Origin: Candidatus Latescibacterota bacterium
GTDB lineage: Bacteria; JAAXHH01
DNA: 64,000 nucleotides
Assembly: GCA_022822725.1 (NCBI GenBank)
Contig: JAJEAN010000007.1
Location: 1,933,045 to 1,997,044 of the forward strand
Reading direction: 5' to 3'
Part shown: positions 1-64,000 of the stretch, piece after piece
Numbering within the stretch: position 1 is the first letter of the stretch
Layout of the letters: each line of letters opens with the position of its first letter
Translations under genes and position numbers: made by a program
The notes under the pieces: model-generated
Told to the model about the DNA's origin: nothing
Databases searched by the model: none
Seen by the model: only the letters and a program-made list of their open reading frames with translations

Positions 1-843
1 GAGATCGGCATCCGGGAGGTCGAGGTGCACCGGCCGGACCGCAGCGTCGGCCTCCACGGCTATCCCAACATCCTGGGCTATCCCCAGCTGGACGCCCTCA
101 TCATGGACGGCCGGACGCGCGACGTGGGCGCGGTGGGCGCGGTGACGGGCTACGATCACCCGATCTCGATCGCCCGCTGCGTCATGGAGAAGCTGATCCA
201 CGTCTTTCTCGTGGGGGACGGCGCGGAACGGTTCGCCAGCGAAATGGGCTTCGAGAAGAGCACCTACGTGGACCCCGAGATGCCCGAGATCTACGCGAAG
301 CACGTGCGCGAGCAGCTCGGGATCGACGACCCGGAAGAACTCCAGCATACCAACGAGCTCTGGAAACTGAGCCATCTGGCCGTGGATCCGCAGAAGGCCG
401 GCGGCACGACCAACTTCATCGCGCAGGACGGCAAGGGCGACATCTGCGTGGGCGTCAGCACGAGCGGCTGGGGGTGGAAGTACCCGGGCCGCCTGGGGGA
501 TTCCCCGGTCATCAGCGCGGGTGGTTTCGCCGACAACCGCTACGGCGCCGCGGCCTGTACGGGTACCGGCGAGCTGGCCATACGGACCGGCGCAGCCCGG
601 AACGTGGTGACCTACATGAAGATGGGCATGTCCCTGGAAGAGGCCACGGCGGAAGGACTGCGGGACATGAACGAGCTCGATTCACAGCGCGTGGGCGGCG
701 TGCAGATCATCTCCCTGGACGCCAGCGGCGCCCACATGGCGGGGACCACAAGCGACCGGAAGGGCAGCCACGTCTACATGACGGCCGACATGGACGAGCC
801 CGAGTTCGTCGAAGGTATCTCGGTGCCGTACGAGAGTAGCTAG
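1..843 (+). CDS. N(4)-(beta-N-acetylglucosaminyl)-L-asparaginase / isoaspartyl peptidase family (Ntn hydrolase), 5' truncated by window edge
   Basis: Frame 1 is open from base 1 (EIGIREVEVHRPD...). Contains GAVGAVTGYDHPISIAR, GDICVGVSTSGWGWKYPGRLGDSPVISAGGFADNRYGAAACTGTGE, typical of glycosylasparaginase. Confidence 0.85.
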   Translation, partial: EIGIREVEVHRPDRSVGLHGYPNILGYPQLDALIMDGRTRDVGAVGAVTGYDHPISIARCVMEKLIHVFLVGDGAERFASEMGFEKSTYVDPEMPEIYAKHVREQLGIDDPEELQHTNELWKLSHLAVDPQKAGGTTNFIAQDGKGDICVGVSTSGWGWKYPGRLGDSPVISAGGFADNRYGAAACTGTGELAIRTGAARNVVTYMKMGMSLEEATAEGLRDMNELDSQRVGGVQIISLDASGAHMAGTTSDRKGSHVYMTADMDEPEFVEGISVPYESS

Positions 844-844
844 G

Positions 845-1579
845 ATGAAGCTGGAGGACGCCAAAGCCCATCTCGACGAACACGGTTACGTCGTGCTCAA
901 GGAGGCGTTGACCCCGGTACAGGCCAATGCGCTGCGCGACCGTTCGGCCGAGTTGATCGCCGAAGAGAAGGCCGGCAGCGGGGAACACGTCTACTTCGAC
1001 GGGCAGGCGCAACGGGTGTGGAACCTGGTCAACAAGGGCCGAATCTACGAGGAGATGATCCAACTGCCCCAGGTACTTGCGCTCCATGAGCACCTGCTGG
1101 GCGACGACTGCATTCTGAGCAGTTTTACCGTAAATCTCATCGGCCCTGGCGCACCGGCCGGCGGTCTGCACGTCGATTTCCCGCTCGGGCGTTTCCCGCA
1201 GCCCACACCTCCCTTCGCCTTCTGCTCCAACACGATTTTCGTGCTCGACGACTTCACGCCCGAGAACGGGGCCACGCGCCTCGTGCCGGGCAGCTACAGG
1301 CGCGGGACCCCGCCCGATCCGGAAACAGCATACGACGACGTCATCCAGCTCGATGCCCGCAAAGGCGATATCGTCATCATCCACGGCGCGACCTGGCACA
1401 GCAGTGGCGCCAACCGCACCAGTCAGGAGCGGATGATCCTGCTGGGGTTCTTCTGCCGCTCTTTCATGAAACCGCAGCAGGACCAGTACAGGTTGGCGAG
1501 CCCCGAGGTCGTCGAACGGGCGACGCCCACCCTGAAGCGACTGCTGGGATTCGAATCGCAATCGGGCCTGCGTGCGTGA
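845..1579 (+). CDS. Phytanoyl-CoA dioxygenase (PhyH) family protein
   Basis: DEHGYVVLKEALTP N-terminus, HVD Fe-binding motif (GGLHVDFPLG), distal WHSSGANRTSQER. Confidence 0.85.
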   Translation: MKLEDAKAHLDEHGYVVLKEALTPVQANALRDRSAELIAEEKAGSGEHVYFDGQAQRVWNLVNKGRIYEEMIQLPQVLALHEHLLGDDCILSSFTVNLIGPGAPAGGLHVDFPLGRFPQPTPPFAFCSNTIFVLDDFTPENGATRLVPGSYRRGTPPDPETAYDDVIQLDARKGDIVIIHGATWHSSGANRTSQERMILLGFFCRSFMKPQQDQYRLASPEVVERATPTLKRLLGFESQSGLRA

Positions 1580-1679
1580 GCTGGCGTGCGGGGGTAAGCT
1601 ATCACGCAGTCATCAGCCAGCATGCGGCTATAAACCCATCGACTCGTTCATGCGGACCTGAGCGATAGAAAGGATCGAA

Positions 1680-2438
1680 ATGTCTGACTCGCCATCACCT
1701 GACATCGTCCCCAAGACTTACACCTGTTACCGCGCCTGCGGTCCCATCGCCATCGACGGAAAGCTCAGCGACCCGTCCTGGATCCGAGCGCCCCGCACCG
1801 ACCTCTTCGTCGACATCGAAGGCGACCTCAAGCCCATCCCCCGGTTCGGCACGCGTGCCATGATGCTGTGGGACGACGAGTACTTCTACGTGGCGGCGGA
1901 CATGGAGGAGCCGGATGTGTGGGGCACGCTGACCAAGCGGGATTCGATCATCTGCCACGACAACGACTTCGAGGTGTTCATCGATCCCGACGGGGACACC
2001 AACCACTACATGGAGTTCGAGATCAACCCCCTGAACGCTGTCTGGGACCTGTACCTGCCCAAGCCATATAACAAGGGCGGCAAGGCGGATCACGACTGGG
2101 ACTTCGAGGGCGTGCGCCACGCCGTCCACATCGACGGCACCGTCAACTGCTCCCACGACGTGGACCGCGGGTGGTCCACCGAAATCGCCTTCCCCTGGAC
2201 CAGCATGGCCGAGTACGCCGGCGTGAACTGCCCGCCGAAGCCCGGGGATAGCTGGCGGGTTAACTTCTCGCGGGTCGAGTGGGAGTTCGAGCGCTACAAG
2301 GACGGATACCTGCGGAAAGAAGGCGTGCCCTGCGACAATTGGGTCTGGTCGCCGCAGGGCGTGATCAACATGCACGTCCCCGAGATGTGGGGTCACGTCG
2401 TGTTTTCGGATACGGTCGTGGGAACGGCGGAGATGTGA
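1680..2438 (+). CDS. CBM9-like (carbohydrate-binding family 9) domain protein
   Basis: IDGKLSDPSWIRAPRTDLFVDIEG..., RAMMLWDDEYFYVAADMEEPDVWGTLTKRDSIICHDNDFEVFIDPDGD: typical CBM9-like opening and core. Confidence 0.8.
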   Translation: MSDSPSPDIVPKTYTCYRACGPIAIDGKLSDPSWIRAPRTDLFVDIEGDLKPIPRFGTRAMMLWDDEYFYVAADMEEPDVWGTLTKRDSIICHDNDFEVFIDPDGDTNHYMEFEINPLNAVWDLYLPKPYNKGGKADHDWDFEGVRHAVHIDGTVNCSHDVDRGWSTEIAFPWTSMAEYAGVNCPPKPGDSWRVNFSRVEWEFERYKDGYLRKEGVPCDNWVWSPQGVINMHVPEMWGHVVFSDTVVGTAEM

Positions 2439-2671
2439 CGGGTCGTTGCCTTGCCCGGTCAGGTTAGCTTCATTACGGTCAAGAAAATCACCGAGCAGGC
2501 TACAAAAGTAACAACAGTCCATCTAAATCGATTGTTCAAGTGGGATTTCAGATCCGATATAATCTCATCTATATCAAACTCCGACATCGTGTCTATCCTT
2601 GAGTTATGTGTATCTGCCTGGAACCGTGTTTTTGTACAACGAACCTCCGATTTCTGTTTGTAAGTGACGAT

Positions 2672-3265
2672 TCATGGCAGGAAAAACTTGAACGCAGTAA
2701 CGACAGTTCCCGTCAGTGCGAGCATGCTTCCCACAGACCACCTGATCATACTGATCTTCAGGTTTGCAAGGTCTTCTCGGGTTGCGAATACCTTCAAATG
2801 ATCTTGGGTGGCAAAAGTCTTTTGATCCTCCTTTGTGGCAAACGCCTTCAGATCATCACGCGTAGCGAATGCCTTCAAATGATCTCGCGTGGCGAACGCC
2901 TTCAGATCATCCTTTGTGGCAAATGCCTTCAGATCATCTCGCGTGGCGAATGCGTTTAGATCATCCCGTGTTGCGAATGCCTTTAGATCGTCCTTTGTGG
3001 CAAATGCCTTCAGATCATCACGCGTAGCGAATGCCTTCAAATGATCCCGGGTGGCAAAAGTCTTTAAATCCTCCCGTGTGGCAAACGCCTTCAGATCATC
3101 TCGGGTGGTCACATGCTCCAGTTTTTCCTCGATCCTGGTCAGGCGGATCATGATGTTGTCCGACCCGAAATACAGATCGTCTTCGATCCGCCTGATGGAC
3201 GCCTCGATTTCCCGTGAACTCATCCCGGTATCGCCGGGTGGGCGTTTGCTTTTGGGATTGTTCAT
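2672..3265 (-). CDS. Repeat-containing protein with C-terminal membrane anchor
   Basis: ~13 tandem 9-aa units (TRDDLKAFA) followed by hydrophobic segment ISMIRWSVGSMLALTGTVVTAFKFFLP. Confidence 0.6.
   Translation of the reverse strand: MNNPKSKRPPGDTGMSSREIEASIRRIEDDLYFGSDNIMIRLTRIEEKLEHVTTRDDLKAFATREDLKTFATRDHLKAFATRDDLKAFATKDDLKAFATRDDLNAFATRDDLKAFATKDDLKAFATRDHLKAFATRDDLKAFATKEDQKTFATQDHLKVFATREDLANLKISMIRWSVGSMLALTGTVVTAFKFFLP
2756..3106 (-). repeat. 27-bp tandem repeat, ~13 units, encoding the [T][RK][DE][DH]LKAFA nonapeptide
   Basis: Direct reading, e.g. gatcatcctttgtggcaaatgccttca repeated with substitutions. Confidence 0.9.
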
Positions 3266-3595
3266 CGCACCAGTCCTTTCGGTTTGTACCGGGACTCATT
3301 GATCATACCTAATTGCATGCGGGACGCGGCCAACGCTCGGGGTTGCATTCGGCTCTCGGATACGTTCGTACTGTAGCCCACCTTCGGGGATCGGCGCTGC
3401 GAATCCCCCGGATCAACGCCCTGTAATTGTATCAGTAGCAAAGCGTACAAGTGATCTCGTGTTTTACTTTCTTCAAAGGCGGTTGGCTTCGGTAGAAACC
3501 ATGTTTGTGATCATCTCTTCGCATCACAAATACGATATTTACTTACTATAATTTATATCTCACTTTGATTTATATAAATTATACTTGCGTTTATA

Positions 3596-3609
3596 TGAAC
3601 ATTGGTTCA
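3596..3609. promoter_or_regulatory. Inverted repeat TGAAC-attg-GTTCA upstream of DUF2089 regulator gene
   Basis: Perfect 5-bp arms ~46 bp before the 3655 ATG in an AT-rich intergenic region. Confidence 0.3.
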
Positions 3610-3654
3610 TCTTTTAATCGATAATGAAAAAGAACAACGAACCGTGGACATCCT

Positions 3655-4014
3655 ATGACCATGACCAGCGACACCAATTCGAATAAAGACACGGATCGGA
3701 TACCGAACCCGCGTTTACCTGCCCATTGCCCGGGCTGTGCCGCGGCCTTGAAGGTCACCCGCCTGGACTGCACCGAGTGCGATACGGCCGTAATCGGCGG
3801 TTTTCATCTGCCGCCGTTAGCCAGGCTTGCCCCGGAAGATCAGGCCTTCGTGCTCTGCTTCCTCCAGACCGGCGGTAATCTCAAGGACATGGCCGAACGC
3901 TACGGCGTCTCCTACCCCACGCTGCGGAACCGCCTCGATGACCTGGTCGAACATCTGGCTTCGCTGGCGGCGGACCAACCAGGGGAAGATCTCGGCGAAG
4001 CAAGCAACTTCTGA
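3655..4014 (+). CDS. DUF2089 family protein (zinc-ribbon-like N-terminus plus HTH)
   Basis: CPGCAAALKVTRLDCTECDT, then LAPEDQAFVLCFLQTGGNLKDMAERYGVSYPTLRNRLDDL. Confidence 0.85.
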   Translation: MTMTSDTNSNKDTDRIPNPRLPAHCPGCAAALKVTRLDCTECDTAVIGGFHLPPLARLAPEDQAFVLCFLQTGGNLKDMAERYGVSYPTLRNRLDDLVEHLASLAADQPGEDLGEASNF

Positions 4015-4065
4015 TGTGCATATCGTTAAACATTTCGATGCGCATTACGTAGAAGGAGGCCAGGC

Positions 4066-5076
4066 ATGGACGCTTCCAACACCCTCGCTTCCCACACACG
4101 CACGACTTCAGCCTGGCGCATATGGCTGTTCAATCCCTTCCACTACCTGGCCGGCGGCCCGGCGCTGGCCTGGGGACTGGCATGCATCGTCTTGACAGCC
4201 GCGCTTGGCGGCGCATTCGATTACCGTTACACGGGCACGCTTTCCTTCCAGCTTTCGACGCCGACGCCAATCTGGCTCGCCATAACGCAGGGCCTTACGG
4301 CATGGATCGTACCTGGCGCCCTGCTTTACCTTGCCGGCCACGGTCTCAGCCGTAGCCGCGTTCGCCTCATCGACGTCCTCGGCACCCAGGCCCTGGCCCG
4401 TGCGCCAGGACTGCTCGTGGCGTTCATCGTGATATCGCCGCCCTTTCGCGACCTCACGACCTCTTTGATTGCACAGGGCGCTTCGCATTTCACGGTCGGA
4501 CAGCTTACGGCCCTCACTGCGATAGGCACGGTGATGGTGTTGCTGCTGATCTGGATCGTGCTGCTGATGTACCGCGCCTTTTCCGTTTCGTGTAATGTCA
4601 CCGGTGGCTGGGCGATTACCGTATTTGTCGTCGCGATCGCTTTGAGTGAGGTCGCCACCGGTGTGACGGGACAATTCTTACAGGGCGCTATCGCTAACCG
4701 TAACGTTGCCAGCGTGCCCGTCCAGTCCGATCAACGCCAGCTGGCCTCGCAACTGGCCACAGGCATCCTCGAGGGCCACGAACAGGGCCGCTTTGAAGCC
4801 CTGGGACCAGAGGAGGCCACCGAGGAATTTCGCAATGGTTTCACTGCGGAAGCACAACGCCAGAACCATCGAACCATACGGCAATTGTTCGGCGCCTTCG
4901 AGGGGCTGGACTACATCGAAACCCGATTCATGGACAGCCAGCCGCACCTGCTGATCCATCGCTTCAAGGGCCGGTACGGGGCTGCGCCGAATGTGCCCGA
5001 GGTGCGCGTCGTCCTCGACCGGGACGGCAAGCTGGCAGGTCTGTGGATCAAACCCTGGCAGGATGAATTGCAATGA
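4066..5076 (+). CDS. YIP1-like multi-TM membrane protein with C-terminal DUF3887-like soluble domain
   Basis: Several hydrophobic segments; C-terminal part (LATGILEGHEQGRFEALGPEEATEEF...VPEVRVVLDRDGKLAGLWIKP). Confidence 0.5.
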   Translation: MDASNTLASHTRTTSAWRIWLFNPFHYLAGGPALAWGLACIVLTAALGGAFDYRYTGTLSFQLSTPTPIWLAITQGLTAWIVPGALLYLAGHGLSRSRVRLIDVLGTQALARAPGLLVAFIVISPPFRDLTTSLIAQGASHFTVGQLTALTAIGTVMVLLLIWIVLLMYRAFSVSCNVTGGWAITVFVVAIALSEVATGVTGQFLQGAIANRNVASVPVQSDQRQLASQLATGILEGHEQGRFEALGPEEATEEFRNGFTAEAQRQNHRTIRQLFGAFEGLDYIETRFMDSQPHLLIHRFKGRYGAAPNVPEVRVVLDRDGKLAGLWIKPWQDELQ

Positions 5077-5525
5077 GTACCTATCGCCACACCCAGTTCG
5101 GCACGGTCAACGTCGTCATCATTATCGCCATCTCGCCGTTGACCTTTCTGCCCGCGTGGGTAGCCGGAGCGGCACCGATCGCCTGGATGATCCTGATTTT
5201 CCTGCTGGGGATCCTGATGCTGTTTTACAACCTGACCGTCGAGATCGATGACCAGGACCTCCGCATCAGTTTTGGCATCGGCCTGATCCGAAAGCGCTTC
5301 CCACTAGATGAGATCGATTCCTGCAGGCCGGTCAGAAATTCCTGGCTATACGGATGGGGGATCCGGCTTACGCCACGGGGCTGGCTATACAACGTATCAG
5401 GACTGGAGGCAGTGGAACTGAAGATGAAGAGCGGCAAGACCTGTCGCATCGGGACGGATGAGCCGGCGGTCCTGGCTGCCGCGGTGGTGGAGGCGGTGGA
5501 GCGTTCGAATTCAGCGTCGCAATGA
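5073..5525 (+). CDS. Small membrane protein with PH-like domain
   Basis: Two hydrophobic segments then FGIGLIRKRFPLDEIDSCRPVRNSWLYGWGIRLTPRGWLYNVSG; ATGA overlap with previous CDS. Confidence 0.5.
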   Translation: MSTYRHTQFGTVNVVIIIAISPLTFLPAWVAGAAPIAWMILIFLLGILMLFYNLTVEIDDQDLRISFGIGLIRKRFPLDEIDSCRPVRNSWLYGWGIRLTPRGWLYNVSGLEAVELKMKSGKTCRIGTDEPAVLAAAVVEAVERSNSASQ

Positions 5526-5653
5526 ATACCGGAATGAAACGTGACGATGAATCTTGACGACGATTCGTGACGACGCGCATACCTGGTAGTTCCGGGGTAG
5601 TTCCAGGATCAAAAACCTTCAATCTTTGCCAGCTGATTTGAAACCCTCTGGAT

Positions 5654-5839
5654 CTACGACTTTTCTCGCAAGATTGCCTTGATTTCAGCCACGTCGGACT
5701 TCAGGTCGGATACATCGGATTCGATTTTTTCCAAGCTGCCTTTGATTTCAATGAGAAGATTGTTCGTTTCGGTCCACAGTTTCGGGATGTTGCCGAACAC
5801 GTTTGCGGATCGACCGAAATTCTTAGAAAACCAGTTCAT
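5654..5839 (-). CDS. Small coiled-coil protein
   Basis: IEIKGSLEKIESDVSDLKSDVAEIKAILREKS heptad-like pattern. Confidence 0.35.
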   Translation of the reverse strand: MNWFSKNFGRSANVFGNIPKLWTETNNLLIEIKGSLEKIESDVSDLKSDVAEIKAILREKS

Positions 5840-6058
5840 TGGTATCCTCTTTCATATTGGGATCAGTTACGAGGGATGAGGGGTTTTCCAACCGTACCAG
5901 ACTTTGTCCCGGTATCCGTTCCTAAGTCTGATATCGATTTCAATACCAAGGATCTCGATCTCTTCATCGGTTAGCAGATCCAGAATCTTGCTTTTCAATA
6001 TATCGGCCTTTTGAGGGTCGATAAGCCGACCTTTCTCATCCACCAGACGAAGCCTCCT

Positions 6059-6310
6059 TTAACCCCGCCACAGTTGAAATATGATCGTAATCAACCCGCC
6101 GATTATCGCAGTACCCATTCCATATACAACCCTTCGCATGAATCTGGATTCTGCATCAAACTCCGACATCCGTTTGTAGGAATGGTCGATAAGTTTGTAT
6201 ATGCTAACTTCGGTTTTCTCAAGACCGAATAACCTGCTCTTAACATTCTCGTCCTTGAAAAACACCTCATCCAATAGCATATCTGTATCTCGTGATTTAT
6301 CGGCATTCAT
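6059..6310 (-). CDS. Small protein with C-terminal TM segment
   Basis: Helical N-terminal part and RRVVYGMGTAIIGGLITIIFQLW hydrophobic tail. Confidence 0.35.
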   Translation of the reverse strand: MNADKSRDTDMLLDEVFFKDENVKSRLFGLEKTEVSIYKLIDHSYKRMSEFDAESRFMRRVVYGMGTAIIGGLITIIFQLWRG

Positions 6311-6781
6311 AATTTATGGCCTTTCAGGTGTATGTTACCAGGTTAACTCAGATGGTTTTTTTATTCAGTCGGAAATACTCCGGCTCCTATAGTGATAATT
6401 CCGATCGACCAGCGTAATGTGGAATTTGTGAGGGCGATCAGGAATTCGATCGGTGGGAGGAAAGCCTTTTGCGGGATAGGAGCGACCCTGAGACAATTTG
6501 ATCTGGTTTCGGCAGGAATTGATCAACACGCAGATCCTCAAATTTCGGAGGCATTTGTAGTTTTTGCTGTTACCAGGATCTGGTCAACGGGAATATCGTG
6601 TTGGATACGGTAGATGATCTAGTAACTCTTGATATGGCTCTGGAGAAATCGAATGGAGTCAGGGTCAGGCGGTCCATTGATATCTCTGATCCCTGAATTC
6701 CTGCTCATGCTCAGTAGGAGATGGTTTGCTGCGGGATCTGGGTGGGATGCTATTTGTCAAACGCAAGAACCTACGTGGCCA

Positions 6782-8818
6782 CTAAACCGCGTCAACTCCA
6801 TATACCAGAGTCGATTGCGATAATACCTCATCTAACACGTATTTCTTGAAATCCGTGGGATCTGTAAAGCATCGGAAACCTGCCCTGTTTGCAAGAAGGA
6901 CGACCTCTGTAGGCTCGTTAAGGAGTACGGCCACCCGTTGGCTAAGTTCCTGTTGAATTCCATTGGGCCATGCAAGGTCGAATACCGCTTTCTGTACACC
7001 GGTTGAATCATCAGCGAAGTCGTATGCCAGGATGCCTCGAGGAAGCCCTTGATCTTCAACCCACTTTTGGAGCTCTTCCAATACCAGTTCCTCCACATCG
7101 CCAGAAATACCACCAAGTATTTCGACTTGGCTCACGGGTTCTGGACTACTTACTGTCGATGGCCGGCTTTCCAGCCAGCGGGTATCACCATGGAGTAGGT
7201 CTGTAAGTCTTCGATTCGTTTCTTCCGCAAGCAATCTTCTTCTCGCCTCAAGAAACTCGAGGTAGTTTTCCACCTTCCAAAGATTCGGATCTGTTGGGAT
7301 CCACTGCGATGCTAGCGAGCCCGGTTGTGCTGCTTCAACTTGCGGGAAGTAGTTCTCCGGTAATTGGTCGCTGATTGCAAGGTTTGTATCTTTCGTCAGG
7401 AAGCAGAAATTGGCTAGCGCATTGACTTCAGGCCGGTTGTAATTGGCACGATATAGACGTGATTTTGGGAAAATATGATGAACTTCCAAGGCATTCATAT
7501 GCCCCAATAGGCCGGCTTTGAGTGGCAAACCGGTGCCCCAGTCCCTGGACTCACCCATGCGGGTTAGCATGTAAAGCACGGGGTAAAACCGCGCTCCTAG
7601 ACTCCATCCGTGAAAATGTGCTGGTTCTACATCGAGACTGCCGTGCCACACACGAAGCTGTTCGATCAACCTGTCCAACCCTCCAGAAATCTGCTCAATG
7701 GCGGAAAGGTCTTGATCGATAACGGACTCAGTCGAGCCAGAGAAACGACCCCACATGCCCGACTGTAGATACCAGAACAGCAGTTTGTCACGCTCGAATT
7801 CATTCAGGGGTTCGTTACGCTGATCCAAGTAACGGACCATCACGGGAATGGCGAATCTTCCGAATAACACACGATCATGATCCAGACCCAAGCGACCGCT
7901 TATCATGTTGAGGGCCTTGTCTATGTTCTTGGTTGCTTTGGCAAGACCATCCTTGATCTCCTGAGTGCCTTTGTCATGAAGGTAGATGAATCTAGCTTCC
8001 CCGGTGACCACGGTATTCACCGACCTGAGGAGCCAATCGAGATCGAAGTCGAAACCTGCATCAGACCAAGTCTGGAGCTGGTTTTTCATCTCACCTCGAG
8101 CCTCGGGCCATTCGGCACAGATTTTGGCTAGTGCCAGATCACCCTTGGACAACTTCGTTCCTCCACTGTTTACCCGATTAAAGATATCGACAACTACATC
8201 CAGTGACTTATCTGCACCAGTTACCTCATCGATATGCAATTCTATATTGAGGATTGAAAGAAGTTGATTAAGACGGGCTATATAGTCACCCATCCGCTGT
8301 GATTTTTCAGGATGAGATGACAAACGGGTGTAGTATTCCCCTATTCCAGCATTACCTTTCCCCATCAGTTCGGATACATCGATCCACAACGCGTCATCAG
8401 CCATTCTCATCGGTTGATAGAAGGTGAAACTTTCGTCTTCGAGATGAAAGTAAAGACCAGTGAACGTCTTTTCGTTACCGTCGAAGAACGCTGGGGCGTG
8501 TCCGCGCACAACGCCGTATAGAGACGTCATGCGCTGTTGGCCGTCCAGAAGGAGCTTTACTACACCCGGCGCCAGTTGGCTTTCTCCACGGTGGTCGGCA
8601 CCCTCGGATGCGGTCACCCAAACCAACAGGCCCCCAACTGGATGACGACGATAGAGTGACTCAAAAAGCCCACGGACTTGGTCTCGATTCCAGACGTAAC
8701 CGCGTTGAAACTCGGGCAACGCGATATGGCCGCTGTCAATATGAGCGAGAATGGTGGAGATATCCATTAGTGGAAAGCCTTCCGTGTATTTAAATGAGGC
8801 CCGTCTATTCCATCTCAA
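6782..8818 (-). CDS. DUF262 protein with C-terminal HNH-like (HHIFP) region; probable start is the internal ATG at 8767
   Basis: LPEFQRGYVWNRDQVRGLFESLYRRHPVGGLLVW, LLLDGQQRMTSLYGV (DUF262/ParB-like) and LEVHHIFPKSRL...ALANFCFLTKDTNLAISDQLP. Confidence 0.85.
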   Translation of the reverse strand: MRWNRRASFKYTEGFPLMDISTILAHIDSGHIALPEFQRGYVWNRDQVRGLFESLYRRHPVGGLLVWVTASEGADHRGESQLAPGVVKLLLDGQQRMTSLYGVVRGHAPAFFDGNEKTFTGLYFHLEDESFTFYQPMRMADDALWIDVSELMGKGNAGIGEYYTRLSSHPEKSQRMGDYIARLNQLLSILNIELHIDEVTGADKSLDVVVDIFNRVNSGGTKLSKGDLALAKICAEWPEARGEMKNQLQTWSDAGFDFDLDWLLRSVNTVVTGEARFIYLHDKGTQEIKDGLAKATKNIDKALNMISGRLGLDHDRVLFGRFAIPVMVRYLDQRNEPLNEFERDKLLFWYLQSGMWGRFSGSTESVIDQDLSAIEQISGGLDRLIEQLRVWHGSLDVEPAHFHGWSLGARFYPVLYMLTRMGESRDWGTGLPLKAGLLGHMNALEVHHIFPKSRLYRANYNRPEVNALANFCFLTKDTNLAISDQLPENYFPQVEAAQPGSLASQWIPTDPNLWKVENYLEFLEARRRLLAEETNRRLTDLLHGDTRWLESRPSTVSSPEPVSQVEILGGISGDVEELVLEELQKWVEDQGLPRGILAYDFADDSTGVQKAVFDLAWPNGIQQELSQRVAVLLNEPTEVVLLANRAGFRCFTDPTDFKKYVLDEVLSQSTLVYGVDAV

Positions 8819-11800
8819 AATCCTGATTGGTAAACTTCAATGTACGGCTGTTCTCTGTGACCGTGCGGACGACATGGTCCGGCGTACCATCAGGAACCTC
8901 CGCTGATATCTCGAGGGTAACCGTTACTTTGGCTCCTACCAAACTGGAAAGATGAGCTATCACCTCTTCTGCAATCTGGCTTGCGTCCCTTCCCACACGT
9001 GCTGAATCAAGGGCAACCGTCCCATGGAAACGCTTAGGTTGCGTTGTTGGAGGCGTCACGGGCGGGACTTCACCATTACCCGATTCCCCACCATTGTTGG
9101 TGCCGTCTCCATTAGACTCCCCACCCGAATCTCCACCGTTGCCGGCCGGTTGTTTCGTCTCGGCATTGAGCTGTTGACGGGCGATACCAGGCTTGACGAG
9201 CAACCCCGAAGCTTCTTCATCCAATAGTGAAACGGCTAGCCCGACACGCAGTCCGCGAAAACGCTTAGTGTCTTCGTCAAAACTGTCTGCGTATGCAAAC
9301 GCATCCTGTTCCCAGGTGAGTAAGGCAATTCCGTCGGCGATTGCATTTAGAAGCACCCTTGAGTCCCTGATTCTAGGGAGATAGGGGTATTTTGCAAAGT
9401 CCTCGAGGATCTGTCTGATCGACACGTGGTCGCCGCGCCAGAGCGGTACGCGATCGAGTTCCATCCTTAGACGCGAGGAGGCCAAGCTGTTAATCAACAA
9501 CTCATCGCCCCTTAGCTTTTTTCCAGCTCGCACTGCTAATGAATCCTGACCCGACAATCGCATGGCCTGCCACTCGATTGGGGTATCGGTGCGATCCTGA
9601 ACCGGTACCAGGAGCCACTGGTACGTCTCTGGGAGACGGGCGGAAATCGCACTGGATGCCGCTTCCTTTTGCGTCTCAGCCTGCTTGACCTGGTAAAGTG
9701 AAAGGTCTAGTTGTTCGCGCTCTGCCAGAATCGATTTCCATGCCAGGTACTGCCTGACCGCTTCATCAAGATCCTGCAGTCTCGTGGAGTCTGCAGCCAG
9801 AAATACGAGTGAATTTCGATATATCCGTGGTGTGCTGCCTCTCGACTCCAAAATGGCATTCGCAGCTGTTTCCGCGGGATTTCCTTGTTCTTTGCTGTAG
9901 GCTCTGTCCACGCCTAGTACAACTAATCGAGCGTCACGGTCATCAGGGATATCTTGACTGGACTGCGGGAGGGGATGAATGCGACTGAAGTCGCCCGCAT
10001 TTCGGAGATCGGATCTAAGTCGCAAACCAAGTTCTTCGGTAACCCTGTCGGGATGCCGCTTCAACTGTTCGGCACGATCCTCCGCAAGTTTAGACACGGT
10101 TGGTTGTGTTGAATACCAGTAGCGGGGACCGTCCTGGTAGAGATATGTCGCCGCACCCGACAGTCGCCTGAGCGCATCGCCGAACACCGCTGGCGACTCC
10201 CCGGGCATAACACAGCCGAGTTTGACGCGACGGTCCTCGAGACCGCGATGCGCTGCATCTGCAGTGGGTGCAGATCCGAGATAGATTGTACGGGCAACCC
10301 GTCTGGAAGCGCTGAATTTCCCGAGGTTGAGGACCTGACCGTCCAATTGGAATGGCAACGATTCGGGACCGTCTACGTCCTTCTCGATCACTGGTACCCA
10401 GTTATCAGCGAGATATCTGGTCAGTTCAAATTGTACGCGCCTCTCGTCAATCGCGATATTCGCCGGCAATATCAGAGGATTTCGGTCACCTTTCTCCCAT
10501 AGACTGTGTATTACGGCTGCCATGAGTCGCAACACACCACGGGTGCGTTGGAACTTCACCAACGTGGACCAGTCCGTGTAAAGGCGGTCGAATATCTCAG
10601 GATGTATCGGATAAGCCGCCTTGATTCGCTTTTCATAGTCCGCATCCCGACATTCGAGGGGAAACTCCTGGTGTTGTGTCCGATAAAGATCTGCAAACGC
10701 GCGGGCAATAACATCACGATCCTTGAACTGCACGGGTTCCGTGAAAGGCTCAAATAGCCGACGGCGCACAATCTCAAAGCTTTCCTCGGCACTTGCTGGC
10801 CGCCAGGACGACGCGATACGCCCCACGACGTTCTGCAACCGAACGAGTGCCTCACGACCACGTTGACCGCCGACCTCGGTATCATCGGCCTGGGTGTGGG
10901 GTGATCCTGTCGTATCCGACGCCGGCAAGCTAATCACCAACAAACAGTTATCAGCAAGTTTGACAGATTCCGTAAGTGCCTGTGCAAATGTGAACTGTGT
11001 CTCGAAACCTCCAGCGGGGAGGTCGCTTTCACTATGCAACTGCCGTGCGTAGGCAACCCACTCATCAATCAGTATCAGGCACGGGCCATATTCGTTGAAG
11101 AGATTCCGAAGTACGTCGCCGGGATTTGTAGCGTTTCTGTCGTCGGCCGCAACCTGATCGAAGGCCTTCTTCCCTCCCAACTGCCATGCCAATTCACCCC
11201 AAAGTGTACGAATGACCGTACCATCTGGTTTGGTGACCGGATTCCCTGGTGAAATCTTGTTTCCAACCAGCACTACTCGCCGTGCCGTTACGAGTTCGTT
11301 TGTGTCCGTCTCTTGCAAAACAGTACCGATTTCGTCCAGTTCCTTTGAAATTGACCCTGAGAAAAGGTGATATAACGCCAACATCGAGTGGGTCTTACCA
11401 CCTCCGAAGTTGGTCTGGAGATTGACGACCGGATCGCCTCCGTTGCCTGAGAGGCGCTGAATTGCCCCGGCAAGCAAGCCTTTCAAACTTTCTGTAAGGA
11501 ATGTGCGTCTAAAGAACTCGACCGGATCGCGGTATTCATCTGTGCCCTCGCCCAAGTGCACTTGCCACAGGTCAGCCGCAAATTCTGCCTGTTGATATTG
11601 CCCGCTTGCGACATCCTCGTGGGGTGTGACGACTTCCCGCCACGGCTTCAAACCGGCTACCGTTGCACTTTCGATTGCCAGACTTGTCTGCTTGCGGCGT
11701 TCTCCGCGCGCTTGTTCGTCGAATCGTACACGAAGCAGTTCCATCTTGAACTTCTCTAGCTCGACCGTTTGCGGCGCCGATACGGCCGTTAGTAGCCGAT

Positions 11801-12146
11801 CGGTCGAATCCAATACACGGTAAGCGTCATCGCTGGAAAAAGGCCGTTGGTGCGCCCATTGATTCCGTTGATCACGTAGCTCGCTCACCAGACTGCGCTC
11901 AGTCCGGCCAAGTGTTTGACGAAAAACGACGTTCCAGGATTCCCACATCAGTTTGAGAAGTGCCGCAACGTCCCACTCGTGGATCGAATCGCTATCTCGC
12001 AGATGATCATCACTGAGATAGTTCTTGGCTTCGGCATACCATTGTGCGCCGTGCGAGTTCTCAAATTCACGCTTTACAAAAGGGGCCAATCCCTTTTGAA
12101 GCAACCCAAGTGCGTTGCCGACGCGTTCCTGGTTGGTGATTGCCAT
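8805..12146 (-). CDS. DUF499 ATPase with N-terminal Swt1/HEPN-like region
   Basis: Walker A NFGGGKTHSMLALYHLF, Walker B CLILIDEWVAYARQL, N-terminal RDQRNQWAHQ (R-x4-H). Confidence 0.85.
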   Translation of the reverse strand: MAITNQERVGNALGLLQKGLAPFVKREFENSHGAQWYAEAKNYLSDDHLRDSDSIHEWDVAALLKLMWESWNVVFRQTLGRTERSLVSELRDQRNQWAHQRPFSSDDAYRVLDSTDRLLTAVSAPQTVELEKFKMELLRVRFDEQARGERRKQTSLAIESATVAGLKPWREVVTPHEDVASGQYQQAEFAADLWQVHLGEGTDEYRDPVEFFRRTFLTESLKGLLAGAIQRLSGNGGDPVVNLQTNFGGGKTHSMLALYHLFSGSISKELDEIGTVLQETDTNELVTARRVVLVGNKISPGNPVTKPDGTVIRTLWGELAWQLGGKKAFDQVAADDRNATNPGDVLRNLFNEYGPCLILIDEWVAYARQLHSESDLPAGGFETQFTFAQALTESVKLADNCLLVISLPASDTTGSPHTQADDTEVGGQRGREALVRLQNVVGRIASSWRPASAEESFEIVRRRLFEPFTEPVQFKDRDVIARAFADLYRTQHQEFPLECRDADYEKRIKAAYPIHPEIFDRLYTDWSTLVKFQRTRGVLRLMAAVIHSLWEKGDRNPLILPANIAIDERRVQFELTRYLADNWVPVIEKDVDGPESLPFQLDGQVLNLGKFSASRRVARTIYLGSAPTADAAHRGLEDRRVKLGCVMPGESPAVFGDALRRLSGAATYLYQDGPRYWYSTQPTVSKLAEDRAEQLKRHPDRVTEELGLRLRSDLRNAGDFSRIHPLPQSSQDIPDDRDARLVVLGVDRAYSKEQGNPAETAANAILESRGSTPRIYRNSLVFLAADSTRLQDLDEAVRQYLAWKSILAEREQLDLSLYQVKQAETQKEAASSAISARLPETYQWLLVPVQDRTDTPIEWQAMRLSGQDSLAVRAGKKLRGDELLINSLASSRLRMELDRVPLWRGDHVSIRQILEDFAKYPYLPRIRDSRVLLNAIADGIALLTWEQDAFAYADSFDEDTKRFRGLRVGLAVSLLDEEASGLLVKPGIARQQLNAETKQPAGNGGDSGGESNGDGTNNGGESGNGEVPPVTPPTTQPKRFHGTVALDSARVGRDASQIAEEVIAHLSSLVGAKVTVTLEISAEVPDGTPDHVVRTVTENSRTLKFTNQDFEME

Positions 12147-12304
12147 AGTTTACCTCTTAGTCTCGATACTCAGTATATATCGCATTTACTTTACGCTCGG
12201 TCTTGGCCGATAAATCTAACCACCGCATGCAGTTCGTGCACCAATACTTTGTTGATTTCAGTCGCTTGATATTCGAATCCCAATGAAACCCTTACTTTCA
12301 CCCA

Positions 12305-15208
12305 TCAGATATCTACGTCATCAAATAGACTTTCTTGCTCGCCAGGTTCTTTCTGTCTCGAAAGGCGGGTAATCTCGGGCCAACTCTGTACTAAACTGTT
12401 GTAGGAAAGTGCTTCGGCGGCTCGGCCTCTGCGCTCGCAGACGTTAAAGAGATGGTAGGCCAGTTCGCGAGCGACATCCGCCCAGGCACCGAGACGGGCC
12501 ACTAGCTGAGCCGCTCCCTCCTCACCACTAGTTTCGTGTGCTCGAATCATGCGGTGAACTGCCTCCCACACGGAGATCCTGTTGTCAGTTGCTGGGTCCC
12601 AATCGTCGACCAACTCCTCTGGGCGCAACAACCTCACTTTGCCCGCCCTTGAGTCTAGGATGCCACCTTCAACTATTCCGTCGATGCTGGTATTCTTGGC
12701 CTTGGATAGGGTCTCAGCAACTCCGTATTCACCTTCGCCAAAACCGTGCTGCTCGAACCACGCCAGTGCCCAGCGGCTGTCGGCATCGAAATCACCCTCC
12801 TGCTCTGCCAGTACTTCGTCAAGCACTTGATTGATTAGTGCCAGGGCTTCACGCACCGAGACTGGCTGTCCCTTGGCGTCGAGCACCTTGGCGTAGTAGG
12901 TGTATACTGCCATACCAGGTCCGATAGCAGCTTGGGCAAGATCTACCGGTGCGATATTTCCAGATTGCAGGCTGTCGAGAGCGGCGGGCAATCTGGCCCT
13001 TAACGCGTTAATAAACTCGCGCCGGGTAGCCAGTGGTGCGTCATCAGGGGATTTGCGACAGACGAGTACAATGCTAGAGGCGAGGGCGTTGGTGCCAGCA
13101 CTGATCATGCGATTTCCGAGTTCTGTCCGCATGGGCCAAGTGCCAGAAATACTTAGGCCAGCGCGGATAACCGCATCGAGAAAGGTCTCCCATCCAGTAC
13201 TAGAAGTACCCGCGCCTTCTTTAGTCTCGGACTGTTTGAATGCATAGTAGATCGTGACTGAGAAACTCGGATGCGCCTGTACGGCGAGACGGTGCATCGC
13301 TTTGGTCATTCCGTCGAGAAAAAACGCCTCCGCTCTTACCTTACTTCCATGCCTGTAGGGTGTAGCAACCAATTCTTCGGCCTTTGGCACGACGAGAGTG
13401 GCAAAGAGGTCGGGGAAGACCTTACGGAGAGAGTGTCGCAACCATACGTAAAAGAAGTCGGAGAGGTCAGCGTAGCCAATGTTGTCGTAGTAAGGGGGGT
13501 CTGTTGAAACAATTCTGTTGATACTAAGGTTTTGTGATGTGGCATCTGCTTGGTTAGCTAAACCTAGTGACTGCGCTGGCATCTTCTGGACTGACTTCCA
13601 AATCCAGTCAACCATAGCCATGAAATTACCAGTGGAATCACAAAACGGATTTCCTTCTACGTAGTCCCAAACCATTGGGATAGCTTGACGCCCAAAGGTG
13701 TTACGTACTAACTCCTTCGAATTGTGCCAACTACAAATTGATGACCAGTAGTCACTACACTTGTCTACAGCAAAGCTTAAATAGACGGCAATAGCTTCGG
13801 CGTACGCTGTCGCCCCAATACCACCATCGCGCAAAGCCTGCTTGTCCTCAGTCAGATTGACCGACGCGTCCTGCTTGATGCGTTCCACCGTTTCGGCCAC
13901 CAAGTCCGCAAATGTGGTAAGGGCGACAAGCTGGCGGCGAGTGAAGAGGTCGCACCACATTGTCATACCGTACTCTTGCACTCGGAAGCCTAGTGCTCGC
14001 TCCGGTAATCTCGTGTCAGGTCGCCACTTAGGTTCTGATTGTTTGGCAATTGCTTCATGCTCTGGCGTTGGCGTCAAATAAACTCGTCCACGATCTCCTT
14101 CGACTACTATAGCCATCAAACGCGCACCCATCCGCCCAGATTTTGCCTCTGTACGCAAAAACTCAAACGGCATGGGTGTATCCGACATTAGACAGAGAAA
14201 GGGGCTACCACTACCTCCAGACTTGGTACCCACCTTTGTCGCTTCCACATCCGGTGGCTCTCCCTCCTTTACGGTAAACCTATAGCCCCCTCCCGCAATC
14301 ACTGGCTCGACGTATGCCTTCTTTCCTTTCTTCGTAGAGAGCATGAAAGTAGTGACTAGCGGTACATCGACATCGGCAAACGCCGGGTTCGGGCTCTTTA
14401 CTGTCCTAGCCCAAAGCCACGCGATCACTGTCAATTTGCGACCTTTGTAGCGTTCAAGATCAGAACGTTCCCGTACCATCTCCTCTGTAACTTCAACTTG
14501 TGGATACAGGTTTCCGATGCGCTTCTCGGCTTCGTCGCGCATCCACTGGCCATAGTAGTGTATGTCCTCGGCCAATCCCTTCGCGCTGGTCCAGTTGTGT
14601 CCGATAAGCTTCCGCTTCTCGGCCAATCCACCAGGTCGAGCTTCTGGGTTCACCGGTGGTCTTCCAGCAAACTTCGGCGGGATCTCGATCATAGCCTTGT
14701 TGATGAGCACAGCTACCGGATTGAGGTCGCTTCCATGTGCTTCGAGGCCCAGCCTTTGTGCTTCGAGCGGCAGCGCACCACCACCAGCAAAGGGATCGTG
14801 GAAGGCAGGGAGCTTGTAGCGATCGAATAGCACTTCAGCGTGCGGATGATCGGCATTCTCGGCGCAAGCTCTCCGCCAACTCCGCCATATCTCGTCACGA
14901 GCCTGTTGCAGTATTTCCTCGTTGTTGGTGTTCTTCCATTCTACTAATGCTTCAATGATGCTAAAGAGCCTCCGACGCTCCTTTTCTTGCGCTTTCTTAG
15001 TGGGAAATAGGTCTGGCCAACTTGAAGGATCGTCGACCATTTGCGCGAAAATCACGGCCCGTGCTGCAGCCAACGGCCGCCGTGCCCACCACAGATGTAA
15101 CGTGGCCGGATGCCCGTGACGGATAGACTTCTCTCGTGCCGAGGCTGTGTTGATAGCGTCGAGGGGGAGGGCTACCTCGATGAGCTTCTTTCTATGCGTG
15201 GTGGTCAT
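12305..15208 (-). CDS. DUF1156 domain DNA methyltransferase
   Basis: N-terminus LIEVALPLDAINTASAREKSIRHGHPATLHLWWARRPLAAARAVIFAQ; SAM motif DPFAGGGALPLEAQRLG; catalytic DPPYYDNIGYADLSDFFYVWLR. Confidence 0.92.
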   Translation of the reverse strand: MTTTHRKKLIEVALPLDAINTASAREKSIRHGHPATLHLWWARRPLAAARAVIFAQMVDDPSSWPDLFPTKKAQEKERRRLFSIIEALVEWKNTNNEEILQQARDEIWRSWRRACAENADHPHAEVLFDRYKLPAFHDPFAGGGALPLEAQRLGLEAHGSDLNPVAVLINKAMIEIPPKFAGRPPVNPEARPGGLAEKRKLIGHNWTSAKGLAEDIHYYGQWMRDEAEKRIGNLYPQVEVTEEMVRERSDLERYKGRKLTVIAWLWARTVKSPNPAFADVDVPLVTTFMLSTKKGKKAYVEPVIAGGGYRFTVKEGEPPDVEATKVGTKSGGSGSPFLCLMSDTPMPFEFLRTEAKSGRMGARLMAIVVEGDRGRVYLTPTPEHEAIAKQSEPKWRPDTRLPERALGFRVQEYGMTMWCDLFTRRQLVALTTFADLVAETVERIKQDASVNLTEDKQALRDGGIGATAYAEAIAVYLSFAVDKCSDYWSSICSWHNSKELVRNTFGRQAIPMVWDYVEGNPFCDSTGNFMAMVDWIWKSVQKMPAQSLGLANQADATSQNLSINRIVSTDPPYYDNIGYADLSDFFYVWLRHSLRKVFPDLFATLVVPKAEELVATPYRHGSKVRAEAFFLDGMTKAMHRLAVQAHPSFSVTIYYAFKQSETKEGAGTSSTGWETFLDAVIRAGLSISGTWPMRTELGNRMISAGTNALASSIVLVCRKSPDDAPLATRREFINALRARLPAALDSLQSGNIAPVDLAQAAIGPGMAVYTYYAKVLDAKGQPVSVREALALINQVLDEVLAEQEGDFDADSRWALAWFEQHGFGEGEYGVAETLSKAKNTSIDGIVEGGILDSRAGKVRLLRPEELVDDWDPATDNRISVWEAVHRMIRAHETSGEEGAAQLVARLGAWADVARELAYHLFNVCERRGRAAEALSYNSLVQSWPEITRLSRQKEPGEQESLFDDVDI

Positions 15209-18200
15209 GACTATATACCAATCTATAAGTTGCTGGGAAAAGGGTGACTTCCCTCTGATCTCGCATGGTACGAAGCTGGGCCCCGGTTATTTCGATCGGA
15301 TAATCCTTAACGTCTGTCAGTATGAGCGCGTATGTTTCAGGATTCTGTTCGATTAGGTTCCAGATTTCTGCTTCGAGTTGCAGAGGCTCTCTTTCCAAGC
15401 AGTGGTCTTTAGGCAAGTAGTACCGCACGAGACTACCGTTCGCGGTCCGATACTCCCATGGAATGCTCATACCATTCGTCCGGCCAATCCAACTACCATT
15501 TTCGTGAACGAAGCGCTGTGCATGCTCCTTCTTAAAGTGAAGTGCTTTTGCAAATCGTTCAATAATAGTTGGCTTTGAAGATTTCTTAGGAACTCGGTTG
15601 TTCGGTTTCGTCGCGTTGATCACGTCGGCCGTCGTCGAATTGTCGCCAACGTTTTGTCCTGTTTCCTCGTGACCAACTCCGGTTCCAAGCAAGTCACCGT
15701 TCATGCTCTCTTCTAATGTCTCGTCAACGGATTCGCCTAGTCTTGCCAACTCTGTTGTTTCGAGATTCCCCAATTTGCCTTCCTTGTTCTCCGCATTTTG
15801 CTTCGTAGGGTTGGTTACAACCGACTGGTTGAAGTTTTCATTGAGATACTCGCGCACGTTTTGCACCGATCGTTCGTAGCTGTAGTCGAGTGCAGCTTGG
15901 ATATCAGGTCGCCCGAAGACTCTTCCAATCTCTGCCGGCACGCGGCGTGCAAGCTTCCCGTGTGACAAAGACTCAACATATAGCGTCTGTCCAAACCAGA
16001 CTACTTCAGCCCGGCGGCCTGTTCCTGCTGGTTTACCGTCTATATAGGGGGTGACTTCAAGCCCTGTCGTTTCAAACCAACGTGTTTGTTCGAGAGAAGC
16101 AGCGAGAGTACGAACTCGGTCCGTCTCTTCCTCAGTCTCGAGCACAACATGAAATAATTCAGCGCCAAGGGTATTGATCCATTCCTTGTCAACTGGATCG
16201 CTGATGGAAAAAAGGCTCTCTTGGATACGTTCCTCGATTTGTGCGGCCAACGGCGTCAGCCGAGCAAATGGAGCACTACTCGTGACTTCACCTTGCAAGC
16301 GCTGCAGGTCAGCGGTTTGTTGTTTGACCCAGGAAAACAGATGTCCCCAAGGAACTAGGAACTGCATGGTGAGCCCATACAATAGTCTATCCACGGGAAC
16401 CCACTCACCTTCGAGATTAAGCCAGTGCTTGCACTCCTCCCAGATTCGCGTTGGATGCCGTTTTAACAACTCACGAACCCGACGTCCGTCTTCTTGTGAA
16501 AGCACTTCTCCGGAAGGCAGTCCCATTAGCCATTTAATGGCCTGTTCTGCAGTCGGACGCTCGGCAATGCCTATCTTGCGCCAGATTGAAAGGTCGCGTA
16601 CCCCTGAACGAATGACCGCAGCGCCGGGTACAGTTTCCTCATCTGAAGAAAGATAAACCCCCGCAATCGACGCCCAATCGTCATCTTGGGTCAGAATCAG
16701 TTTTTCAATCTGAAATGTATTGATGATTTCTTGAACCTCGTCGCTTGAGCAGGTATTCATCATCTTGTCCAGGCGACCGTACCACTTCTCCACCTCATGG
16801 ACTGGAGGTCTGTCAGCTTTCGCCAATGCGCGCAGGCGGTCAAGGAGACGATCCGGACTAGTCGGCTTACATTGTACACCGAGGAGATCGAGCAAGGAGC
16901 GTGTAGTTTCAAGATCTACACTTCCGTGAACGAAGGGCTCGACGTTTAAAAGTGATTCCGTCTCGGGTGTCCTTCGAAGAAGATCTCCCGGTTTACGTGG
17001 GAAACCCCGATCATCGAGAAGACATGGCAATTCTCGCATGCTGAGTATCCATGTAGGCACGAGGGGCTCATTTGAAATCCGCGCTTCTCTTCCGGTGGTG
17101 GCGATTTGATATAGTTCCGCGGTTTTCTCGTGGTTCCAATATACCTCCCCCTCCGCGAACACCCGATCGATGACCTTGACCCATACAAATTCATCCTCTG
17201 TAGCTAGATTCTTCCAGTAATTCCAGTAGGTTTTATCGAAGTCCCAATCTTCAACAAAAAAACTGTTGGTAACGTATCTGTAATTCAGATCGTCTTTTAA
17301 CCCGCGTATCGTTGCGTCTTGCTCAATGCGCTGTTTTCCGTAGACACTGATCCTTCGGGGGATCAATGGGACAAAGGTTTGAAGGCCGGCACGGCCCGAA
17401 TTCACCCACTTAAACCACTCGTCCTGAGTACAAGAACTGAATTCTGTGGTGTATTCAGGATGAAGTAAGTGTGTTTCCCTTTGTTGTTCTGGCAACAACT
17501 CTTCTACCCGGCCATCTCGGTCAAAAAGTATGTCGTTTTTTAAGGGTCTAAGTTTATTGTCTCGAGTGAAATAGCAGAACGCATCACCGACATCCGCTTC
17601 TAGTTTCGCTCCGATTTGCGCAAGCCTAGTACATCGTTGCATGCAAACATCACTTTGAGCGAAGAAGCCAGCAGAAACTTTTCTGAACACCGCGTTTACA
17701 TCACTGGTTTTGTCTAACTCAATCTGAGCCAGAACAGCATAGGCATCCGCTACCCCCTTTTGCATGGTGGAGTCTTGCTGCTCATCAAATGTTCTTCTTT
17801 GCTTTGCGAGAAAACGAGGCCAATTCTGATTCAAGACGATCAGATGGCTTGCCAGGAAATCCCAGTCTTCCTTTGACCGAAGGAGCTTCTCCTCGCCAAG
17901 ACGAACGATACCTCTTGCATCATAGAGTTCGTCCTTACCTTGAACAGGAACGATTCTAATATCGTTGATAGGTGGATAGTATTGGTTATTGGTGCTTGTA
18001 TAACGGTATCCTGTGTATTCTGGGGCAATGTATATCCATAGATTCAGCAGTTGACGCCAAGTCTTTGGCCTCGGAATCTGTTTCCACCGAAGGATATCGA
18101 GGAAATCCTGCTTACATATTTCATCGACTAAGCCCCAATTCGTCAGCTTTCTGCCATCAGCGGGTGTAATGTGCTGATTCAAGGCAGGGCGGGCATCCTC

Positions 18201-19421
18201 GTCCAGAAGTGCGACCGCTTGGTCCGGCTCCCAGACATCGAGTATGGGTCGTGGGATGATTATGCTTTGTTTCTTAAGAACTAATTGGCCCTTTTCAGTC
18301 AGAAGTACTGCTTGTCCCCTTATCACTGCTTCGAACGCTTCCTCCGTGATCGTTCCACTCACGCCTTCTATCGAGTTATTTTCCCGATCGAGGTCCGGGA
18401 ACAGCGCGTACGCCCGCGCACGTGCGGAAACAGGAGCTTCCGACTGGCTTAGCCATTTAAGAAAGGCGTTTGCAGCCAACTCACCTGCGCGTTTGAGTAG
18501 CCACCGGTTGGTCGGTGAAGTCTCTGGATCTTTGATTTTGAGGCGTGCGGGATCCTGAATAAACGGTGCGTTGCACGCGAAGGGCAGATCGGTCAACACA
18601 CCAGTCGGCAGCACAACGTACAACCGTCCTTCTATCCCCAAAACAATCTCGATGCTGCAAGGTGGAAACTCGGACTCCTCTTCAGTCGTGAGCATGCGCT
18701 CATTCCTGATTTCTGTCAGTGCTTCCTCCGGAAACGGAGCGGCCTCGGACCGAATTAGCAAGTACGGCTCATCATCGTTTTTGTGGTGAACTACCCATTC
18801 GCTTTGCGGAATCGGCCCTGGCCCTTGTCTGTCCCATTGAACCACGCAGTCGTCGATTTGCATACTGCGTATGTTCCTGAAAAACAGAAGGGATACAGGG
18901 CTTTTTAGCCATTCTTGAAGACTCTTTTCGACTTCCTGCTGCCTGTGCATATCACATATCGGCACTCGAATACGTGTTCGACCGTGAGTTTCACAGTATT
19001 CGTGAAGCCAGTGTGGCTCAGTAAAACGATTACGTTGAAAGCAAACACTAAGTGAAGGAGTGAAAAGATCTACACGATCTCCGAGACTGAACGTACTCTT
19101 GAAACCGACACCTCGAAAGCCGATGGTATGAAGAGATCTTTTGTTCGAATAGCCGAACCGACATAATGATTTAAAGTGTTCTTCTATGAAATCTTGTCCG
19201 TTATGCTCGAAAAAAAACATCCGATTCTCTACTCGCACTGACACCTCGGTTGCACCCGCGTCGTCCGCGTTCTGGAGTAGTTCCGATAGAACATTCCTGG
19301 GACTTTGTACTTGTTTAAATAACTGGTGCCACGGACCCGCCAGATCGGGATCTTGCTCCAACTGATCCCAACGCTGACTGGCACTGTCACGTATTTCGTT
19401 GAAAAAAACAGGAGGGTTCAA
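15192..19421 (-). CDS. Sacsin-like GHKL ATPase, 1409 aa
   Basis: ELLQNADDAGATEVSV and GFRGVGFKSTFSLGDRVDLF, characteristic of sacsin N-terminal ATP-binding domains; overlaps DUF1156 start by 17 bp. Confidence 0.85.
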   Translation of the reverse strand: MNPPVFFNEIRDSASQRWDQLEQDPDLAGPWHQLFKQVQSPRNVLSELLQNADDAGATEVSVRVENRMFFFEHNGQDFIEEHFKSLCRFGYSNKRSLHTIGFRGVGFKSTFSLGDRVDLFTPSLSVCFQRNRFTEPHWLHEYCETHGRTRIRVPICDMHRQQEVEKSLQEWLKSPVSLLFFRNIRSMQIDDCVVQWDRQGPGPIPQSEWVVHHKNDDEPYLLIRSEAAPFPEEALTEIRNERMLTTEEESEFPPCSIEIVLGIEGRLYVVLPTGVLTDLPFACNAPFIQDPARLKIKDPETSPTNRWLLKRAGELAANAFLKWLSQSEAPVSARARAYALFPDLDRENNSIEGVSGTITEEAFEAVIRGQAVLLTEKGQLVLKKQSIIIPRPILDVWEPDQAVALLDEDARPALNQHITPADGRKLTNWGLVDEICKQDFLDILRWKQIPRPKTWRQLLNLWIYIAPEYTGYRYTSTNNQYYPPINDIRIVPVQGKDELYDARGIVRLGEEKLLRSKEDWDFLASHLIVLNQNWPRFLAKQRRTFDEQQDSTMQKGVADAYAVLAQIELDKTSDVNAVFRKVSAGFFAQSDVCMQRCTRLAQIGAKLEADVGDAFCYFTRDNKLRPLKNDILFDRDGRVEELLPEQQRETHLLHPEYTTEFSSCTQDEWFKWVNSGRAGLQTFVPLIPRRISVYGKQRIEQDATIRGLKDDLNYRYVTNSFFVEDWDFDKTYWNYWKNLATEDEFVWVKVIDRVFAEGEVYWNHEKTAELYQIATTGREARISNEPLVPTWILSMRELPCLLDDRGFPRKPGDLLRRTPETESLLNVEPFVHGSVDLETTRSLLDLLGVQCKPTSPDRLLDRLRALAKADRPPVHEVEKWYGRLDKMMNTCSSDEVQEIINTFQIEKLILTQDDDWASIAGVYLSSDEETVPGAAVIRSGVRDLSIWRKIGIAERPTAEQAIKWLMGLPSGEVLSQEDGRRVRELLKRHPTRIWEECKHWLNLEGEWVPVDRLLYGLTMQFLVPWGHLFSWVKQQTADLQRLQGEVTSSAPFARLTPLAAQIEERIQESLFSISDPVDKEWINTLGAELFHVVLETEEETDRVRTLAASLEQTRWFETTGLEVTPYIDGKPAGTGRRAEVVWFGQTLYVESLSHGKLARRVPAEIGRVFGRPDIQAALDYSYERSVQNVREYLNENFNQSVVTNPTKQNAENKEGKLGNLETTELARLGESVDETLEESMNGDLLGTGVGHEETGQNVGDNSTTADVINATKPNNRVPKKSSKPTIIERFAKALHFKKEHAQRFVHENGSWIGRTNGMSIPWEYRTANGSLVRYYLPKDHCLEREPLQLEAEIWNLIEQNPETYALILTDVKDYPIEITGAQLRTMRDQREVTLFPATYRLVYSHDHHA

Positions 19422-22400
19422 TTTGCGGGCTCTCCACGCGCGAGCAATTCTCCAAAATGATAGTTGACGCTTGTCACTCCGAAATCCGGTTCTCGTTTAA
19501 AGGGCTCACGTACGTAATGAACCTCATGGGCACCACTTTCCTTGAACTCCACGATAGCGAGAATGTAGTCGTCCGGTTTATTGAGCGAACAAAGGATTTC
19601 GTTACGCGTCACTGTAATCGTTGATGCGCCGCTGACACGACCCTTCACTTCTATAAATCGAAGCTTGCCGCTTTCCGGCACGATACTTTCGATGTCGTAT
19701 CCCAGCTTCTCGAGTTCACGATCCGTTGGTTTAAATCCAAGACTCCGCTCGACCTCCATGATGATTTTACGTGCCCGTGCAGCAGATTCCTGGGTATCGA
19801 CGGCTGTGTTTGTGCCCTTTGAAATACTTCCGCCCATCTCATCAATGAGACCCTTTGGCACAACCAGCAATCCTCCCAGCACAACAGGAGGTAGCGGGGA
19901 GATCTGGGCTTCGAGTTTGAGTTCCTCCAGACGTTTCTTTAGGCGCGCTTGCAGTAGATCTGCCCGTTTGCGGGCCTCACCCGAATTAAGATGGGCGGCG
20001 GTCTTGCCCGCTTGCTCCTGTAGTTTGAGCTGTTCGGCTCGATGATCCCAGTAGGTAATCTCTTTTGTGAGACGGTCCTTTACTGCGGCTTCCGTTTTTG
20101 AGATAAGGGTAAGCTTCGAGTCTCGAATCTCATTCAAATGCTCAGGGACCACCTTAGCAACTGCGTAGTCTTGCACCTTCTTTTCCAATTCCCGGTCTAT
20201 CCATGCGCACTCAGGCCGGTCCAGTACAGATTCCAATCCGGGGTCGTCTTCGGTGAGCGGCCGGAAATCGAGATAAGGCGCGTGATGGAGGGGCCGCGCC
20301 ACGCCTTCAGCATCGAGTTCGACGTAGAGCATGCGTTTGGAGACGACCCTTCGGCCTCCTGAGCGCGTTTGACTCGCATCCTGGATCGCATGCTCGAGAT
20401 AGAAGAGTACACGGGGCTTATTGCCCGAATCACGGTCGTCGACTAATACCGTACCGCGTTTCAGAAGATCACGATTGCGTTCCAACGTCAGGTCGATCAC
20501 CGCATCGAGTAAAGGGTGCCCCGGACATATAAAGGCTGCTAGTGGCTGGCCCTGGGGTGCGACCAGTGACTTCTCAAAAACAATGCGCTCATAGCGAGGA
20601 AGAACCGGTTCTCTGATGCCAATCAGTCGGTCCCGGTTTCGTACAGGTGCAGGAACGTAGGTGATCTCAAATCGACGAGTCTCTCGCTGTCTGGTTGATC
20701 CGCCCAGTCGTTTAAACGACTCGTGAAAGAACGATTCGACGTAATGAGGTTGCAGACGACGTGCTTCTGCCCGTTCCATCTCTTCGCGTATACGGTGAAC
20801 GCGGCTCGCATCCATTGCGTCGTGCACAAGGGCGCGCTCTTCCAGTAGGTCCTGAAGCCGGCCACGGTCAAGGGCATGATCGACCGCTGTAGTCAGGCGG
20901 GCTCGGACCTCTGGTTGCTCGCCGTACCGTATCGCTTCTACCAATAGATCGCGAAGAGGCCGTCCCTCGAACTGGAGTTTGCCAAGCACGTCGAACACTT
21001 GTCCGCCGAGGGCCTGACGCGCTTGCTCCAGCTTCTCGAGGAGTTTTCTATAGACGTCGCCCTCGCGCGTTTCTTCCGCTACCAGATTCCAGAGATGACA
21101 AACTTCGGTCTGGCCGATGCGATGAATCCGACCGAAGCGCTGCTCCAGTCGGTTGGGGTTCCAAGGTAGATCATAGTTTACCATCAGATGCGCGCGTTGC
21201 AGGTTAATGCCTTCACCTGCCGCATCCGTGGCAAGAAGCACTTGTACATCGGGATCGTGCCGGAAAGCTTCCTGGACTTTGAGTCGGTCCTCCCGTCCCA
21301 CACCCCCATGGATAAGAACGACGGATTCCTCGCGTCCGAGCAATGTTGTGATTCGACTGTGTAGATAGCGCAGCGTATCGCGATGTTCGGTAAAAACAAC
21401 CAGCTTTTGACTCGAAGACGAGATTGGTTGAGGAATCTCCCCGGACCCGTACGGCACGTCCGGTTCGGCGATTCGTCCAGCGAGTCCGCCCTCCGTGAAA
21501 ACCTCACCGAGAAGGTTTGCAAGCTCCCGCCATTTGGTGTCGGTACCGCTCTGCTGTACACTCAGTGCAAGTCTTTCCAGATTCTTTAACGTCTTGATCT
21601 CGGCCTTCAGTTCGTCAATTGAACGCGCTGCTGTCGCACGATCGAGAACTTCCTCCTCGGCCGCTTCGACTTCATCGTCGGGTGCCTCGTCGAGGTCCTC
21701 AACGTCTTCAGTGTCAAGTTCAGGTCCGGCTACTTCAAATACGAAGTTGGCCTCGCTACTACGCTGCAGTATTTCCAACTCCCGCAAACGACTTTCCAGT
21801 CGTTCACGACGACGACGTAAAGACTGGTGAATTGCCTCTGGTGAAGATGCCAAACGACGTTGTAATATCGTCAAAGCGAACCCGACCGTGCCGGCTCGTT
21901 TGTCGTTGTTGAGCGCCTCAGCACGGTTGAACTCCTCCCGCACGTACTCGGTTACAGCTCGGTACAAATGAGCTTCAGCCACCGAGAGTTTGTAGGGGAC
22001 AGTGTACGCGACACGCTCAGGGAATAGTGGTGTTCCGTCGAACTTGAGTAGATTCTCCTTCACCATGCGTCGCATCAGGTCAGATACATCGGCGACATGC
22101 ACGCCATCGCGAAAGCGTCCTTCAAAACGGTCGCCATCGATGAGTGCCATAAAGAGTTGAAAGTCTTCTTCTTTCCCGTTGTGCGGTGTGGCTGTCATCA
22201 ACAGAAAATGTCGGGTGAGGCGTGATAATAGTTGCCCTAATTGGTACCGCTTGGTGTACTTGATCTCTCGGCCGTAGAACGAGGCCGACATCTTGTGCGC
22301 CTCGTCGCAAACGACCAGGTCCCATCGGCAGTCCGGCGCTTGCAGCTTCTGCTGGACGTCCTCGTTGCGCGAGAGTTTATCCAACCGCGCTATGACGAGG

Positions 22401-22996
22401 TTGGCTTCGATGAACCAGTTGCCCGAACGTGCCGCTTCAAGTTTATCGTTTGTCAGGATTTCGAAGGGTAGATGGAACCGGCGATAGAGCTCATCTTGCC
22501 ATTGCTCTGCCAGACTGCCAGGGCACACGACAAGACACCGTTGAATGTCGCCGCGGGCGATCAACTCCTTAATAAGAAGCCCTGCCATGATGGTCTTGCC
22601 GGCGCCTGGATCATCGGCGAGCAAGAAACGAAGCGGTTGCCTCGGCAACATGGACTCGTAGACCGCAGTAATCTGATGTGGCAGCGGCTCGACAACCGAG
22701 GTATGTACGGCGAGAACCGGATCAAACAGGTGGGCAAGACGGATGCGGTGAGCCTCTGAGACCAGGCGGAACAGAGCACCGTCGCCATCGAAGCTCCAAG
22801 GCCGACCAACTTCTACGACCTCGAGTCGTTGTTCGTCGTCACGGTACAGTAACTCGTTGGCGACCTCACCAGTCGGCGTCTTGTAGGTCAACTCGAGCGC
22901 TTCAGTGCCAAACCATTGCACACTGACAACTGTGACGAGACTTTCGGGCAATACGCCACGTATAGTGGTGTTGGCCTGGAGGTCTTCCAGTGTCAT
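19418..22996 (-). CDS. SNF2-family helicase with C-terminal DUF3883-like domain (DrmD-like)
   Basis: LADDPGAGKTIMAGLLIKEL, DEAHKMSA, TATPHNGKEEDF, RFGRIHRIGQ; C-terminal ELEKLGYDIESIVPESGKLRFIEVKGRVSGASTITVTRNE. Confidence 0.9.
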   Translation of the reverse strand: MTLEDLQANTTIRGVLPESLVTVVSVQWFGTEALELTYKTPTGEVANELLYRDDEQRLEVVEVGRPWSFDGDGALFRLVSEAHRIRLAHLFDPVLAVHTSVVEPLPHQITAVYESMLPRQPLRFLLADDPGAGKTIMAGLLIKELIARGDIQRCLVVCPGSLAEQWQDELYRRFHLPFEILTNDKLEAARSGNWFIEANLVIARLDKLSRNEDVQQKLQAPDCRWDLVVCDEAHKMSASFYGREIKYTKRYQLGQLLSRLTRHFLLMTATPHNGKEEDFQLFMALIDGDRFEGRFRDGVHVADVSDLMRRMVKENLLKFDGTPLFPERVAYTVPYKLSVAEAHLYRAVTEYVREEFNRAEALNNDKRAGTVGFALTILQRRLASSPEAIHQSLRRRRERLESRLRELEILQRSSEANFVFEVAGPELDTEDVEDLDEAPDDEVEAAEEEVLDRATAARSIDELKAEIKTLKNLERLALSVQQSGTDTKWRELANLLGEVFTEGGLAGRIAEPDVPYGSGEIPQPISSSSQKLVVFTEHRDTLRYLHSRITTLLGREESVVLIHGGVGREDRLKVQEAFRHDPDVQVLLATDAAGEGINLQRAHLMVNYDLPWNPNRLEQRFGRIHRIGQTEVCHLWNLVAEETREGDVYRKLLEKLEQARQALGGQVFDVLGKLQFEGRPLRDLLVEAIRYGEQPEVRARLTTAVDHALDRGRLQDLLEERALVHDAMDASRVHRIREEMERAEARRLQPHYVESFFHESFKRLGGSTRQRETRRFEITYVPAPVRNRDRLIGIREPVLPRYERIVFEKSLVAPQGQPLAAFICPGHPLLDAVIDLTLERNRDLLKRGTVLVDDRDSGNKPRVLFYLEHAIQDASQTRSGGRRVVSKRMLYVELDAEGVARPLHHAPYLDFRPLTEDDPGLESVLDRPECAWIDRELEKKVQDYAVAKVVPEHLNEIRDSKLTLISKTEAAVKDRLTKEITYWDHRAEQLKLQEQAGKTAAHLNSGEARKRADLLQARLKKRLEELKLEAQISPLPPVVLGGLLVVPKGLIDEMGGSISKGTNTAVDTQESAARARKIIMEVERSLGFKPTDRELEKLGYDIESIVPESGKLRFIEVKGRVSGASTITVTRNEILCSLNKPDDYILAIVEFKESGAHEVHYVREPFKREPDFGVTSVNYHFGELLARGEPAN

Positions 22997-23159
22997 GTTC
23001 GGCTTTCATTCTTCTGATTTAATACGAGAACCCGATGTGTCCTGTAAATATCCAACTATCAGAGACCCTTTGCTTTCATTGGTCTCCAACTGTACTGCAC
23101 CCTTGAACGGGACACAGAGTTAAGCTTCCTTCCGAACGAGGAAGCACCTCTTGTCCTAG

Positions 23160-23310
23160 TATCGCCGTCATTTCACCCACGAGTTCAAACTCCAGGTTCT
23201 CCAGAAAGCAGATGCGGGTAAGACGATCAGTCAGTTAGCCCGTGAGCATCATGTCCATCTCACGCTGATCAACAAGCGGCAGCAGCTTCGACGGCAGGAT
23301 GATCGCGCCG
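23160..23310 (+). pseudogene. IS3-family transposase OrfA remnant (HTH part)
   Basis: Manual translation of frame 23160: YRRHFTHEFKLQVLQKADAGKTISQLAREHHVHLTLINKRQQLRRQDD..., IS3/IS911-type OrfA pattern; no start codon, stop immediately upstream. Confidence 0.75.
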
Positions 23311-23394
23311 CAGTCCCTTTTTGGGGGCGCACTACTTCTCTCTATATTGGTACTGAAATCCAGTTTAAGTATACCGGTTTAATTTAACTCTACA

Positions 23395-24471
23395 TTAGGC
23401 TTCTTCTTGTTCATCGGGATATGGAAGGGGCGTGGCTGCTATCCAACCTTCTCGTTCGGGTGAGTTTATACCTGTACTTATGCCTCCGCCTTCTGTTGAA
23501 ACAACTTTCGCTCCTCGGTGTATACAGGCTCGAACAACCGCTTTCCTTGGATGATCCTCGTCTTCCTTGGACGCACTAATTATCGCAGTGCATTTTTCAG
23601 TTCCTTCTTCAGGTTTCGCTGAAAGTCGTTCACCCAGCAATCTGTCAAGTATTTCCGTTGATACATTGCGTCGTGATCCATGGTGCGGGACTTGAAACCG
23701 ATCTATACCCGGTAGGGTCAGTCCTACTGATGGAGCATAGTCCAGAGCCTCGTTAAGCGAACCTCGTCCCGCATCCGCAGTCAGTAACACCTTTTTCTCA
23801 CACAAATTAGCATACTGTATCACACTCATCTCATTCTCAGAGCTAGTTTCCTCCGATGAAAATGTCTCTTCACCCCATGCGGACCTCATAAAAGACACAA
23901 AACTCTTAACCAAAGCACGTCCTTGTCCTAACAATGACAGAGCTGCTGCTTCTGGAGTTTTATCGGACTCAACAACAAGATTTAGGTATCTTTCTTTTGA
24001 GGGTGCGAGGACAGTGAACTCACCAATATTTACTCCCTGAAAGGGTTCCAATATAGGTATCTCCTGGGCCTCGGCGATCTCTTCAAGTTCTGCAATATTC
24101 GGGTATATCTCCTTAAGTCTACGAACCAAGTTCTCCACGTTTGAAAAACGAGCAAATCGATCAATTAACTCATCTGCATATAGCCATGGTCGTAACATCC
24201 ACAACTCTGAAACACTAAATGCTTCGAGAACCTTACGCAGTCCGCCCGTATGATCGCCATCGGAATGACTGGCAATTACAGCATCAATAGTGTTAGGGTC
24301 ATCATAATACTTCTTGATGTGCTGAATAACAATGTCACCAGAATCTTGAAAACCGCCATCGGTGACATGGACTCTATTGATACCACCTATGGAATAACGA
24401 AGTGTTATTGCATCCCCGCTTTTGCTCGACCCTACGTCGAGGAAATCAATCTCGAAAAAGTCGTCAGACAT
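23395..24471 (-). CDS. ComEC/Rec2-like MBL-fold hydrolase
   Basis: IASHSDGDHTGGLRKVL, VLLTADAGRGSL, QVPHHGSRRNVSTEIL. Confidence 0.85.
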   Translation of the reverse strand: MSDDFFEIDFLDVGSSKSGDAITLRYSIGGINRVHVTDGGFQDSGDIVIQHIKKYYDDPNTIDAVIASHSDGDHTGGLRKVLEAFSVSELWMLRPWLYADELIDRFARFSNVENLVRRLKEIYPNIAELEEIAEAQEIPILEPFQGVNIGEFTVLAPSKERYLNLVVESDKTPEAAALSLLGQGRALVKSFVSFMRSAWGEETFSSEETSSENEMSVIQYANLCEKKVLLTADAGRGSLNEALDYAPSVGLTLPGIDRFQVPHHGSRRNVSTEILDRLLGERLSAKPEEGTEKCTAIISASKEDEDHPRKAVVRACIHRGAKVVSTEGGGISTGINSPEREGWIAATPLPYPDEQEEA

Positions 24472-24480
24472 ATGCTTCTC

Positions 24481-24984
24481 TTACTCCTTACTTTTAGCGT
24501 TTATTACGCGCTGAACGACATATTGAGTTTGTTTTCTGTAAGAGAGCAAAAACACTAACAACAATACCGCCAATATAATGAAACCGTTTGCGTCATCACC
24601 AATTGGCCATAAATGCTTCAACTCGTCAAAGATTTTAAGGAATACCAACGCAATTAACAGCGAACTTAGTGTACGATACATGTTGTTCTGTTCAGACATG
24701 ATCTCAAGCTTTGAATCCACTTCTGCTGCTTCCACGTAATCCTTGTAGTCTGCGAATCGAATAAAACTTGTCTTTTTGAGTAAGGGTTCCAGAAGTAACG
24801 ATCCAATCCTGCTAATGATCAATCCTGTTGCATAATACAGAAACATCCCTATGATCCAGTCCTCATGGATTAACGAAAATGAGGTGATTAGTTCTCCCAG
24901 GCCAGCGAATAGGACTCCGGGAAGTAAATAGTTAAAAATGTTATATGACGATAGCTTTTCGATGACGGTTTTCAACGGGATCAT
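24481..24984 (-). CDS. Small multi-TM membrane protein
   Basis: SSYNIFNYLLPGVLFAGLGELI, WIIGMFLYYATGLIISRIG, LSSLLIALVFLKIFD, FIILAVLLLVFLLSY hydrophobic segments; 9 bp upstream of MBL gene. Confidence 0.65.
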   Translation of the reverse strand: MIPLKTVIEKLSSYNIFNYLLPGVLFAGLGELITSFSLIHEDWIIGMFLYYATGLIISRIGSLLLEPLLKKTSFIRFADYKDYVEAAEVDSKLEIMSEQNNMYRTLSSLLIALVFLKIFDELKHLWPIGDDANGFIILAVLLLVFLLSYRKQTQYVVQRVINAKSKE

Positions 24985-25197
24985 CCTTCGGTTTTAAAGA
25001 ACAGCCCGACACTTCTCATACTTGCACTGTATCACTGGAAAACTTGCCTTAACTTCCGGAACCCGCAAGTGGAAGCATACCATACGTCACGTCTGTGTAA
25101 GTCACTCTCCCTCGATATTTAGTTCTTCGCATCGACTAGCCGATCATTCTAACACTTAATTGATCATGATGTATCGGTTCGATTCCAGTAACTTAGT

Positions 25198-26106
25198 CTA
25201 TGATAGGTTTAATGTTCCTAGATAGTTGAAACCTCTTAATGAACAATAGTTTTCGTAATCAAGAAAATCGACCTCGTAGTACTTGGAGGTGAAAATACGA
25301 ACCCTTCCCGTTAAACACTCAAAAACGATATCTCCGGCCGAGTTTTGCGTTATAGTGTTGTAGCCTTGGTAGTAATTCAGATACGTGCTAGGTGCTTCAC
25401 CTACCACTATGATCTTCGGAGCCATCGTATTGAGCATTTCACTTGGAACCCTACCGCTATCGCGCCCATGATGCGGTGCGAACAAAATATCAACGTTGGG
25501 TAGGTGGACATCGTTTGCTATCGCTTCCATGAAGTCTGTCTCCAGATCCCCCATCCAAAGTGCAGTTACGCCGTCCTGAAGATTATATTGAATTATTGGG
25601 GAGATATTATTCGGACTATTCCCTTCAGCTGCACTTTGCAGTGCAGACTTAAAACTTCTGTTGTTTAAGTCCGGCCACAGTATATGGATTCCAGAACTAC
25701 CCCTCTGATTACTCCTTCGATTCATCCAACGTCTGGAACATCCTTTATGAACGTAAAACGCTTTATCTGAAAAATGCAGTGCTCTATATCTTTTAAAACT
25801 CTCAGTTTCTTCGTCCTTTACTGTCTCGTTCCAGACACAATAGAAATTCAAGATTCGAATCTTGTCGTCTAGATCTTCCAATCCTTGTATGTGATCCTCG
25901 TCTGGATGTGTAGAGATAAACCGTGTTATATCGTTCTTATTCCTAAAATATGAAACTTCGTCTAATATGCGATTTTTGGTGTCGCCGGATAAACAACAAT
26001 CAATAATGGTAAAGTTGTCACTATTGTGGTCGATATAGTACATATCTCCATCGCCTACAGAATATGATTTAATTGTACTCATTTGTTTTCTCGTTTCGAT
26101 GGACAT
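25198..26106 (-). CDS. Second MBL-fold (ComEC-like) hydrolase
   Basis: FISTHPDEDHIQGLEDL, ALWMGDLETDF, FAPHHGRDSGRVPSEML. Confidence 0.8.
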   Translation of the reverse strand: MSIETRKQMSTIKSYSVGDGDMYYIDHNSDNFTIIDCCLSGDTKNRILDEVSYFRNKNDITRFISTHPDEDHIQGLEDLDDKIRILNFYCVWNETVKDEETESFKRYRALHFSDKAFYVHKGCSRRWMNRRSNQRGSSGIHILWPDLNNRSFKSALQSAAEGNSPNNISPIIQYNLQDGVTALWMGDLETDFMEAIANDVHLPNVDILFAPHHGRDSGRVPSEMLNTMAPKIIVVGEAPSTYLNYYQGYNTITQNSAGDIVFECLTGRVRIFTSKYYEVDFLDYENYCSLRGFNYLGTLNLS

Positions 26107-26167
26107 AGAACAAATACCAAGTTTTCATTCTGTGCCACTTAAGAACATTCTCCCAGAGGTACTTCTG

Positions 26168-26483
26168 AGCTTCGCCGAACTGCCGCTCCATCAGCAAAAG
26201 CCTGACCAACTGAATCTTCACAGTGACCATGGATCACATAACATTCTGGCGGCCTTCGGTAAGTGATGCAAGAAGGTGTCAGACCATCCATGGGTATTGA
26301 AGTGTGACTAGTACGACAACAACCAGTGTGAGGGCTTCTACGCTAGGGTGGTATGCGGGCCGCTTGACCGGAGATGCTTTGGGAAATGATACGAGATCGA
26401 ACTCGCGAAACGAGTACCTCGTGGGCTCCTTCAGTACACGGAAACCACGTTATTCTCTCGGATACTCGTCACCTTTAAACTAA
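26168..26483 (+). pseudogene. IS3-family transposase OrfB (DDE) C-terminal remnant, with stops and a frameshift
   Basis: Manual translation: LHQQKPDQLNLHSDHGSHNILAAFGK*CKKVSDHPWVLKCD*YDNNQCEGFYARVVCGPLDRRCFGK*; after a frameshift FSTRKPRYSLGYSSPLN*. Matches the IS3 OrfB pattern HSDRGSQYTS...YDNAMCESFFATLECELLDRR...NPRRRHSALGYLSPI. Confidence 0.85.
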
Positions 26484-26551
26484 GAAAGAACGTACGGGGA
26501 TCTGCCGATATACCGACGGTCCAATAAAACAATGTAGCTATATAAACTGGA

Positions 26552-27250
26552 TCACCTAACACGTTGCAATACCTTCGCTACCTCCTCTGCATTTTCTACT
26601 TTTTGCATAGACCACAAAGGATTAATACCACGCTGGCACATCGTATCCCAGTTCAAGTGAATCAACGCTAATCCAAGACAATGGAGAATCTGGACATCAC
26701 GGTGTGACAAGATCCAATTCTCAATAAGCTTCCCTTTCCGTCGCATCAGAAAATACCGTAAATCTGTGTATGCTGTCTTGTGTTCTTTGAGGCACTTTAA
26801 TAACTGATCATCGGTAATACTATCGATGCCCTCCGCTATTCCTAACTCGTTCATTTTATAAATGACTTTTTTCTTTAAATCAACACCACTTGGTTCTTTG
26901 AGGCAAACATCATTGTAAAGGGCATGTGGACTATGGTTTGAGTTGTCTCGAATCGCTCCAAAGTGAAGAAGCAATAAGAGTCGTAGTGACTGCTCTACCG
27001 AAAACAAGATCAATTCAAATGATACTGCAGAAAAGAAAATCGAATCGATATTCGGAGGGTTAGCACCGGGTTTGTGTAGGCACCAATTGGAAGCACGTTG
27101 GTGTGCTTGTGCCGTAGCCATCAGCCGGGGAGCAACGGCCTTGATTTCCTCTTTTGTACACCTGTCCTGAGCCTCATTATCACGAAACATTATCGGTACC
27201 ATCTGAAGTGTTTGGTGTACGGATTTTCCATTGAACAGTCCGTGGGGCAT
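26552..27250 (-). CDS. Alpha-helical hypothetical protein (HEPN-like?)
   Basis: FSAVSFELILFSVEQSLRLLLLLHFG helix resembles HEPN-type helices; family not recognised. Confidence 0.4.
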   Translation of the reverse strand: MPHGLFNGKSVHQTLQMVPIMFRDNEAQDRCTKEEIKAVAPRLMATAQAHQRASNWCLHKPGANPPNIDSIFFSAVSFELILFSVEQSLRLLLLLHFGAIRDNSNHSPHALYNDVCLKEPSGVDLKKKVIYKMNELGIAEGIDSITDDQLLKCLKEHKTAYTDLRYFLMRRKGKLIENWILSHRDVQILHCLGLALIHLNWDTMCQRGINPLWSMQKVENAEEVAKVLQRVR

Positions 27251-27384
27251 TCACCGCAATTAAGTTAACTTTCGCATAGAATTGATTTCGCAACAGGAAA
27301 CCAGTGTATTGCTCCATGGATAGGAAACGGAATTTGATGTACACTACAAATTAACCGGATTTATCCGTATACTTCATTATGAAT

Positions 27385-28173
27385 TCAGCCCGCCACCCCC
27401 ACCTCGATCCCGATCGGGCAATGATCCGACCCCATAACGTCCGGCATGATCCATGCGTTTGAGACCGCGGGCATCAGGTCCTCGGTCACGTAGAAGTAGT
27501 CGATCCGCCAGCCCACGTTCCGCTTTCTCGCACCAGACATGAGATGCCACCAGGTGTAGTTGCCAGGCCCCTCGTCGTATTGCCGGAACGTATCTACATA
27601 ACCCTGTTCGACGATCTTGTCGATCCACTCGCGCTCCATGGGCAGGAAGCCCGAGATCTTCACGTTGTCCTTGGGGCGGGCCAGGTCGATTTCCTTGTGG
27701 GCCGTATTCACATCGCCGCATATGACCAGCTTCTTGCCTTCCGCGCGGAGCGATTCCCAGTGGGCGAGGATGGCCTCGTAGAAGTCCATCTTGTACTGCA
27801 GCCGCGTCGCGTTCTGCTTGCCGTTCGGGAAGTACACGTTGAACAGGGTGAAGTCGGGGTATTCGAGCACCAGGGTCCGGCCTTCCGAATCGAAGCGGTC
27901 CTCGCCGAATCCCTTGTGGACGCTGATGGGCTCGTGCCGCGTATAGACGCCCACGCCGCTGTATCCCTTCTTCTCCGCTTCCGACCAGTAGCTCTGGTAT
28001 CCGTCGACTTCCGTGATCTTGACGTCCAGCTGAGACTCCTGGGACTTGGTTTCCTGGATGCACAGGATGTCCGGCGCTTCCCCCTGGAGCCACTCGATGA
28101 ATCCCTTCTTCGCCACCGCCCGCACTCCGTTCACGTTCCAGCTCAACAGCTTCCATGAAGACATGTAGGTCAC
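27385..28173 (-). CDS. xth: Exodeoxyribonuclease III
   Basis: KLLSWNVNGVRAVAKKGFIEWL...DILCIQETKSQ, VICGDVNTAHKEIDL, GSDHCPIGIEV. Confidence 0.93.
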   Translation of the reverse strand: MTYMSSWKLLSWNVNGVRAVAKKGFIEWLQGEAPDILCIQETKSQESQLDVKITEVDGYQSYWSEAEKKGYSGVGVYTRHEPISVHKGFGEDRFDSEGRTLVLEYPDFTLFNVYFPNGKQNATRLQYKMDFYEAILAHWESLRAEGKKLVICGDVNTAHKEIDLARPKDNVKISGFLPMEREWIDKIVEQGYVDTFRQYDEGPGNYTWWHLMSGARKRNVGWRIDYFYVTEDLMPAVSNAWIMPDVMGSDHCPIGIEVGVAG

Positions 28174-28183
28174 CTTTCCTTGG

Positions 28184-30367
28184 TTAGTTCGATTCTTGGT
28201 TCTTCCGAATTACAAACTCGACATTCAATATGCCGGTGCGTTCGATCCGGTCGCCTCGTGCGCGGTGGCTTCGGATAAGGAACTCGTCGGCCTTGTGAGA
28301 TACCCGTGACTCCTGCCCGGTCCCGTCCTCCCTGATCACCAACACGATTTCCGGATCGGGTTCCGGCGTGAAGGCCAGGAGCGAGGAATCCCCCGGCACG
28401 AGTTCGTAGAGCTGGTTGATCCGGCACCGGTCCATGGTGCAGCGCTTGATGCAGGCGTAGCCTTCGAGATCGCGGTAGGCCACGGTGAAGACCCGTCCCG
28501 GCTCCTCCATGGCGCAGTACAGGATATCGAGGTCGACGTACATTTTGTCAAGGGTATTGTGGACGCCCGCGACGCCCCCGGAACGCACGATCACGACCCG
28601 GTCGTAGAGGGAGACGTTGAAGAGCGGTTGGCCGCTCTCGATGGTGTAGCCCATGTACCCGGTTTCGGTGTCGTATCGGAGCACCAGGTCCCGGGCCGCG
28701 GCGTCGCGTTCCTGCACCGGCGTGAAGGGTTTGACCTCGGACCGGCGGGGATACTCGTCGCGGTAGCCGCGTATGAGCTGCTCCAGGAAATCGATGGCGA
28801 AATCCGTCAGGTGATGCAGGTTGTGGAGCACCGTCCGAAGCTGCCCTTCGATCTCCCGCATCTCGGCTTCCGCCCGGTCGATGCCGTACCGGGTGATGCG
28901 GTATAACGGGATGTCCAGGAGCCGGTCCAGGTCCTCTTTCGTCAGGTTGTCGGCCGTGATGATGTCCTCCACGGCGGCCATGCGCCGCGTCGCGGTCAGT
29001 TCGTGCCGGATCGCCGACAGCAGCGACCTCACCAGCCGCCGGTGCGCCTCCGGTCCATGGCCGATCACGTCCAGGTTCCGGGCGATCATCTCGCGGCTCG
29101 GTCCGTAGTGTTCGAAGGTCAGGCTGCGGTACACGGTCGTCAGCAGGCTGCGTGCCGCGTCGCGGATCTCCGGCGGCGCGCCGTTGAGTTCGTTCATGCC
29201 CCGGTCCACGGCCCGGGCCGTCGTAGATACGGGGCTGTACTTCGCGATGGCCTCGCGCACGGCGGCGTACACGCCCTCGATGTCCTCCACGTCCTCGATT
29301 TCCTTGTATATCCGGTTTTCGATGAAGACCTGCTCGAGCCTTCGGGCCCGGAGCTGGGTGCGCAGGTCCCGCTCCTCGATCCTGAGTTCCGCTTCCAGGA
29401 TCTCCAGCAGCCGGTTCGTGCTGTGCCTGATCATGTCCGACACGGTCATCACGCGGGGATGCCCGTCGCTGATGACCAGCAGGTTGGCGGCGATGGCGAC
29501 CTCGCAGGACGTGAAGGCGTACAGGCCCTGCAGGACGTCCCCGGTTTTAACTTCGGGGTCCGTTCGGATCTCGATCTCCACGCCGTCGGTGGTGTAGTCG
29601 GTCAGTCCCTTCACCGCGATGCGTTTCGAACGGGCCGCCTCCTCGATCGATTTCATCAGGCTTTCGGTTGTTTCGCCGAAGGGCAGGGCGCGGACCATGA
29701 CCACGCCGTCGTCCCGGGGTTCCAGCCGCGCGCGGGTATATACGCGCCCGATTCCGTCCTCGTATTCACTCACATCCATGAGTCCGCCGGTGGGAAAGTC
29801 GGGGTACAGGTGGAAGGGTTCGCCCTTGAGGCAGGACACCTGGGCTTCCATGACCTCGATGGGGTTGTGGGGCAGGATGCGGGTGGACATGCCCACGGCG
29901 ATGCCTTCGGCGCCGAGGATGAGCGCCACCGGGATCTTGGCCGGGAAGACCACGGGTTCGCGGGCGCGCCCGTCGTAGGAGTCCACGTACTCCGTGATCT
30001 CCGGACTGAGCAGCACCTCCCGGGCGAGCGGGGTGAGCCGGCATTCGATGTACCGCGCCGCCGAGGCCTGGCCGCCCGTGAGCACCGACCCGAAATTGCC
30101 CTGCTTGTCGATGAACAGGTCCTTGTTGGCCAGCGAGACAAGGGCGCCGAAGATGGACTGGTCGCCGTGGGGATGGAACTGCATGGTCTGACCGACGACG
30201 TTGGCCACCTTGTGGTACTTGCCGTCGTCGATCTCGAAGAGCGTATGCAGAATGCGGCGCTGGACGGGCTTCAGGCCGTCGTCGATCTCCGGAATGGCCC
30301 GGTTCTTGACGACGTAGGTGGCGTATTCGAGGAAATAGCGGTCGTATAGGGTTTCTACATCAGCCAA
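28184..30367 (-). CDS. parC: DNA topoisomerase IV subunit A / GyrA-like
   Basis: YATYVVKNRAIPEIDDGLKPVQRRILHTLFEI, FHPHGDQSIFGALV, catalytic AARYIECRLTPLA. Confidence 0.88.
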   Translation of the reverse strand: MADVETLYDRYFLEYATYVVKNRAIPEIDDGLKPVQRRILHTLFEIDDGKYHKVANVVGQTMQFHPHGDQSIFGALVSLANKDLFIDKQGNFGSVLTGGQASAARYIECRLTPLAREVLLSPEITEYVDSYDGRAREPVVFPAKIPVALILGAEGIAVGMSTRILPHNPIEVMEAQVSCLKGEPFHLYPDFPTGGLMDVSEYEDGIGRVYTRARLEPRDDGVVMVRALPFGETTESLMKSIEEAARSKRIAVKGLTDYTTDGVEIEIRTDPEVKTGDVLQGLYAFTSCEVAIAANLLVISDGHPRVMTVSDMIRHSTNRLLEILEAELRIEERDLRTQLRARRLEQVFIENRIYKEIEDVEDIEGVYAAVREAIAKYSPVSTTARAVDRGMNELNGAPPEIRDAARSLLTTVYRSLTFEHYGPSREMIARNLDVIGHGPEAHRRLVRSLLSAIRHELTATRRMAAVEDIITADNLTKEDLDRLLDIPLYRITRYGIDRAEAEMREIEGQLRTVLHNLHHLTDFAIDFLEQLIRGYRDEYPRRSEVKPFTPVQERDAAARDLVLRYDTETGYMGYTIESGQPLFNVSLYDRVVIVRSGGVAGVHNTLDKMYVDLDILYCAMEEPGRVFTVAYRDLEGYACIKRCTMDRCRINQLYELVPGDSSLLAFTPEPDPEIVLVIREDGTGQESRVSHKADEFLIRSHRARGDRIERTGILNVEFVIRKNQESN

Positions 30368-30534
30368 GATCAGGCCCCTGTAGAGATACGGACGCGGATC
30401 GAATTCCGGGGATTAAAGCAATCGCTGCATTGAACTTATACGCTCAAATGGCGAAATACAATACATTTGTAAGGGTGTCATGCGGTTAGGGTTGCCCACG
30501 GCCTGATTCGCATGCATAATATCCTTTTCCTGTA

Positions 30535-32427
30535 ATGGTACACGTGATTACGAGGAGCAACCGAGTCATGTCCTCCCCATGGGAACGTATCGAAGAAGGT
30601 ATCTACCGCTTTCAGGACAGTTGCATCGTCTATGCGGTCCAGGGACCCGAAGGCGTCATGCTGGTCAACGCCGGCACCGGCGAGGCCGCGGACCACCTCG
30701 ACGAGATCGCGGGCGGCAGGCCGGTAACGGTCCTCCTCACCCACCACTTCCGCGACCACACCGACGGGGCCATTCGCCTGCACGAGAAGGGCGCCCGGGT
30801 ACTCGGCCCGTACTGGGACCAGGAGTATCTCATCGACCCGGAACAGCACTTCCGGGAACGGCAGCACTGGAACTCCTACGACAACCGTTGGGACCGGTTC
30901 TCGCCCGTCCGGCCCGTGCCGGTCGACGGCTGGATGATGGATTACGAGACGCGCGAGATCGCGGGGCTGTCCTGGGAGGTCGTGCCCACGCCGGGCATGA
31001 CCAACGGCGCGAGCAGCTACGTGGTGACGGCCGGCGGCCGGCGCATCGGATTCGTCGGCGAGGTGATCTGCGGGACCGGGAAGACGACCCGCCTGGCGCC
31101 CCTGCAGTACAACTACAACGACTACACGGGTGCGTGGAACCTGTACCACGCCGCCCACCGGCTGCTCGCCACGGGGGCGGACCGGCTGCTCCCGAGCCTG
31201 GGCGACCCGGTGGACGACCCGGCCGGCGCCATCGCGGACTTCAAGGCGAACCTGAAGCGCCTCGAGGAAATCCAGCCGGGGGTCTCCGGCCCCCTGGAGG
31301 ACCCGGACGAGGACGATATCGAAGAGGTCCTTCCCCACCTGTACCGCTCGAAGTATGCCGGCGCGGAGACCCACTTCGTGCTCAGCGATTCGGGCAAGGT
31401 CATGTCCATCGACTACGGCTACAACGTGAAGACCGGGTTCCAACCCGGCAAGTCGCATGTATCCAACCGCCGGCCGATCCTCCACGGGATCAGCGGGCTG
31501 AAGAAACGTTTCGGCATCGACCGTATCGACGCGACGCTCGTCTCCCATTTCCACGACGATCACGTCAACGGCATCCCCATGCTGCAGCGACTCTACGGGA
31601 CGGAGGTCCTGGCGGGCGCGCAGTTCAGCGACCTGCTCGAGAACCCGGTAAAGTACGACCGGCCCTGTCTCTGGCACGAGCCGATCGAGGTGTCCCGGCA
31701 CATTCCCAACGGGACGACGGTCTACTGGGAGAACATCCCTATCACGCTGTATCCCATGTCGGGCCATACCCGCTTCGCCACGCTGATCTGCATGGAAATC
31801 GACGGGACGCGCGTGGCCCATACGGGCGACCAGGCCTTCTTCGACGCGGAAGGCGGCGTGGGCTACCAGTCCGGCGCGCGCATGTTCACCAACCACGTCT
31901 ACAAGAACGGGCTCCACATCGGGTGTTACAAACGGTTCCTGGAAGACCTGAAGCGCTTCGAGCCCGAACTGGTCATTACGGGCCATACCCGGCCCTACCG
32001 CACGTCGCCCGATTGGTACGCCGAGATCGGCCGGGCCGCGGAAGCCTTCGACGACGTGCACACCACGCTCATGCTGCTGGACGACGATGCAGCCCACTTC
32101 GGCGCCGAGTCGCAGGGCGGCAAGCTGGTGCCCTATCGTGCCCATGCACCGGAAGGCGGCCCCATCGAATTCACCGGGTGGGTGCTCAACCCCTTCCCCA
32201 AGGAGCAGCCGGCCCGCATCCGGCTGTCGGGGCCCGAAGGCTGGCAGAGCGAGACCGTAACCCTGTCCCTGGGACCGCGCGAACAGAAGGAGATCCGCCT
32301 GGTGCTTCACGTTCCGGAGGGCACGCAGTGCCGGCGGCAACCCGTTGCGCTGAACCTGACGGTGGGAGGGCGGCCCTTCGGACAGGTGACCGAGGCCCTG
32401 GTGACGGTGGGCATGCCGAAGTGGTGA
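30535..32427 (+). CDS. Tandem MBL-fold metallohydrolase, 630 aa (probable start 30568)
   Basis: First MBL-like unit with LLTHHFRDHTDG; second with LVSHFHDDHVNG and VAHTGDQAFFD, VITGHTRPY. Confidence 0.75.
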   Translation: MVHVITRSNRVMSSPWERIEEGIYRFQDSCIVYAVQGPEGVMLVNAGTGEAADHLDEIAGGRPVTVLLTHHFRDHTDGAIRLHEKGARVLGPYWDQEYLIDPEQHFRERQHWNSYDNRWDRFSPVRPVPVDGWMMDYETREIAGLSWEVVPTPGMTNGASSYVVTAGGRRIGFVGEVICGTGKTTRLAPLQYNYNDYTGAWNLYHAAHRLLATGADRLLPSLGDPVDDPAGAIADFKANLKRLEEIQPGVSGPLEDPDEDDIEEVLPHLYRSKYAGAETHFVLSDSGKVMSIDYGYNVKTGFQPGKSHVSNRRPILHGISGLKKRFGIDRIDATLVSHFHDDHVNGIPMLQRLYGTEVLAGAQFSDLLENPVKYDRPCLWHEPIEVSRHIPNGTTVYWENIPITLYPMSGHTRFATLICMEIDGTRVAHTGDQAFFDAEGGVGYQSGARMFTNHVYKNGLHIGCYKRFLEDLKRFEPELVITGHTRPYRTSPDWYAEIGRAAEAFDDVHTTLMLLDDDAAHFGAESQGGKLVPYRAHAPEGGPIEFTGWVLNPFPKEQPARIRLSGPEGWQSETVTLSLGPREQKEIRLVLHVPEGTQCRRQPVALNLTVGGRPFGQVTEALVTVGMPKW

Positions 32428-32540
32428 GGAAGCCATCTGGCGAGCTTCATGTCGAGCATCATATCTTCATAACCGTATTTCATCTTGGTAATATCTGATT
32501 GTTATAACCGACCTCTTCAGCAACTCGAAAGGAAGGATCC

Positions 32541-33635
32541 ATGATCGGTCAAACCAGCCTGTCGTCGCTGCCCTCGCTGCGTTCCTATGAAAGCCGCCGC
32601 ATTTCCAGCTGGAACACCACCGGTGACAACGCCGATTCCTGGCGCATCGAGGCCGGAGAGAAACGGGTGATCGGCGAGATCAACGGACCGGGCTGCATCA
32701 AGCACCTCTGGATGACGCTCGGGCTCCCGGCGGAGGACTACTGCCGCCGCATCGTGATGCGTATATACTGGGACGGCAGCAAGGAACCGAGCGTGGAGTG
32801 TCCCATCGGCGATTTCTTCGGCCTGGGCCACGGCATGCGCAAAGACTTCATCACCGCGCCGCTGCAGATGAGCCCGCAGGACGGCAAGGGGTTCAATTCC
32901 TGGTGGCCCATGCCCTTCAGGGACAAGGCCGTGATTGAAATCGAGAACCAGGGCACCGAGGGATACAACCACTACTTCTACATCGATTACGAGACGTACC
33001 CCACGGTTGATGCAGTGGCGGACCAGGCTTACTTTCACGTCCAGTGGCGGCGTGAAGCCGATACGAAGGGATGGGCCTTCGAGGAAGGGCTCAAGCCGGA
33101 AACCTACCGTAACGACCCGCGCTGGTTCAACAAAAGCGCACAAGAAAACTATGTGATCTGCGACGTCGAAGGCGACGGCATCTACTGTGGCGCCCACCTG
33201 GACATCGACTGCTTCCAGCGCAACCCGAACGACTGGTACGGCGAGGGCGACGACATGATGTTCATCGACGGCGAGGCGTGGCCGCCATCCCTGCACGGGA
33301 CCGGCACGGAGGACTGGTATCACTGCGCCTACTGCCCGACCGACGAGTACAACGCGCCGTACCACGGCATCATCCTGTACAGCGGCACCGACGGGTGGCG
33401 GTGGAAGGGCAAGAACACGGTCTACCGCTACCATATCGAAGATCCGATCCGGTTTAGGAAAAGCTTCCACATCTCCATCGAGCACGGCCATGCGAACAAG
33501 CTGAGCAACGACTACGCGAGCACGGCATATTACTACCTGTCGAAGCCGCGTCGCGGCGGTCCGGCCCTGCTGCCGGTCGAAGCGCGCCTTCCGCGTCCGG
33601 ACGAACCGCGGTACTGCCCAGAGGAGGAATCATGA
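32541..33635 (+). CDS. DUF2961 (GH172-type) protein, copy 1
   Basis: GPGCIKHLWMTLG, VECPIGDFFGLGHG, EGDDMMFIDGEAWPPSLHGTGTEDW. Confidence 0.88.
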   Translation: MIGQTSLSSLPSLRSYESRRISSWNTTGDNADSWRIEAGEKRVIGEINGPGCIKHLWMTLGLPAEDYCRRIVMRIYWDGSKEPSVECPIGDFFGLGHGMRKDFITAPLQMSPQDGKGFNSWWPMPFRDKAVIEIENQGTEGYNHYFYIDYETYPTVDAVADQAYFHVQWRREADTKGWAFEEGLKPETYRNDPRWFNKSAQENYVICDVEGDGIYCGAHLDIDCFQRNPNDWYGEGDDMMFIDGEAWPPSLHGTGTEDWYHCAYCPTDEYNAPYHGIILYSGTDGWRWKGKNTVYRYHIEDPIRFRKSFHISIEHGHANKLSNDYASTAYYYLSKPRRGGPALLPVEARLPRPDEPRYCPEEES

Positions 33636-34711
33636 TCGGTCAAACCAGCCTGGCATCGCTGCCCACGCTGCGTACCTACCATAGCCACCGGATATCGAGC
33701 TGGGAAGAGACGGGGGGCAACACCGACGCCTGGCGGATCGAGGCGGGCGAGAAACGCGTCATCGGGCAGATCGACGGCCCCGGGTGCATCAAGCACATCT
33801 GGATGACGCTCGGGATCCCGTCCGAAGACTACTGCCGGCGCATCGTCATGCGCATGTACTGGGACGGCCGTACTGAACCGAGCGTGGAATGCCCCATCGG
33901 CGACTTCTTCGGACTGGGTCACGGCATGCGCAAGGACTTCATCACCGCCCCGCTGCAGATGAGCCCGCAGGACGGCAAGGGGTTCAATTCGTGGTGGCCC
34001 ATGCCGTTCAGGGAAAAGGCCGTGATTGAAATCGAGAACCAGGGCGCCGAAGGCTACTATCATTACTTCTACATCGACTACGAGACGTACCCCACCGTTG
34101 ACGCGGTGGCCGATCAGGCGTATTTTCACGTACAGTGGTGCCGGGAAGCCGATACGAAGGGATGGGCCTTCGAGGAAGGGCTCAAACCCGACGAGTACCG
34201 GAACGACCCCCGGTGGCTGAATACGAGCGACGAGGAGAACTACGTCATCTGCGACGTCGAGGGCGACGGCATCTACTGCGGCGCCCACCTGGACATCGAC
34301 TGCTTTCAGCGCAACCCGAACGACTGGTACGGCGAAGGCGACGACATGATGTTCATCGACGGCGAGGCGTGGCCGCCCTCGCTGCACGGCACGGGGACCG
34401 AGGACTGGTACCACGGGGCGTACGGGCCGACCACGGAGTTCCAGGCGCCCTATCACGGCATCATTCTCTACAGCGGGAACCCCGACTGGAGATTCAAGGG
34501 CAAGAACACCGTCTACCGGTATCACATCGAGGATCCGATCCGGTTTAGGAAGAGCTTCCGCATGTCCATCGAACACGGGCACGCGAACAAGCTGAGCAAC
34601 GACTACGCCAGCACGGCCTACTACTACCTGTCCGAACCGCGAAAAGGCGGTCCGGTAATCCTGCCGGTGGAAGAACGGCTGCCACGGCCGGATGAAGCGC
34701 AGTACGGCTGA
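33632..34711 (+). CDS. DUF2961 (GH172-type) protein, copy 2
   Basis: Near-identical architecture and motifs to copy 1; ATGA start/stop overlap. Confidence 0.88.
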   Translation: MIGQTSLASLPTLRTYHSHRISSWEETGGNTDAWRIEAGEKRVIGQIDGPGCIKHIWMTLGIPSEDYCRRIVMRMYWDGRTEPSVECPIGDFFGLGHGMRKDFITAPLQMSPQDGKGFNSWWPMPFREKAVIEIENQGAEGYYHYFYIDYETYPTVDAVADQAYFHVQWCREADTKGWAFEEGLKPDEYRNDPRWLNTSDEENYVICDVEGDGIYCGAHLDIDCFQRNPNDWYGEGDDMMFIDGEAWPPSLHGTGTEDWYHGAYGPTTEFQAPYHGIILYSGNPDWRFKGKNTVYRYHIEDPIRFRKSFRMSIEHGHANKLSNDYASTAYYYLSEPRKGGPVILPVEERLPRPDEAQYG

Positions 34712-34740
34712 GGGCAACCCGACCAATTACGGAGGTCCAA

Positions 34741-35595
34741 ATGTTATCCCAGGAGCAGGTCGATTTCTACCACGAGAATGGGTACCTGACCGTCGACAAA
34801 GTGCTTTCCGACGCGGAGGTCTCGGATCTGCAGCGGGTGACGGACGAATTCGTCGATAAGGCCCGGGTCGTCACCGAGCATACGAACTTCTACGATCTCG
34901 AACCGGGGCACTCGGCGGATGATCCGCAGGTGCGCCGGCTCAAGAGCCCGATCGAACACCACGACGTCTACAGGCGCACCATCGAGCACGACGGCATCCT
35001 GGACATCGTGGCCCAACTGATCGGCGACGGCATACGGACCAACGGCAACAAACTGAACATGAAATCCGCCGATTACGGCAGTCCGGTGGAATGGCACCAG
35101 GACTGGGCCTTCTATCCCCACACCAACGACGATATTCTGGCCGTCGGCGTCTGCATCGACGAAATGAACGAGGCCAACGGCGCCCTGCTGGTGATACCCG
35201 GTTCCCACAAGGGGCCGACCTACGACCACCATCAGCACGGCCGGTTCTGCGGCGCCGTGACCGATCCGGATTTTACGCCTGATAACGTCGTCGCGCTCGA
35301 AGTGCCCGCCGGCGGGATATCGATCCACCACGTCCGGACCCTGCACGGTTCGGCGCCGAACTATTCCGGCGCGCCCCGGCGCCTCCTCCTGTTCCAGATG
35401 TGCGCCGCGGACGCCTGGCCGCTGACCGGGGCCGGGGACTGGGACGCCTTCAACGGCAACCTGCTTCGGGGAGCGCCCACCAACGCCCCGCGCATGGCCG
35501 ACCTGCCCGTCCGCATGCCCCTTCCCGGCGCGGAAAAAGGCGGCTCGATCTACGAGAACCAGTCGGTCCTCGAGAACAAGACCTGGGCGCGGTGA
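34741..35595 (+). CDS. Phytanoyl-CoA dioxygenase family protein
   Basis: YHENGYLTVDKVLSDAEV, EWHQDWAFYPHTNDD, LLVIPGSHKGPT, HGSAPNYSGAPRRLLLFQ. Confidence 0.9.
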   Translation: MLSQEQVDFYHENGYLTVDKVLSDAEVSDLQRVTDEFVDKARVVTEHTNFYDLEPGHSADDPQVRRLKSPIEHHDVYRRTIEHDGILDIVAQLIGDGIRTNGNKLNMKSADYGSPVEWHQDWAFYPHTNDDILAVGVCIDEMNEANGALLVIPGSHKGPTYDHHQHGRFCGAVTDPDFTPDNVVALEVPAGGISIHHVRTLHGSAPNYSGAPRRLLLFQMCAADAWPLTGAGDWDAFNGNLLRGAPTNAPRMADLPVRMPLPGAEKGGSIYENQSVLENKTWAR

Positions 35596-35690
35596 TCCGC
35601 TCGGGCCGAAGAACCAGCCCGTGCCATGACGAACCCGGCCCGAAAACACCCGTGACAAGAGGTGCCCGGTCCGGTAAAGGACGCTGAGCG

Positions 35691-36236
35691 GTGAACGACT
35701 CGGCCCACAGTGGAGCGGATCGCGCGGGTCAAGCGGATCGAGGAGATCGCGAAGACCAGGCCGGCCGGCATCGACCCATCCTCTTCTTCGACGGCGTATG
35801 CGGCCTGTGTAACCGGTTCATTGACCTGATGCTGCGGGCCGATAGGCAGGATCGCTTTCGGTACGCGCCGTTGCAGGGCGAAACCGCGCGGCGCATGCTT
35901 GGGGTGGATAACGAGGCCGGCAACCGCAAGACCTCCGATCTCTCCCTCGGCGGCGCCCGGAACGGTGACACCCGGAACGGCGACACCCGGAACGGCGACA
36001 CCCAATCCTTCGTTTTCCTCGAAAATGACAGGCGATTCGAACGGTCGAACGCCGTTCTGCATGCCCTGGGACGCCTGGGTGGGCCGTGGCGACTGATCGC
36101 CGTGCTCTATGTATTCCCCAGACCCCTGCGTGATTTGATCTACCGCTTCATTGCGCGTAACCGGTACCGTTGGTTCGGCAGAAGCGACGAGTGCCGTCTA
36201 CCCAGGCCGGAAGAAAGGGATCGGTTTCTTCCGTGA
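35691..36236 (+). CDS. DCC family thiol-disulfide oxidoreductase (DUF393)
   Basis: ILFFDGVCGLCNRFIDLMLRADRQDRFRYAPLQGE. Confidence 0.88.
   Translation: MNDSAHSGADRAGQADRGDREDQAGRHRPILFFDGVCGLCNRFIDLMLRADRQDRFRYAPLQGETARRMLGVDNEAGNRKTSDLSLGGARNGDTRNGDTRNGDTQSFVFLENDRRFERSNAVLHALGRLGGPWRLIAVLYVFPRPLRDLIYRFIARNRYRWFGRSDECRLPRPEERDRFLP
35958..36002 (+). repeat. 3 x 15-bp in-frame tandem repeat (NGDTR)
   Basis: cggaacggYgacacc x3 inside the DCC CDS. Confidence 0.9.
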
Positions 36237-37102
36237 CCACCAGATATACGTCCGAAAACCATCCCTTCGTCACACCCGACGTGGTCAACGCCCTGCCGAG
36301 TAAGCCGGCGGATGTTCGATCCGATTATGGTCCGGCGCCATCCCAGTATGGCGAATTGCGCCGGCCGGAGGGCGACGGTCCCTATCCTGTTGCCGTGGTC
36401 TTCCACGGTGGTTGCTGGCTCTCGCTTTACGCGGACCTGCACAACGCGGATGCACTGGCGGACGCGCTGAGAGACGAGGGCATCGCGTCCTGGAACGTCG
36501 AATACCGGTGCGTGGACCAGGCAGGGGGCGGATGGCCGGGGACGTTTCTCGACGCGGGGCTCGCGGTAGACCACCTTCGTGCGCTGGCAGAGGGCCACGG
36601 CCTCGATTTGAGCCGCGTAATCACGGTCGGCCACTCTGCAGGCGGCCACCTGGCGCTTTGGACGGCTGCGCGCCGCAAATTGCCCGTGGAAAGCCCGCTG
36701 TGGACCGCTGACCCGTTGCCGCTGTGTGGGACGGTCGTACTGGGCGGTCCCGGAGATTTGAAGGCATTCGCGCCGCACGCCGATGCGGAATGCCGCCAAG
36801 GTATCGTGGCGGAACTGCTTGGAGGATCTGGCGTATCATCCCAAAAACTGGAAGCGCGGCTTCGGTGCGGGTCTCCCGTCCAGATGCTGCCTCTTGGCGT
36901 GAGACAGGTCATGATCAGCACGGAACATGACTGGGTCGTACCGCCCGAACTGGGTGCGGCCTACGCGGACGCGGCGCGGGATGCCGGTGATGACATCGAG
37001 CACATCATCATCCAGGACGCCGGTCACCACGAACTCATGGTCCCGGGTTCGGTGACGTGGCCCGTCATTTGCCGGGCCGTGCGTACATTACTTGAAACCT
37101 GA
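36233..37102 (+). CDS. Alpha/beta hydrolase (BD-FAE/esterase-like); GTG start overlapping preceding TGA
   Basis: VAVVFHGGCWLSLYADL, TVGHSAGGHLALWTAAR, DAGHHELMVPGS. Confidence 0.82.
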   Translation: MTTRYTSENHPFVTPDVVNALPSKPADVRSDYGPAPSQYGELRRPEGDGPYPVAVVFHGGCWLSLYADLHNADALADALRDEGIASWNVEYRCVDQAGGGWPGTFLDAGLAVDHLRALAEGHGLDLSRVITVGHSAGGHLALWTAARRKLPVESPLWTADPLPLCGTVVLGGPGDLKAFAPHADAECRQGIVAELLGGSGVSSQKLEARLRCGSPVQMLPLGVRQVMISTEHDWVVPPELGAAYADAARDAGDDIEHIIIQDAGHHELMVPGSVTWPVICRAVRTLLET

Positions 37103-37145
37103 GCACGGCCGTAAGTCCGGCCGATACAGAAAACCGGTGATTGCA

Positions 37146-37241
37146 GTAGCCGGTGAAAATTGAAGCCGGAGATATTAGAAGCCGGAGACAATTGAAGCCG
37201 ATCACAATAGAAGCAGGTAACAACAGAAGCCAATAGTGGCA
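37146..37241. repeat. Degenerate 16-bp tandem repeat, ~6 units (gaagccggagacaatt-like)
   Basis: Phase-consistent 16-bp units in the intergenic gap upstream of 37258. Confidence 0.75.
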
Positions 37242-37257
37242 ATGGTAAGGACTGATT

Positions 37258-37668
37258 ATGGAAAGGAAAGGACAGGCCATGCCCAGCATCACCGTTAAAC
37301 CCGATTGCGGCCATTCGCCCAAAAAGGCTCTGCTGCGGGACTTCATCTCCGCCTTCGCACACGCCGACGTCGACGGTATCCTGGCGCCCATGAGCGACGA
37401 CATCGTCTGGAATCTGGTGGGCGAAACCGTGATCGAAGGCAAAGTAAACGTCCGCAAACTCCTGGAATCGATGGAAAACGCGGGTACGAGCGATCTCGTC
37501 ATCGAGTCCATCATCACCCACGGACGGGACGCCGCAGTCAACGGCGTGATTCGATCGAACTCGGGCCAGGCCCACGCATTCTGCGACGTCGTACAGTTTA
37601 GCAGTACGACCGGCAGGAAGATAAAGACCATGACTTCCTACTCGATTGCATTGAGCGAGGAGAAATAA
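37258..37668 (+). CDS. SnoaL-like / NTF2 fold protein (start may be internal ATG at 37279)
   Basis: FISAFAHADVDGILAPMSDDIVWNLVGETVIEGKVNVRKLLESM. Confidence 0.75.
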   Translation: MERKGQAMPSITVKPDCGHSPKKALLRDFISAFAHADVDGILAPMSDDIVWNLVGETVIEGKVNVRKLLESMENAGTSDLVIESIITHGRDAAVNGVIRSNSGQAHAFCDVVQFSSTTGRKIKTMTSYSIALSEEK

Positions 37669-37671
37669 GCC

Positions 37672-38148
37672 GTGCAGAAGATCGTCACGAATCTGTGGTT
37701 CGACGGACGTGTCGAGGAGGCCCTGGAACTCTATACTTCGCTCCTGCCCGATTCGCGCGTCCTCGGCGTCACTCGTTACAACAAAGCCGGCATGGGCACG
37801 CCGGGCGACATCGTGACCGCGAACTTCGAACTGGCGGGGCAGGCATTCACAATCATCAATGGCGGGCCGCATTTTAAGCACAGCCCGGCCATGTCGCTCT
37901 GCGTCACCTGCGCCGATCAGGAAGAAGTGGACAAAATTTGGGACGGGTTGACATCCGGTGGCGGCAAGGAAAGCCGTTGCGGCTGGCTGGTCGACCGCTT
38001 CGGCGTCTCCTGGCAGATCATGCCGGCGAGGCTGGGCGAGATGCTGGGCAGCGATGATACGGCGGCAGTCGAACGGGTCACCGCGTCGTTCCTCAAGATG
38101 AACAAGCTCGATATCGCCGAATTGGAAAGGGCCTTCCGCGATGAGTAA
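37672..38148 (+). CDS. VOC family (PhnB-like) protein
   Basis: QKIVTNLWFDGRVEEALELYTSLLPDSRVLGVTRY, FTIINGGPHFKHSPAMSLCVTCADQEEVDKIWDGL, GWLVDRFGVSWQIMP. Confidence 0.9.
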   Translation: MQKIVTNLWFDGRVEEALELYTSLLPDSRVLGVTRYNKAGMGTPGDIVTANFELAGQAFTIINGGPHFKHSPAMSLCVTCADQEEVDKIWDGLTSGGGKESRCGWLVDRFGVSWQIMPARLGEMLGSDDTAAVERVTASFLKMNKLDIAELERAFRDE

Positions 38149-38530
38149 ACCGAAGCCGTCCCGGCACGCCCCGGAGGAGGTGGACGCGTATCTCGCCGCG
38201 CTGCCGGATGACTTTCGCGCCACGCTGCAGCAACTGCGAGAGATCGTACGGCAAATCGCGCCGGACTGCACGGAACGGGTCAACTACCGGATCCCGATCT
38301 TCCGCCTCAAGAAAGACTTCGTGGCCATGTCGGCCGCCACGAAACACGTCGGATTCCACACCATGAGCAAGGCTATCCCGGCGGCCATGAAGGACGAACT
38401 CGGTGAGGAAGGGATCTGGATATCCGGCACGACCTTCCACATCAAACCCGGTACGAAGCTTCCGGTCGCATTGCTGGAGAAAGCGTTGCGCGCGCGGCTG
38501 AGGGAGCTGGAGTCGGGCCGAGGCAGGTGA
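38141..38530 (+). CDS. DUF1801 family protein
   Basis: VDAYLAALPDDFRATLQQLREIVRQIAPDCTERVNYRIPIF, FHTMSKAIPAAMKDEL. Confidence 0.85.
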   Translation: MSKPKPSRHAPEEVDAYLAALPDDFRATLQQLREIVRQIAPDCTERVNYRIPIFRLKKDFVAMSAATKHVGFHTMSKAIPAAMKDELGEEGIWISGTTFHIKPGTKLPVALLEKALRARLRELESGRGR

Positions 38531-38605
38531 CCGACCTGGCCAGGATTGAGCAGCAGTCCCGGCGGTTGCAGCCGTCCTTCGCACGATTACCCGGGCACTC
38601 GACCG

Positions 38606-39058
38606 TCAGGTATCAAGACTCAGCGTCCAATTGTTCCACTTGCGGTCCGGCAATCCACCCAACGATCGATAGAACGCTTCGGCGGCGGCGTTCCCGGTCA
38701 TGACCGTCCAAATGACTTCCGACGCGCCCATGGACCGGGCATGCGCAGTCACCGACGCCATCAGGGCCTTTCCCGCACCCATGTTTCGGGCAGCCTTGAC
38801 GACAAACAGTTCTTTGAGAACGAGCTTCGGACGAAGCGTGTAGGTCCATAGAATCGGATAGGTTACGGCCATCCCGACCAGATCGTCATCGTGTTCGGCG
38901 ACAAACGCGGTGAATAACCGATTGTCGCCAAAACCGTGCTCCAGGATGCTTTCCCGCGTCACGGCGAACTGGTCGATATAGTCCTCAAACCTCGCCAACC
39001 CTTCCATGAGTTCGAGCAGGCGATCGGTGTCTTCCGGTACGGCTAATCTGACGTGCAT
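38606..39058 (-). CDS. GNAT N-acetyltransferase
   Basis: VRLAVPEDTDRLLELMEGLARFE, LKELFVVKAARNMGAGKALMASVTAHAR, NAAAEAFYRSLGG. Confidence 0.88.
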   Translation of the reverse strand: MHVRLAVPEDTDRLLELMEGLARFEDYIDQFAVTRESILEHGFGDNRLFTAFVAEHDDDLVGMAVTYPILWTYTLRPKLVLKELFVVKAARNMGAGKALMASVTAHARSMGASEVIWTVMTGNAAAEAFYRSLGGLPDRKWNNWTLSLDT

Positions 39059-39072
39059 TCGGTAAGGTATCC

Positions 39073-40218
39073 CTACGCGGCCAGCACTTCCCGCAGCGCA
39101 TCGAGAAAAGCGTCGTTCTCTTCCGGCAGGCCGATAGTGACCCGCATGCCCCGTTCCAGCATGGGATACCGGCTCACGTCGCGGATGAGTACGCCGCGGT
39201 CGATGAGTCCGTGGAAGATCCCGGCGACCGGACGTTCCGCCTCGAAGAGCACGAAATTGGCGTGGGAGGGGCAGGGGCGGATGCCGGGCAGCTCCCGGAG
39301 GCCTTCGTAGACCCGTTGTCTCTCGGCCCGGATCAGCGCCGCCCGTTCCTGGATCAGGGCATCCTGTCCGATCAGCGTCCGCGCGGCGATCAGCGAAATG
39401 GCGTTCACATTGTAGGGAAGCTTGACCTTCTCGATCTCTCGCGCCAGGGATGGATCGGCGGCCAGGTAGCCCAGCCGAAGGCCAGCCGCGCCCAATGCTT
39501 TCGAAAAGGTACGCGTGATCACCAGGTTGGGATGCCGCTCCAGCAGTTCGATGCAGGACACGCCGCCGAATTCGTAGTAGGCCTCGTCTACCACGACCAG
39601 GCCCCTGGTCGACCCGGCGATCGCCGCCACTTCTTCAGGCTGAATCATCGATCCGGTGGGATTGTTCGGTGAACAGAGCACCACGAGCCGGACCCCCGGC
39701 TGAGCACTTTCCTCCATCAGCCGGTCGACGTCGAAGGTCAGTTCCTGATTGTCGAGATTGTCGCGGTCGTTGCGGTTGTCGTGGTCGCGGTTCCCGCGCT
39801 TCAGATAGACCGTACGGATGTCGGCGTCCGCGACCCTGGCCATCAGTCCGTAAAGCGTAAAAGTCGGCGCAGGCAGTACCACCCGGTCTCCCTGGCCAAC
39901 CGCGGCCTGGAAGACCGCCTGGATCAGTTCGTTCGAGCCATTGCCGATCAGGATGTGTTCGGGACCCAGCCCGTGCCGCGCGCCGATGGCCTTCCTGGTC
40001 TCCAACGGCACAAAACCGGGATAGCGGCCCCAGTTGCCGGCCAGGGCCTCGTCCATGATTTCACGCTTGAGATCTTCAGGGACGTCGAAGGGGCATTCGT
40101 TCTGGTTGAGCTTGACCGGGCAGTCCGGCTGGACCAGGGTGTAACCCGACATGGCGCGGACGGCAGGCTTGACGGGCGGGGAGGATTCACCGGTGTTATC
40201 GCGCGTCGAGGCAGCCAT
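39073..40218 (-). CDS. hisC: Histidinol-phosphate aminotransferase
   Basis: KLNQNECPFDVPEDLK, ILIGNGSNELIQAVF, LCSPNNPTGSMI, VVDEAYYEFGG, ITRTFSKALGAAGLRLGY. Confidence 0.9.
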   Translation of the reverse strand: MAASTRDNTGESSPPVKPAVRAMSGYTLVQPDCPVKLNQNECPFDVPEDLKREIMDEALAGNWGRYPGFVPLETRKAIGARHGLGPEHILIGNGSNELIQAVFQAAVGQGDRVVLPAPTFTLYGLMARVADADIRTVYLKRGNRDHDNRNDRDNLDNQELTFDVDRLMEESAQPGVRLVVLCSPNNPTGSMIQPEEVAAIAGSTRGLVVVDEAYYEFGGVSCIELLERHPNLVITRTFSKALGAAGLRLGYLAADPSLAREIEKVKLPYNVNAISLIAARTLIGQDALIQERAALIRAERQRVYEGLRELPGIRPCPSHANFVLFEAERPVAGIFHGLIDRGVLIRDVSRYPMLERGMRVTIGLPEENDAFLDALREVLAA

Positions 40219-40222
40219 GCCT

Positions 40223-41092
40223 TTAGTAGATCACCTTGTTCAGCGGGTACTCTACCAGGCCCTGGGCGCCGGCCCGCTTGAGCGCCGGGATCAGCTGCCG
40301 GATGGTGTGCTCCTCGATCATCACTTCGATGGCGACCCACTCCTGATCGGCCAGGGGGGATATGGTGGGGTTCTGCAGCGCGGGAAGGAGGGCGGACACG
40401 GCTTCGAGATCCGCACGCTTCACGTTCATCTTGAGGCCGACCATTTCCTCGGCGAGCATGGCGCCTTTGAGCAGCAGGGCGATGTTCTCGATCTTGCGCC
40501 GCTTGTCCGGATCCTGCCAGGTCGTCCTGTTCGCGATGAGCCGGTTGGTAGACACCATCAGCGTATCGAGGACCCGAAGCTTGTTGGCCCTGATCGAACC
40601 GCCCGTTTCGGTGATTTCCACGATCGCGTCCGCCAGGTCCGGGGCCTTGGCCTCCGTGGCGCCCCAGGAGAACTCCACCTTCGCGGACACGCCGTGCTTT
40701 TTGAGGTAGTTTTCCGTGATGTTGACGACTTCCGTGGCGATGCGTTTTCCTTCAAGATCCTCGACGCTCTTGATGTCTGAAGCTTCCGGAACGGCCAGCA
40801 CCCAACGAAGGGGCTGCCGGGTATGCTTGGCGTAGACCAGTTCCGCCACTTCCACCACGTCCGCCCCGGTCTCCGTGATCCAGTCCTTGCCCGTCAGTCC
40901 CGCGTCGAACACCCCGTCCTCGACGTAGCGGCCGATCTCCTGGGCCCGGATCAGCATGATCTCCAGTTCTTCGTCGTCCACCCAGGGAGAGTAGGAGCGG
41001 CTGCTGACCGTGCAATGAAACCCCGCCTTCCGCATGAGTTCGAAGGTGGATTCCTGCAGGCTTCCCTTCGGCAGCGCCAGTTTGATCAGCAT
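40223..41092 (-). CDS. hisG: ATP phosphoribosyltransferase (long form with C-terminal regulatory domain)
   Basis: [41 protein letters not shown]-terminal [37 protein letters not shown]. Confidence 0.92.
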
Positions 41093-41419
41093 TTTCGTAT
41101 GCTCCTCGGTTATTACTGGAAGTTTACCGTACCGTTACGCAAAGACTTCGCAAAATAACACGTTTGGCCTTGATTGTCCATTCCTATTCAGATCCAGACA
41201 GACGACCTACCATTTCTTCAACCTGGCTCCTAAATCCCTCGGCCGCTACTCAGATTGAGTGGTTCTTCGTAAAGCGGAAACATCTAAGAGTCAGGTTCTC
41301 CGTTTTTTTCCGACTGAATCGTATATCAGCATCCATTCGATCATAGGATCTTGATCGCTAGTAAATTAGATATGCTCATTTAACTCTTTCCGTTTAACGT
41401 TTTTCGTTATATAATCCAA

Positions 41420-41731
41420 ATGATACGTTCTTTCGCAGATAGGGAAACCGAGAAGGTCTTCCGTCGCTTCCGGTCTCGGAAGTTGCCCAGTGACATTCAA
41501 AAGACGGCAGTGCGAAAACTTCGAATGCTTCACAGATCATCATCGCTTATTGATCTTCGGGTGCCACCAGCCAATCATCTTGAGAAACTTAGTGGTGGCC
41601 GTTCAGGACAGTACAGTATCAGAATCAACGACCGCTGGCGGATTTGTTTTACATGGAGAAACGGCAATGCCTACGATGTTGAAAACGAGGACTATCACCA
41701 GGAGAGCCAACCATGCGTAACAGAAAACTAG
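41420..41731 (+). CDS. higB: HigB/RelE-family toxin
   Basis: MIRSFADRETEKVFRRFRSRKLP...KLSGGRSGQYSIRINDRWRICFTWRNGNAYDVENEDYH. Confidence 0.9.
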   Translation: MIRSFADRETEKVFRRFRSRKLPSDIQKTAVRKLRMLHRSSSLIDLRVPPANHLEKLSGGRSGQYSIRINDRWRICFTWRNGNAYDVENEDYHQESQPCVTEN

Positions 41732-42033
41732 CGCCTGTACATCCAGGTGAGGTCTTATTGGAGGAGTTTCTCAAGCCAATGAACCTGAGCCAGAACCGCC
41801 TGGCGCTTTCCATCGGCGTACCGCCGCGACGCATCAACGAAATCGTCCTGGGAAAACGAGGCATAACCGCCGATACGGCCCTCAGGCTGGCTCGCTACTT
41901 CGATATGTCGCCCCAGTTCTGGATGGGCATACAGATGGACTATGCGCTCGACGTTGCCGAAGACGAACTATCGGATCGTCTGGCGATTGAGGTTCGGCCA
42001 CACCCAGAGACTAAACAGGCCGCATCCCCCTGA
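41713..42033 (+). CDS. higA: HigA-family antitoxin
   Basis: VHPGEVLLEEFLKPMNLSQNRLALSIGVPPRRINEIVLGKRGITADTALRLARYFDMSPQFWMGIQ. Confidence 0.92.
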   Translation: MRNRKLAPVHPGEVLLEEFLKPMNLSQNRLALSIGVPPRRINEIVLGKRGITADTALRLARYFDMSPQFWMGIQMDYALDVAEDELSDRLAIEVRPHPETKQAASP

Positions 42034-42159
42034 GAACTCGTACCCGGGATTATTGATCTCGAAGAGGGAAATCATCCCTGTCGCCCCGACACTGCATCCT
42101 CTAAATAGTATGAATGCAACCAAGACCGCTGCGATATTCGATATCGACGGAGTCGCGCA

Positions 42160-44577
42160 TTGCTGAAACACTACTTCACGATCAGCGCCAGAAATCTGCT
42201 CAGGTATAAACACTACGCGGCGCTCAATACCCTGAACCTGGCCGTCGGCATAGCCTGCGCGGTCCTCATCGGACTCTACATTCAGGACGAACGCCAATAC
42301 GACCGGTACCACGCGAACGCGGATCGTATCTATCGCATCGTGAACGGGTCCAATGCCAAAACGACGTCCGCCCTCGGCCCCGCCCTGCAAAGACTCCTGC
42401 CCGAGGTCCGGTCATTCGTTCGCCTCAGCCCGCCGTCGGGCGGATGGGTCATACGCTACAAGGATCAATCGTTTTTCGAAGACCGCGTGTTCTGGGCGGA
42501 CCCCGATCTCTTCAGCGTTTTTTCATTCCCAATGGTGCAGGGCAATCCCGACCTGGCGCTGCGCGATCCGTGGACGGTCGTCATCACCGAATCGATGGCG
42601 CGCAAGTATTTCGGCAACGCCGACCCCCTCGGTGAAACCATATCGCTTGATACGTGGGATTTCACCGTCACGGGCGTGATGCGCGACATACCCGGGCACT
42701 CGCATTTTCAGGCGGACTTTTTTCTCGGAATTACCGCGGCGCCCGAGTTCTTCGGCGACGACTACCTGGAACGATGGGAAGCGCCTTTTTTCTATACCTA
42801 CCTGTTGCTGTCCCCAGATGCAGATCCCCTCGACTTCCAGCAGAAAATGATGGGTGTGCTCGAAGAGCGGGTCGGCGCCCAGTGGGAAGCTAAAAACGTT
42901 ACGATGGCGCTTCAATTGCAGCCGCTGACCGGCATCTACCTGAACTCCCATCTCGAGAACGAGGCCGGTTCGAACGGCAACGGCATGTACCTGCTCCTGT
43001 TGGCCGCCCTGGCTGTCGTGGTCGTCCTTCAGGCCTGTTTTAACTTCATGAACATGGCAACGGCCCGTTCGCTCACGCGCATCCGGGAGGTCTCGCTGCG
43101 GAAGGTCTTCGGCGCTAACCGGGGACAACTGGTCCGACAGTACATGGGCGAATCCTTCAGCATCACGTTCGTTGCAACGGCAACCGCGCTGATGCTCGTC
43201 GCACTCAGCCTGCCCTTCTTCCAGGACCTCACCGGGAAAACGATCGCGCTCGACGTGTTCGGGTCCTGGCGATTCTGGGGTGGCATCACCGCGATCACCC
43301 TCGTGGTAGGGTTTGTTTCCGGCAGTTATCCCGCGTTCTTCATTGCCGCCTTCAAACCGTTACAGCACGTGAAAGGCTCGTCCGCGATGGGCATATCCGC
43401 GTCCGGCGCAACCCGCCACCTGGTAAGAAGGTTGCTGGTCATGGGCCAGTGCGTGATGGTGATCCTGCTCATCGGCAGCACCTGGGTGTTTACCGCGCAG
43501 CTGGACTACGTACAGAACAAACGGCTGGGCCTGCAGGCGGAACAGGTGCTTGTCGGACCGTCCAGCTTTCCATCCTTCGTGGATCAATACCCGGTGTTCA
43601 AAGAGTCGCTGGAACAGCTAACGCAAATCGAACGCGTCAGTACCGCCATGATGCTGCCCGGCCGCACGGGCCGTAAGGGTATGCTCCCCGCGACGGGCGT
43701 GCAACGGACCGATCTGCCCCAGGAAGAGGTCCGCAATTTCCAGGATTTAACCATCACCGACCACTTTGTTGAGGTGTTCGGCATGGACATGCTGGCCGGC
43801 CGCACACCCTTGAGATCGCGCGGCACCGACGAGCGCGAAGCCGTGCTGATCAACGAAACCGCCATGCGACGGCTGGGATGGGATTCGCCCGACGAAGCCA
43901 TCGAGCAGGAGATCATGGTCGATATGGGGAATCCCTGGGCGCACGAACGTCGGATCATCGGCGTGGTGGCGGATTTTCACATGAGGTCGCTTCATCATCC
44001 CATCGAACCCATGATCATCAGGCACTGGTTCAGGGACAACCTGCCCTTTTACGCGATACGTATCGACACCAACGATCTGAATGGCACGGTCTCCCGGATC
44101 GAGGAGACCTGGAAGCAACTGATGCCGGACGTGCCCATGGTATATTCGTTTCTCGACGAGGACTACGACCGGCTCTACGTGGCCGAGCGGACGCTGCGCG
44201 AGGTATTCGGCGTCTTTTCGTTCATCGCGGTATTCATGGCCTGCGCCGGGCTGTTCGGACTGGCGTCCTTCATGACGGAGCGGCGAACGAGAGAAATCGG
44301 CGTGCGGCGGATTCTTGGCGCCACGGTGTTTCAAACGGCGGGCCTGCTCCTGAAGGAGTACGTCTACCTGGTGCTGATCGCAACCGCGCTAGCCGCGCCA
44401 ATCGCCTATTATGCAATGGAGCAGTGGCTTCAGATGTTCTCGTACCGGGTCGACGTCGGACCGGCCGCCTTCATTGTCGCCGGCGCGGTCGTCCTGGCCA
44501 TTGCCTTGATGACGGTGAGTCTGCGCGTCGTCCGCGTGGCCCGGGCGAACCCGGTGGACGCGCTGCGGTATGAATGA
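42160..44577 (+). CDS. ABC transporter permease (FtsX/MacB type, two MacB_PCD-like units)
   Basis: ISARNLLRYKHYAALNTLNLAVGIACAVLI, ARSLTRIREVSLRKVFGANRGQLVRQ, ERRTREIGVRRILGATVFQTAGLLLKEY. Confidence 0.9.
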   Translation: MLKHYFTISARNLLRYKHYAALNTLNLAVGIACAVLIGLYIQDERQYDRYHANADRIYRIVNGSNAKTTSALGPALQRLLPEVRSFVRLSPPSGGWVIRYKDQSFFEDRVFWADPDLFSVFSFPMVQGNPDLALRDPWTVVITESMARKYFGNADPLGETISLDTWDFTVTGVMRDIPGHSHFQADFFLGITAAPEFFGDDYLERWEAPFFYTYLLLSPDADPLDFQQKMMGVLEERVGAQWEAKNVTMALQLQPLTGIYLNSHLENEAGSNGNGMYLLLLAALAVVVVLQACFNFMNMATARSLTRIREVSLRKVFGANRGQLVRQYMGESFSITFVATATALMLVALSLPFFQDLTGKTIALDVFGSWRFWGGITAITLVVGFVSGSYPAFFIAAFKPLQHVKGSSAMGISASGATRHLVRRLLVMGQCVMVILLIGSTWVFTAQLDYVQNKRLGLQAEQVLVGPSSFPSFVDQYPVFKESLEQLTQIERVSTAMMLPGRTGRKGMLPATGVQRTDLPQEEVRNFQDLTITDHFVEVFGMDMLAGRTPLRSRGTDEREAVLINETAMRRLGWDSPDEAIEQEIMVDMGNPWAHERRIIGVVADFHMRSLHHPIEPMIIRHWFRDNLPFYAIRIDTNDLNGTVSRIEETWKQLMPDVPMVYSFLDEDYDRLYVAERTLREVFGVFSFIAVFMACAGLFGLASFMTERRTREIGVRRILGATVFQTAGLLLKEYVYLVLIATALAAPIAYYAMEQWLQMFSYRVDVGPAAFIVAGAVVLAIALMTVSLRVVRVARANPVDALRYE

Positions 44578-44610
44578 GTCGTCGCTTATCCTATTGCGAG
44601 CCAGGCCAAA

Positions 44611-45687
44611 TCAAAGCAACCCTGCGTTGCCGAGTCGTGTCCTTAACCCTTCCACACCGTCCTCTACCGCATCCGCTTTCTCTTCCTCCAACCCGTAGAT
44701 GACCTCGTGACAGGATGCCATCCAGGTGTAGAAACGAAGCCTGCGTTCGAAATTGTCGTCCAGCTCGAGGTGGTAGCCGGCGCGAACCCTTTCAACGGGC
44801 TTCATGCCATAGGTGACGAAGATCCCGACGAAATCGATTGTCGGATCGCCGATGGTCACGTCTTCGAAATCGATCAGTCCGTTCACGGTCGTACCGTCAT
44901 CGCGGATCAGGACATGCTCGCAGCCCAGGTCGCAGTGCACCAGGGCGACGTCTTTCAGTGTCGCGAGATCCTCCTGAAGAAACCGTTCGAATCCGCGTTG
45001 TACCGCGTCGAGCAAGCGTGAATCCAGTAAGGGCGATACCATGGTACGGACGGTTTCCCTCAGCGCGTGGTACCGCTGCCGCCACGCATCGACCGTGGGT
45101 TCCGCGGCACAGGCCTCGGCAACCAGCGATGTCGGTACGTCATGCAGAGAGGAGAGCGTCGCCGCGATGGCTTCGGCTGTCACGGCGGGTAATTCTCGAG
45201 AGGAGTGCGCGGCCGCTACGGAACCGCCCGTTTCGTCGTCCAATCCGCGGCTGTTTAATGGATGATCAGACAGGGGACGGCCGGGTATCCGCCGGTATCC
45301 TGCAAAGGGCTGGCCGTTCCAATAGCCCGCGTGTTCAAAACACGGTACGGCAAAGTCGACCTGCGGGGCAACGACGGGCAGAACCGCCTGCTCTTTCTGC
45401 AGGTTTTCTGCGACGACACTGTTCCTGGGAAACCGGAAGATCCAGCCGGGCTTGTGGGATTCTCCGGGCTTGGAGGACTCGCCGGACTTGCGGGACTCGG
45501 CCTGCTCACCGTGCCCATCCGATTCTACTTCAAAGGTCCAGTAAGACCAGCCTCCGGTAATGGGATGGACCCGGCCGTAGTCCAGTCCCAGACTGGCGAG
45601 TAGGTTTTCTACATCCCGGGTAGTTACGTCTGGGTACTGCACGATAGGGTACTGAATGATCAACCCGTCCTTTGAATGCCCGTTCAT
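44611..45687 (-). CDS. Aminoglycoside/choline phosphotransferase-like protein
   Basis: ALVHCDLGCEHVLIRDDGTTVNGLIDFEDVTIGDPTIDFVGI. Confidence 0.82.
   Translation of the reverse strand: MNGHSKDGLIIQYPIVQYPDVTTRDVENLLASLGLDYGRVHPITGGWSYWTFEVESDGHGEQAESRKSGESSKPGESHKPGWIFRFPRNSVVAENLQKEQAVLPVVAPQVDFAVPCFEHAGYWNGQPFAGYRRIPGRPLSDHPLNSRGLDDETGGSVAAAHSSRELPAVTAEAIAATLSSLHDVPTSLVAEACAAEPTVDAWRQRYHALRETVRTMVSPLLDSRLLDAVQRGFERFLQEDLATLKDVALVHCDLGCEHVLIRDDGTTVNGLIDFEDVTIGDPTIDFVGIFVTYGMKPVERVRAGYHLELDDNFERRLRFYTWMASCHEVIYGLEEEKADAVEDGVEGLRTRLGNAGLL
45451..45504 (-). repeat. 3 x 18-bp in-frame tandem repeat ([PSQ][GA]ES[HSR]K)
   Basis: cttgtgggattctccggg / cttggaggactcgccgga / cttgcgggactcggcctg. Confidence 0.8.
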
Positions 45688-45702
45688 GTCACGAACGACA
45701 GT

Positions 45703-46647
45703 TTAGCCGGGACTCAGCACAGTCCTGAATTTCTTTACGCAGAACCGGGCTTCACGCTGGTCGCCGGTTTCCAGGCAATAGCACAGTCCTCCGAGCTCTC
45801 TGTAGGGCAGGTGCAGTTCAATACGCGAGACGACATCGGGACCGAATTCGCCGCCCTCCGCCTGATATGCCTCGAGCATGCAGGTCATGTATTCACGACC
45901 CAGGCGCATCAGGGGCACGAAATCAAGGATCGGATCACCGAATCCCGCGTGTTCCCAGTCGAGGACCCCTGTGACCCGTGGTTCATCGGCCGTGTTGAAC
46001 AGGATGTGTTCATGCCACAGGTCACCGTGTAAAAATTCGTGGTCCGGACTACCCTGTTCAAGGTCCCGGCAGTACTGCGCCCACCAGGCTTCTGCTTTAT
46101 ACAGTTCGCGTGAAGTGAGCGCCGCTTTCAAAAAGGCGTGCGCGTACGACCATGATTTCTCGGGCCGGGGTGCCTCGGCTGAAATCAGTCCCGGTAGATC
46201 GTCTTGCCTGACCGATTGTATGGCCAGAATCAACTCCCCGGTCGCCGCAGCGACTGGCTGAATCCGCGGCGATCGCTTGAGTATTGAGTCCAGGTTCGGC
46301 CCCTCCATTTTCCTCTGCATCATGACGCCAAACGGGAAGTCTTCCGATGCCTCGCAGTAACCCAGCATTTCCGGCACCTCAACAGGAAGCATCAGGGGTT
46401 TGAGCTTCGAAAGGAGATCGCACTCCCTTCTGTGCCCTGTCTGAGCCTTCCCGTTCAGTGCCACCCGAAAGACCAGGCCGGCGGGGCTTCCCAGGACGAC
46501 GCTTTTAAATCCTGTACCTATTCTGCGAAGTGGAAGCACTGAGTCGCCGAGGTCGAAGGTGCGCCGTATGCGATCTGCCAGCACATTGTCGTCATTGAAT
46601 ATCTTTGAATGGGTCATCGGACCAAGTTTCGATTCTAGATTATCCAA
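45703..46647 (-). CDS. Second phosphotransferase family protein
   Basis: EFLHGDLWHEHILFNTADEPRVTGVLDWEHAGFGDPILDFVPL. Confidence 0.85.
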   Translation of the reverse strand: MDNLESKLGPMTHSKIFNDDNVLADRIRRTFDLGDSVLPLRRIGTGFKSVVLGSPAGLVFRVALNGKAQTGHRRECDLLSKLKPLMLPVEVPEMLGYCEASEDFPFGVMMQRKMEGPNLDSILKRSPRIQPVAAATGELILAIQSVRQDDLPGLISAEAPRPEKSWSYAHAFLKAALTSRELYKAEAWWAQYCRDLEQGSPDHEFLHGDLWHEHILFNTADEPRVTGVLDWEHAGFGDPILDFVPLMRLGREYMTCMLEAYQAEGGEFGPDVVSRIELHLPYRELGGLCYCLETGDQREARFCVKKFRTVLSPG

Positions 46648-46649
46648 CC

Positions 46650-46795
46650 TTGCTCGACCAAATACAGTAAGGTGCTTTACGAAGACCGGGAATTGCCAGT
46701 GTCTCCGTGTATTCGATAAAAGCTCTGAATGGCGATTTATCTTTCGGCGGTCGGACGCCGCTACGCACTGGATATCGTTGGCAGACGATCATTGA
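46650..46795 (+). pseudogene. HigB-like toxin relic upstream of second higA (left boundary approximate)
   Basis: Translation ends ...LRVFDKSSEWRFIFRRSDAATHWISLADDH*, aligning by eye to the intact HigB tail SIRINDRWRICFTW..GNAYDVENEDYH. Confidence 0.5.
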
Positions 46796-46804
46796 TAAGT
46801 ATAA

Positions 46805-47140
46805 ATGACAGGAGACAATATGTTACCGGATACCCGCATTCCGACTCATCCCGGCGAGATGCTTCTGGAAGAATTCCTGAAACCTCTACGCATGACACAG
46901 GTGGCATTTGCCAACCATATCGGAGTGCCTCGTCAAAGGATAAACGAGATCATTCGGGGTAAGCGAGGAGTTACTCCCGAGACTGCATGGTTATTTTCTC
47001 ATGCGCTGGGTACGACGCCGGAGTTCTGGCTGAATCTTCAACGGAATTATGATCTGGTGAAAAGTCGGCCGAAGAAAGAGGTCCCGAGACTCCGCGTTGA
47101 TGCAGCGACTGGTTGTGAAAAACCGCGATACCGCCAATGA
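46805..47140 (+). CDS. higA: HigA-family antitoxin (second copy, possibly orphan)
   Basis: TRIPTHPGEMLLEEFLKPLRMTQVAFANHIGVPRQRINEIIRGKRGVTPETAWLFSHALGTTPEFWLNLQRNYDL. Confidence 0.92.
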   Translation: MTGDNMLPDTRIPTHPGEMLLEEFLKPLRMTQVAFANHIGVPRQRINEIIRGKRGVTPETAWLFSHALGTTPEFWLNLQRNYDLVKSRPKKEVPRLRVDAATGCEKPRYRQ

Positions 47141-47301
47141 CGCTTCTGGATGGAGAAGTATCGGGGGCGCCTGGACACCTGAAGGCCTTACAAATGGGAT
47201 CTTCCCATCCAAAGGTGCTCACGGGATTTTCATTGATCACGACAACGTACTTGACGTGTTCGCTGATTATCAGCCGCCGGCCGTTCGCCCCGGCTTTAGG
47301 G

Positions 47302-48573
47302 CTAGAGCTTGTAGTTCCCGGCGTTGATCGTGAGCGTTCCGTCGTCGTGCGCTTCGTGCTCTTCGTGCGCTCCCTGCTCCTCTTCGTCGCTTTCCTCCTG
47401 TTCGCTTGCCTCGTGTAAGGTCCCTTCATTGACGGCGATTCTTGCCTCGACCGCGCTCATCTGATCCGGAAAGCAGGTTATCGTACCCCAGTTGTAAACC
47501 GCGGCCAGACGATCATACAGGGTCCTGGCGTCCACGTCTTCTTCGATGGTCACGGTTCCGTTGTTGTACAACGTGGCGGTCCCGTCGATCAGATCCAGAC
47601 GGGACTGGCGCAGCGTGAGATCGGTGTCCACGACCCAGAGTGCGCCGCCGTAGAAGATGACGTCGGTGTTCAATGTATCGCATGCGCCTGAAAAGACTTC
47701 GCTCAGCGGTTCCGGGCACAGGACCCTGCCCGTGCAGACGAGTCGGTCGAGCGCGCTCTCCAATGTGTCCGCGTCCACGTCATCATGGATGGTGACGCTG
47801 CCGGCGGCGTAGATCTTCCGCCCTTTCCAGGACCGGATGCTTGCGGCGGTGAGCGACAGGTCGCGTTCAACCAGTTCATGTTCATCCGGTACGACGTTCG
47901 TGTCCGGCGAAGCGGACTTCGGATCATACTTGGAACGTAGCATGCTCACGTTTTCCGCGCGACAGAGGACGTCGCCCCTGACGAGCACCGTGTTGATCTT
48001 CCGGTCGAGCACGTCGTTCGGCACAGGCTCCGGAATCCTGAGATTCCCCGTGACGACCAGGTCCACGTCATCGTCCAGCGACGCCAGATAGACTTCGTCG
48101 AGCATGACATCGCCTTTAATGAGCTGTGCGGAGGACCTGTACGGCGTGAGTCCGCCCATGTTGGCCGTCAGTTTATTCGTGATCGGTCCGGCCACGTGCT
48201 CCGGATACAGGATATCCCCCATGTTGATGATTTCGTACCATGATCCTTCCACACCCTCGGCGGTAACATCCGGCTCCAGCGTGATGTTGCTCATGTTCAT
48301 GATAAGAAACGGTTCTACTTCACCTGAAAACGCATCCCGGCCCAGTATTTCATCCGCCAGAATTGTTTTCAGCCTGACCTCCCTGGGGACTTCGATCATG
48401 TTTCCCACGTTGTTGGAAAACATCGACAGAAAGTCCCTGGTTTCCGCCGTCACCAGCACGCTGCCGGCGTTGACGTGCAAGATCCTGGACGCCACCTGTT
48501 CCGTGGTTTCCCGCATGTCCAGGTTGCCGCAGTTGATTCGAACCGATCGGGGGGCGCGGTCTTCGAGATTCAT
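47302..48573 (-). CDS. Repetitive beta-solenoid-like protein with acidic tail
   Basis: Recurrent units such as MRETTEQVASRILHVNAGSVLVT, NMGDILYPEH, VRGDVLCRAEN, CTGRVLCPEP, YNWGTITCFP; tail EASEQEESDEEEQGAHEEHEAHDDG. Confidence 0.55.
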   Translation of the reverse strand: MNLEDRAPRSVRINCGNLDMRETTEQVASRILHVNAGSVLVTAETRDFLSMFSNNVGNMIEVPREVRLKTILADEILGRDAFSGEVEPFLIMNMSNITLEPDVTAEGVEGSWYEIINMGDILYPEHVAGPITNKLTANMGGLTPYRSSAQLIKGDVMLDEVYLASLDDDVDLVVTGNLRIPEPVPNDVLDRKINTVLVRGDVLCRAENVSMLRSKYDPKSASPDTNVVPDEHELVERDLSLTAASIRSWKGRKIYAAGSVTIHDDVDADTLESALDRLVCTGRVLCPEPLSEVFSGACDTLNTDVIFYGGALWVVDTDLTLRQSRLDLIDGTATLYNNGTVTIEEDVDARTLYDRLAAVYNWGTITCFPDQMSAVEARIAVNEGTLHEASEQEESDEEEQGAHEEHEAHDDGTLTINAGNYKL

Positions 48574-48674
48574 TGTATTCCTCCTGTCCTATGGTATGCA
48601 TCCGAAAACGGGAACATTTGAATAAGGTGCCTCGGCGTGTGCTGCCGGGTGTGCGTGCGATACCCGATGCATCG

Positions 48675-49187
48675 TCAGGCGAATCGGGATTTTCGCGCGC
48701 GCAGTCTGCTGATAGTCACGTGCAGGCGGTAACGGACCGTCGAAGCCGGAATCCCCGTACGCGAGGCGATTTCCTCGCTGGTCATTCCCGTTACGAAACG
48801 CATATGGAAAAGATCGTGATCTCGCCTCGGTATGTACCTCATTATCTCAGGTAGGCTGATGGTTTCGAAAATATGGGGGTCCGTATCAGATCTCCATCCG
48901 GCAGTTGTGCGAATCGACTCCTCCTTTAGTATTTGATGTAACGTCCCGAGGAATGCCCTTTCTCTCCGCCGGGCCCGCTGCTTGTCTACGAACAGATTGC
49001 CCATGGTCCTGAACATCCAGGCACGCCTCTTGTGAGGCGACAGCGATTTGAGCAGATTCAGGTTTTTCATGGCCCGAATGAACGTTTCCTGTAGCAGATC
49101 GTCCGCGTTGTCTTCGTCCGCGCTCAGAATTTGAGCGTGCCGCGTTAGTTGAGCGGCATACGTTTCATAAAGATCACCAACGGTCAT
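48675..49187 (-). CDS. ECF-type RNA polymerase sigma factor
   Basis: LSADEDNADDLLQETFIRAMKNL, KRRAWMFRTMGNLFVDKQRARRRE, FHMRFVTGMTSEEIASRTGIPASTVRYRLHVTISRLR. Confidence 0.9.
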   Translation of the reverse strand: MTVGDLYETYAAQLTRHAQILSADEDNADDLLQETFIRAMKNLNLLKSLSPHKRRAWMFRTMGNLFVDKQRARRRERAFLGTLHQILKEESIRTTAGWRSDTDPHIFETISLPEIMRYIPRRDHDLFHMRFVTGMTSEEIASRTGIPASTVRYRLHVTISRLRARKSRFA

Positions 49188-49488
49188 GCGCTTTTCCGAT
49201 CATCACAAACTGTGAGCAAACGAAACCTGAACGGTTCTTATACATATGACGATCTGCCGGCCGGGGCAGTCTCCCGCGGATGACGGTTTACTATCACCCG
49301 GGTCGATCTACTCAATACGACGATCCACGATGAGGAACCGTTTGGAAAACATGCATGCGGGTTGTGTGCAGCCGGGCGTGCGTAGTCTCTCAGCCATTAG
49401 AATACGGAATAGAAACAGGGAACTTGTCACTGCTGTATCTCTTGTCGCTAAGCATCGGGTAGACCATATTCTTTCAAGTCTTGCATAG

Positions 49489-50205
49489 ATGCTGACTGGT
49501 ACAGGAAAAACCGTGAACATCACCGCAATCTCCTTCGATGTGGACCAGACGCTGATCGACACGGATCGGGTCATCATGCGATCCATGGAGTCCGTGCGCG
49601 ATGAATTGATGAGGCGTGTTCCGGGTGAGCGTGCCCGATGCCTGACCGTGGAAGAGATGTGGTCTATTCGCGACCGGGAGGAGAAAGGGTACACGGGCGA
49701 TGTGAGGGACTACGACGAAATCCGGCGGAACTCATTCCTGAAGATGCTTGACCATGTGGGGTACTCGGGACCCGATTTCTCGCAGCGGCTCAACGAATCC
49801 TACCTGAAATACCGTTACAAAGATATCCAGCCTTACGAAGATGTCGTGCCCGTGCTCGATGTCCTTGGCCCGCGTTACACGCTCGGCCTGCTGTCCAACG
49901 GCAACAACTACCCCGAATATTTCGGTCTCGCGGGACGGTTTGACTTCGCCGTCTTCGCCCAGGACGTTCGAATCGAGAAACCCGATCCCAGGATCTTCCG
50001 CATCGCGGCGGAACGGGCTTCGTGCGGATTAAGCGAGATTATGCACGTGGGTGATTCACTGGAAACCGACGTAGCGGCCGCGCAGGCAGTCGGCGCAATC
50101 GGTGTCTGGCTGAACCGGGAAGGCGAGGCGAACGAATCGGGCATCGATCCGGACCATGAGATCGCTTCGTTATCTGAACTACCAGCGATTGCGGGTTTGG
50201 GTTAA
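49489..50205 (+). CDS. HAD-superfamily hydrolase
   Basis: ISFDVDQTLIDTDRVIM, LGLLSNGNNYPEYFGLAGRFDFAVFAQDVRIEKPDPRIF, IMHVGDSLETDVAAAQAVGAIGVWLNR. Confidence 0.88.
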   Translation: MLTGTGKTVNITAISFDVDQTLIDTDRVIMRSMESVRDELMRRVPGERARCLTVEEMWSIRDREEKGYTGDVRDYDEIRRNSFLKMLDHVGYSGPDFSQRLNESYLKYRYKDIQPYEDVVPVLDVLGPRYTLGLLSNGNNYPEYFGLAGRFDFAVFAQDVRIEKPDPRIFRIAAERASCGLSEIMHVGDSLETDVAAAQAVGAIGVWLNREGEANESGIDPDHEIASLSELPAIAGLG

Positions 50206-50298
50206 CCTGATCATGCAAGCGACTGCCCGCGGTGGTGGTGCCGGTCCCCTCCATAACAGATCGCAAGGTCGACCAGTTCAGCGCTGAAGGACCACTGG

Positions 50299-51042
50299 TT
50301 ACCGTTCCTCGCTCAGATAGTCGTAGACAACCCGCGCATATCCCTCGGCATAACTGCTCTCCATGTGGAACGCGTCGCCGTACTCCAGCGGCGACAGGGG
50401 CGTAAGGTCGCATCGCGCAGATGCGCCAAATTCGATACTGCCCCGCCCCTTAGCGAAGGAGTGCACTTCCACATCCTGAGCCGTTTCACTGCAATCGATG
50501 AGCTGTTTGAGGGCCGGTCCGGGGCCGTCCGCCCGGGGAATGATCTTCAGCCGCCAGGCCGGGGTAAGGGCGGGCATGGCATCGTGGGGCGCATCGGTTT
50601 CCATCCTGGTACGGATACGCAACACCGGCGCCCCGCCGTAAGAGGTTTCCGTTTCCATGTGCTGATCGCCTCGCGTTACCTTCAGGTCCGCGTACACCTT
50701 CGGCGTCCCGTAAATCTCCCGGCCCGCCGCAATGCCGGCGGGGCCGTTATGAAAAACGTGGGAGCAGTAGAATCCGGCCTGATCTCTGAATCGGCACTTC
50801 ATCACGATGAACGACTCTTCGAAAGCGCCGTAGTTTTCACAATAGGGCACCTCCAGCCCCGACACTACGCACCGTCCATCCTCCGAGGCTTCCAGGGGCT
50901 CCGGGAGGAAGGCCTGCACGGCGTCGGACGCGGCGTGGAAGAAGACAAACTGGAACCGCACGTTTCGATAGACCGCCGGCAGCGGCGGATAGAAGGGGCT
51001 GGACGCCGGGATATTCCAGCCGTCATCGTGCTTCAGTGCCAT
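50299..51042 (-). CDS. Acetoacetate decarboxylase family protein (start taken as MALKHDDG, not the longer ORF)
   Basis: AASDAVQAFLPEPLEASEDGRCVVSGLEVPYCENYGAFEES, GIAAGREIYGTPKVYADLKV. Confidence 0.78.
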   Translation of the reverse strand: MALKHDDGWNIPASSPFYPPLPAVYRNVRFQFVFFHAASDAVQAFLPEPLEASEDGRCVVSGLEVPYCENYGAFEESFIVMKCRFRDQAGFYCSHVFHNGPAGIAAGREIYGTPKVYADLKVTRGDQHMETETSYGGAPVLRIRTRMETDAPHDAMPALTPAWRLKIIPRADGPGPALKQLIDCSETAQDVEVHSFAKGRGSIEFGASARCDLTPLSPLEYGDAFHMESSYAEGYARVVYDYLSEER

Positions 51043-51086
51043 GTGCGCATCCTTTGTCCTGACCGCTCTTTCTGCTGTTGTAGGCC

Positions 51087-51184
51087 AGAGCCCGCCACCC
51101 AGAGCCCGCCACCCAAAGCCCGTCACCCAGAGCCCGCCAACCAGAGCCCGTCAACCAGAGCCCGCCACCCAGAGTTCGCCACAA
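51087..51184. repeat. 7 x 14-bp tandem repeat (agagcccgccaccc)
   Basis: Seven phased units directly upstream of the 51042 start. Confidence 0.9.
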
Positions 51185-51385
51185 GTACCGACGATCACGA
51201 TCCGGCAAATAGCGAAAACCGAACCATGCAACTTGTCATTAACTTAAACGATTGGCATATTAGGTACAGGATGAATCCGCCTGCATATTCGTTAACGTCT
51301 ACACCTGTGCTTGCTGCTGCCGAATCAACCGTGCCGAATCAACCGGAAGCTGCGAGACCATAGGGATTAACGCCATAACCTGACC

Positions 51386-52861
51386 ATGCCCAATTCCACG
51401 CCCAATATCATCTACATCCTCGCGGACGACATGGGGTACGGCGACATGGGGTGCAACAACCCCGATTCGAAGATCCCGACGCCGAACCTGGATTTGCTCG
51501 CCGAGGGAGGCATGCGGTTCACCGACGCCCACGCCCCGTCGAGCGTGTGCACACCGAGCCGCTACGCCCTGCTGACCGGCCGCTACTGCTGGCGCACGCC
51601 CCTGAAGAACAGCGTCCTGTGGCCCTACGATCCGCCCCTCATCGAGCCCGGTCGGCTCACTGCGGCGGAGATGCTTCGCGAGCAGGGATACCGTACTGCA
51701 TGCATCGGCAAATGGCACCTGGGATGGGAGTGGGCTACCCGCGACGGGAAACCGGCCCACGAAGGCACGGCGGTGGGCAGGCTGGACCGCGAGATCCGGG
51801 AGGAGCGGGAACGGCACGTCGATTTCGGGCACCCCATGCGCGGCGGACCGGTCGATTGCGGGTTCGACACGTACTTCGGCGTGGACGTGCCGAATTTCCC
51901 GCCCTACACCTGGTTCGAGCAGGACCGTCTTGCGGGGGAGCCCACCGTACCCAAGCCCGATGAAATGTTCGGATGGCCCGGTGCCATGAAACCCGGCTGG
52001 ACGCTCGAGGAGATGATCCCCGCGTTCATACGCCGCGTGGTGAACTACATCGAATCGTCGGGGCCCGATCCGTTCTTCCTGTATTTCCCGCTCACCTCAC
52101 CCCACACGCCCATCGTGCCCAACGCGCCGTTCATCGGCCGGAGCGGCGCGGGGCGCTACGGCGACTTCGTGTGCGAAGTGGACTGGGTGGTGGGCCAGGT
52201 CATGGCGGCCCTGGACCGGCACGGCATCGCCGACGACACCCTGCTGATCTTCACGAGCGACAACGGACCGGAGTGCGCTCCCGCCGCGGACGGCGGGAGT
52301 TACGAGCATGCGCGGGTCCACGGCCACTACAGCATGGCGAACCTGCGCGGCGTCAAGCGCGATACCTGGGAAGGCGGGCACCGCGTTCCCTTCCTCGCCC
52401 GGTGGCCGGACGTCACGCCCGCCGGTGCGGTCTGCGACCAGCTTACTACCCTGGGCGACTTCATGGCGACCTGCGCCGACCTGGCCGGCGTCGAACTCGC
52501 AGAAGACGAAGGCGAGGACAGCGTGAGCATGCTGCCGCTGTTGCAGGGCGACACGGATGATCCGGTGCGGGACTTCGCCATACACCACAGTTGTCACGGC
52601 AAATTCGCCTTACGCAAGGACAACTGGGTTTTCATCGATGCCCCCGACGGAGATGACAACCGCGAACCGGACTGGTTCAAGGAAGAGCGCGGTTACGTGG
52701 CCCACGACTTCCCCGGTGAGCTTTTCGATCTCGACAAGGACATTTCGGAACGGGTAAACCGGTACGGCGACCACCCGGAACTCGTCCGGGAAATGTCGCA
52801 GTTGCTGGAACGGGTTAAATCGGAGCACATCGCGGACAGGCCCTCGCCCGCCATGGGTTAA
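51386..52861 (+). CDS. Sulfatase (arylsulfatase family, Cys-type)
   Basis: NIIYILADDMGYGDMGCNN, formylglycine motif CTPSRYALLTGRY, IGKWHLGWEW, FTSDNGPE. Confidence 0.95.
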   Translation: MPNSTPNIIYILADDMGYGDMGCNNPDSKIPTPNLDLLAEGGMRFTDAHAPSSVCTPSRYALLTGRYCWRTPLKNSVLWPYDPPLIEPGRLTAAEMLREQGYRTACIGKWHLGWEWATRDGKPAHEGTAVGRLDREIREERERHVDFGHPMRGGPVDCGFDTYFGVDVPNFPPYTWFEQDRLAGEPTVPKPDEMFGWPGAMKPGWTLEEMIPAFIRRVVNYIESSGPDPFFLYFPLTSPHTPIVPNAPFIGRSGAGRYGDFVCEVDWVVGQVMAALDRHGIADDTLLIFTSDNGPECAPAADGGSYEHARVHGHYSMANLRGVKRDTWEGGHRVPFLARWPDVTPAGAVCDQLTTLGDFMATCADLAGVELAEDEGEDSVSMLPLLQGDTDDPVRDFAIHHSCHGKFALRKDNWVFIDAPDGDDNREPDWFKEERGYVAHDFPGELFDLDKDISERVNRYGDHPELVREMSQLLERVKSEHIADRPSPAMG

Positions 52862-52872
52862 TTTGGAAGAAA

Positions 52873-53523
52873 ATGAAACGCTGTGTGCTTTTCGACCTGG
52901 ATGGTACGCTGATCGATACCTGGGACCTGTACGTCCGGGCCATGGAGCGTACCCTCGAAGAGATCAGCCACGAGGTAATCCCCGCGGACCGGCTTGCGAC
53001 CCTCCGGCTGAATTCCGAGCCGCGGCTGCTGGGGTATTTCGTTCCTCATCACGAGGTCGGCGGTGCCCATCGGCGGTTTCTGGCGAACTACCATGCCCTC
53101 CACGCAACCTGTTTCGGCGGCGTCTACCCGGGTGTTCAGGATCTGTTGAAAACCCTCCGAAATCGTGGAAATAAAACAGGCATCGTTACTGGAAAGAGCC
53201 GGGGTGCCTGGGAGATTACGCTCCGCCATGTCCCCCTGTCCCCTTTTGACACCCTGGTCTTCGATGACGACGTATCCGAACCCAAGCCGGACAGCGAGGG
53301 TATCGTGAAGGCGATGGCCGACCTGGGCGCTTCACCTTCGGAGACGATCTACGTAGGCGATTCCCTGAGCGACCTGGAAGCCGCGACTGCGGCGGACGTG
53401 CAGTTTCTGGGCGCCAGGTGGTCGAAGACCGAAGCGGAAATCAGTACGTTCGAAAAGGCCGCCGCCGGTATCGGGCCATATACCTGTATCGGCCATCCCG
53501 GCGAGGTTGAGCGGTTTCTGTAG
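52873..53523 (+). CDS. HAD-IA family hydrolase (phosphoglycolate phosphatase-like)
   Basis: LFDLDGTLIDTWDLYVRAM, TGIVTGKSRGAWEITL, PKPDSEGIVKAMADLG, YVGDSLSDLEAATAADV. Confidence 0.9.
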   Translation: MKRCVLFDLDGTLIDTWDLYVRAMERTLEEISHEVIPADRLATLRLNSEPRLLGYFVPHHEVGGAHRRFLANYHALHATCFGGVYPGVQDLLKTLRNRGNKTGIVTGKSRGAWEITLRHVPLSPFDTLVFDDDVSEPKPDSEGIVKAMADLGASPSETIYVGDSLSDLEAATAADVQFLGARWSKTEAEISTFEKAAAGIGPYTCIGHPGEVERFL

Positions 53524-53546
53524 ATTCTCAAGGAAAGCTTGCGATA

Positions 53547-54449
53547 GTGGGCTCCCTGTCGACCGGTGTTATGGCGACAGTCTCCATGCCGGAGGAAACC
53601 ATGCCGGACTACAACTATCATTTCCATCGCGATGATCTCGACGCGGCCCTGTCCTGCCTGGATGAACACGGTTTCTGCGTCATCCAAAAGATGATCGACC
53701 AGGATATGGTGACTGCCCTGAAGCAGTCCATCGACCGGCACCTGGACCCGGTCGGCGACCTGGCACCGGCGTCCAACCGGTACCACATGTCCTTCGCGGA
53801 AGACAGCGAGCCCGTCTGGGACCTGGTCGACAATCCGGCCTACATGAAATTCATCCAAACCGTGCACGGCACGACGGACCTCTGCCTGCACCGCTCCGCG
53901 GCCATACTGCGCACGCCGGGAGAGGGCATGGGCCGGTGGCACCAGGACCACCGTGGACATATCGATAACCCTCAGCAGGCCAACGACGTCCTGAACCGAT
54001 ACCCCATCCCCAGCGGCTGCTGGTTCTACCTCAATGGCAGCCATCCCGACCGCAGCGGCATCGCGGTCATCGAGAAGTCACACTATCCCGAATGGGACGG
54101 CCCCGCGGGGTTCGTCATGGGACCGAACCGAAGCGGTCTGTACCCCGAAGGCGGGACGCCGGATACGCCCTACGACCCCATGTCCGTGCCCGGCTGCGTC
54201 CCGGTCGTCGCCGATCCGGGCGACCTGATCTGCTTCGCCGCGCTCACCTGGCACGCCAACATGGCCACCCGCGAACGCCGCTACTCCTGTGGGTTCGGAT
54301 TCCGGCCCAAAGCCTGGCGCATCGACGCGCCCTGGCCGCTACCCGATTCGGCCGCAGCCCTGACCGAACGGCTTCCCGACCGTCTCAAACATTATACCGA
54401 TGGTTACACGGGTTTTGATGGGAAGTGGCGGGCGGATGAGGCTGGCTGA
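53547..54449 (+). CDS. Phytanoyl-CoA dioxygenase family protein (probable start 53601)
   Basis: LDEHGFCVIQKMIDQDMVTALK, GRWHQDHRGHIDNP, LTWHANMATRERRYSCGF. Confidence 0.8.
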   Translation: MGSLSTGVMATVSMPEETMPDYNYHFHRDDLDAALSCLDEHGFCVIQKMIDQDMVTALKQSIDRHLDPVGDLAPASNRYHMSFAEDSEPVWDLVDNPAYMKFIQTVHGTTDLCLHRSAAILRTPGEGMGRWHQDHRGHIDNPQQANDVLNRYPIPSGCWFYLNGSHPDRSGIAVIEKSHYPEWDGPAGFVMGPNRSGLYPEGGTPDTPYDPMSVPGCVPVVADPGDLICFAALTWHANMATRERRYSCGFGFRPKAWRIDAPWPLPDSAAALTERLPDRLKHYTDGYTGFDGKWRADEAG

Positions 54450-54551
54450 ACCGTCAATTGAAGCTGATGCACCAGAGTCTACGCGCCGGCAATACGACAT
54501 GACAGCCCGGTTCATCCATGAAGCAGTAACCACCAGATGGACAAGTGACTC

Positions 54552-55370
54552 TTGCGCTCCCAACCGTTCAGCCCCGGTGATCTTCCGGATCCCGTACGCG
54601 ATCGCCTGAGGGGCTACTCGACCGACGGCCGGAACCTGCGGACCGAGTCGTGCTCGAACGTGAATCTCTTCACGCACCCCATGCCCACGAAGCCGGGCCT
54701 TGTCCTGAAAATGAGAGACGTCCGGATAAGACCACAGGAACCGGACCTGCTGACGGAGACCGTGGCACTGACGTGGCTGCGGGATAAACTTTCCGTGCCC
54801 GAATGCCGGTGTTTTCACGTGGAAGGCGATACGCAGTTTTTGGTCATGACGCAATTGGAAGGCGTCACGGGGATCCATCCGGACGTGGCCGGCGATCCGG
54901 AGCGTCTCGTGCCAGAATTCGCACGGGGCCTGCGGGAAGTCCATGCCCTGAGTACTGAATCCTGCACCCTGGACTGGCGCATGTCGCGATTCATCCCGTG
55001 GGCGGAAGGGTTGATCGAAAGCGGCGCGCTGGACGAGGACATTCCCGAAGGCGAAACTCGAACCTTTTTGTATGAAAAGCTATCTGTTATAAAGGAGGCC
55101 GTCCCCGGGGAGGAAGACCTTGTCTTTACCCACGGCGATTACTGCCTGCCCAACGTCATGTTCAAGGAAGGCAAGCTGAGCGGTTATATCGACCTGGGCT
55201 ACGCCGGGGTCGGCGACCGGTACCTGGATCTCGTGGCCGCCTGCGGGACGATCCGCCGGAACCTGGGTGAAGCATGGATCGGCCCGTTCTTCGAGGCATA
55301 TGGTCTCGAGGAACCGGACCCGGAAAAACTGAACGCGTATCAAAAAGTGCATGACTCAGTATTCTGGTAG
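54552..55370 (+). CDS. Phosphotransferase (APH-like)
   Basis: DLVFTHGDYCLPNVMFKEGKLSGYIDLGYAGVGDRYLDLVAA. Confidence 0.88.
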   Translation: MRSQPFSPGDLPDPVRDRLRGYSTDGRNLRTESCSNVNLFTHPMPTKPGLVLKMRDVRIRPQEPDLLTETVALTWLRDKLSVPECRCFHVEGDTQFLVMTQLEGVTGIHPDVAGDPERLVPEFARGLREVHALSTESCTLDWRMSRFIPWAEGLIESGALDEDIPEGETRTFLYEKLSVIKEAVPGEEDLVFTHGDYCLPNVMFKEGKLSGYIDLGYAGVGDRYLDLVAACGTIRRNLGEAWIGPFFEAYGLEEPDPEKLNAYQKVHDSVFW

Positions 55371-55376
55371 ACCGTT

Positions 55377-56201
55377 ATGAAAATCCCCCACGCTGAAGTC
55401 GAGGCGCTGCTGCGCGAAGCGGCCGATCAGATCGTCATGCCGCTTTGGAAAAACCTGGGGCAGAAGGACGTAGCCAGGAAAGGCGCGGGCGATTTAACGA
55501 CCACCGCGGATACGCGTTGCGAGGCGTTCCTGTCGTCTCATCTGCCCGGGTTGATCGAGGGCTCGCTGGTCCTGGGCGAAGAGAGTGTTTATGAAGACCC
55601 CGACCTGCTGGCCACCTTGCACACGGACGCTCCCGTCTGGGTAATCGATCCACTGGATGGGACCCGGTACTTCGCGGCCGGACAGCCGCAATTCGCCATC
55701 ATGGTCTGCCTCATTCAATCGGGCACGACCATCGGGGCATGGATTCTCATGCCCCTGGACGGCCTGCTGACCAGCGCGGAGCGGGGATGCGGCGCTTTCG
55801 AAGGCAGTGAGCGCCTGACCGTGGATCCCTCGCGCCTTCCCCTGGAACGTGCGCGAGGCGTGGCCATGACTAGGTACCTCCCGGAATCCCTGAAACCAAC
55901 CGCCGTAGCAGCTTCCCGCACTTTCCTCTTCATCGAACGCACCCGGTGCGCCGGCTACAATTACCCATCTTTTGCGAGAAGCGAACTGCATTTTCTGTTC
56001 TTCTACCGCACGCTGGTCTGGGACCACGCGCCGGGCGTCCTGATCGCGGAGGAAGCGGGCGGATTCGTTCGACGACTGGACGGGACGGAGTATTCGCCGG
56101 TGGACGATCGCAAGGGGTTGCTTAGCGCTGCGAATCCAGATATGTGGGCGTCGATACAGAAGAGGCTGGTTCCGAGTATTTCGGTGGTCCGTTCAGAGTA
56201 G
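55377..56201 (+). CDS. Inositol monophosphatase family protein
   Basis: DLTTTADTRCEAFLSSHLP, VLGEESVYE, WVIDPLDGTRYFAAGQPQFAIMVCLI, WDHAPGVLIAEEAGGFVRRLDG. Confidence 0.9.
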   Translation: MKIPHAEVEALLREAADQIVMPLWKNLGQKDVARKGAGDLTTTADTRCEAFLSSHLPGLIEGSLVLGEESVYEDPDLLATLHTDAPVWVIDPLDGTRYFAAGQPQFAIMVCLIQSGTTIGAWILMPLDGLLTSAERGCGAFEGSERLTVDPSRLPLERARGVAMTRYLPESLKPTAVAASRTFLFIERTRCAGYNYPSFARSELHFLFFYRTLVWDHAPGVLIAEEAGGFVRRLDGTEYSPVDDRKGLLSAANPDMWASIQKRLVPSISVVRSE

Positions 56202-56284
56202 TGCGTTATGAATCGGCGTGTGTTCCGCTTCGCCCGGCTAGCACCGCTTCGCCTGGTTGGCATTTCGTAGTCAGCCCTATACAA

Positions 56285-56325
56285 TGTCAAAAATTCTTGA
56301 CACGTCACGTAGTGTCTGATATTTT
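56285..56325 (+). promoter_or_regulatory. Predicted sigma70-like promoter TTGACA-17 bp-TATTTT with -35 inside near-perfect palindrome TGTCAAAAATTCTTGACA
   Basis: Palindrome 56285-56302 pairs at 8 of 9 positions; -35 56297-56302, -10 56320-56325, ATG at 56333. Confidence 0.6.
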
Positions 56326-56332
56326 TTACATC

Positions 56333-56794
56333 ATGTCAATAACACCAGACATTTCAACCGTATTGGGAGACCCTATGGATATGTCCTTCGAGGAGAAGAG
56401 CGTCTGGATTCAACTCGCCAGTCTCGTCGTCGGCCTGGGCGGATACCTGGTCGTCGCAGGCCTTATGCTGTCGAACGGTGTCAGCGCCTTGCCGCCCTTC
56501 GTGCCGGTCTTCGCCGTGGCGGTCGTCCTCATCGTGGCCGTCAATATCGCGGGACACGTCGTCGCGGCGGTCACCAGCCGGTCGCACGAGGCCGACGAGC
56601 GTGATCGGCTCATCGGTTGTCGCGCGGAGAGCGGATCGTCGTGGATTCTGGGCGTCGGCGTAATTGGTGCGATCATGGCGCTGATCCTGTCGGTCAGCGG
56701 CGTCTGGGTGGCGCACCTGCTCCTCATCTCGCTGTTCGGTTCCGAGGTGGTGAAGGAAGTGTTGCAGATCGTCTACTACCGCCGGGGGGTCTGA
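56333..56794 (+). CDS. 4-TM-like membrane protein (internal start used)
   Basis: Four hydrophobic segments, e.g. WIQLASLVVGLGGYLVVAGLML; next gene is an XRE regulator. Confidence 0.65.
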   Translation: MSITPDISTVLGDPMDMSFEEKSVWIQLASLVVGLGGYLVVAGLMLSNGVSALPPFVPVFAVAVVLIVAVNIAGHVVAAVTSRSHEADERDRLIGCRAESGSSWILGVGVIGAIMALILSVSGVWVAHLLLISLFGSEVVKEVLQIVYYRRGV

Positions 56795-56796
56795 AC

Positions 56797-57024
56797 GTGG
56801 CGCAGTCGGGGAAGAGCATCCGCAACCGGATCCGGATCCTGCGGTTCCATCATGACGAGATGACGCAGCAGCAACTCGCGGACCAGGTCGGCGTTACCCG
56901 GCAGACGGTCAACGCGATCGAGGGCGGCAAGTATTCGCCGTCGCTCGAGGTCGCGTTCCGGATTGCCCACGTGTTCGGCAAGCCGATCGAAGAAGTGTTT
57001 CAGTTCGTTGACGCGTCCGGGTGA
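56797..57024 (+). CDS. XRE-family HTH transcriptional regulator (GTG start)
   Basis: IRNRIRILRFHHDEMTQQQLADQVGVTRQTVNAIEGGKYSPSLEVAFRIAHVFGKPIEEVFQF. Confidence 0.92.
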   Translation: MAQSGKSIRNRIRILRFHHDEMTQQQLADQVGVTRQTVNAIEGGKYSPSLEVAFRIAHVFGKPIEEVFQFVDASG

Positions 57025-57088
57025 AGGGGCAGGTGTCCGGGTGACGGGGCAGGCGGCGGCACATACCGGCGTATATACCCACGGACAA

Positions 57089-58306
57089 TCATGACGCTCG
57101 ATTCGCCGGCCGCTGCCCGACGTACTTCGCCCTGGGCCGGATCAACCGGTCCCTTTCGTACTGCTCTATGGCGTGACCGATCCAGCCGGCGGAGCGTCCC
57201 AGAGCGAAAAGCGCCATGCCGCTTCCATCGGGCATGTTCAGCACACGCACCAGGGTCGTCAATGCCACGTCGATGTTGTACCGGTCTGAAACGAGTCGGT
57301 GGGTGGTTTCGATGATCTCGCGGGCGAGTCCCAGGTCTTTCGATCGTGGGAAGCGCGCTTCCATCATTTCTAAAAGCAGTTTCGCCCTCGGGTCCACGTC
57401 CCGGTACACGGCGTGCCCGAATCCGGGAATCCCCTCGCCCCGTCGGAGCCGGGCAACGATCGTCTTTTCCGCGCTGCCGCTGGATTCCGCCTCCCTGAAC
57501 AGCGTTTCCACGCGCTCATGGGCCGCGCCGTGCTTGAATCCCCGAAGCGCCGCCAGGCCCGCGCCCACCGCACCGTAAGGCGTTGCGCCGGCCGATGCGG
57601 CACAACGCGCGGTAAACGTCGAAACGTTCAGTTCGTGGTCCGCGAACAGCACCAGCGTCGAGTTGATCAGTTCCGCGGCGCCATCGGTTTCCGCCGCCCA
57701 GGCCCTGCTCACCGCCCGGGCGATGCCCCCCAGGGGGTTCTCCCCCGTGGCGACAGCCGCCAGGAACCAGAGTATCCGCATTCCCGTGGTCGCAACGGCT
57801 TCCGGCTGCAGGTCATACGCGGTTAGGTCTTCGGCTTCCGCCAGGGGCAACAATGCCTGGAACCGTTCGACGGGCTTGAGCGGCCGCAAACGCCGCAGGA
57901 TTTCCCTGTCCTCCAGGGGATCTCCGGTGGGTATGGAGAAGCCGAACCTCGTATCGCCCGTCCAGATCAGGGCCGCGACGCGTTCAAACGATTCGGTGGC
58001 CGCCAGGTTCAACACATCCCGCCCCCGGTAATACAATCCCTCATCGGCGATCAGCGTAATCGCCGACTCAAGCACGGGATCCCCGGTGTGCAGGGCCCTT
58101 CTCGCCGCCCAGTCCGGATTCCGGCGCGCTTTCTTCCGGGCTTTCAACCGTTCGACGTCCTCGCTGCGGTACAATCTTCTGCGCTTGCCGTCCCCGCTCG
58201 ATTCGGATCGGATCAAGCCCCGGCTCACATAGGAATACAGCGTCGAGGGACTGACGTTCAGTGCGCCGGCCGCCTCCAGGGACGTCAGGTGGCGCTTGTG
58301 CTTCAC
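57089..58306 (-). CDS. Citrate synthase family protein with N-terminal MerR/excisionase-like HTH (GTG start at 58306 preferred over ATG 58432)
   Basis: HLTSLEAAGALNVSPSTLYSYVSRGLIRSESSGDGKRRRLYRSEDVERLK then citrate synthase core; FADHELNVSTFTARCAASAGA, GFGHAVYRDVDPRAKLLLEMM. Confidence 0.88.
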   Translation of the reverse strand: MKHKRHLTSLEAAGALNVSPSTLYSYVSRGLIRSESSGDGKRRRLYRSEDVERLKARKKARRNPDWAARRALHTGDPVLESAITLIADEGLYYRGRDVLNLAATESFERVAALIWTGDTRFGFSIPTGDPLEDREILRRLRPLKPVERFQALLPLAEAEDLTAYDLQPEAVATTGMRILWFLAAVATGENPLGGIARAVSRAWAAETDGAAELINSTLVLFADHELNVSTFTARCAASAGATPYGAVGAGLAALRGFKHGAAHERVETLFREAESSGSAEKTIVARLRRGEGIPGFGHAVYRDVDPRAKLLLEMMEARFPRSKDLGLAREIIETTHRLVSDRYNIDVALTTLVRVLNMPDGSGMALFALGRSAGWIGHAIEQYERDRLIRPRAKYVGQRPANRAS

Positions 58307-58412
58307 GGTACGTGTTCTCCTGTCTCGGGTGAATGAAACATGCACGGGACCCCGATATCCCGGGACCTGGGTGTATACGGGGTGCGAGTCAGTCCAAATA
58401 CGGAAATACGGT

Positions 58413-58436
58413 AATATTGATTGATTAATCAATATT
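58413..58436. promoter_or_regulatory. Perfect inverted repeat AATATTGATT-gatt-AATCAATATT in divergent promoter region
   Basis: 10-bp perfect arms between the HTH-citrate synthase (-) and isopropylmalate dehydrogenase (+) genes. Confidence 0.65.
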
Positions 58437-58539
58437 GACGATATGTCAACCCTGTTTTATTTATATATCGGATTCGAACATGGACATAGTCATTTAAAGA
58501 AGGAAAGCACAGCGGGTAATGTTCGCATAAAATGAACAG

Positions 58540-59634
58540 GTGACGACCCAGGAGGCGCCGGTGTTTCACATCGCAGTATTGCCCGGGGACGGGATAGGTC
58601 CCGAGATTACGCGCGAGGCCGTCAAAGTGCTTAAGGCCGTCGGGGAGAAACGGCAGTTGGAACTCGGTTTCTCCCACCACCTGATCGGAGGTGCATCAAT
58701 CGATGCCCAGGGCGTTGCGCTGTCCGACGATCTTGTAGATACATGCCGGCGTAGCGACGCCATCCTGTTCGGCGCGGTAGGCGGCCCAAAATGGGATCAC
58801 CTGGATCTGCCCGACCGGGCCGATTACGCCCTGATTCGCTTGCGGCAGGAGCTGTCCGCATACGCGAATCTGAGGCAATTCAGGCTATATGCGGGTTTGG
58901 AGGATGCATCGGCCGTCAAGAACGACATCGTAGAGACCGGCATCGATTTCATCATATTGCGCGAGCTCTCCAGCGGCGCGTACTACGGCCGGCCGAAATT
59001 CAGGGAAGACACACCCCGGGGCAGGCGGGCCGTCGACACGATCGAGTACTATGATTACCAGGTCGAACGGCTGGCGCGCCATGGATTCGAACTGGCCCGG
59101 CAAAGACGGGCCAGACTGACCTCGATGTCAAAGTGGAACGCCCTGGAATCCTCCAGGCTCTGGCGCGACGTGGTCGAGGAAGTGGCGCAGGAATATCCGG
59201 ATGTAGATACGCGGCATGAAATCGTCGACGCGGGCGCGATGAACCTGATCCAGAGGCCGGCCGAATACGACGTGATCATCATGCCCAACATGTTCGGAGA
59301 CATACTGGGCGATGAAGCGGCGGTCCTGGCCGGCTCTATCGGGATGGTCCCGTCCGCGGAAATCTCCCTGGACGGCCCGTCGCTGTACGAGCCCATACAC
59401 GGAAGCGCGAACGACATCGAAGACAGAAACGTCGCGAATCCGATCGGAACGATCCTGAGTGCCGCCCTGCTGCTCAGGTACAGCCTCGGATGTCCGGACG
59501 GCGCCGGGGACATCGAACGCGCCGTGGGGAAAGTGATCGCGGAAGGTTACAGAACGGCGGACATATGGACATCCGGAGATCAACAGCGTGTATCTACGAC
59601 GGAAATGGGCGACCTGGTGGTTGAAATGTTGTAG
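58540..59634 (+). CDS. leuB: 3-isopropylmalate dehydrogenase-type beta-decarboxylating dehydrogenase
   Basis: FHIAVLPGDGIGPEITREAVKVLKAV, ILFGAVGGPKWD, IMPNMFGDILGDEAAVLAGSIGMVPSAEI, YEPIHGSANDIEDRNVANPIGTILSAALLLRYSLG. Confidence 0.88.
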   Translation: MTTQEAPVFHIAVLPGDGIGPEITREAVKVLKAVGEKRQLELGFSHHLIGGASIDAQGVALSDDLVDTCRRSDAILFGAVGGPKWDHLDLPDRADYALIRLRQELSAYANLRQFRLYAGLEDASAVKNDIVETGIDFIILRELSSGAYYGRPKFREDTPRGRRAVDTIEYYDYQVERLARHGFELARQRRARLTSMSKWNALESSRLWRDVVEEVAQEYPDVDTRHEIVDAGAMNLIQRPAEYDVIIMPNMFGDILGDEAAVLAGSIGMVPSAEISLDGPSLYEPIHGSANDIEDRNVANPIGTILSAALLLRYSLGCPDGAGDIERAVGKVIAEGYRTADIWTSGDQQRVSTTEMGDLVVEML

Positions 59635-59636
59635 GA

Positions 59637-60962
59637 ATGAGCATTGGTCGGTACCCGTGCAGCGACCGAAGGGAGCACATCATGACATATTCACCAGGAC
59701 TCAAGGACATCGTAGCGGCGGAAACCCGGCTGAGCGGCGTCGATGGCGAAGCCGGCAAACTGACCATCGCAGGATTTCCGCTCGAAGAAATCGCGGAACG
59801 AGCGGCATACGAAGAGATGGTGCACCTGTTGTGGCACGGGACCTTGCCCACTGCGGCCTTCCTGGACCGATTCTCGGGTGAACTGGCGGCGTACCGCCCG
59901 ATATCCGGAGCCATACTCGATTCGCTTGGATCCGCCGCTAAGGAACGCCGCCCCGTCATCGACACCGTCCGCATGGCCGTCGCTTCCCTTCCGACCCGGG
60001 ACGATGCCACGGACGCACGTACCCTGGTTGCCGGCCTGCCATCCATTGTGGCGGCCTACTGGCGCCTCCTCCACGGGGAAGAACCGGTGGAACCCCATCC
60101 CGGCCTCGATCATGTGGCCAACCTGCTGTATATGCTGACCGGGGAAATCCTCGTCGACAATGTCCATGGCGATGCCGACGGGAACAGCGGCGACGGGGGC
60201 AGAGGCGACCGGCGCGGTGACGACGGGGGCAGCGGCGACCGGCGCAGTGGCGACCGGCGCGATGCCGACGGGGGCAGCGGTGACCGCAGCGGCTCAGCCA
60301 ATGGCATGGGGCGAAGCGGCGGCCGCAACGGTGATCACGTACGCGCACTCACGACCTACCTCAATACGGTGATCGATCACGGCATGAACGCCTCCACGTT
60401 CACGGCGCGGGTCATCGTTTCCACGCGTTCAGACTTCATCTCGGCCGTTACGGGCGCGATCGGCGCGCTCAAGGGGCCCCTGCACGGCGGGGCGCCGGGA
60501 CCCGTCCTGGCCATGCTCGAAGCGATCGGCGACGCTGGAAACGCCGAACCCCACCTTCGCAGAAAACTCGAAACCGGTGAACTCCTCATGGGCTTCGGAC
60601 ACGCGGTCTATCGCGTTCGCGACCCACGGGCCGACGTCCTTTCGCGCGCAGCCAGTTCCTTCTTTGCCGAAGACGATGCGCTTTATGCCCTCGCCTTGCA
60701 CGTAGAAAAAACCGCCATCGAACTCCTCGAGGAGTACAAGCCCGGCCGGCGTCTCCATACCAACGTCGAGTTCTACACCGCCCTGCTCCTCAACGGCCTG
60801 GGTCTCCACCCCGACCTCTTCACGCCCATGTTCGCCGTGGGACGCGTGGGCGGCTGGGTTGCCCACTGCTTCGAACAGCGCGCAGTCGACCGGCTGTACC
60901 GGCCGGAATCTGTATATACCGGGGACGATACCGGACAGTGGATTCCGGTCAACGAGCGGTAG
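59637..60962 (+). CDS. Citrate synthase family protein with low-complexity insertion
   Basis: ETRLSGVDGEAGKLTIAGFPLEEIAE, DHGMNASTFTARVIVSTRSD, LKGPLHGGAPGPVLAMLEAIG, MGFGHAVYRVRDPRADVL. Confidence 0.92.
   Translation: MSIGRYPCSDRREHIMTYSPGLKDIVAAETRLSGVDGEAGKLTIAGFPLEEIAERAAYEEMVHLLWHGTLPTAAFLDRFSGELAAYRPISGAILDSLGSAAKERRPVIDTVRMAVASLPTRDDATDARTLVAGLPSIVAAYWRLLHGEEPVEPHPGLDHVANLLYMLTGEILVDNVHGDADGNSGDGGRGDRRGDDGGSGDRRSGDRRDADGGSGDRSGSANGMGRSGGRNGDHVRALTTYLNTVIDHGMNASTFTARVIVSTRSDFISAVTGAIGALKGPLHGGAPGPVLAMLEAIGDAGNAEPHLRRKLETGELLMGFGHAVYRVRDPRADVLSRAASSFFAEDDALYALALHVEKTAIELLEEYKPGRRLHTNVEFYTALLLNGLGLHPDLFTPMFAVGRVGGWVAHCFEQRAVDRLYRPESVYTGDDTGQWIPVNER
60168..60336 (+). repeat. In-frame GC-rich repeat insertion within citrate synthase
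   Basis: Encodes GDADGNSGDGGRGDRRGDDGGSGDRRSGDRRDADGGSGDRSGSANGMGRSGGRNGD. Confidence 0.85.
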
Positions 60963-61038
60963 TGTAGCACGCACACAGGTATCGCTGCTCCTCGCCCACC
61001 CGCATCCACCGGCATCACCGGATCGAGTCCACGGGAAA

Positions 61039-61113
61039 CCGCACTGCTGCCACCCGCACTGCTGCCACCCGCGCTGCTGCCACCCGCACTGCTGCCACCC
61101 GCGCTGCTGCTTA
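61039..61113. repeat. 5 x 15-bp tandem repeat (ccgcActgctgccac)
   Basis: Five phased units downstream of the citrate synthase stop. Confidence 0.9.
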
Positions 61114-61303
61114 TATGATTAGCAATCACGATAATCTCATATTTAACTCATGTATTACAGTCCGTTAATAGTTTATTTACTGGACAGATTCACTGTGCGA
61201 CCCCAGTCTTAAGAAAACCCAATTGAATTAAGTAGCCGTCCAGGTGATGGTCGAATGAAGTACTCGACATCCCGCATTTAAGGTTTCAAAGGAGGCAGAC
61301 TCG

Positions 61304-61651
61304 ATGGGATTCGATATCAAATGGGAGCGTATACAGGACGTCCTGGTCGCGATGATTCTGGGTCGGATTGACGGCAGTAACGCCGAAGAGTTTCAACGCG
61401 CTTTGGAAGCCGGTATACAATCTGACGACAGTGTCTTGCTGCTGGACTTCGAGCGCGTTGCCTACATAAGCAGCGCGGGCCTGCGGGTATGTCTGGCGAT
61501 GGCAAGGCAATTCAACGGTCCGGGTAAGAATTTCGGACTTTGTACGGCGTCTGATCCGGTGCTGGAGGTGTTCACCATCAGTGGCTTCGATAAGATCATC
61601 TCCATTTACGAGTCGCGCGACGCAGCGGTCGGCGAGTTGAATTCCCAGTAG
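61304..61651 (+). CDS. STAS-domain anti-sigma factor antagonist
   Basis: VAMILGRIDGSNAEEFQRAL, VLLLDFERVAYISSAGLRVCLAMARQ. Confidence 0.9.
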   Translation: MGFDIKWERIQDVLVAMILGRIDGSNAEEFQRALEAGIQSDDSVLLLDFERVAYISSAGLRVCLAMARQFNGPGKNFGLCTASDPVLEVFTISGFDKIISIYESRDAAVGELNSQ

Positions 61652-61709
61652 GCGGAACCGATTCCAACAACCACTATTCAGCAGCCATTTCACATGAGGA
61701 GCAGCGAAT

Positions 61710-61994
61710 ATGAGCGAGCCCAGCAACGAAGAAAAAATGGCACAGGTCAGAAGCTCGGTGGATTTCAATGTCGTAGGGGATAACATACTGGACATTGCCG
61801 ATTTCACCGTTGAAAAGTACGAGTTCAGGACGGATACCACCCTTTCCGCCGAACAGCGTAGCGAAGCAGTGGAGAAGATAAAGGACGCGCTATGGAATAA
61901 GGTTGAGGAACTGCGTTTGCGGCGGAAGCAGATCCTGGGCATGATGTTCAACCTGGCCGATGAGACGCTTAATGACTATGTCGAAAAGAAGTAG
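61710..61994 (+). CDS. Small hypothetical protein
   Basis: 94-aa ORF after the STAS gene, same orientation; family not recognised. Confidence 0.5.
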   Translation: MSEPSNEEKMAQVRSSVDFNVVGDNILDIADFTVEKYEFRTDTTLSAEQRSEAVEKIKDALWNKVEELRLRRKQILGMMFNLADETLNDYVEKK

Positions 61995-62278
61995 TACCGG
62001 AATATGCGTTCTGCTTTCCGGCTCTGAATAGGCCCGCGTGCGTTTTGCAGTTGCTGTACGGGTATGACATGAGCCTGCGTTTGGGGAGATATCCTGAGAT
62101 GCCAATCCAGGCGGTTTCCTCTCCCTGAGAAGCCTTTTCGAAATCCCATTCTTCCGGTGCACACGCTCATACCTCGTCGGCTCCCGGCGAAGTATGAGCG
62201 ACGTGCAGGTGAGCAGAATTCAGTTCAGGGATTTTTGGAAGGCTTTTGTATTCTTGTCGTCGAGGAGATATCCGCAGT

Positions 62279-64000
62279 ATGAATGTTTCCAGATCCGCAG
62301 ATCCAATCGCCATCGTCGGATACGCCTATCGCATGCCCGGCGGAATCCGCACCGACGACGATTTCTGGCGTCTGCTCAGCGAACGCGAAATCGTTCAGGA
62401 GCCGGTAACCGACCGTTTCGGCAGGGGCTACCGTCCGATCGGCGAATTCTCCGGCCCGGGGCGGTTCGCCAGCGCGTACGAAGGGCTGATCCGGGATGGA
62501 GAGGAGAAGCGCTTCGACCGCAGTCTCTTCGGGATGTCGTACCATGAAATGCTGTCCGCCGACCCGCATGTGCGCATGCTGTTGACCTGCACCTGGGAGA
62601 CCTGTGAACGTGTCGGCTGGGACCTGCAATCGTTGCGCAACAGCCGCACGGGCGTGTTCGTAGGCGCGCAGGTACCGGCGACGTCCAACTGGCGCAGGCC
62701 GCAGGGTGCAACCGAGTTTTCTGTCTCCAGTATCAGCGCGGCCATGCTGGCCAACCGGATTTCCTACCATTTCAACCTGATGGGGCCGTCGCTCGCCTGT
62801 TGCACGGCTTGTTCCGCCAGCCTGACGGCGTTGCACACGGCGATCAACGCACTGCACTCCGGCGACTGCGAGCAGGCCTTCCTCGGATCGGCCATTTACC
62901 TCGGTTCGGCGCGGCTAAGCACCGGTTTCAACGCGTTGGGGGTCATCAGTCCGGACGGGAAGTGCCATTCCTTCGACGCGGAAGCCAACGGGTACATGCG
63001 CTCGGAAGGGGCCTTTGTATTCGCGCTCAAGCCCCTTGAAGCGGCCGAACGGGACGGAGATCCCATCCATGCCGTGGTGGAAGCGACCGCCGTCAATTCG
63101 GCTGGTGCCGCCGACGGCAGTACAGGCCTGGCGCAGGGACGGTACATCACCGCGCCTACGCGTCACGCACAGGTGGGGTTGATGCGCGAAGCCTACATGC
63201 GCGCGGGCCGCAAGCCGCAGGAGTTCGACTATATCGAAGCCCATGCCACCGGCACGGTCATGGGCGACCGCATCGAAGGGAATGCTATTGCCGAGGCGTT
63301 CGGAGGCCATGGCCGCGCATTGCCGCTGCGCGTCTCCAGTGTCAAGAGCAACGTCGGTCATATGGAGGCTGCCGCTTTTTCCTGTGCCTTGCTCAAGGTC
63401 GTGCTGATGATGCAGCGGCGCACCTTCGCGCCGGTGTCGAAGAACTACCTGGTACCGAATCCGGAGATCGACTTCGAAAGTTGCCCGATGCAGGTGCAGA
63501 CCGGCTGCGAACCGTTTCCCGAACACCCCGTGGTGGTCGGTATCAACTCCTTCGGCTTTGGCGGGGCCAACGGGCACTGCGTGGTGCGCGAATACCGCCC
63601 CGGGCAACCCCGGGTCTGGTCGGTACCGCCGGCGCCCGGCGCGGGCTTCATGATTCCCCTGTCGGCGCGCACCTCCGGCGCGCTGGAAAAGAGCGCGGAG
63701 CAGTTGGGGAAAACACTGGCCGGGCAGAAACTGGACCTCTATACCCTGGCGGGCAATCTCAGCCGGCGACGCACCCATTTCGCCGCACGCACCTCGTTCG
63801 CCGTGCGCACCCAACCGGAACTGATCGAGGCACTGAAGGGCTTTGCCGAAGATCCGACCCCCGTCGCCACCGTCGATGAGGGCGAGCGGCGGATCGCCAT
63901 GGTGTTTTCCGGGCAGGGCACGCAGTGGGCAGGCTGCGGCCGCGCCCTCTACGACGCCGACCCGGTTTTCCGCCGCGTTATCGATACCATTGAGGAACAC
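62279..64000 (+). CDS. Type I polyketide synthase, KS then start of AT domain; truncated by window edge
   Basis: Open from ATG 62279 to the end: DPIAIVGYAYRMPGGIRTDDDFWRLL, active-site CTACSASLTALHTA, EAHATGTVMGDRIE, SSVKSNVGHMEAAAF, AT start IAMVFSGQGTQWAGCGRALYDADPVFR. Not in supplied ORF track. Confidence 0.93.
   Translation, partial: MNVSRSADPIAIVGYAYRMPGGIRTDDDFWRLLSEREIVQEPVTDRFGRGYRPIGEFSGPGRFASAYEGLIRDGEEKRFDRSLFGMSYHEMLSADPHVRMLLTCTWETCERVGWDLQSLRNSRTGVFVGAQVPATSNWRRPQGATEFSVSSISAAMLANRISYHFNLMGPSLACCTACSASLTALHTAINALHSGDCEQAFLGSAIYLGSARLSTGFNALGVISPDGKCHSFDAEANGYMRSEGAFVFALKPLEAAERDGDPIHAVVEATAVNSAGAADGSTGLAQGRYITAPTRHAQVGLMREAYMRAGRKPQEFDYIEAHATGTVMGDRIEGNAIAEAFGGHGRALPLRVSSVKSNVGHMEAAAFSCALLKVVLMMQRRTFAPVSKNYLVPNPEIDFESCPMQVQTGCEPFPEHPVVVGINSFGFGGANGHCVVREYRPGQPRVWSVPPAPGAGFMIPLSARTSGALEKSAEQLGKTLAGQKLDLYTLAGNLSRRRTHFAARTSFAVRTQPELIEALKGFAEDPTPVATVDEGERRIAMVFSGQGTQWAGCGRALYDADPVFRRVIDTIEEH

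Follow-up and report, generated by a model that had tools for sequence, protein, structure and literature searches.

The window, a 64,000-nucleotide stretch of contig JAJEAN010000007.1 from a Candidatus Latescibacterota bacterium, carries on its minus strand a gene cluster transcribed in the order 232-aa protein, MBL2, TM and MBL1, followed by an Hma system and a GmrSD_N protein (Table 1). The membrane protein gene TM, whose sequence reads SSYNIFNYLLPG, and the gene for the MBL-fold hydrolase MBL1 are the two minus-strand open reading frames singled out in the initial annotation; their coordinates hold, and the sequence likewise bears out the short gap reported between them, with 9 bp separating the TM stop (end at 24481) from the MBL1 start (24471). 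A Shine-Dalgarno-like AAGGAG within the last TM codons probably couples the translation of the two genes, and, given this signal and the 9-bp gap, MBL1 is probably the direct partner of TM in the window. Describing the two genes as a unit was apt insofar as the pair is conserved, but it overlooked a second M48B-type hydrolase, MBL2, which belongs to or flanks the unit: a gap of 213 bp separates it from the downstream TM gene, which is thus flanked by two MBLs. MBL2 is possibly a second input, or the leftover of another pair. Promoter and terminator scans returned fewer sites than expected by chance. The helical pattern of the 232-aa protein appears HEPN-like by eye; the protein is at most a candidate member of the module. 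The Hma system directly downstream was absent from the initial annotation.

Table 1. Coordinates of the features of the locus (window positions) and of example membrane proteins of families 2 and 3 (positions within the named loci)
Feature	Coordinates	Strand	Basis
Membrane protein TM (PDC-M48A family), 167 aa, ATG start	24481-24984	minus	PADLOC PDLC04670
MBL1, MBL-fold hydrolase, PDC-M48B subfamily c1, 358 aa, ATG start	23395-24471	minus	PDLC04676
MBL2, second MBL-fold hydrolase, PDC-M48B subfamily c0, 302 aa	25198-26106	minus	PDLC04673
Shine-Dalgarno-like AAGGAG for MBL1, within last TM codons	24484-24489	minus	Direct sequence reading
232-aa protein, no known family, in low-GC insert	26552-27250	minus	No Pfam, PADLOC or NCBIfam match
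Inserted low-GC block, about 4.4 kb, between xth and HmaA	22997-27384		GC profile, sister-genome comparison
HmaA (context, outside module)	19418-22996	minus	
Sacsin/TmtA-like protein (context, outside module)	15192-19421	minus	
HmaB (context, outside module)	12305-15208	minus	
HmaC with HEPN_Swt1 domain (context, outside module)	8805-12146	minus	
GmrSD_N protein (context, outside module)	6782-8818	minus	
Whole adjacent defence block	6782-22996	minus	
Family 2 (A7) membrane proteins, examples	L116 7063-7776; L119 7101-7856; L136 6748-7503; others		
Family 3 (A8) membrane proteins, examples	L111 5355-5966; L115 7017-7715; L131 7100-7852; L010 11192-11794		

TM matches the M48A model PDLC04670 over positions 2-163 of 164 (E 5.2e-59). 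Its AF2 model (pLDDT 93, pTM 0.84) predicts four long helices (residues 16-33, 43-71, 92-125 and 130-165) together with a short N-terminal helix (4-13) and a further short one (80-89), and the residues Y14, G23, G54, R59, N101, R104 and K151 are invariant among 61 relatives. A fold search of the PDB returned zero matches at E<=0.001 and a profile search of PDB sequences found none, leaving TM with neither a recognisable ligand-binding domain nor a solved structural relative in these searches; among the ComEC membrane domains of Pfam, the Competence domain included, it has no relative. An assignment to 8xMP was rejected, the Pfam match (E 0.0025) falling below the cut-off and the PDB sequence and fold searches giving no confirmation, and TM is therefore not placed in a named pore family. 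In RefSeq, M48A proteins are called either 'hypothetical' or 'phosphohistidine phosphatase'; the latter label (e.g., L015 2715-3209 and E. coli H49, H64 and H71) looks like a mis-annotation.

The two hydrolases belong to distinct M48B subfamilies, with MBL1 matching PDLC04676 (E 2.8e-164, 544 bits) and MBL2 matching PDLC04673 (E 2.5e-135). The HSDGDH and PHHGS motifs noted initially are present in MBL1, HSDGDH at residues 69-74 and PHHG at 262-265, and MBL2 displays HPDEDH and PHHG. MBL1 carries the complete ComEC-type metal-ligand set (HxDxDH, Asp, PHH and a C-terminal His), with H69, D71, D73, H74, D233, H263, H264 and H307, as well as P308, invariant in 22 relatives; judged from these residues, its metal site is intact. 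In a fold search with the MBL1 AF2 model (pLDDT 88, pTM 0.89), the top PDB match is the ComEC MBL domain (9ic4, E 2.3e-15), followed by phosphorylcholine esterase and then by RNase J/CPSF73-type nucleases. These nearest folds thus span a DNA-processing domain, a phosphorylcholine esterase and RNases. RefSeq labels the MBL partner 'ComEC/Rec2 family competence protein'. The prospect that the hydrolase might group only with housekeeping ComEC-type enzymes is contradicted by its 544 bits against the PDC-M48B model versus 32 bits against ComEC_Rec2 (cut-off 190); its score against Avs1a is 39.7 bits (cut-off 420), and the window MBLs score 20 bits (P0001) and 32 bits (P0003) against the 6A-MBL enzyme NF058524 (cut-off 220).

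M48A is present as a single copy in the window genome and absent from 11/11 congeneric genomes. At the corresponding site, the stretch from xth to the conserved gene flanking it is free of defence genes in G001, G002 and G010 and contains just a GmrSD gene in G005; G008 has an Hma system there, with about 176 bp separating xth from HmaA and no M48. The GC content of the block is near 0.42 (0.47 at the HmaA end), that of Hma near 0.53 and that of the host 0.62-0.66. In the tree, TM nests among Poribacteria sequences (support 98), and G054, the bearer of one such sequence, shares only the domain rank with the window genome. Given these sister-genome gaps, the GC contrast and the nesting of TM, the 4.4-kb block was most likely gained horizontally and independently of Hma. 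The region beside xth (exodeoxyribonuclease III; window 5523-27384) can be described as a chromosomal defence hotspot, whose contents range from none through GmrSD or Hma to the Hma plus M48 of the window. Within Hma itself, the gene between HmaA and HmaB varies as cargo: it encodes a sacsin/TmtA-like ATPase in the window and, by eye, a 505-aa ABC/OLD-like ATPase in G008 (L156 5019-6533). Between HmaA and MBL1, what looks by eye like an IS3-type transposase OrfA remnant, at about 23150-23310 on the plus strand (QLAREHHVHLTLINKRQQLRRQDD), may mark the insertion.

A profile search with TM recovered 60 genomic and 16 viral loci, spanning Poribacteria, Nitrospirota, Bacteroidota, Pseudomonadota, Bacillota, Spirochaetota, Planctomycetota, Verrucomicrobiota and others. 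When all TM loci were pooled and redundancy removed (n=72), an MBL was found within 600 bp in 61, lying downstream and co-directional in 39, convergent in 11 and upstream and co-directional in 11. The 11 loci lacking a close MBL comprise six 6A-MBL operons, in which the MBL is 1.1-2.4 kb away, three loci truncated where their contig stops, and two chromosomal TM genes of Poribacteria that are orphans, with no MBL nearby (L020 and L021). The pair is thus conserved well beyond the window, and the co-occurrence of the two families near defence genes that the initial annotation had proposed to look for was found, with Hma adjoining in the present case. As defence islands gather unrelated genes and the window holds such an island, MBL and TM could in principle be independent genes, of housekeeping or defence-island type, that have become neighbours by chance; this reading, to which we assign next to no probability, is refuted by the co-occurrence counts, with 61/72 pairings across many phyla set against a background of 2 MBLs per 352 kb (at >3.5 kb from a TM gene). 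The match of both proteins to dedicated family models, together with this wide conservation, likewise argues against chance.

The pair also travels. Convergent TM/MBL pairs are found in P2-like coliphages, on a 5.5-kb Citrobacter plasmid and in the P2-like prophages of 44/5426 E. coli genomes, where they sit between the portal and replication genes, at the position where P2 itself carries its old/tin cargo. In these phages, prophages and small plasmids, the linkage thus holds without co-transcription. Many further copies are borne on plasmids, some of them conjugative, and TM-MBL is, as a two-gene unit, both widespread and horizontally mobile. A small hydrophobic protein next to an enzyme, the two forming a compact unit that plasmids and prophages carry, recalls a toxin-antitoxin system, with a toxic TM restrained by the MBL either directly or via destruction of an activator until infection tips the balance; we consider this quite improbable in the face of the 11 convergent loci, the separate placement of the two genes in the 6A operons and the two chromosomal orphan TM genes, though these last are possibly inactive. 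The many plasmid copies also suit a stress or plasmid-conflict module that rides mobile elements with no antiviral role, and a related ubiquitin-like group, Bub, has no demonstrated phage protection (PMC13373217). Against this, the placement in prophages and at an Hma island, and the naming of 6A-MBL as anti-phage by NCBI, make such a non-antiviral module quite improbable.

Some loci depart from a simple pair. Two or three different MBL genes follow a single M48A in L017 (8508-12343), L026 (1288-3304), L016 and L063, arrays that resemble the two MBLs around one TM of the window. In L069, L072 and L074, an HNDxDH-type MBL lies upstream of M48A across a gap of 400-540 bp, which in L069 and L072 contains a 160-175-aa ORF; the protein encoded there in L069 matched nothing in PADLOC.

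The MBLs adjoining TM genes fall into five subfamilies. Placed on the TM tree, their labels require 14 changes, as compared to a mean of 30 when shuffled and a minimum of 4, from which it follows that TM and MBL partners are co-inherited yet also swapped. Subfamily c0, the MBL2 type, directly partners TM in L036, L029, L063 and others. In the c2 MBLs, SWDxDH replaces HxDxDH with loss of the first metal-binding His (L015, L047, L064, L068 and L070), and two c0 members (L022 and L035) have N(Y/F)DEDH, with Asn at the first metal-binding position; judging by these motifs, the metal site and its chemistry may differ among the subfamilies.

The exchange extends to the membrane component. Loci of MBL1 relatives without M48A encode instead a membrane protein of family 2 (238-260 aa among the members that defined it, with 3-4 helices and the signature 'DxY..ARLxPA...YGFRRNL') or of family 3 (about 200-250 aa, 'PGHRAFSE...DxRID...FRD'). 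Neither has a Pfam match above the cut-off or a significant PADLOC match; one family 3 member shows a weak Csx27 match (E 0.005). Grouping M48A, family 2 and family 3 as one family was rejected, as they are unrelated in hhalign profile comparison. One of the three TM families occurs within 700 bp in 43/46 non-redundant M48B-type MBLs, the partner being M48A in 24, family 2 in 13 and family 3 in 6, as compared to at least three hydrophobic segments in 37/411 similarly sized genes farther away. Because the family 2 and 3 profiles were derived from loci retrieved by their M48B MBLs, we performed an independent re-search from family 2 alone. This yielded 11 viral loci, most already known and one new (L211), with an MBL directly upstream in 10/10 of those with upstream sequence. 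Among 274 genomes sampled from one gammaproteobacterial class, family 2 was detected in a single one (L205), where it is split in two pieces and no MBL was detected in the 3-kb locus.

These partner exchanges bear upon the main rival to an effector role for TM, namely a membrane-tethered nuclease in which the MBL, anchored to the inner membrane by TM, would cut incoming phage or plasmid DNA, as a split defensive ComEC effecting superinfection exclusion. The ComEC MBL domain is the top structural match of MBL1, its full ComEC-like ligand set includes H307-P308, and the pair occupies the P2 Q/A cargo site, all of which speak for such a nuclease. Nevertheless, it is unlikely on our assessment: TM is unrelated to the ComEC membrane domains of Pfam, a single docking interface is harder to reconcile with many-to-many exchange among five MBL subfamilies and three unrelated TM families, and the link to E2-E1-JAB operons would need a separate reason.

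That link is with the 6A-MBL systems (NCBIfam NF058523/NF058524), which correspond to row 6a of Iyer et al. 2006, where mainly the two-gene 6A form was described (PMC1779556). M48A is the third gene after the 6A MBL and E2-E1-JAB in L027, L041, L044, L045 and L049, and the order in L042 is 6A MBL, E2-E1-JAB, M48B and M48A. In L022 and L025, a WYL/CapW-like protein (by eye, no model) lies between the 6A operon and a divergent M48A, and annotated WYL regulators adjoin the 6A operons of L190 and L193. Among 28 E2-E1-JAB loci retrieved independently of TM, 17 by hand count have one of the three TM families alongside, several of the non-matching ones being truncated or distant E1 relatives. L034 (2553-9572) combines the 6A MBL, E2-E1-JAB, a 462-aa unknown protein and an M48A-M48B pair, with a family 3 protein upstream; on gene content, several partner layers are present in this one locus. 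The genome of the window itself has no NF058523 (E2-E1-JAB) match above the cut-off (best 38.7 bits versus 320), ruling out a 6A operon there. As the same M48A and families 2 and 3 fill the partner slot of both the free MBLs and the 6A-MBL operons, gene order suggests that an MBL plus a membrane effector might constitute the core module, with the conjugation gene optional, by analogy to CBASS types I and II.

In enzyme-effector immune systems, unrelated membrane proteins take turns beside one constant enzyme, and different enzymes beside one membrane protein. It is the same pattern here, with unrelated membrane proteins swapped on a constant enzyme and vice versa, that leads us to read TM-MBL as a mobile two-component anti-phage module of enzyme and effector, at a probability of about 0.5. 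This remains the best available reading, in keeping with the enzyme plus membrane effector pairing proposed initially; the pore and the nuclease or nucleotide-hydrolase activity suggested there are putative. An antiviral function as such is very probable, and we infer it from the defence context, which includes the Hma system, the P2 Q/A cargo site and the WYL-domain regulators beside several 6A/TM loci. In the proposed mechanism, the soluble ComEC-type MBL would be the enzyme or sensor arm that, upon infection, hydrolyses a phosphodiester-type substrate (a nucleic acid or nucleotide) and thereby makes or releases a trigger. The four-helix TM would be the effector arm, which, once triggered, would assemble in the inner membrane and permeabilise or stall the cell, resulting in abortive infection. 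The signal direction, pore formation and the substrate are conjectural parts of this scheme. In the 6A-MBL operons, E2-E1-JAB presumably primes the MBL by conjugation, and the window pair would be a short version dispensing with it. Type II CBASS has Cap2/Cap3 to prime its CD-NTases, and the optional E2-E1-JAB may be regarded as a parallel to this arrangement. Counting against the enzyme-effector reading are the orphan TM genes (L020 and L021), the lack of a ligand-binding domain in TM and the metal-site changes of the c2 and c0 MBLs; moreover, a role as membrane anchors would suit the swappable TM proteins equally well.

More broadly, and with somewhat less confidence than an even chance, we propose that PDC-M48, as the short form, and 6A-MBL, as the long form, belong to a single unrecognised immune class: CBASS-like, with an MBL in the role of the CD-NTase, at least three interchangeable and unrelated families of membrane effectors, and optional priming by ubiquitin-like conjugation. 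Within such a class, the window locus would represent a multi-input variant, in which two MBL subfamilies surround one effector. Both the joining of PDC-M48 to 6A-MBL and the two further membrane families appear to be new within the literature searched, in which, key papers possibly lying outside it, the membrane partners of 6A systems are nowhere described. The proposal furnishes a testable rule, whereby an MBL with a swappable membrane protein is the core unit of both the free two-gene systems and the 6A ubiquitin-like operons. If true, it would identify the means by which 6A-MBL operons take effect, give names to two new effector families and set an MBL hydrolase in the position that nucleotide cyclases hold in CBASS. 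For a direct test, pairs that occur naturally in P2-like prophages of E. coli are at hand.

Comparison with known systems places the locus as follows. MBL1 shares its fold and metal-ligand pattern with the MBL domain of ComEC/Rec2; however, it is a free-standing soluble protein of 358 aa with no fused Competence domain. Models for AVAST type 1 Avs1a and for LmuA-labelled and DRT-associated MBLs represent related enzymes of other defence systems; scores against them are weak, as given above for Avs1a, and no partner of the STAND NTPase, reverse transcriptase or SMC kind was seen in the insert. The likeness to CBASS is one of logic only, with a core enzyme, an exchangeable membrane effector and optional E2/E1 and JAB components. 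In contrast to CBASS, the MBL occupies the place of the enzyme, no CD-NTase was found among the proteins scanned in the insert and in the Hma block, and a nucleotide signal would be an analogy only. The 6A-MBL systems also have an MBL-fold core enzyme, often with M48A or a family 2 or 3 protein as the next gene, whereas the window lacks E2-E1-JAB and its MBLs fall far under the cut-off of the 6A-MBL enzyme. No PADLOC model named after the published 'Hydrolase-3TM' was matched, and PADLOC may hold no such model. The closest counterpart is PDC-M48 (M48A plus M48B), a candidate in PADLOC-DB 2.0.0, whose PDCs come from a guilt-by-embedding screen and mostly lack experimental tests (PMC12988326); our literature searches returned no experimental paper on the pair or any member, a broad one yielding only papers on beta-lactamase resistance. 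The pair, which the initial annotation did not recognise as a named system, is uncharacterised, but PADLOC does list it as this candidate. With the same two-gene make-up and full-length matches in the window, the locus is, by these model matches, a member of the catalogued, uncharacterised anti-phage candidate PDC-M48, from whose simple form it differs in having two M48B MBLs of different subfamilies around one M48A, while the M48B relatives elsewhere also use two further TM families without a PADLOC model.
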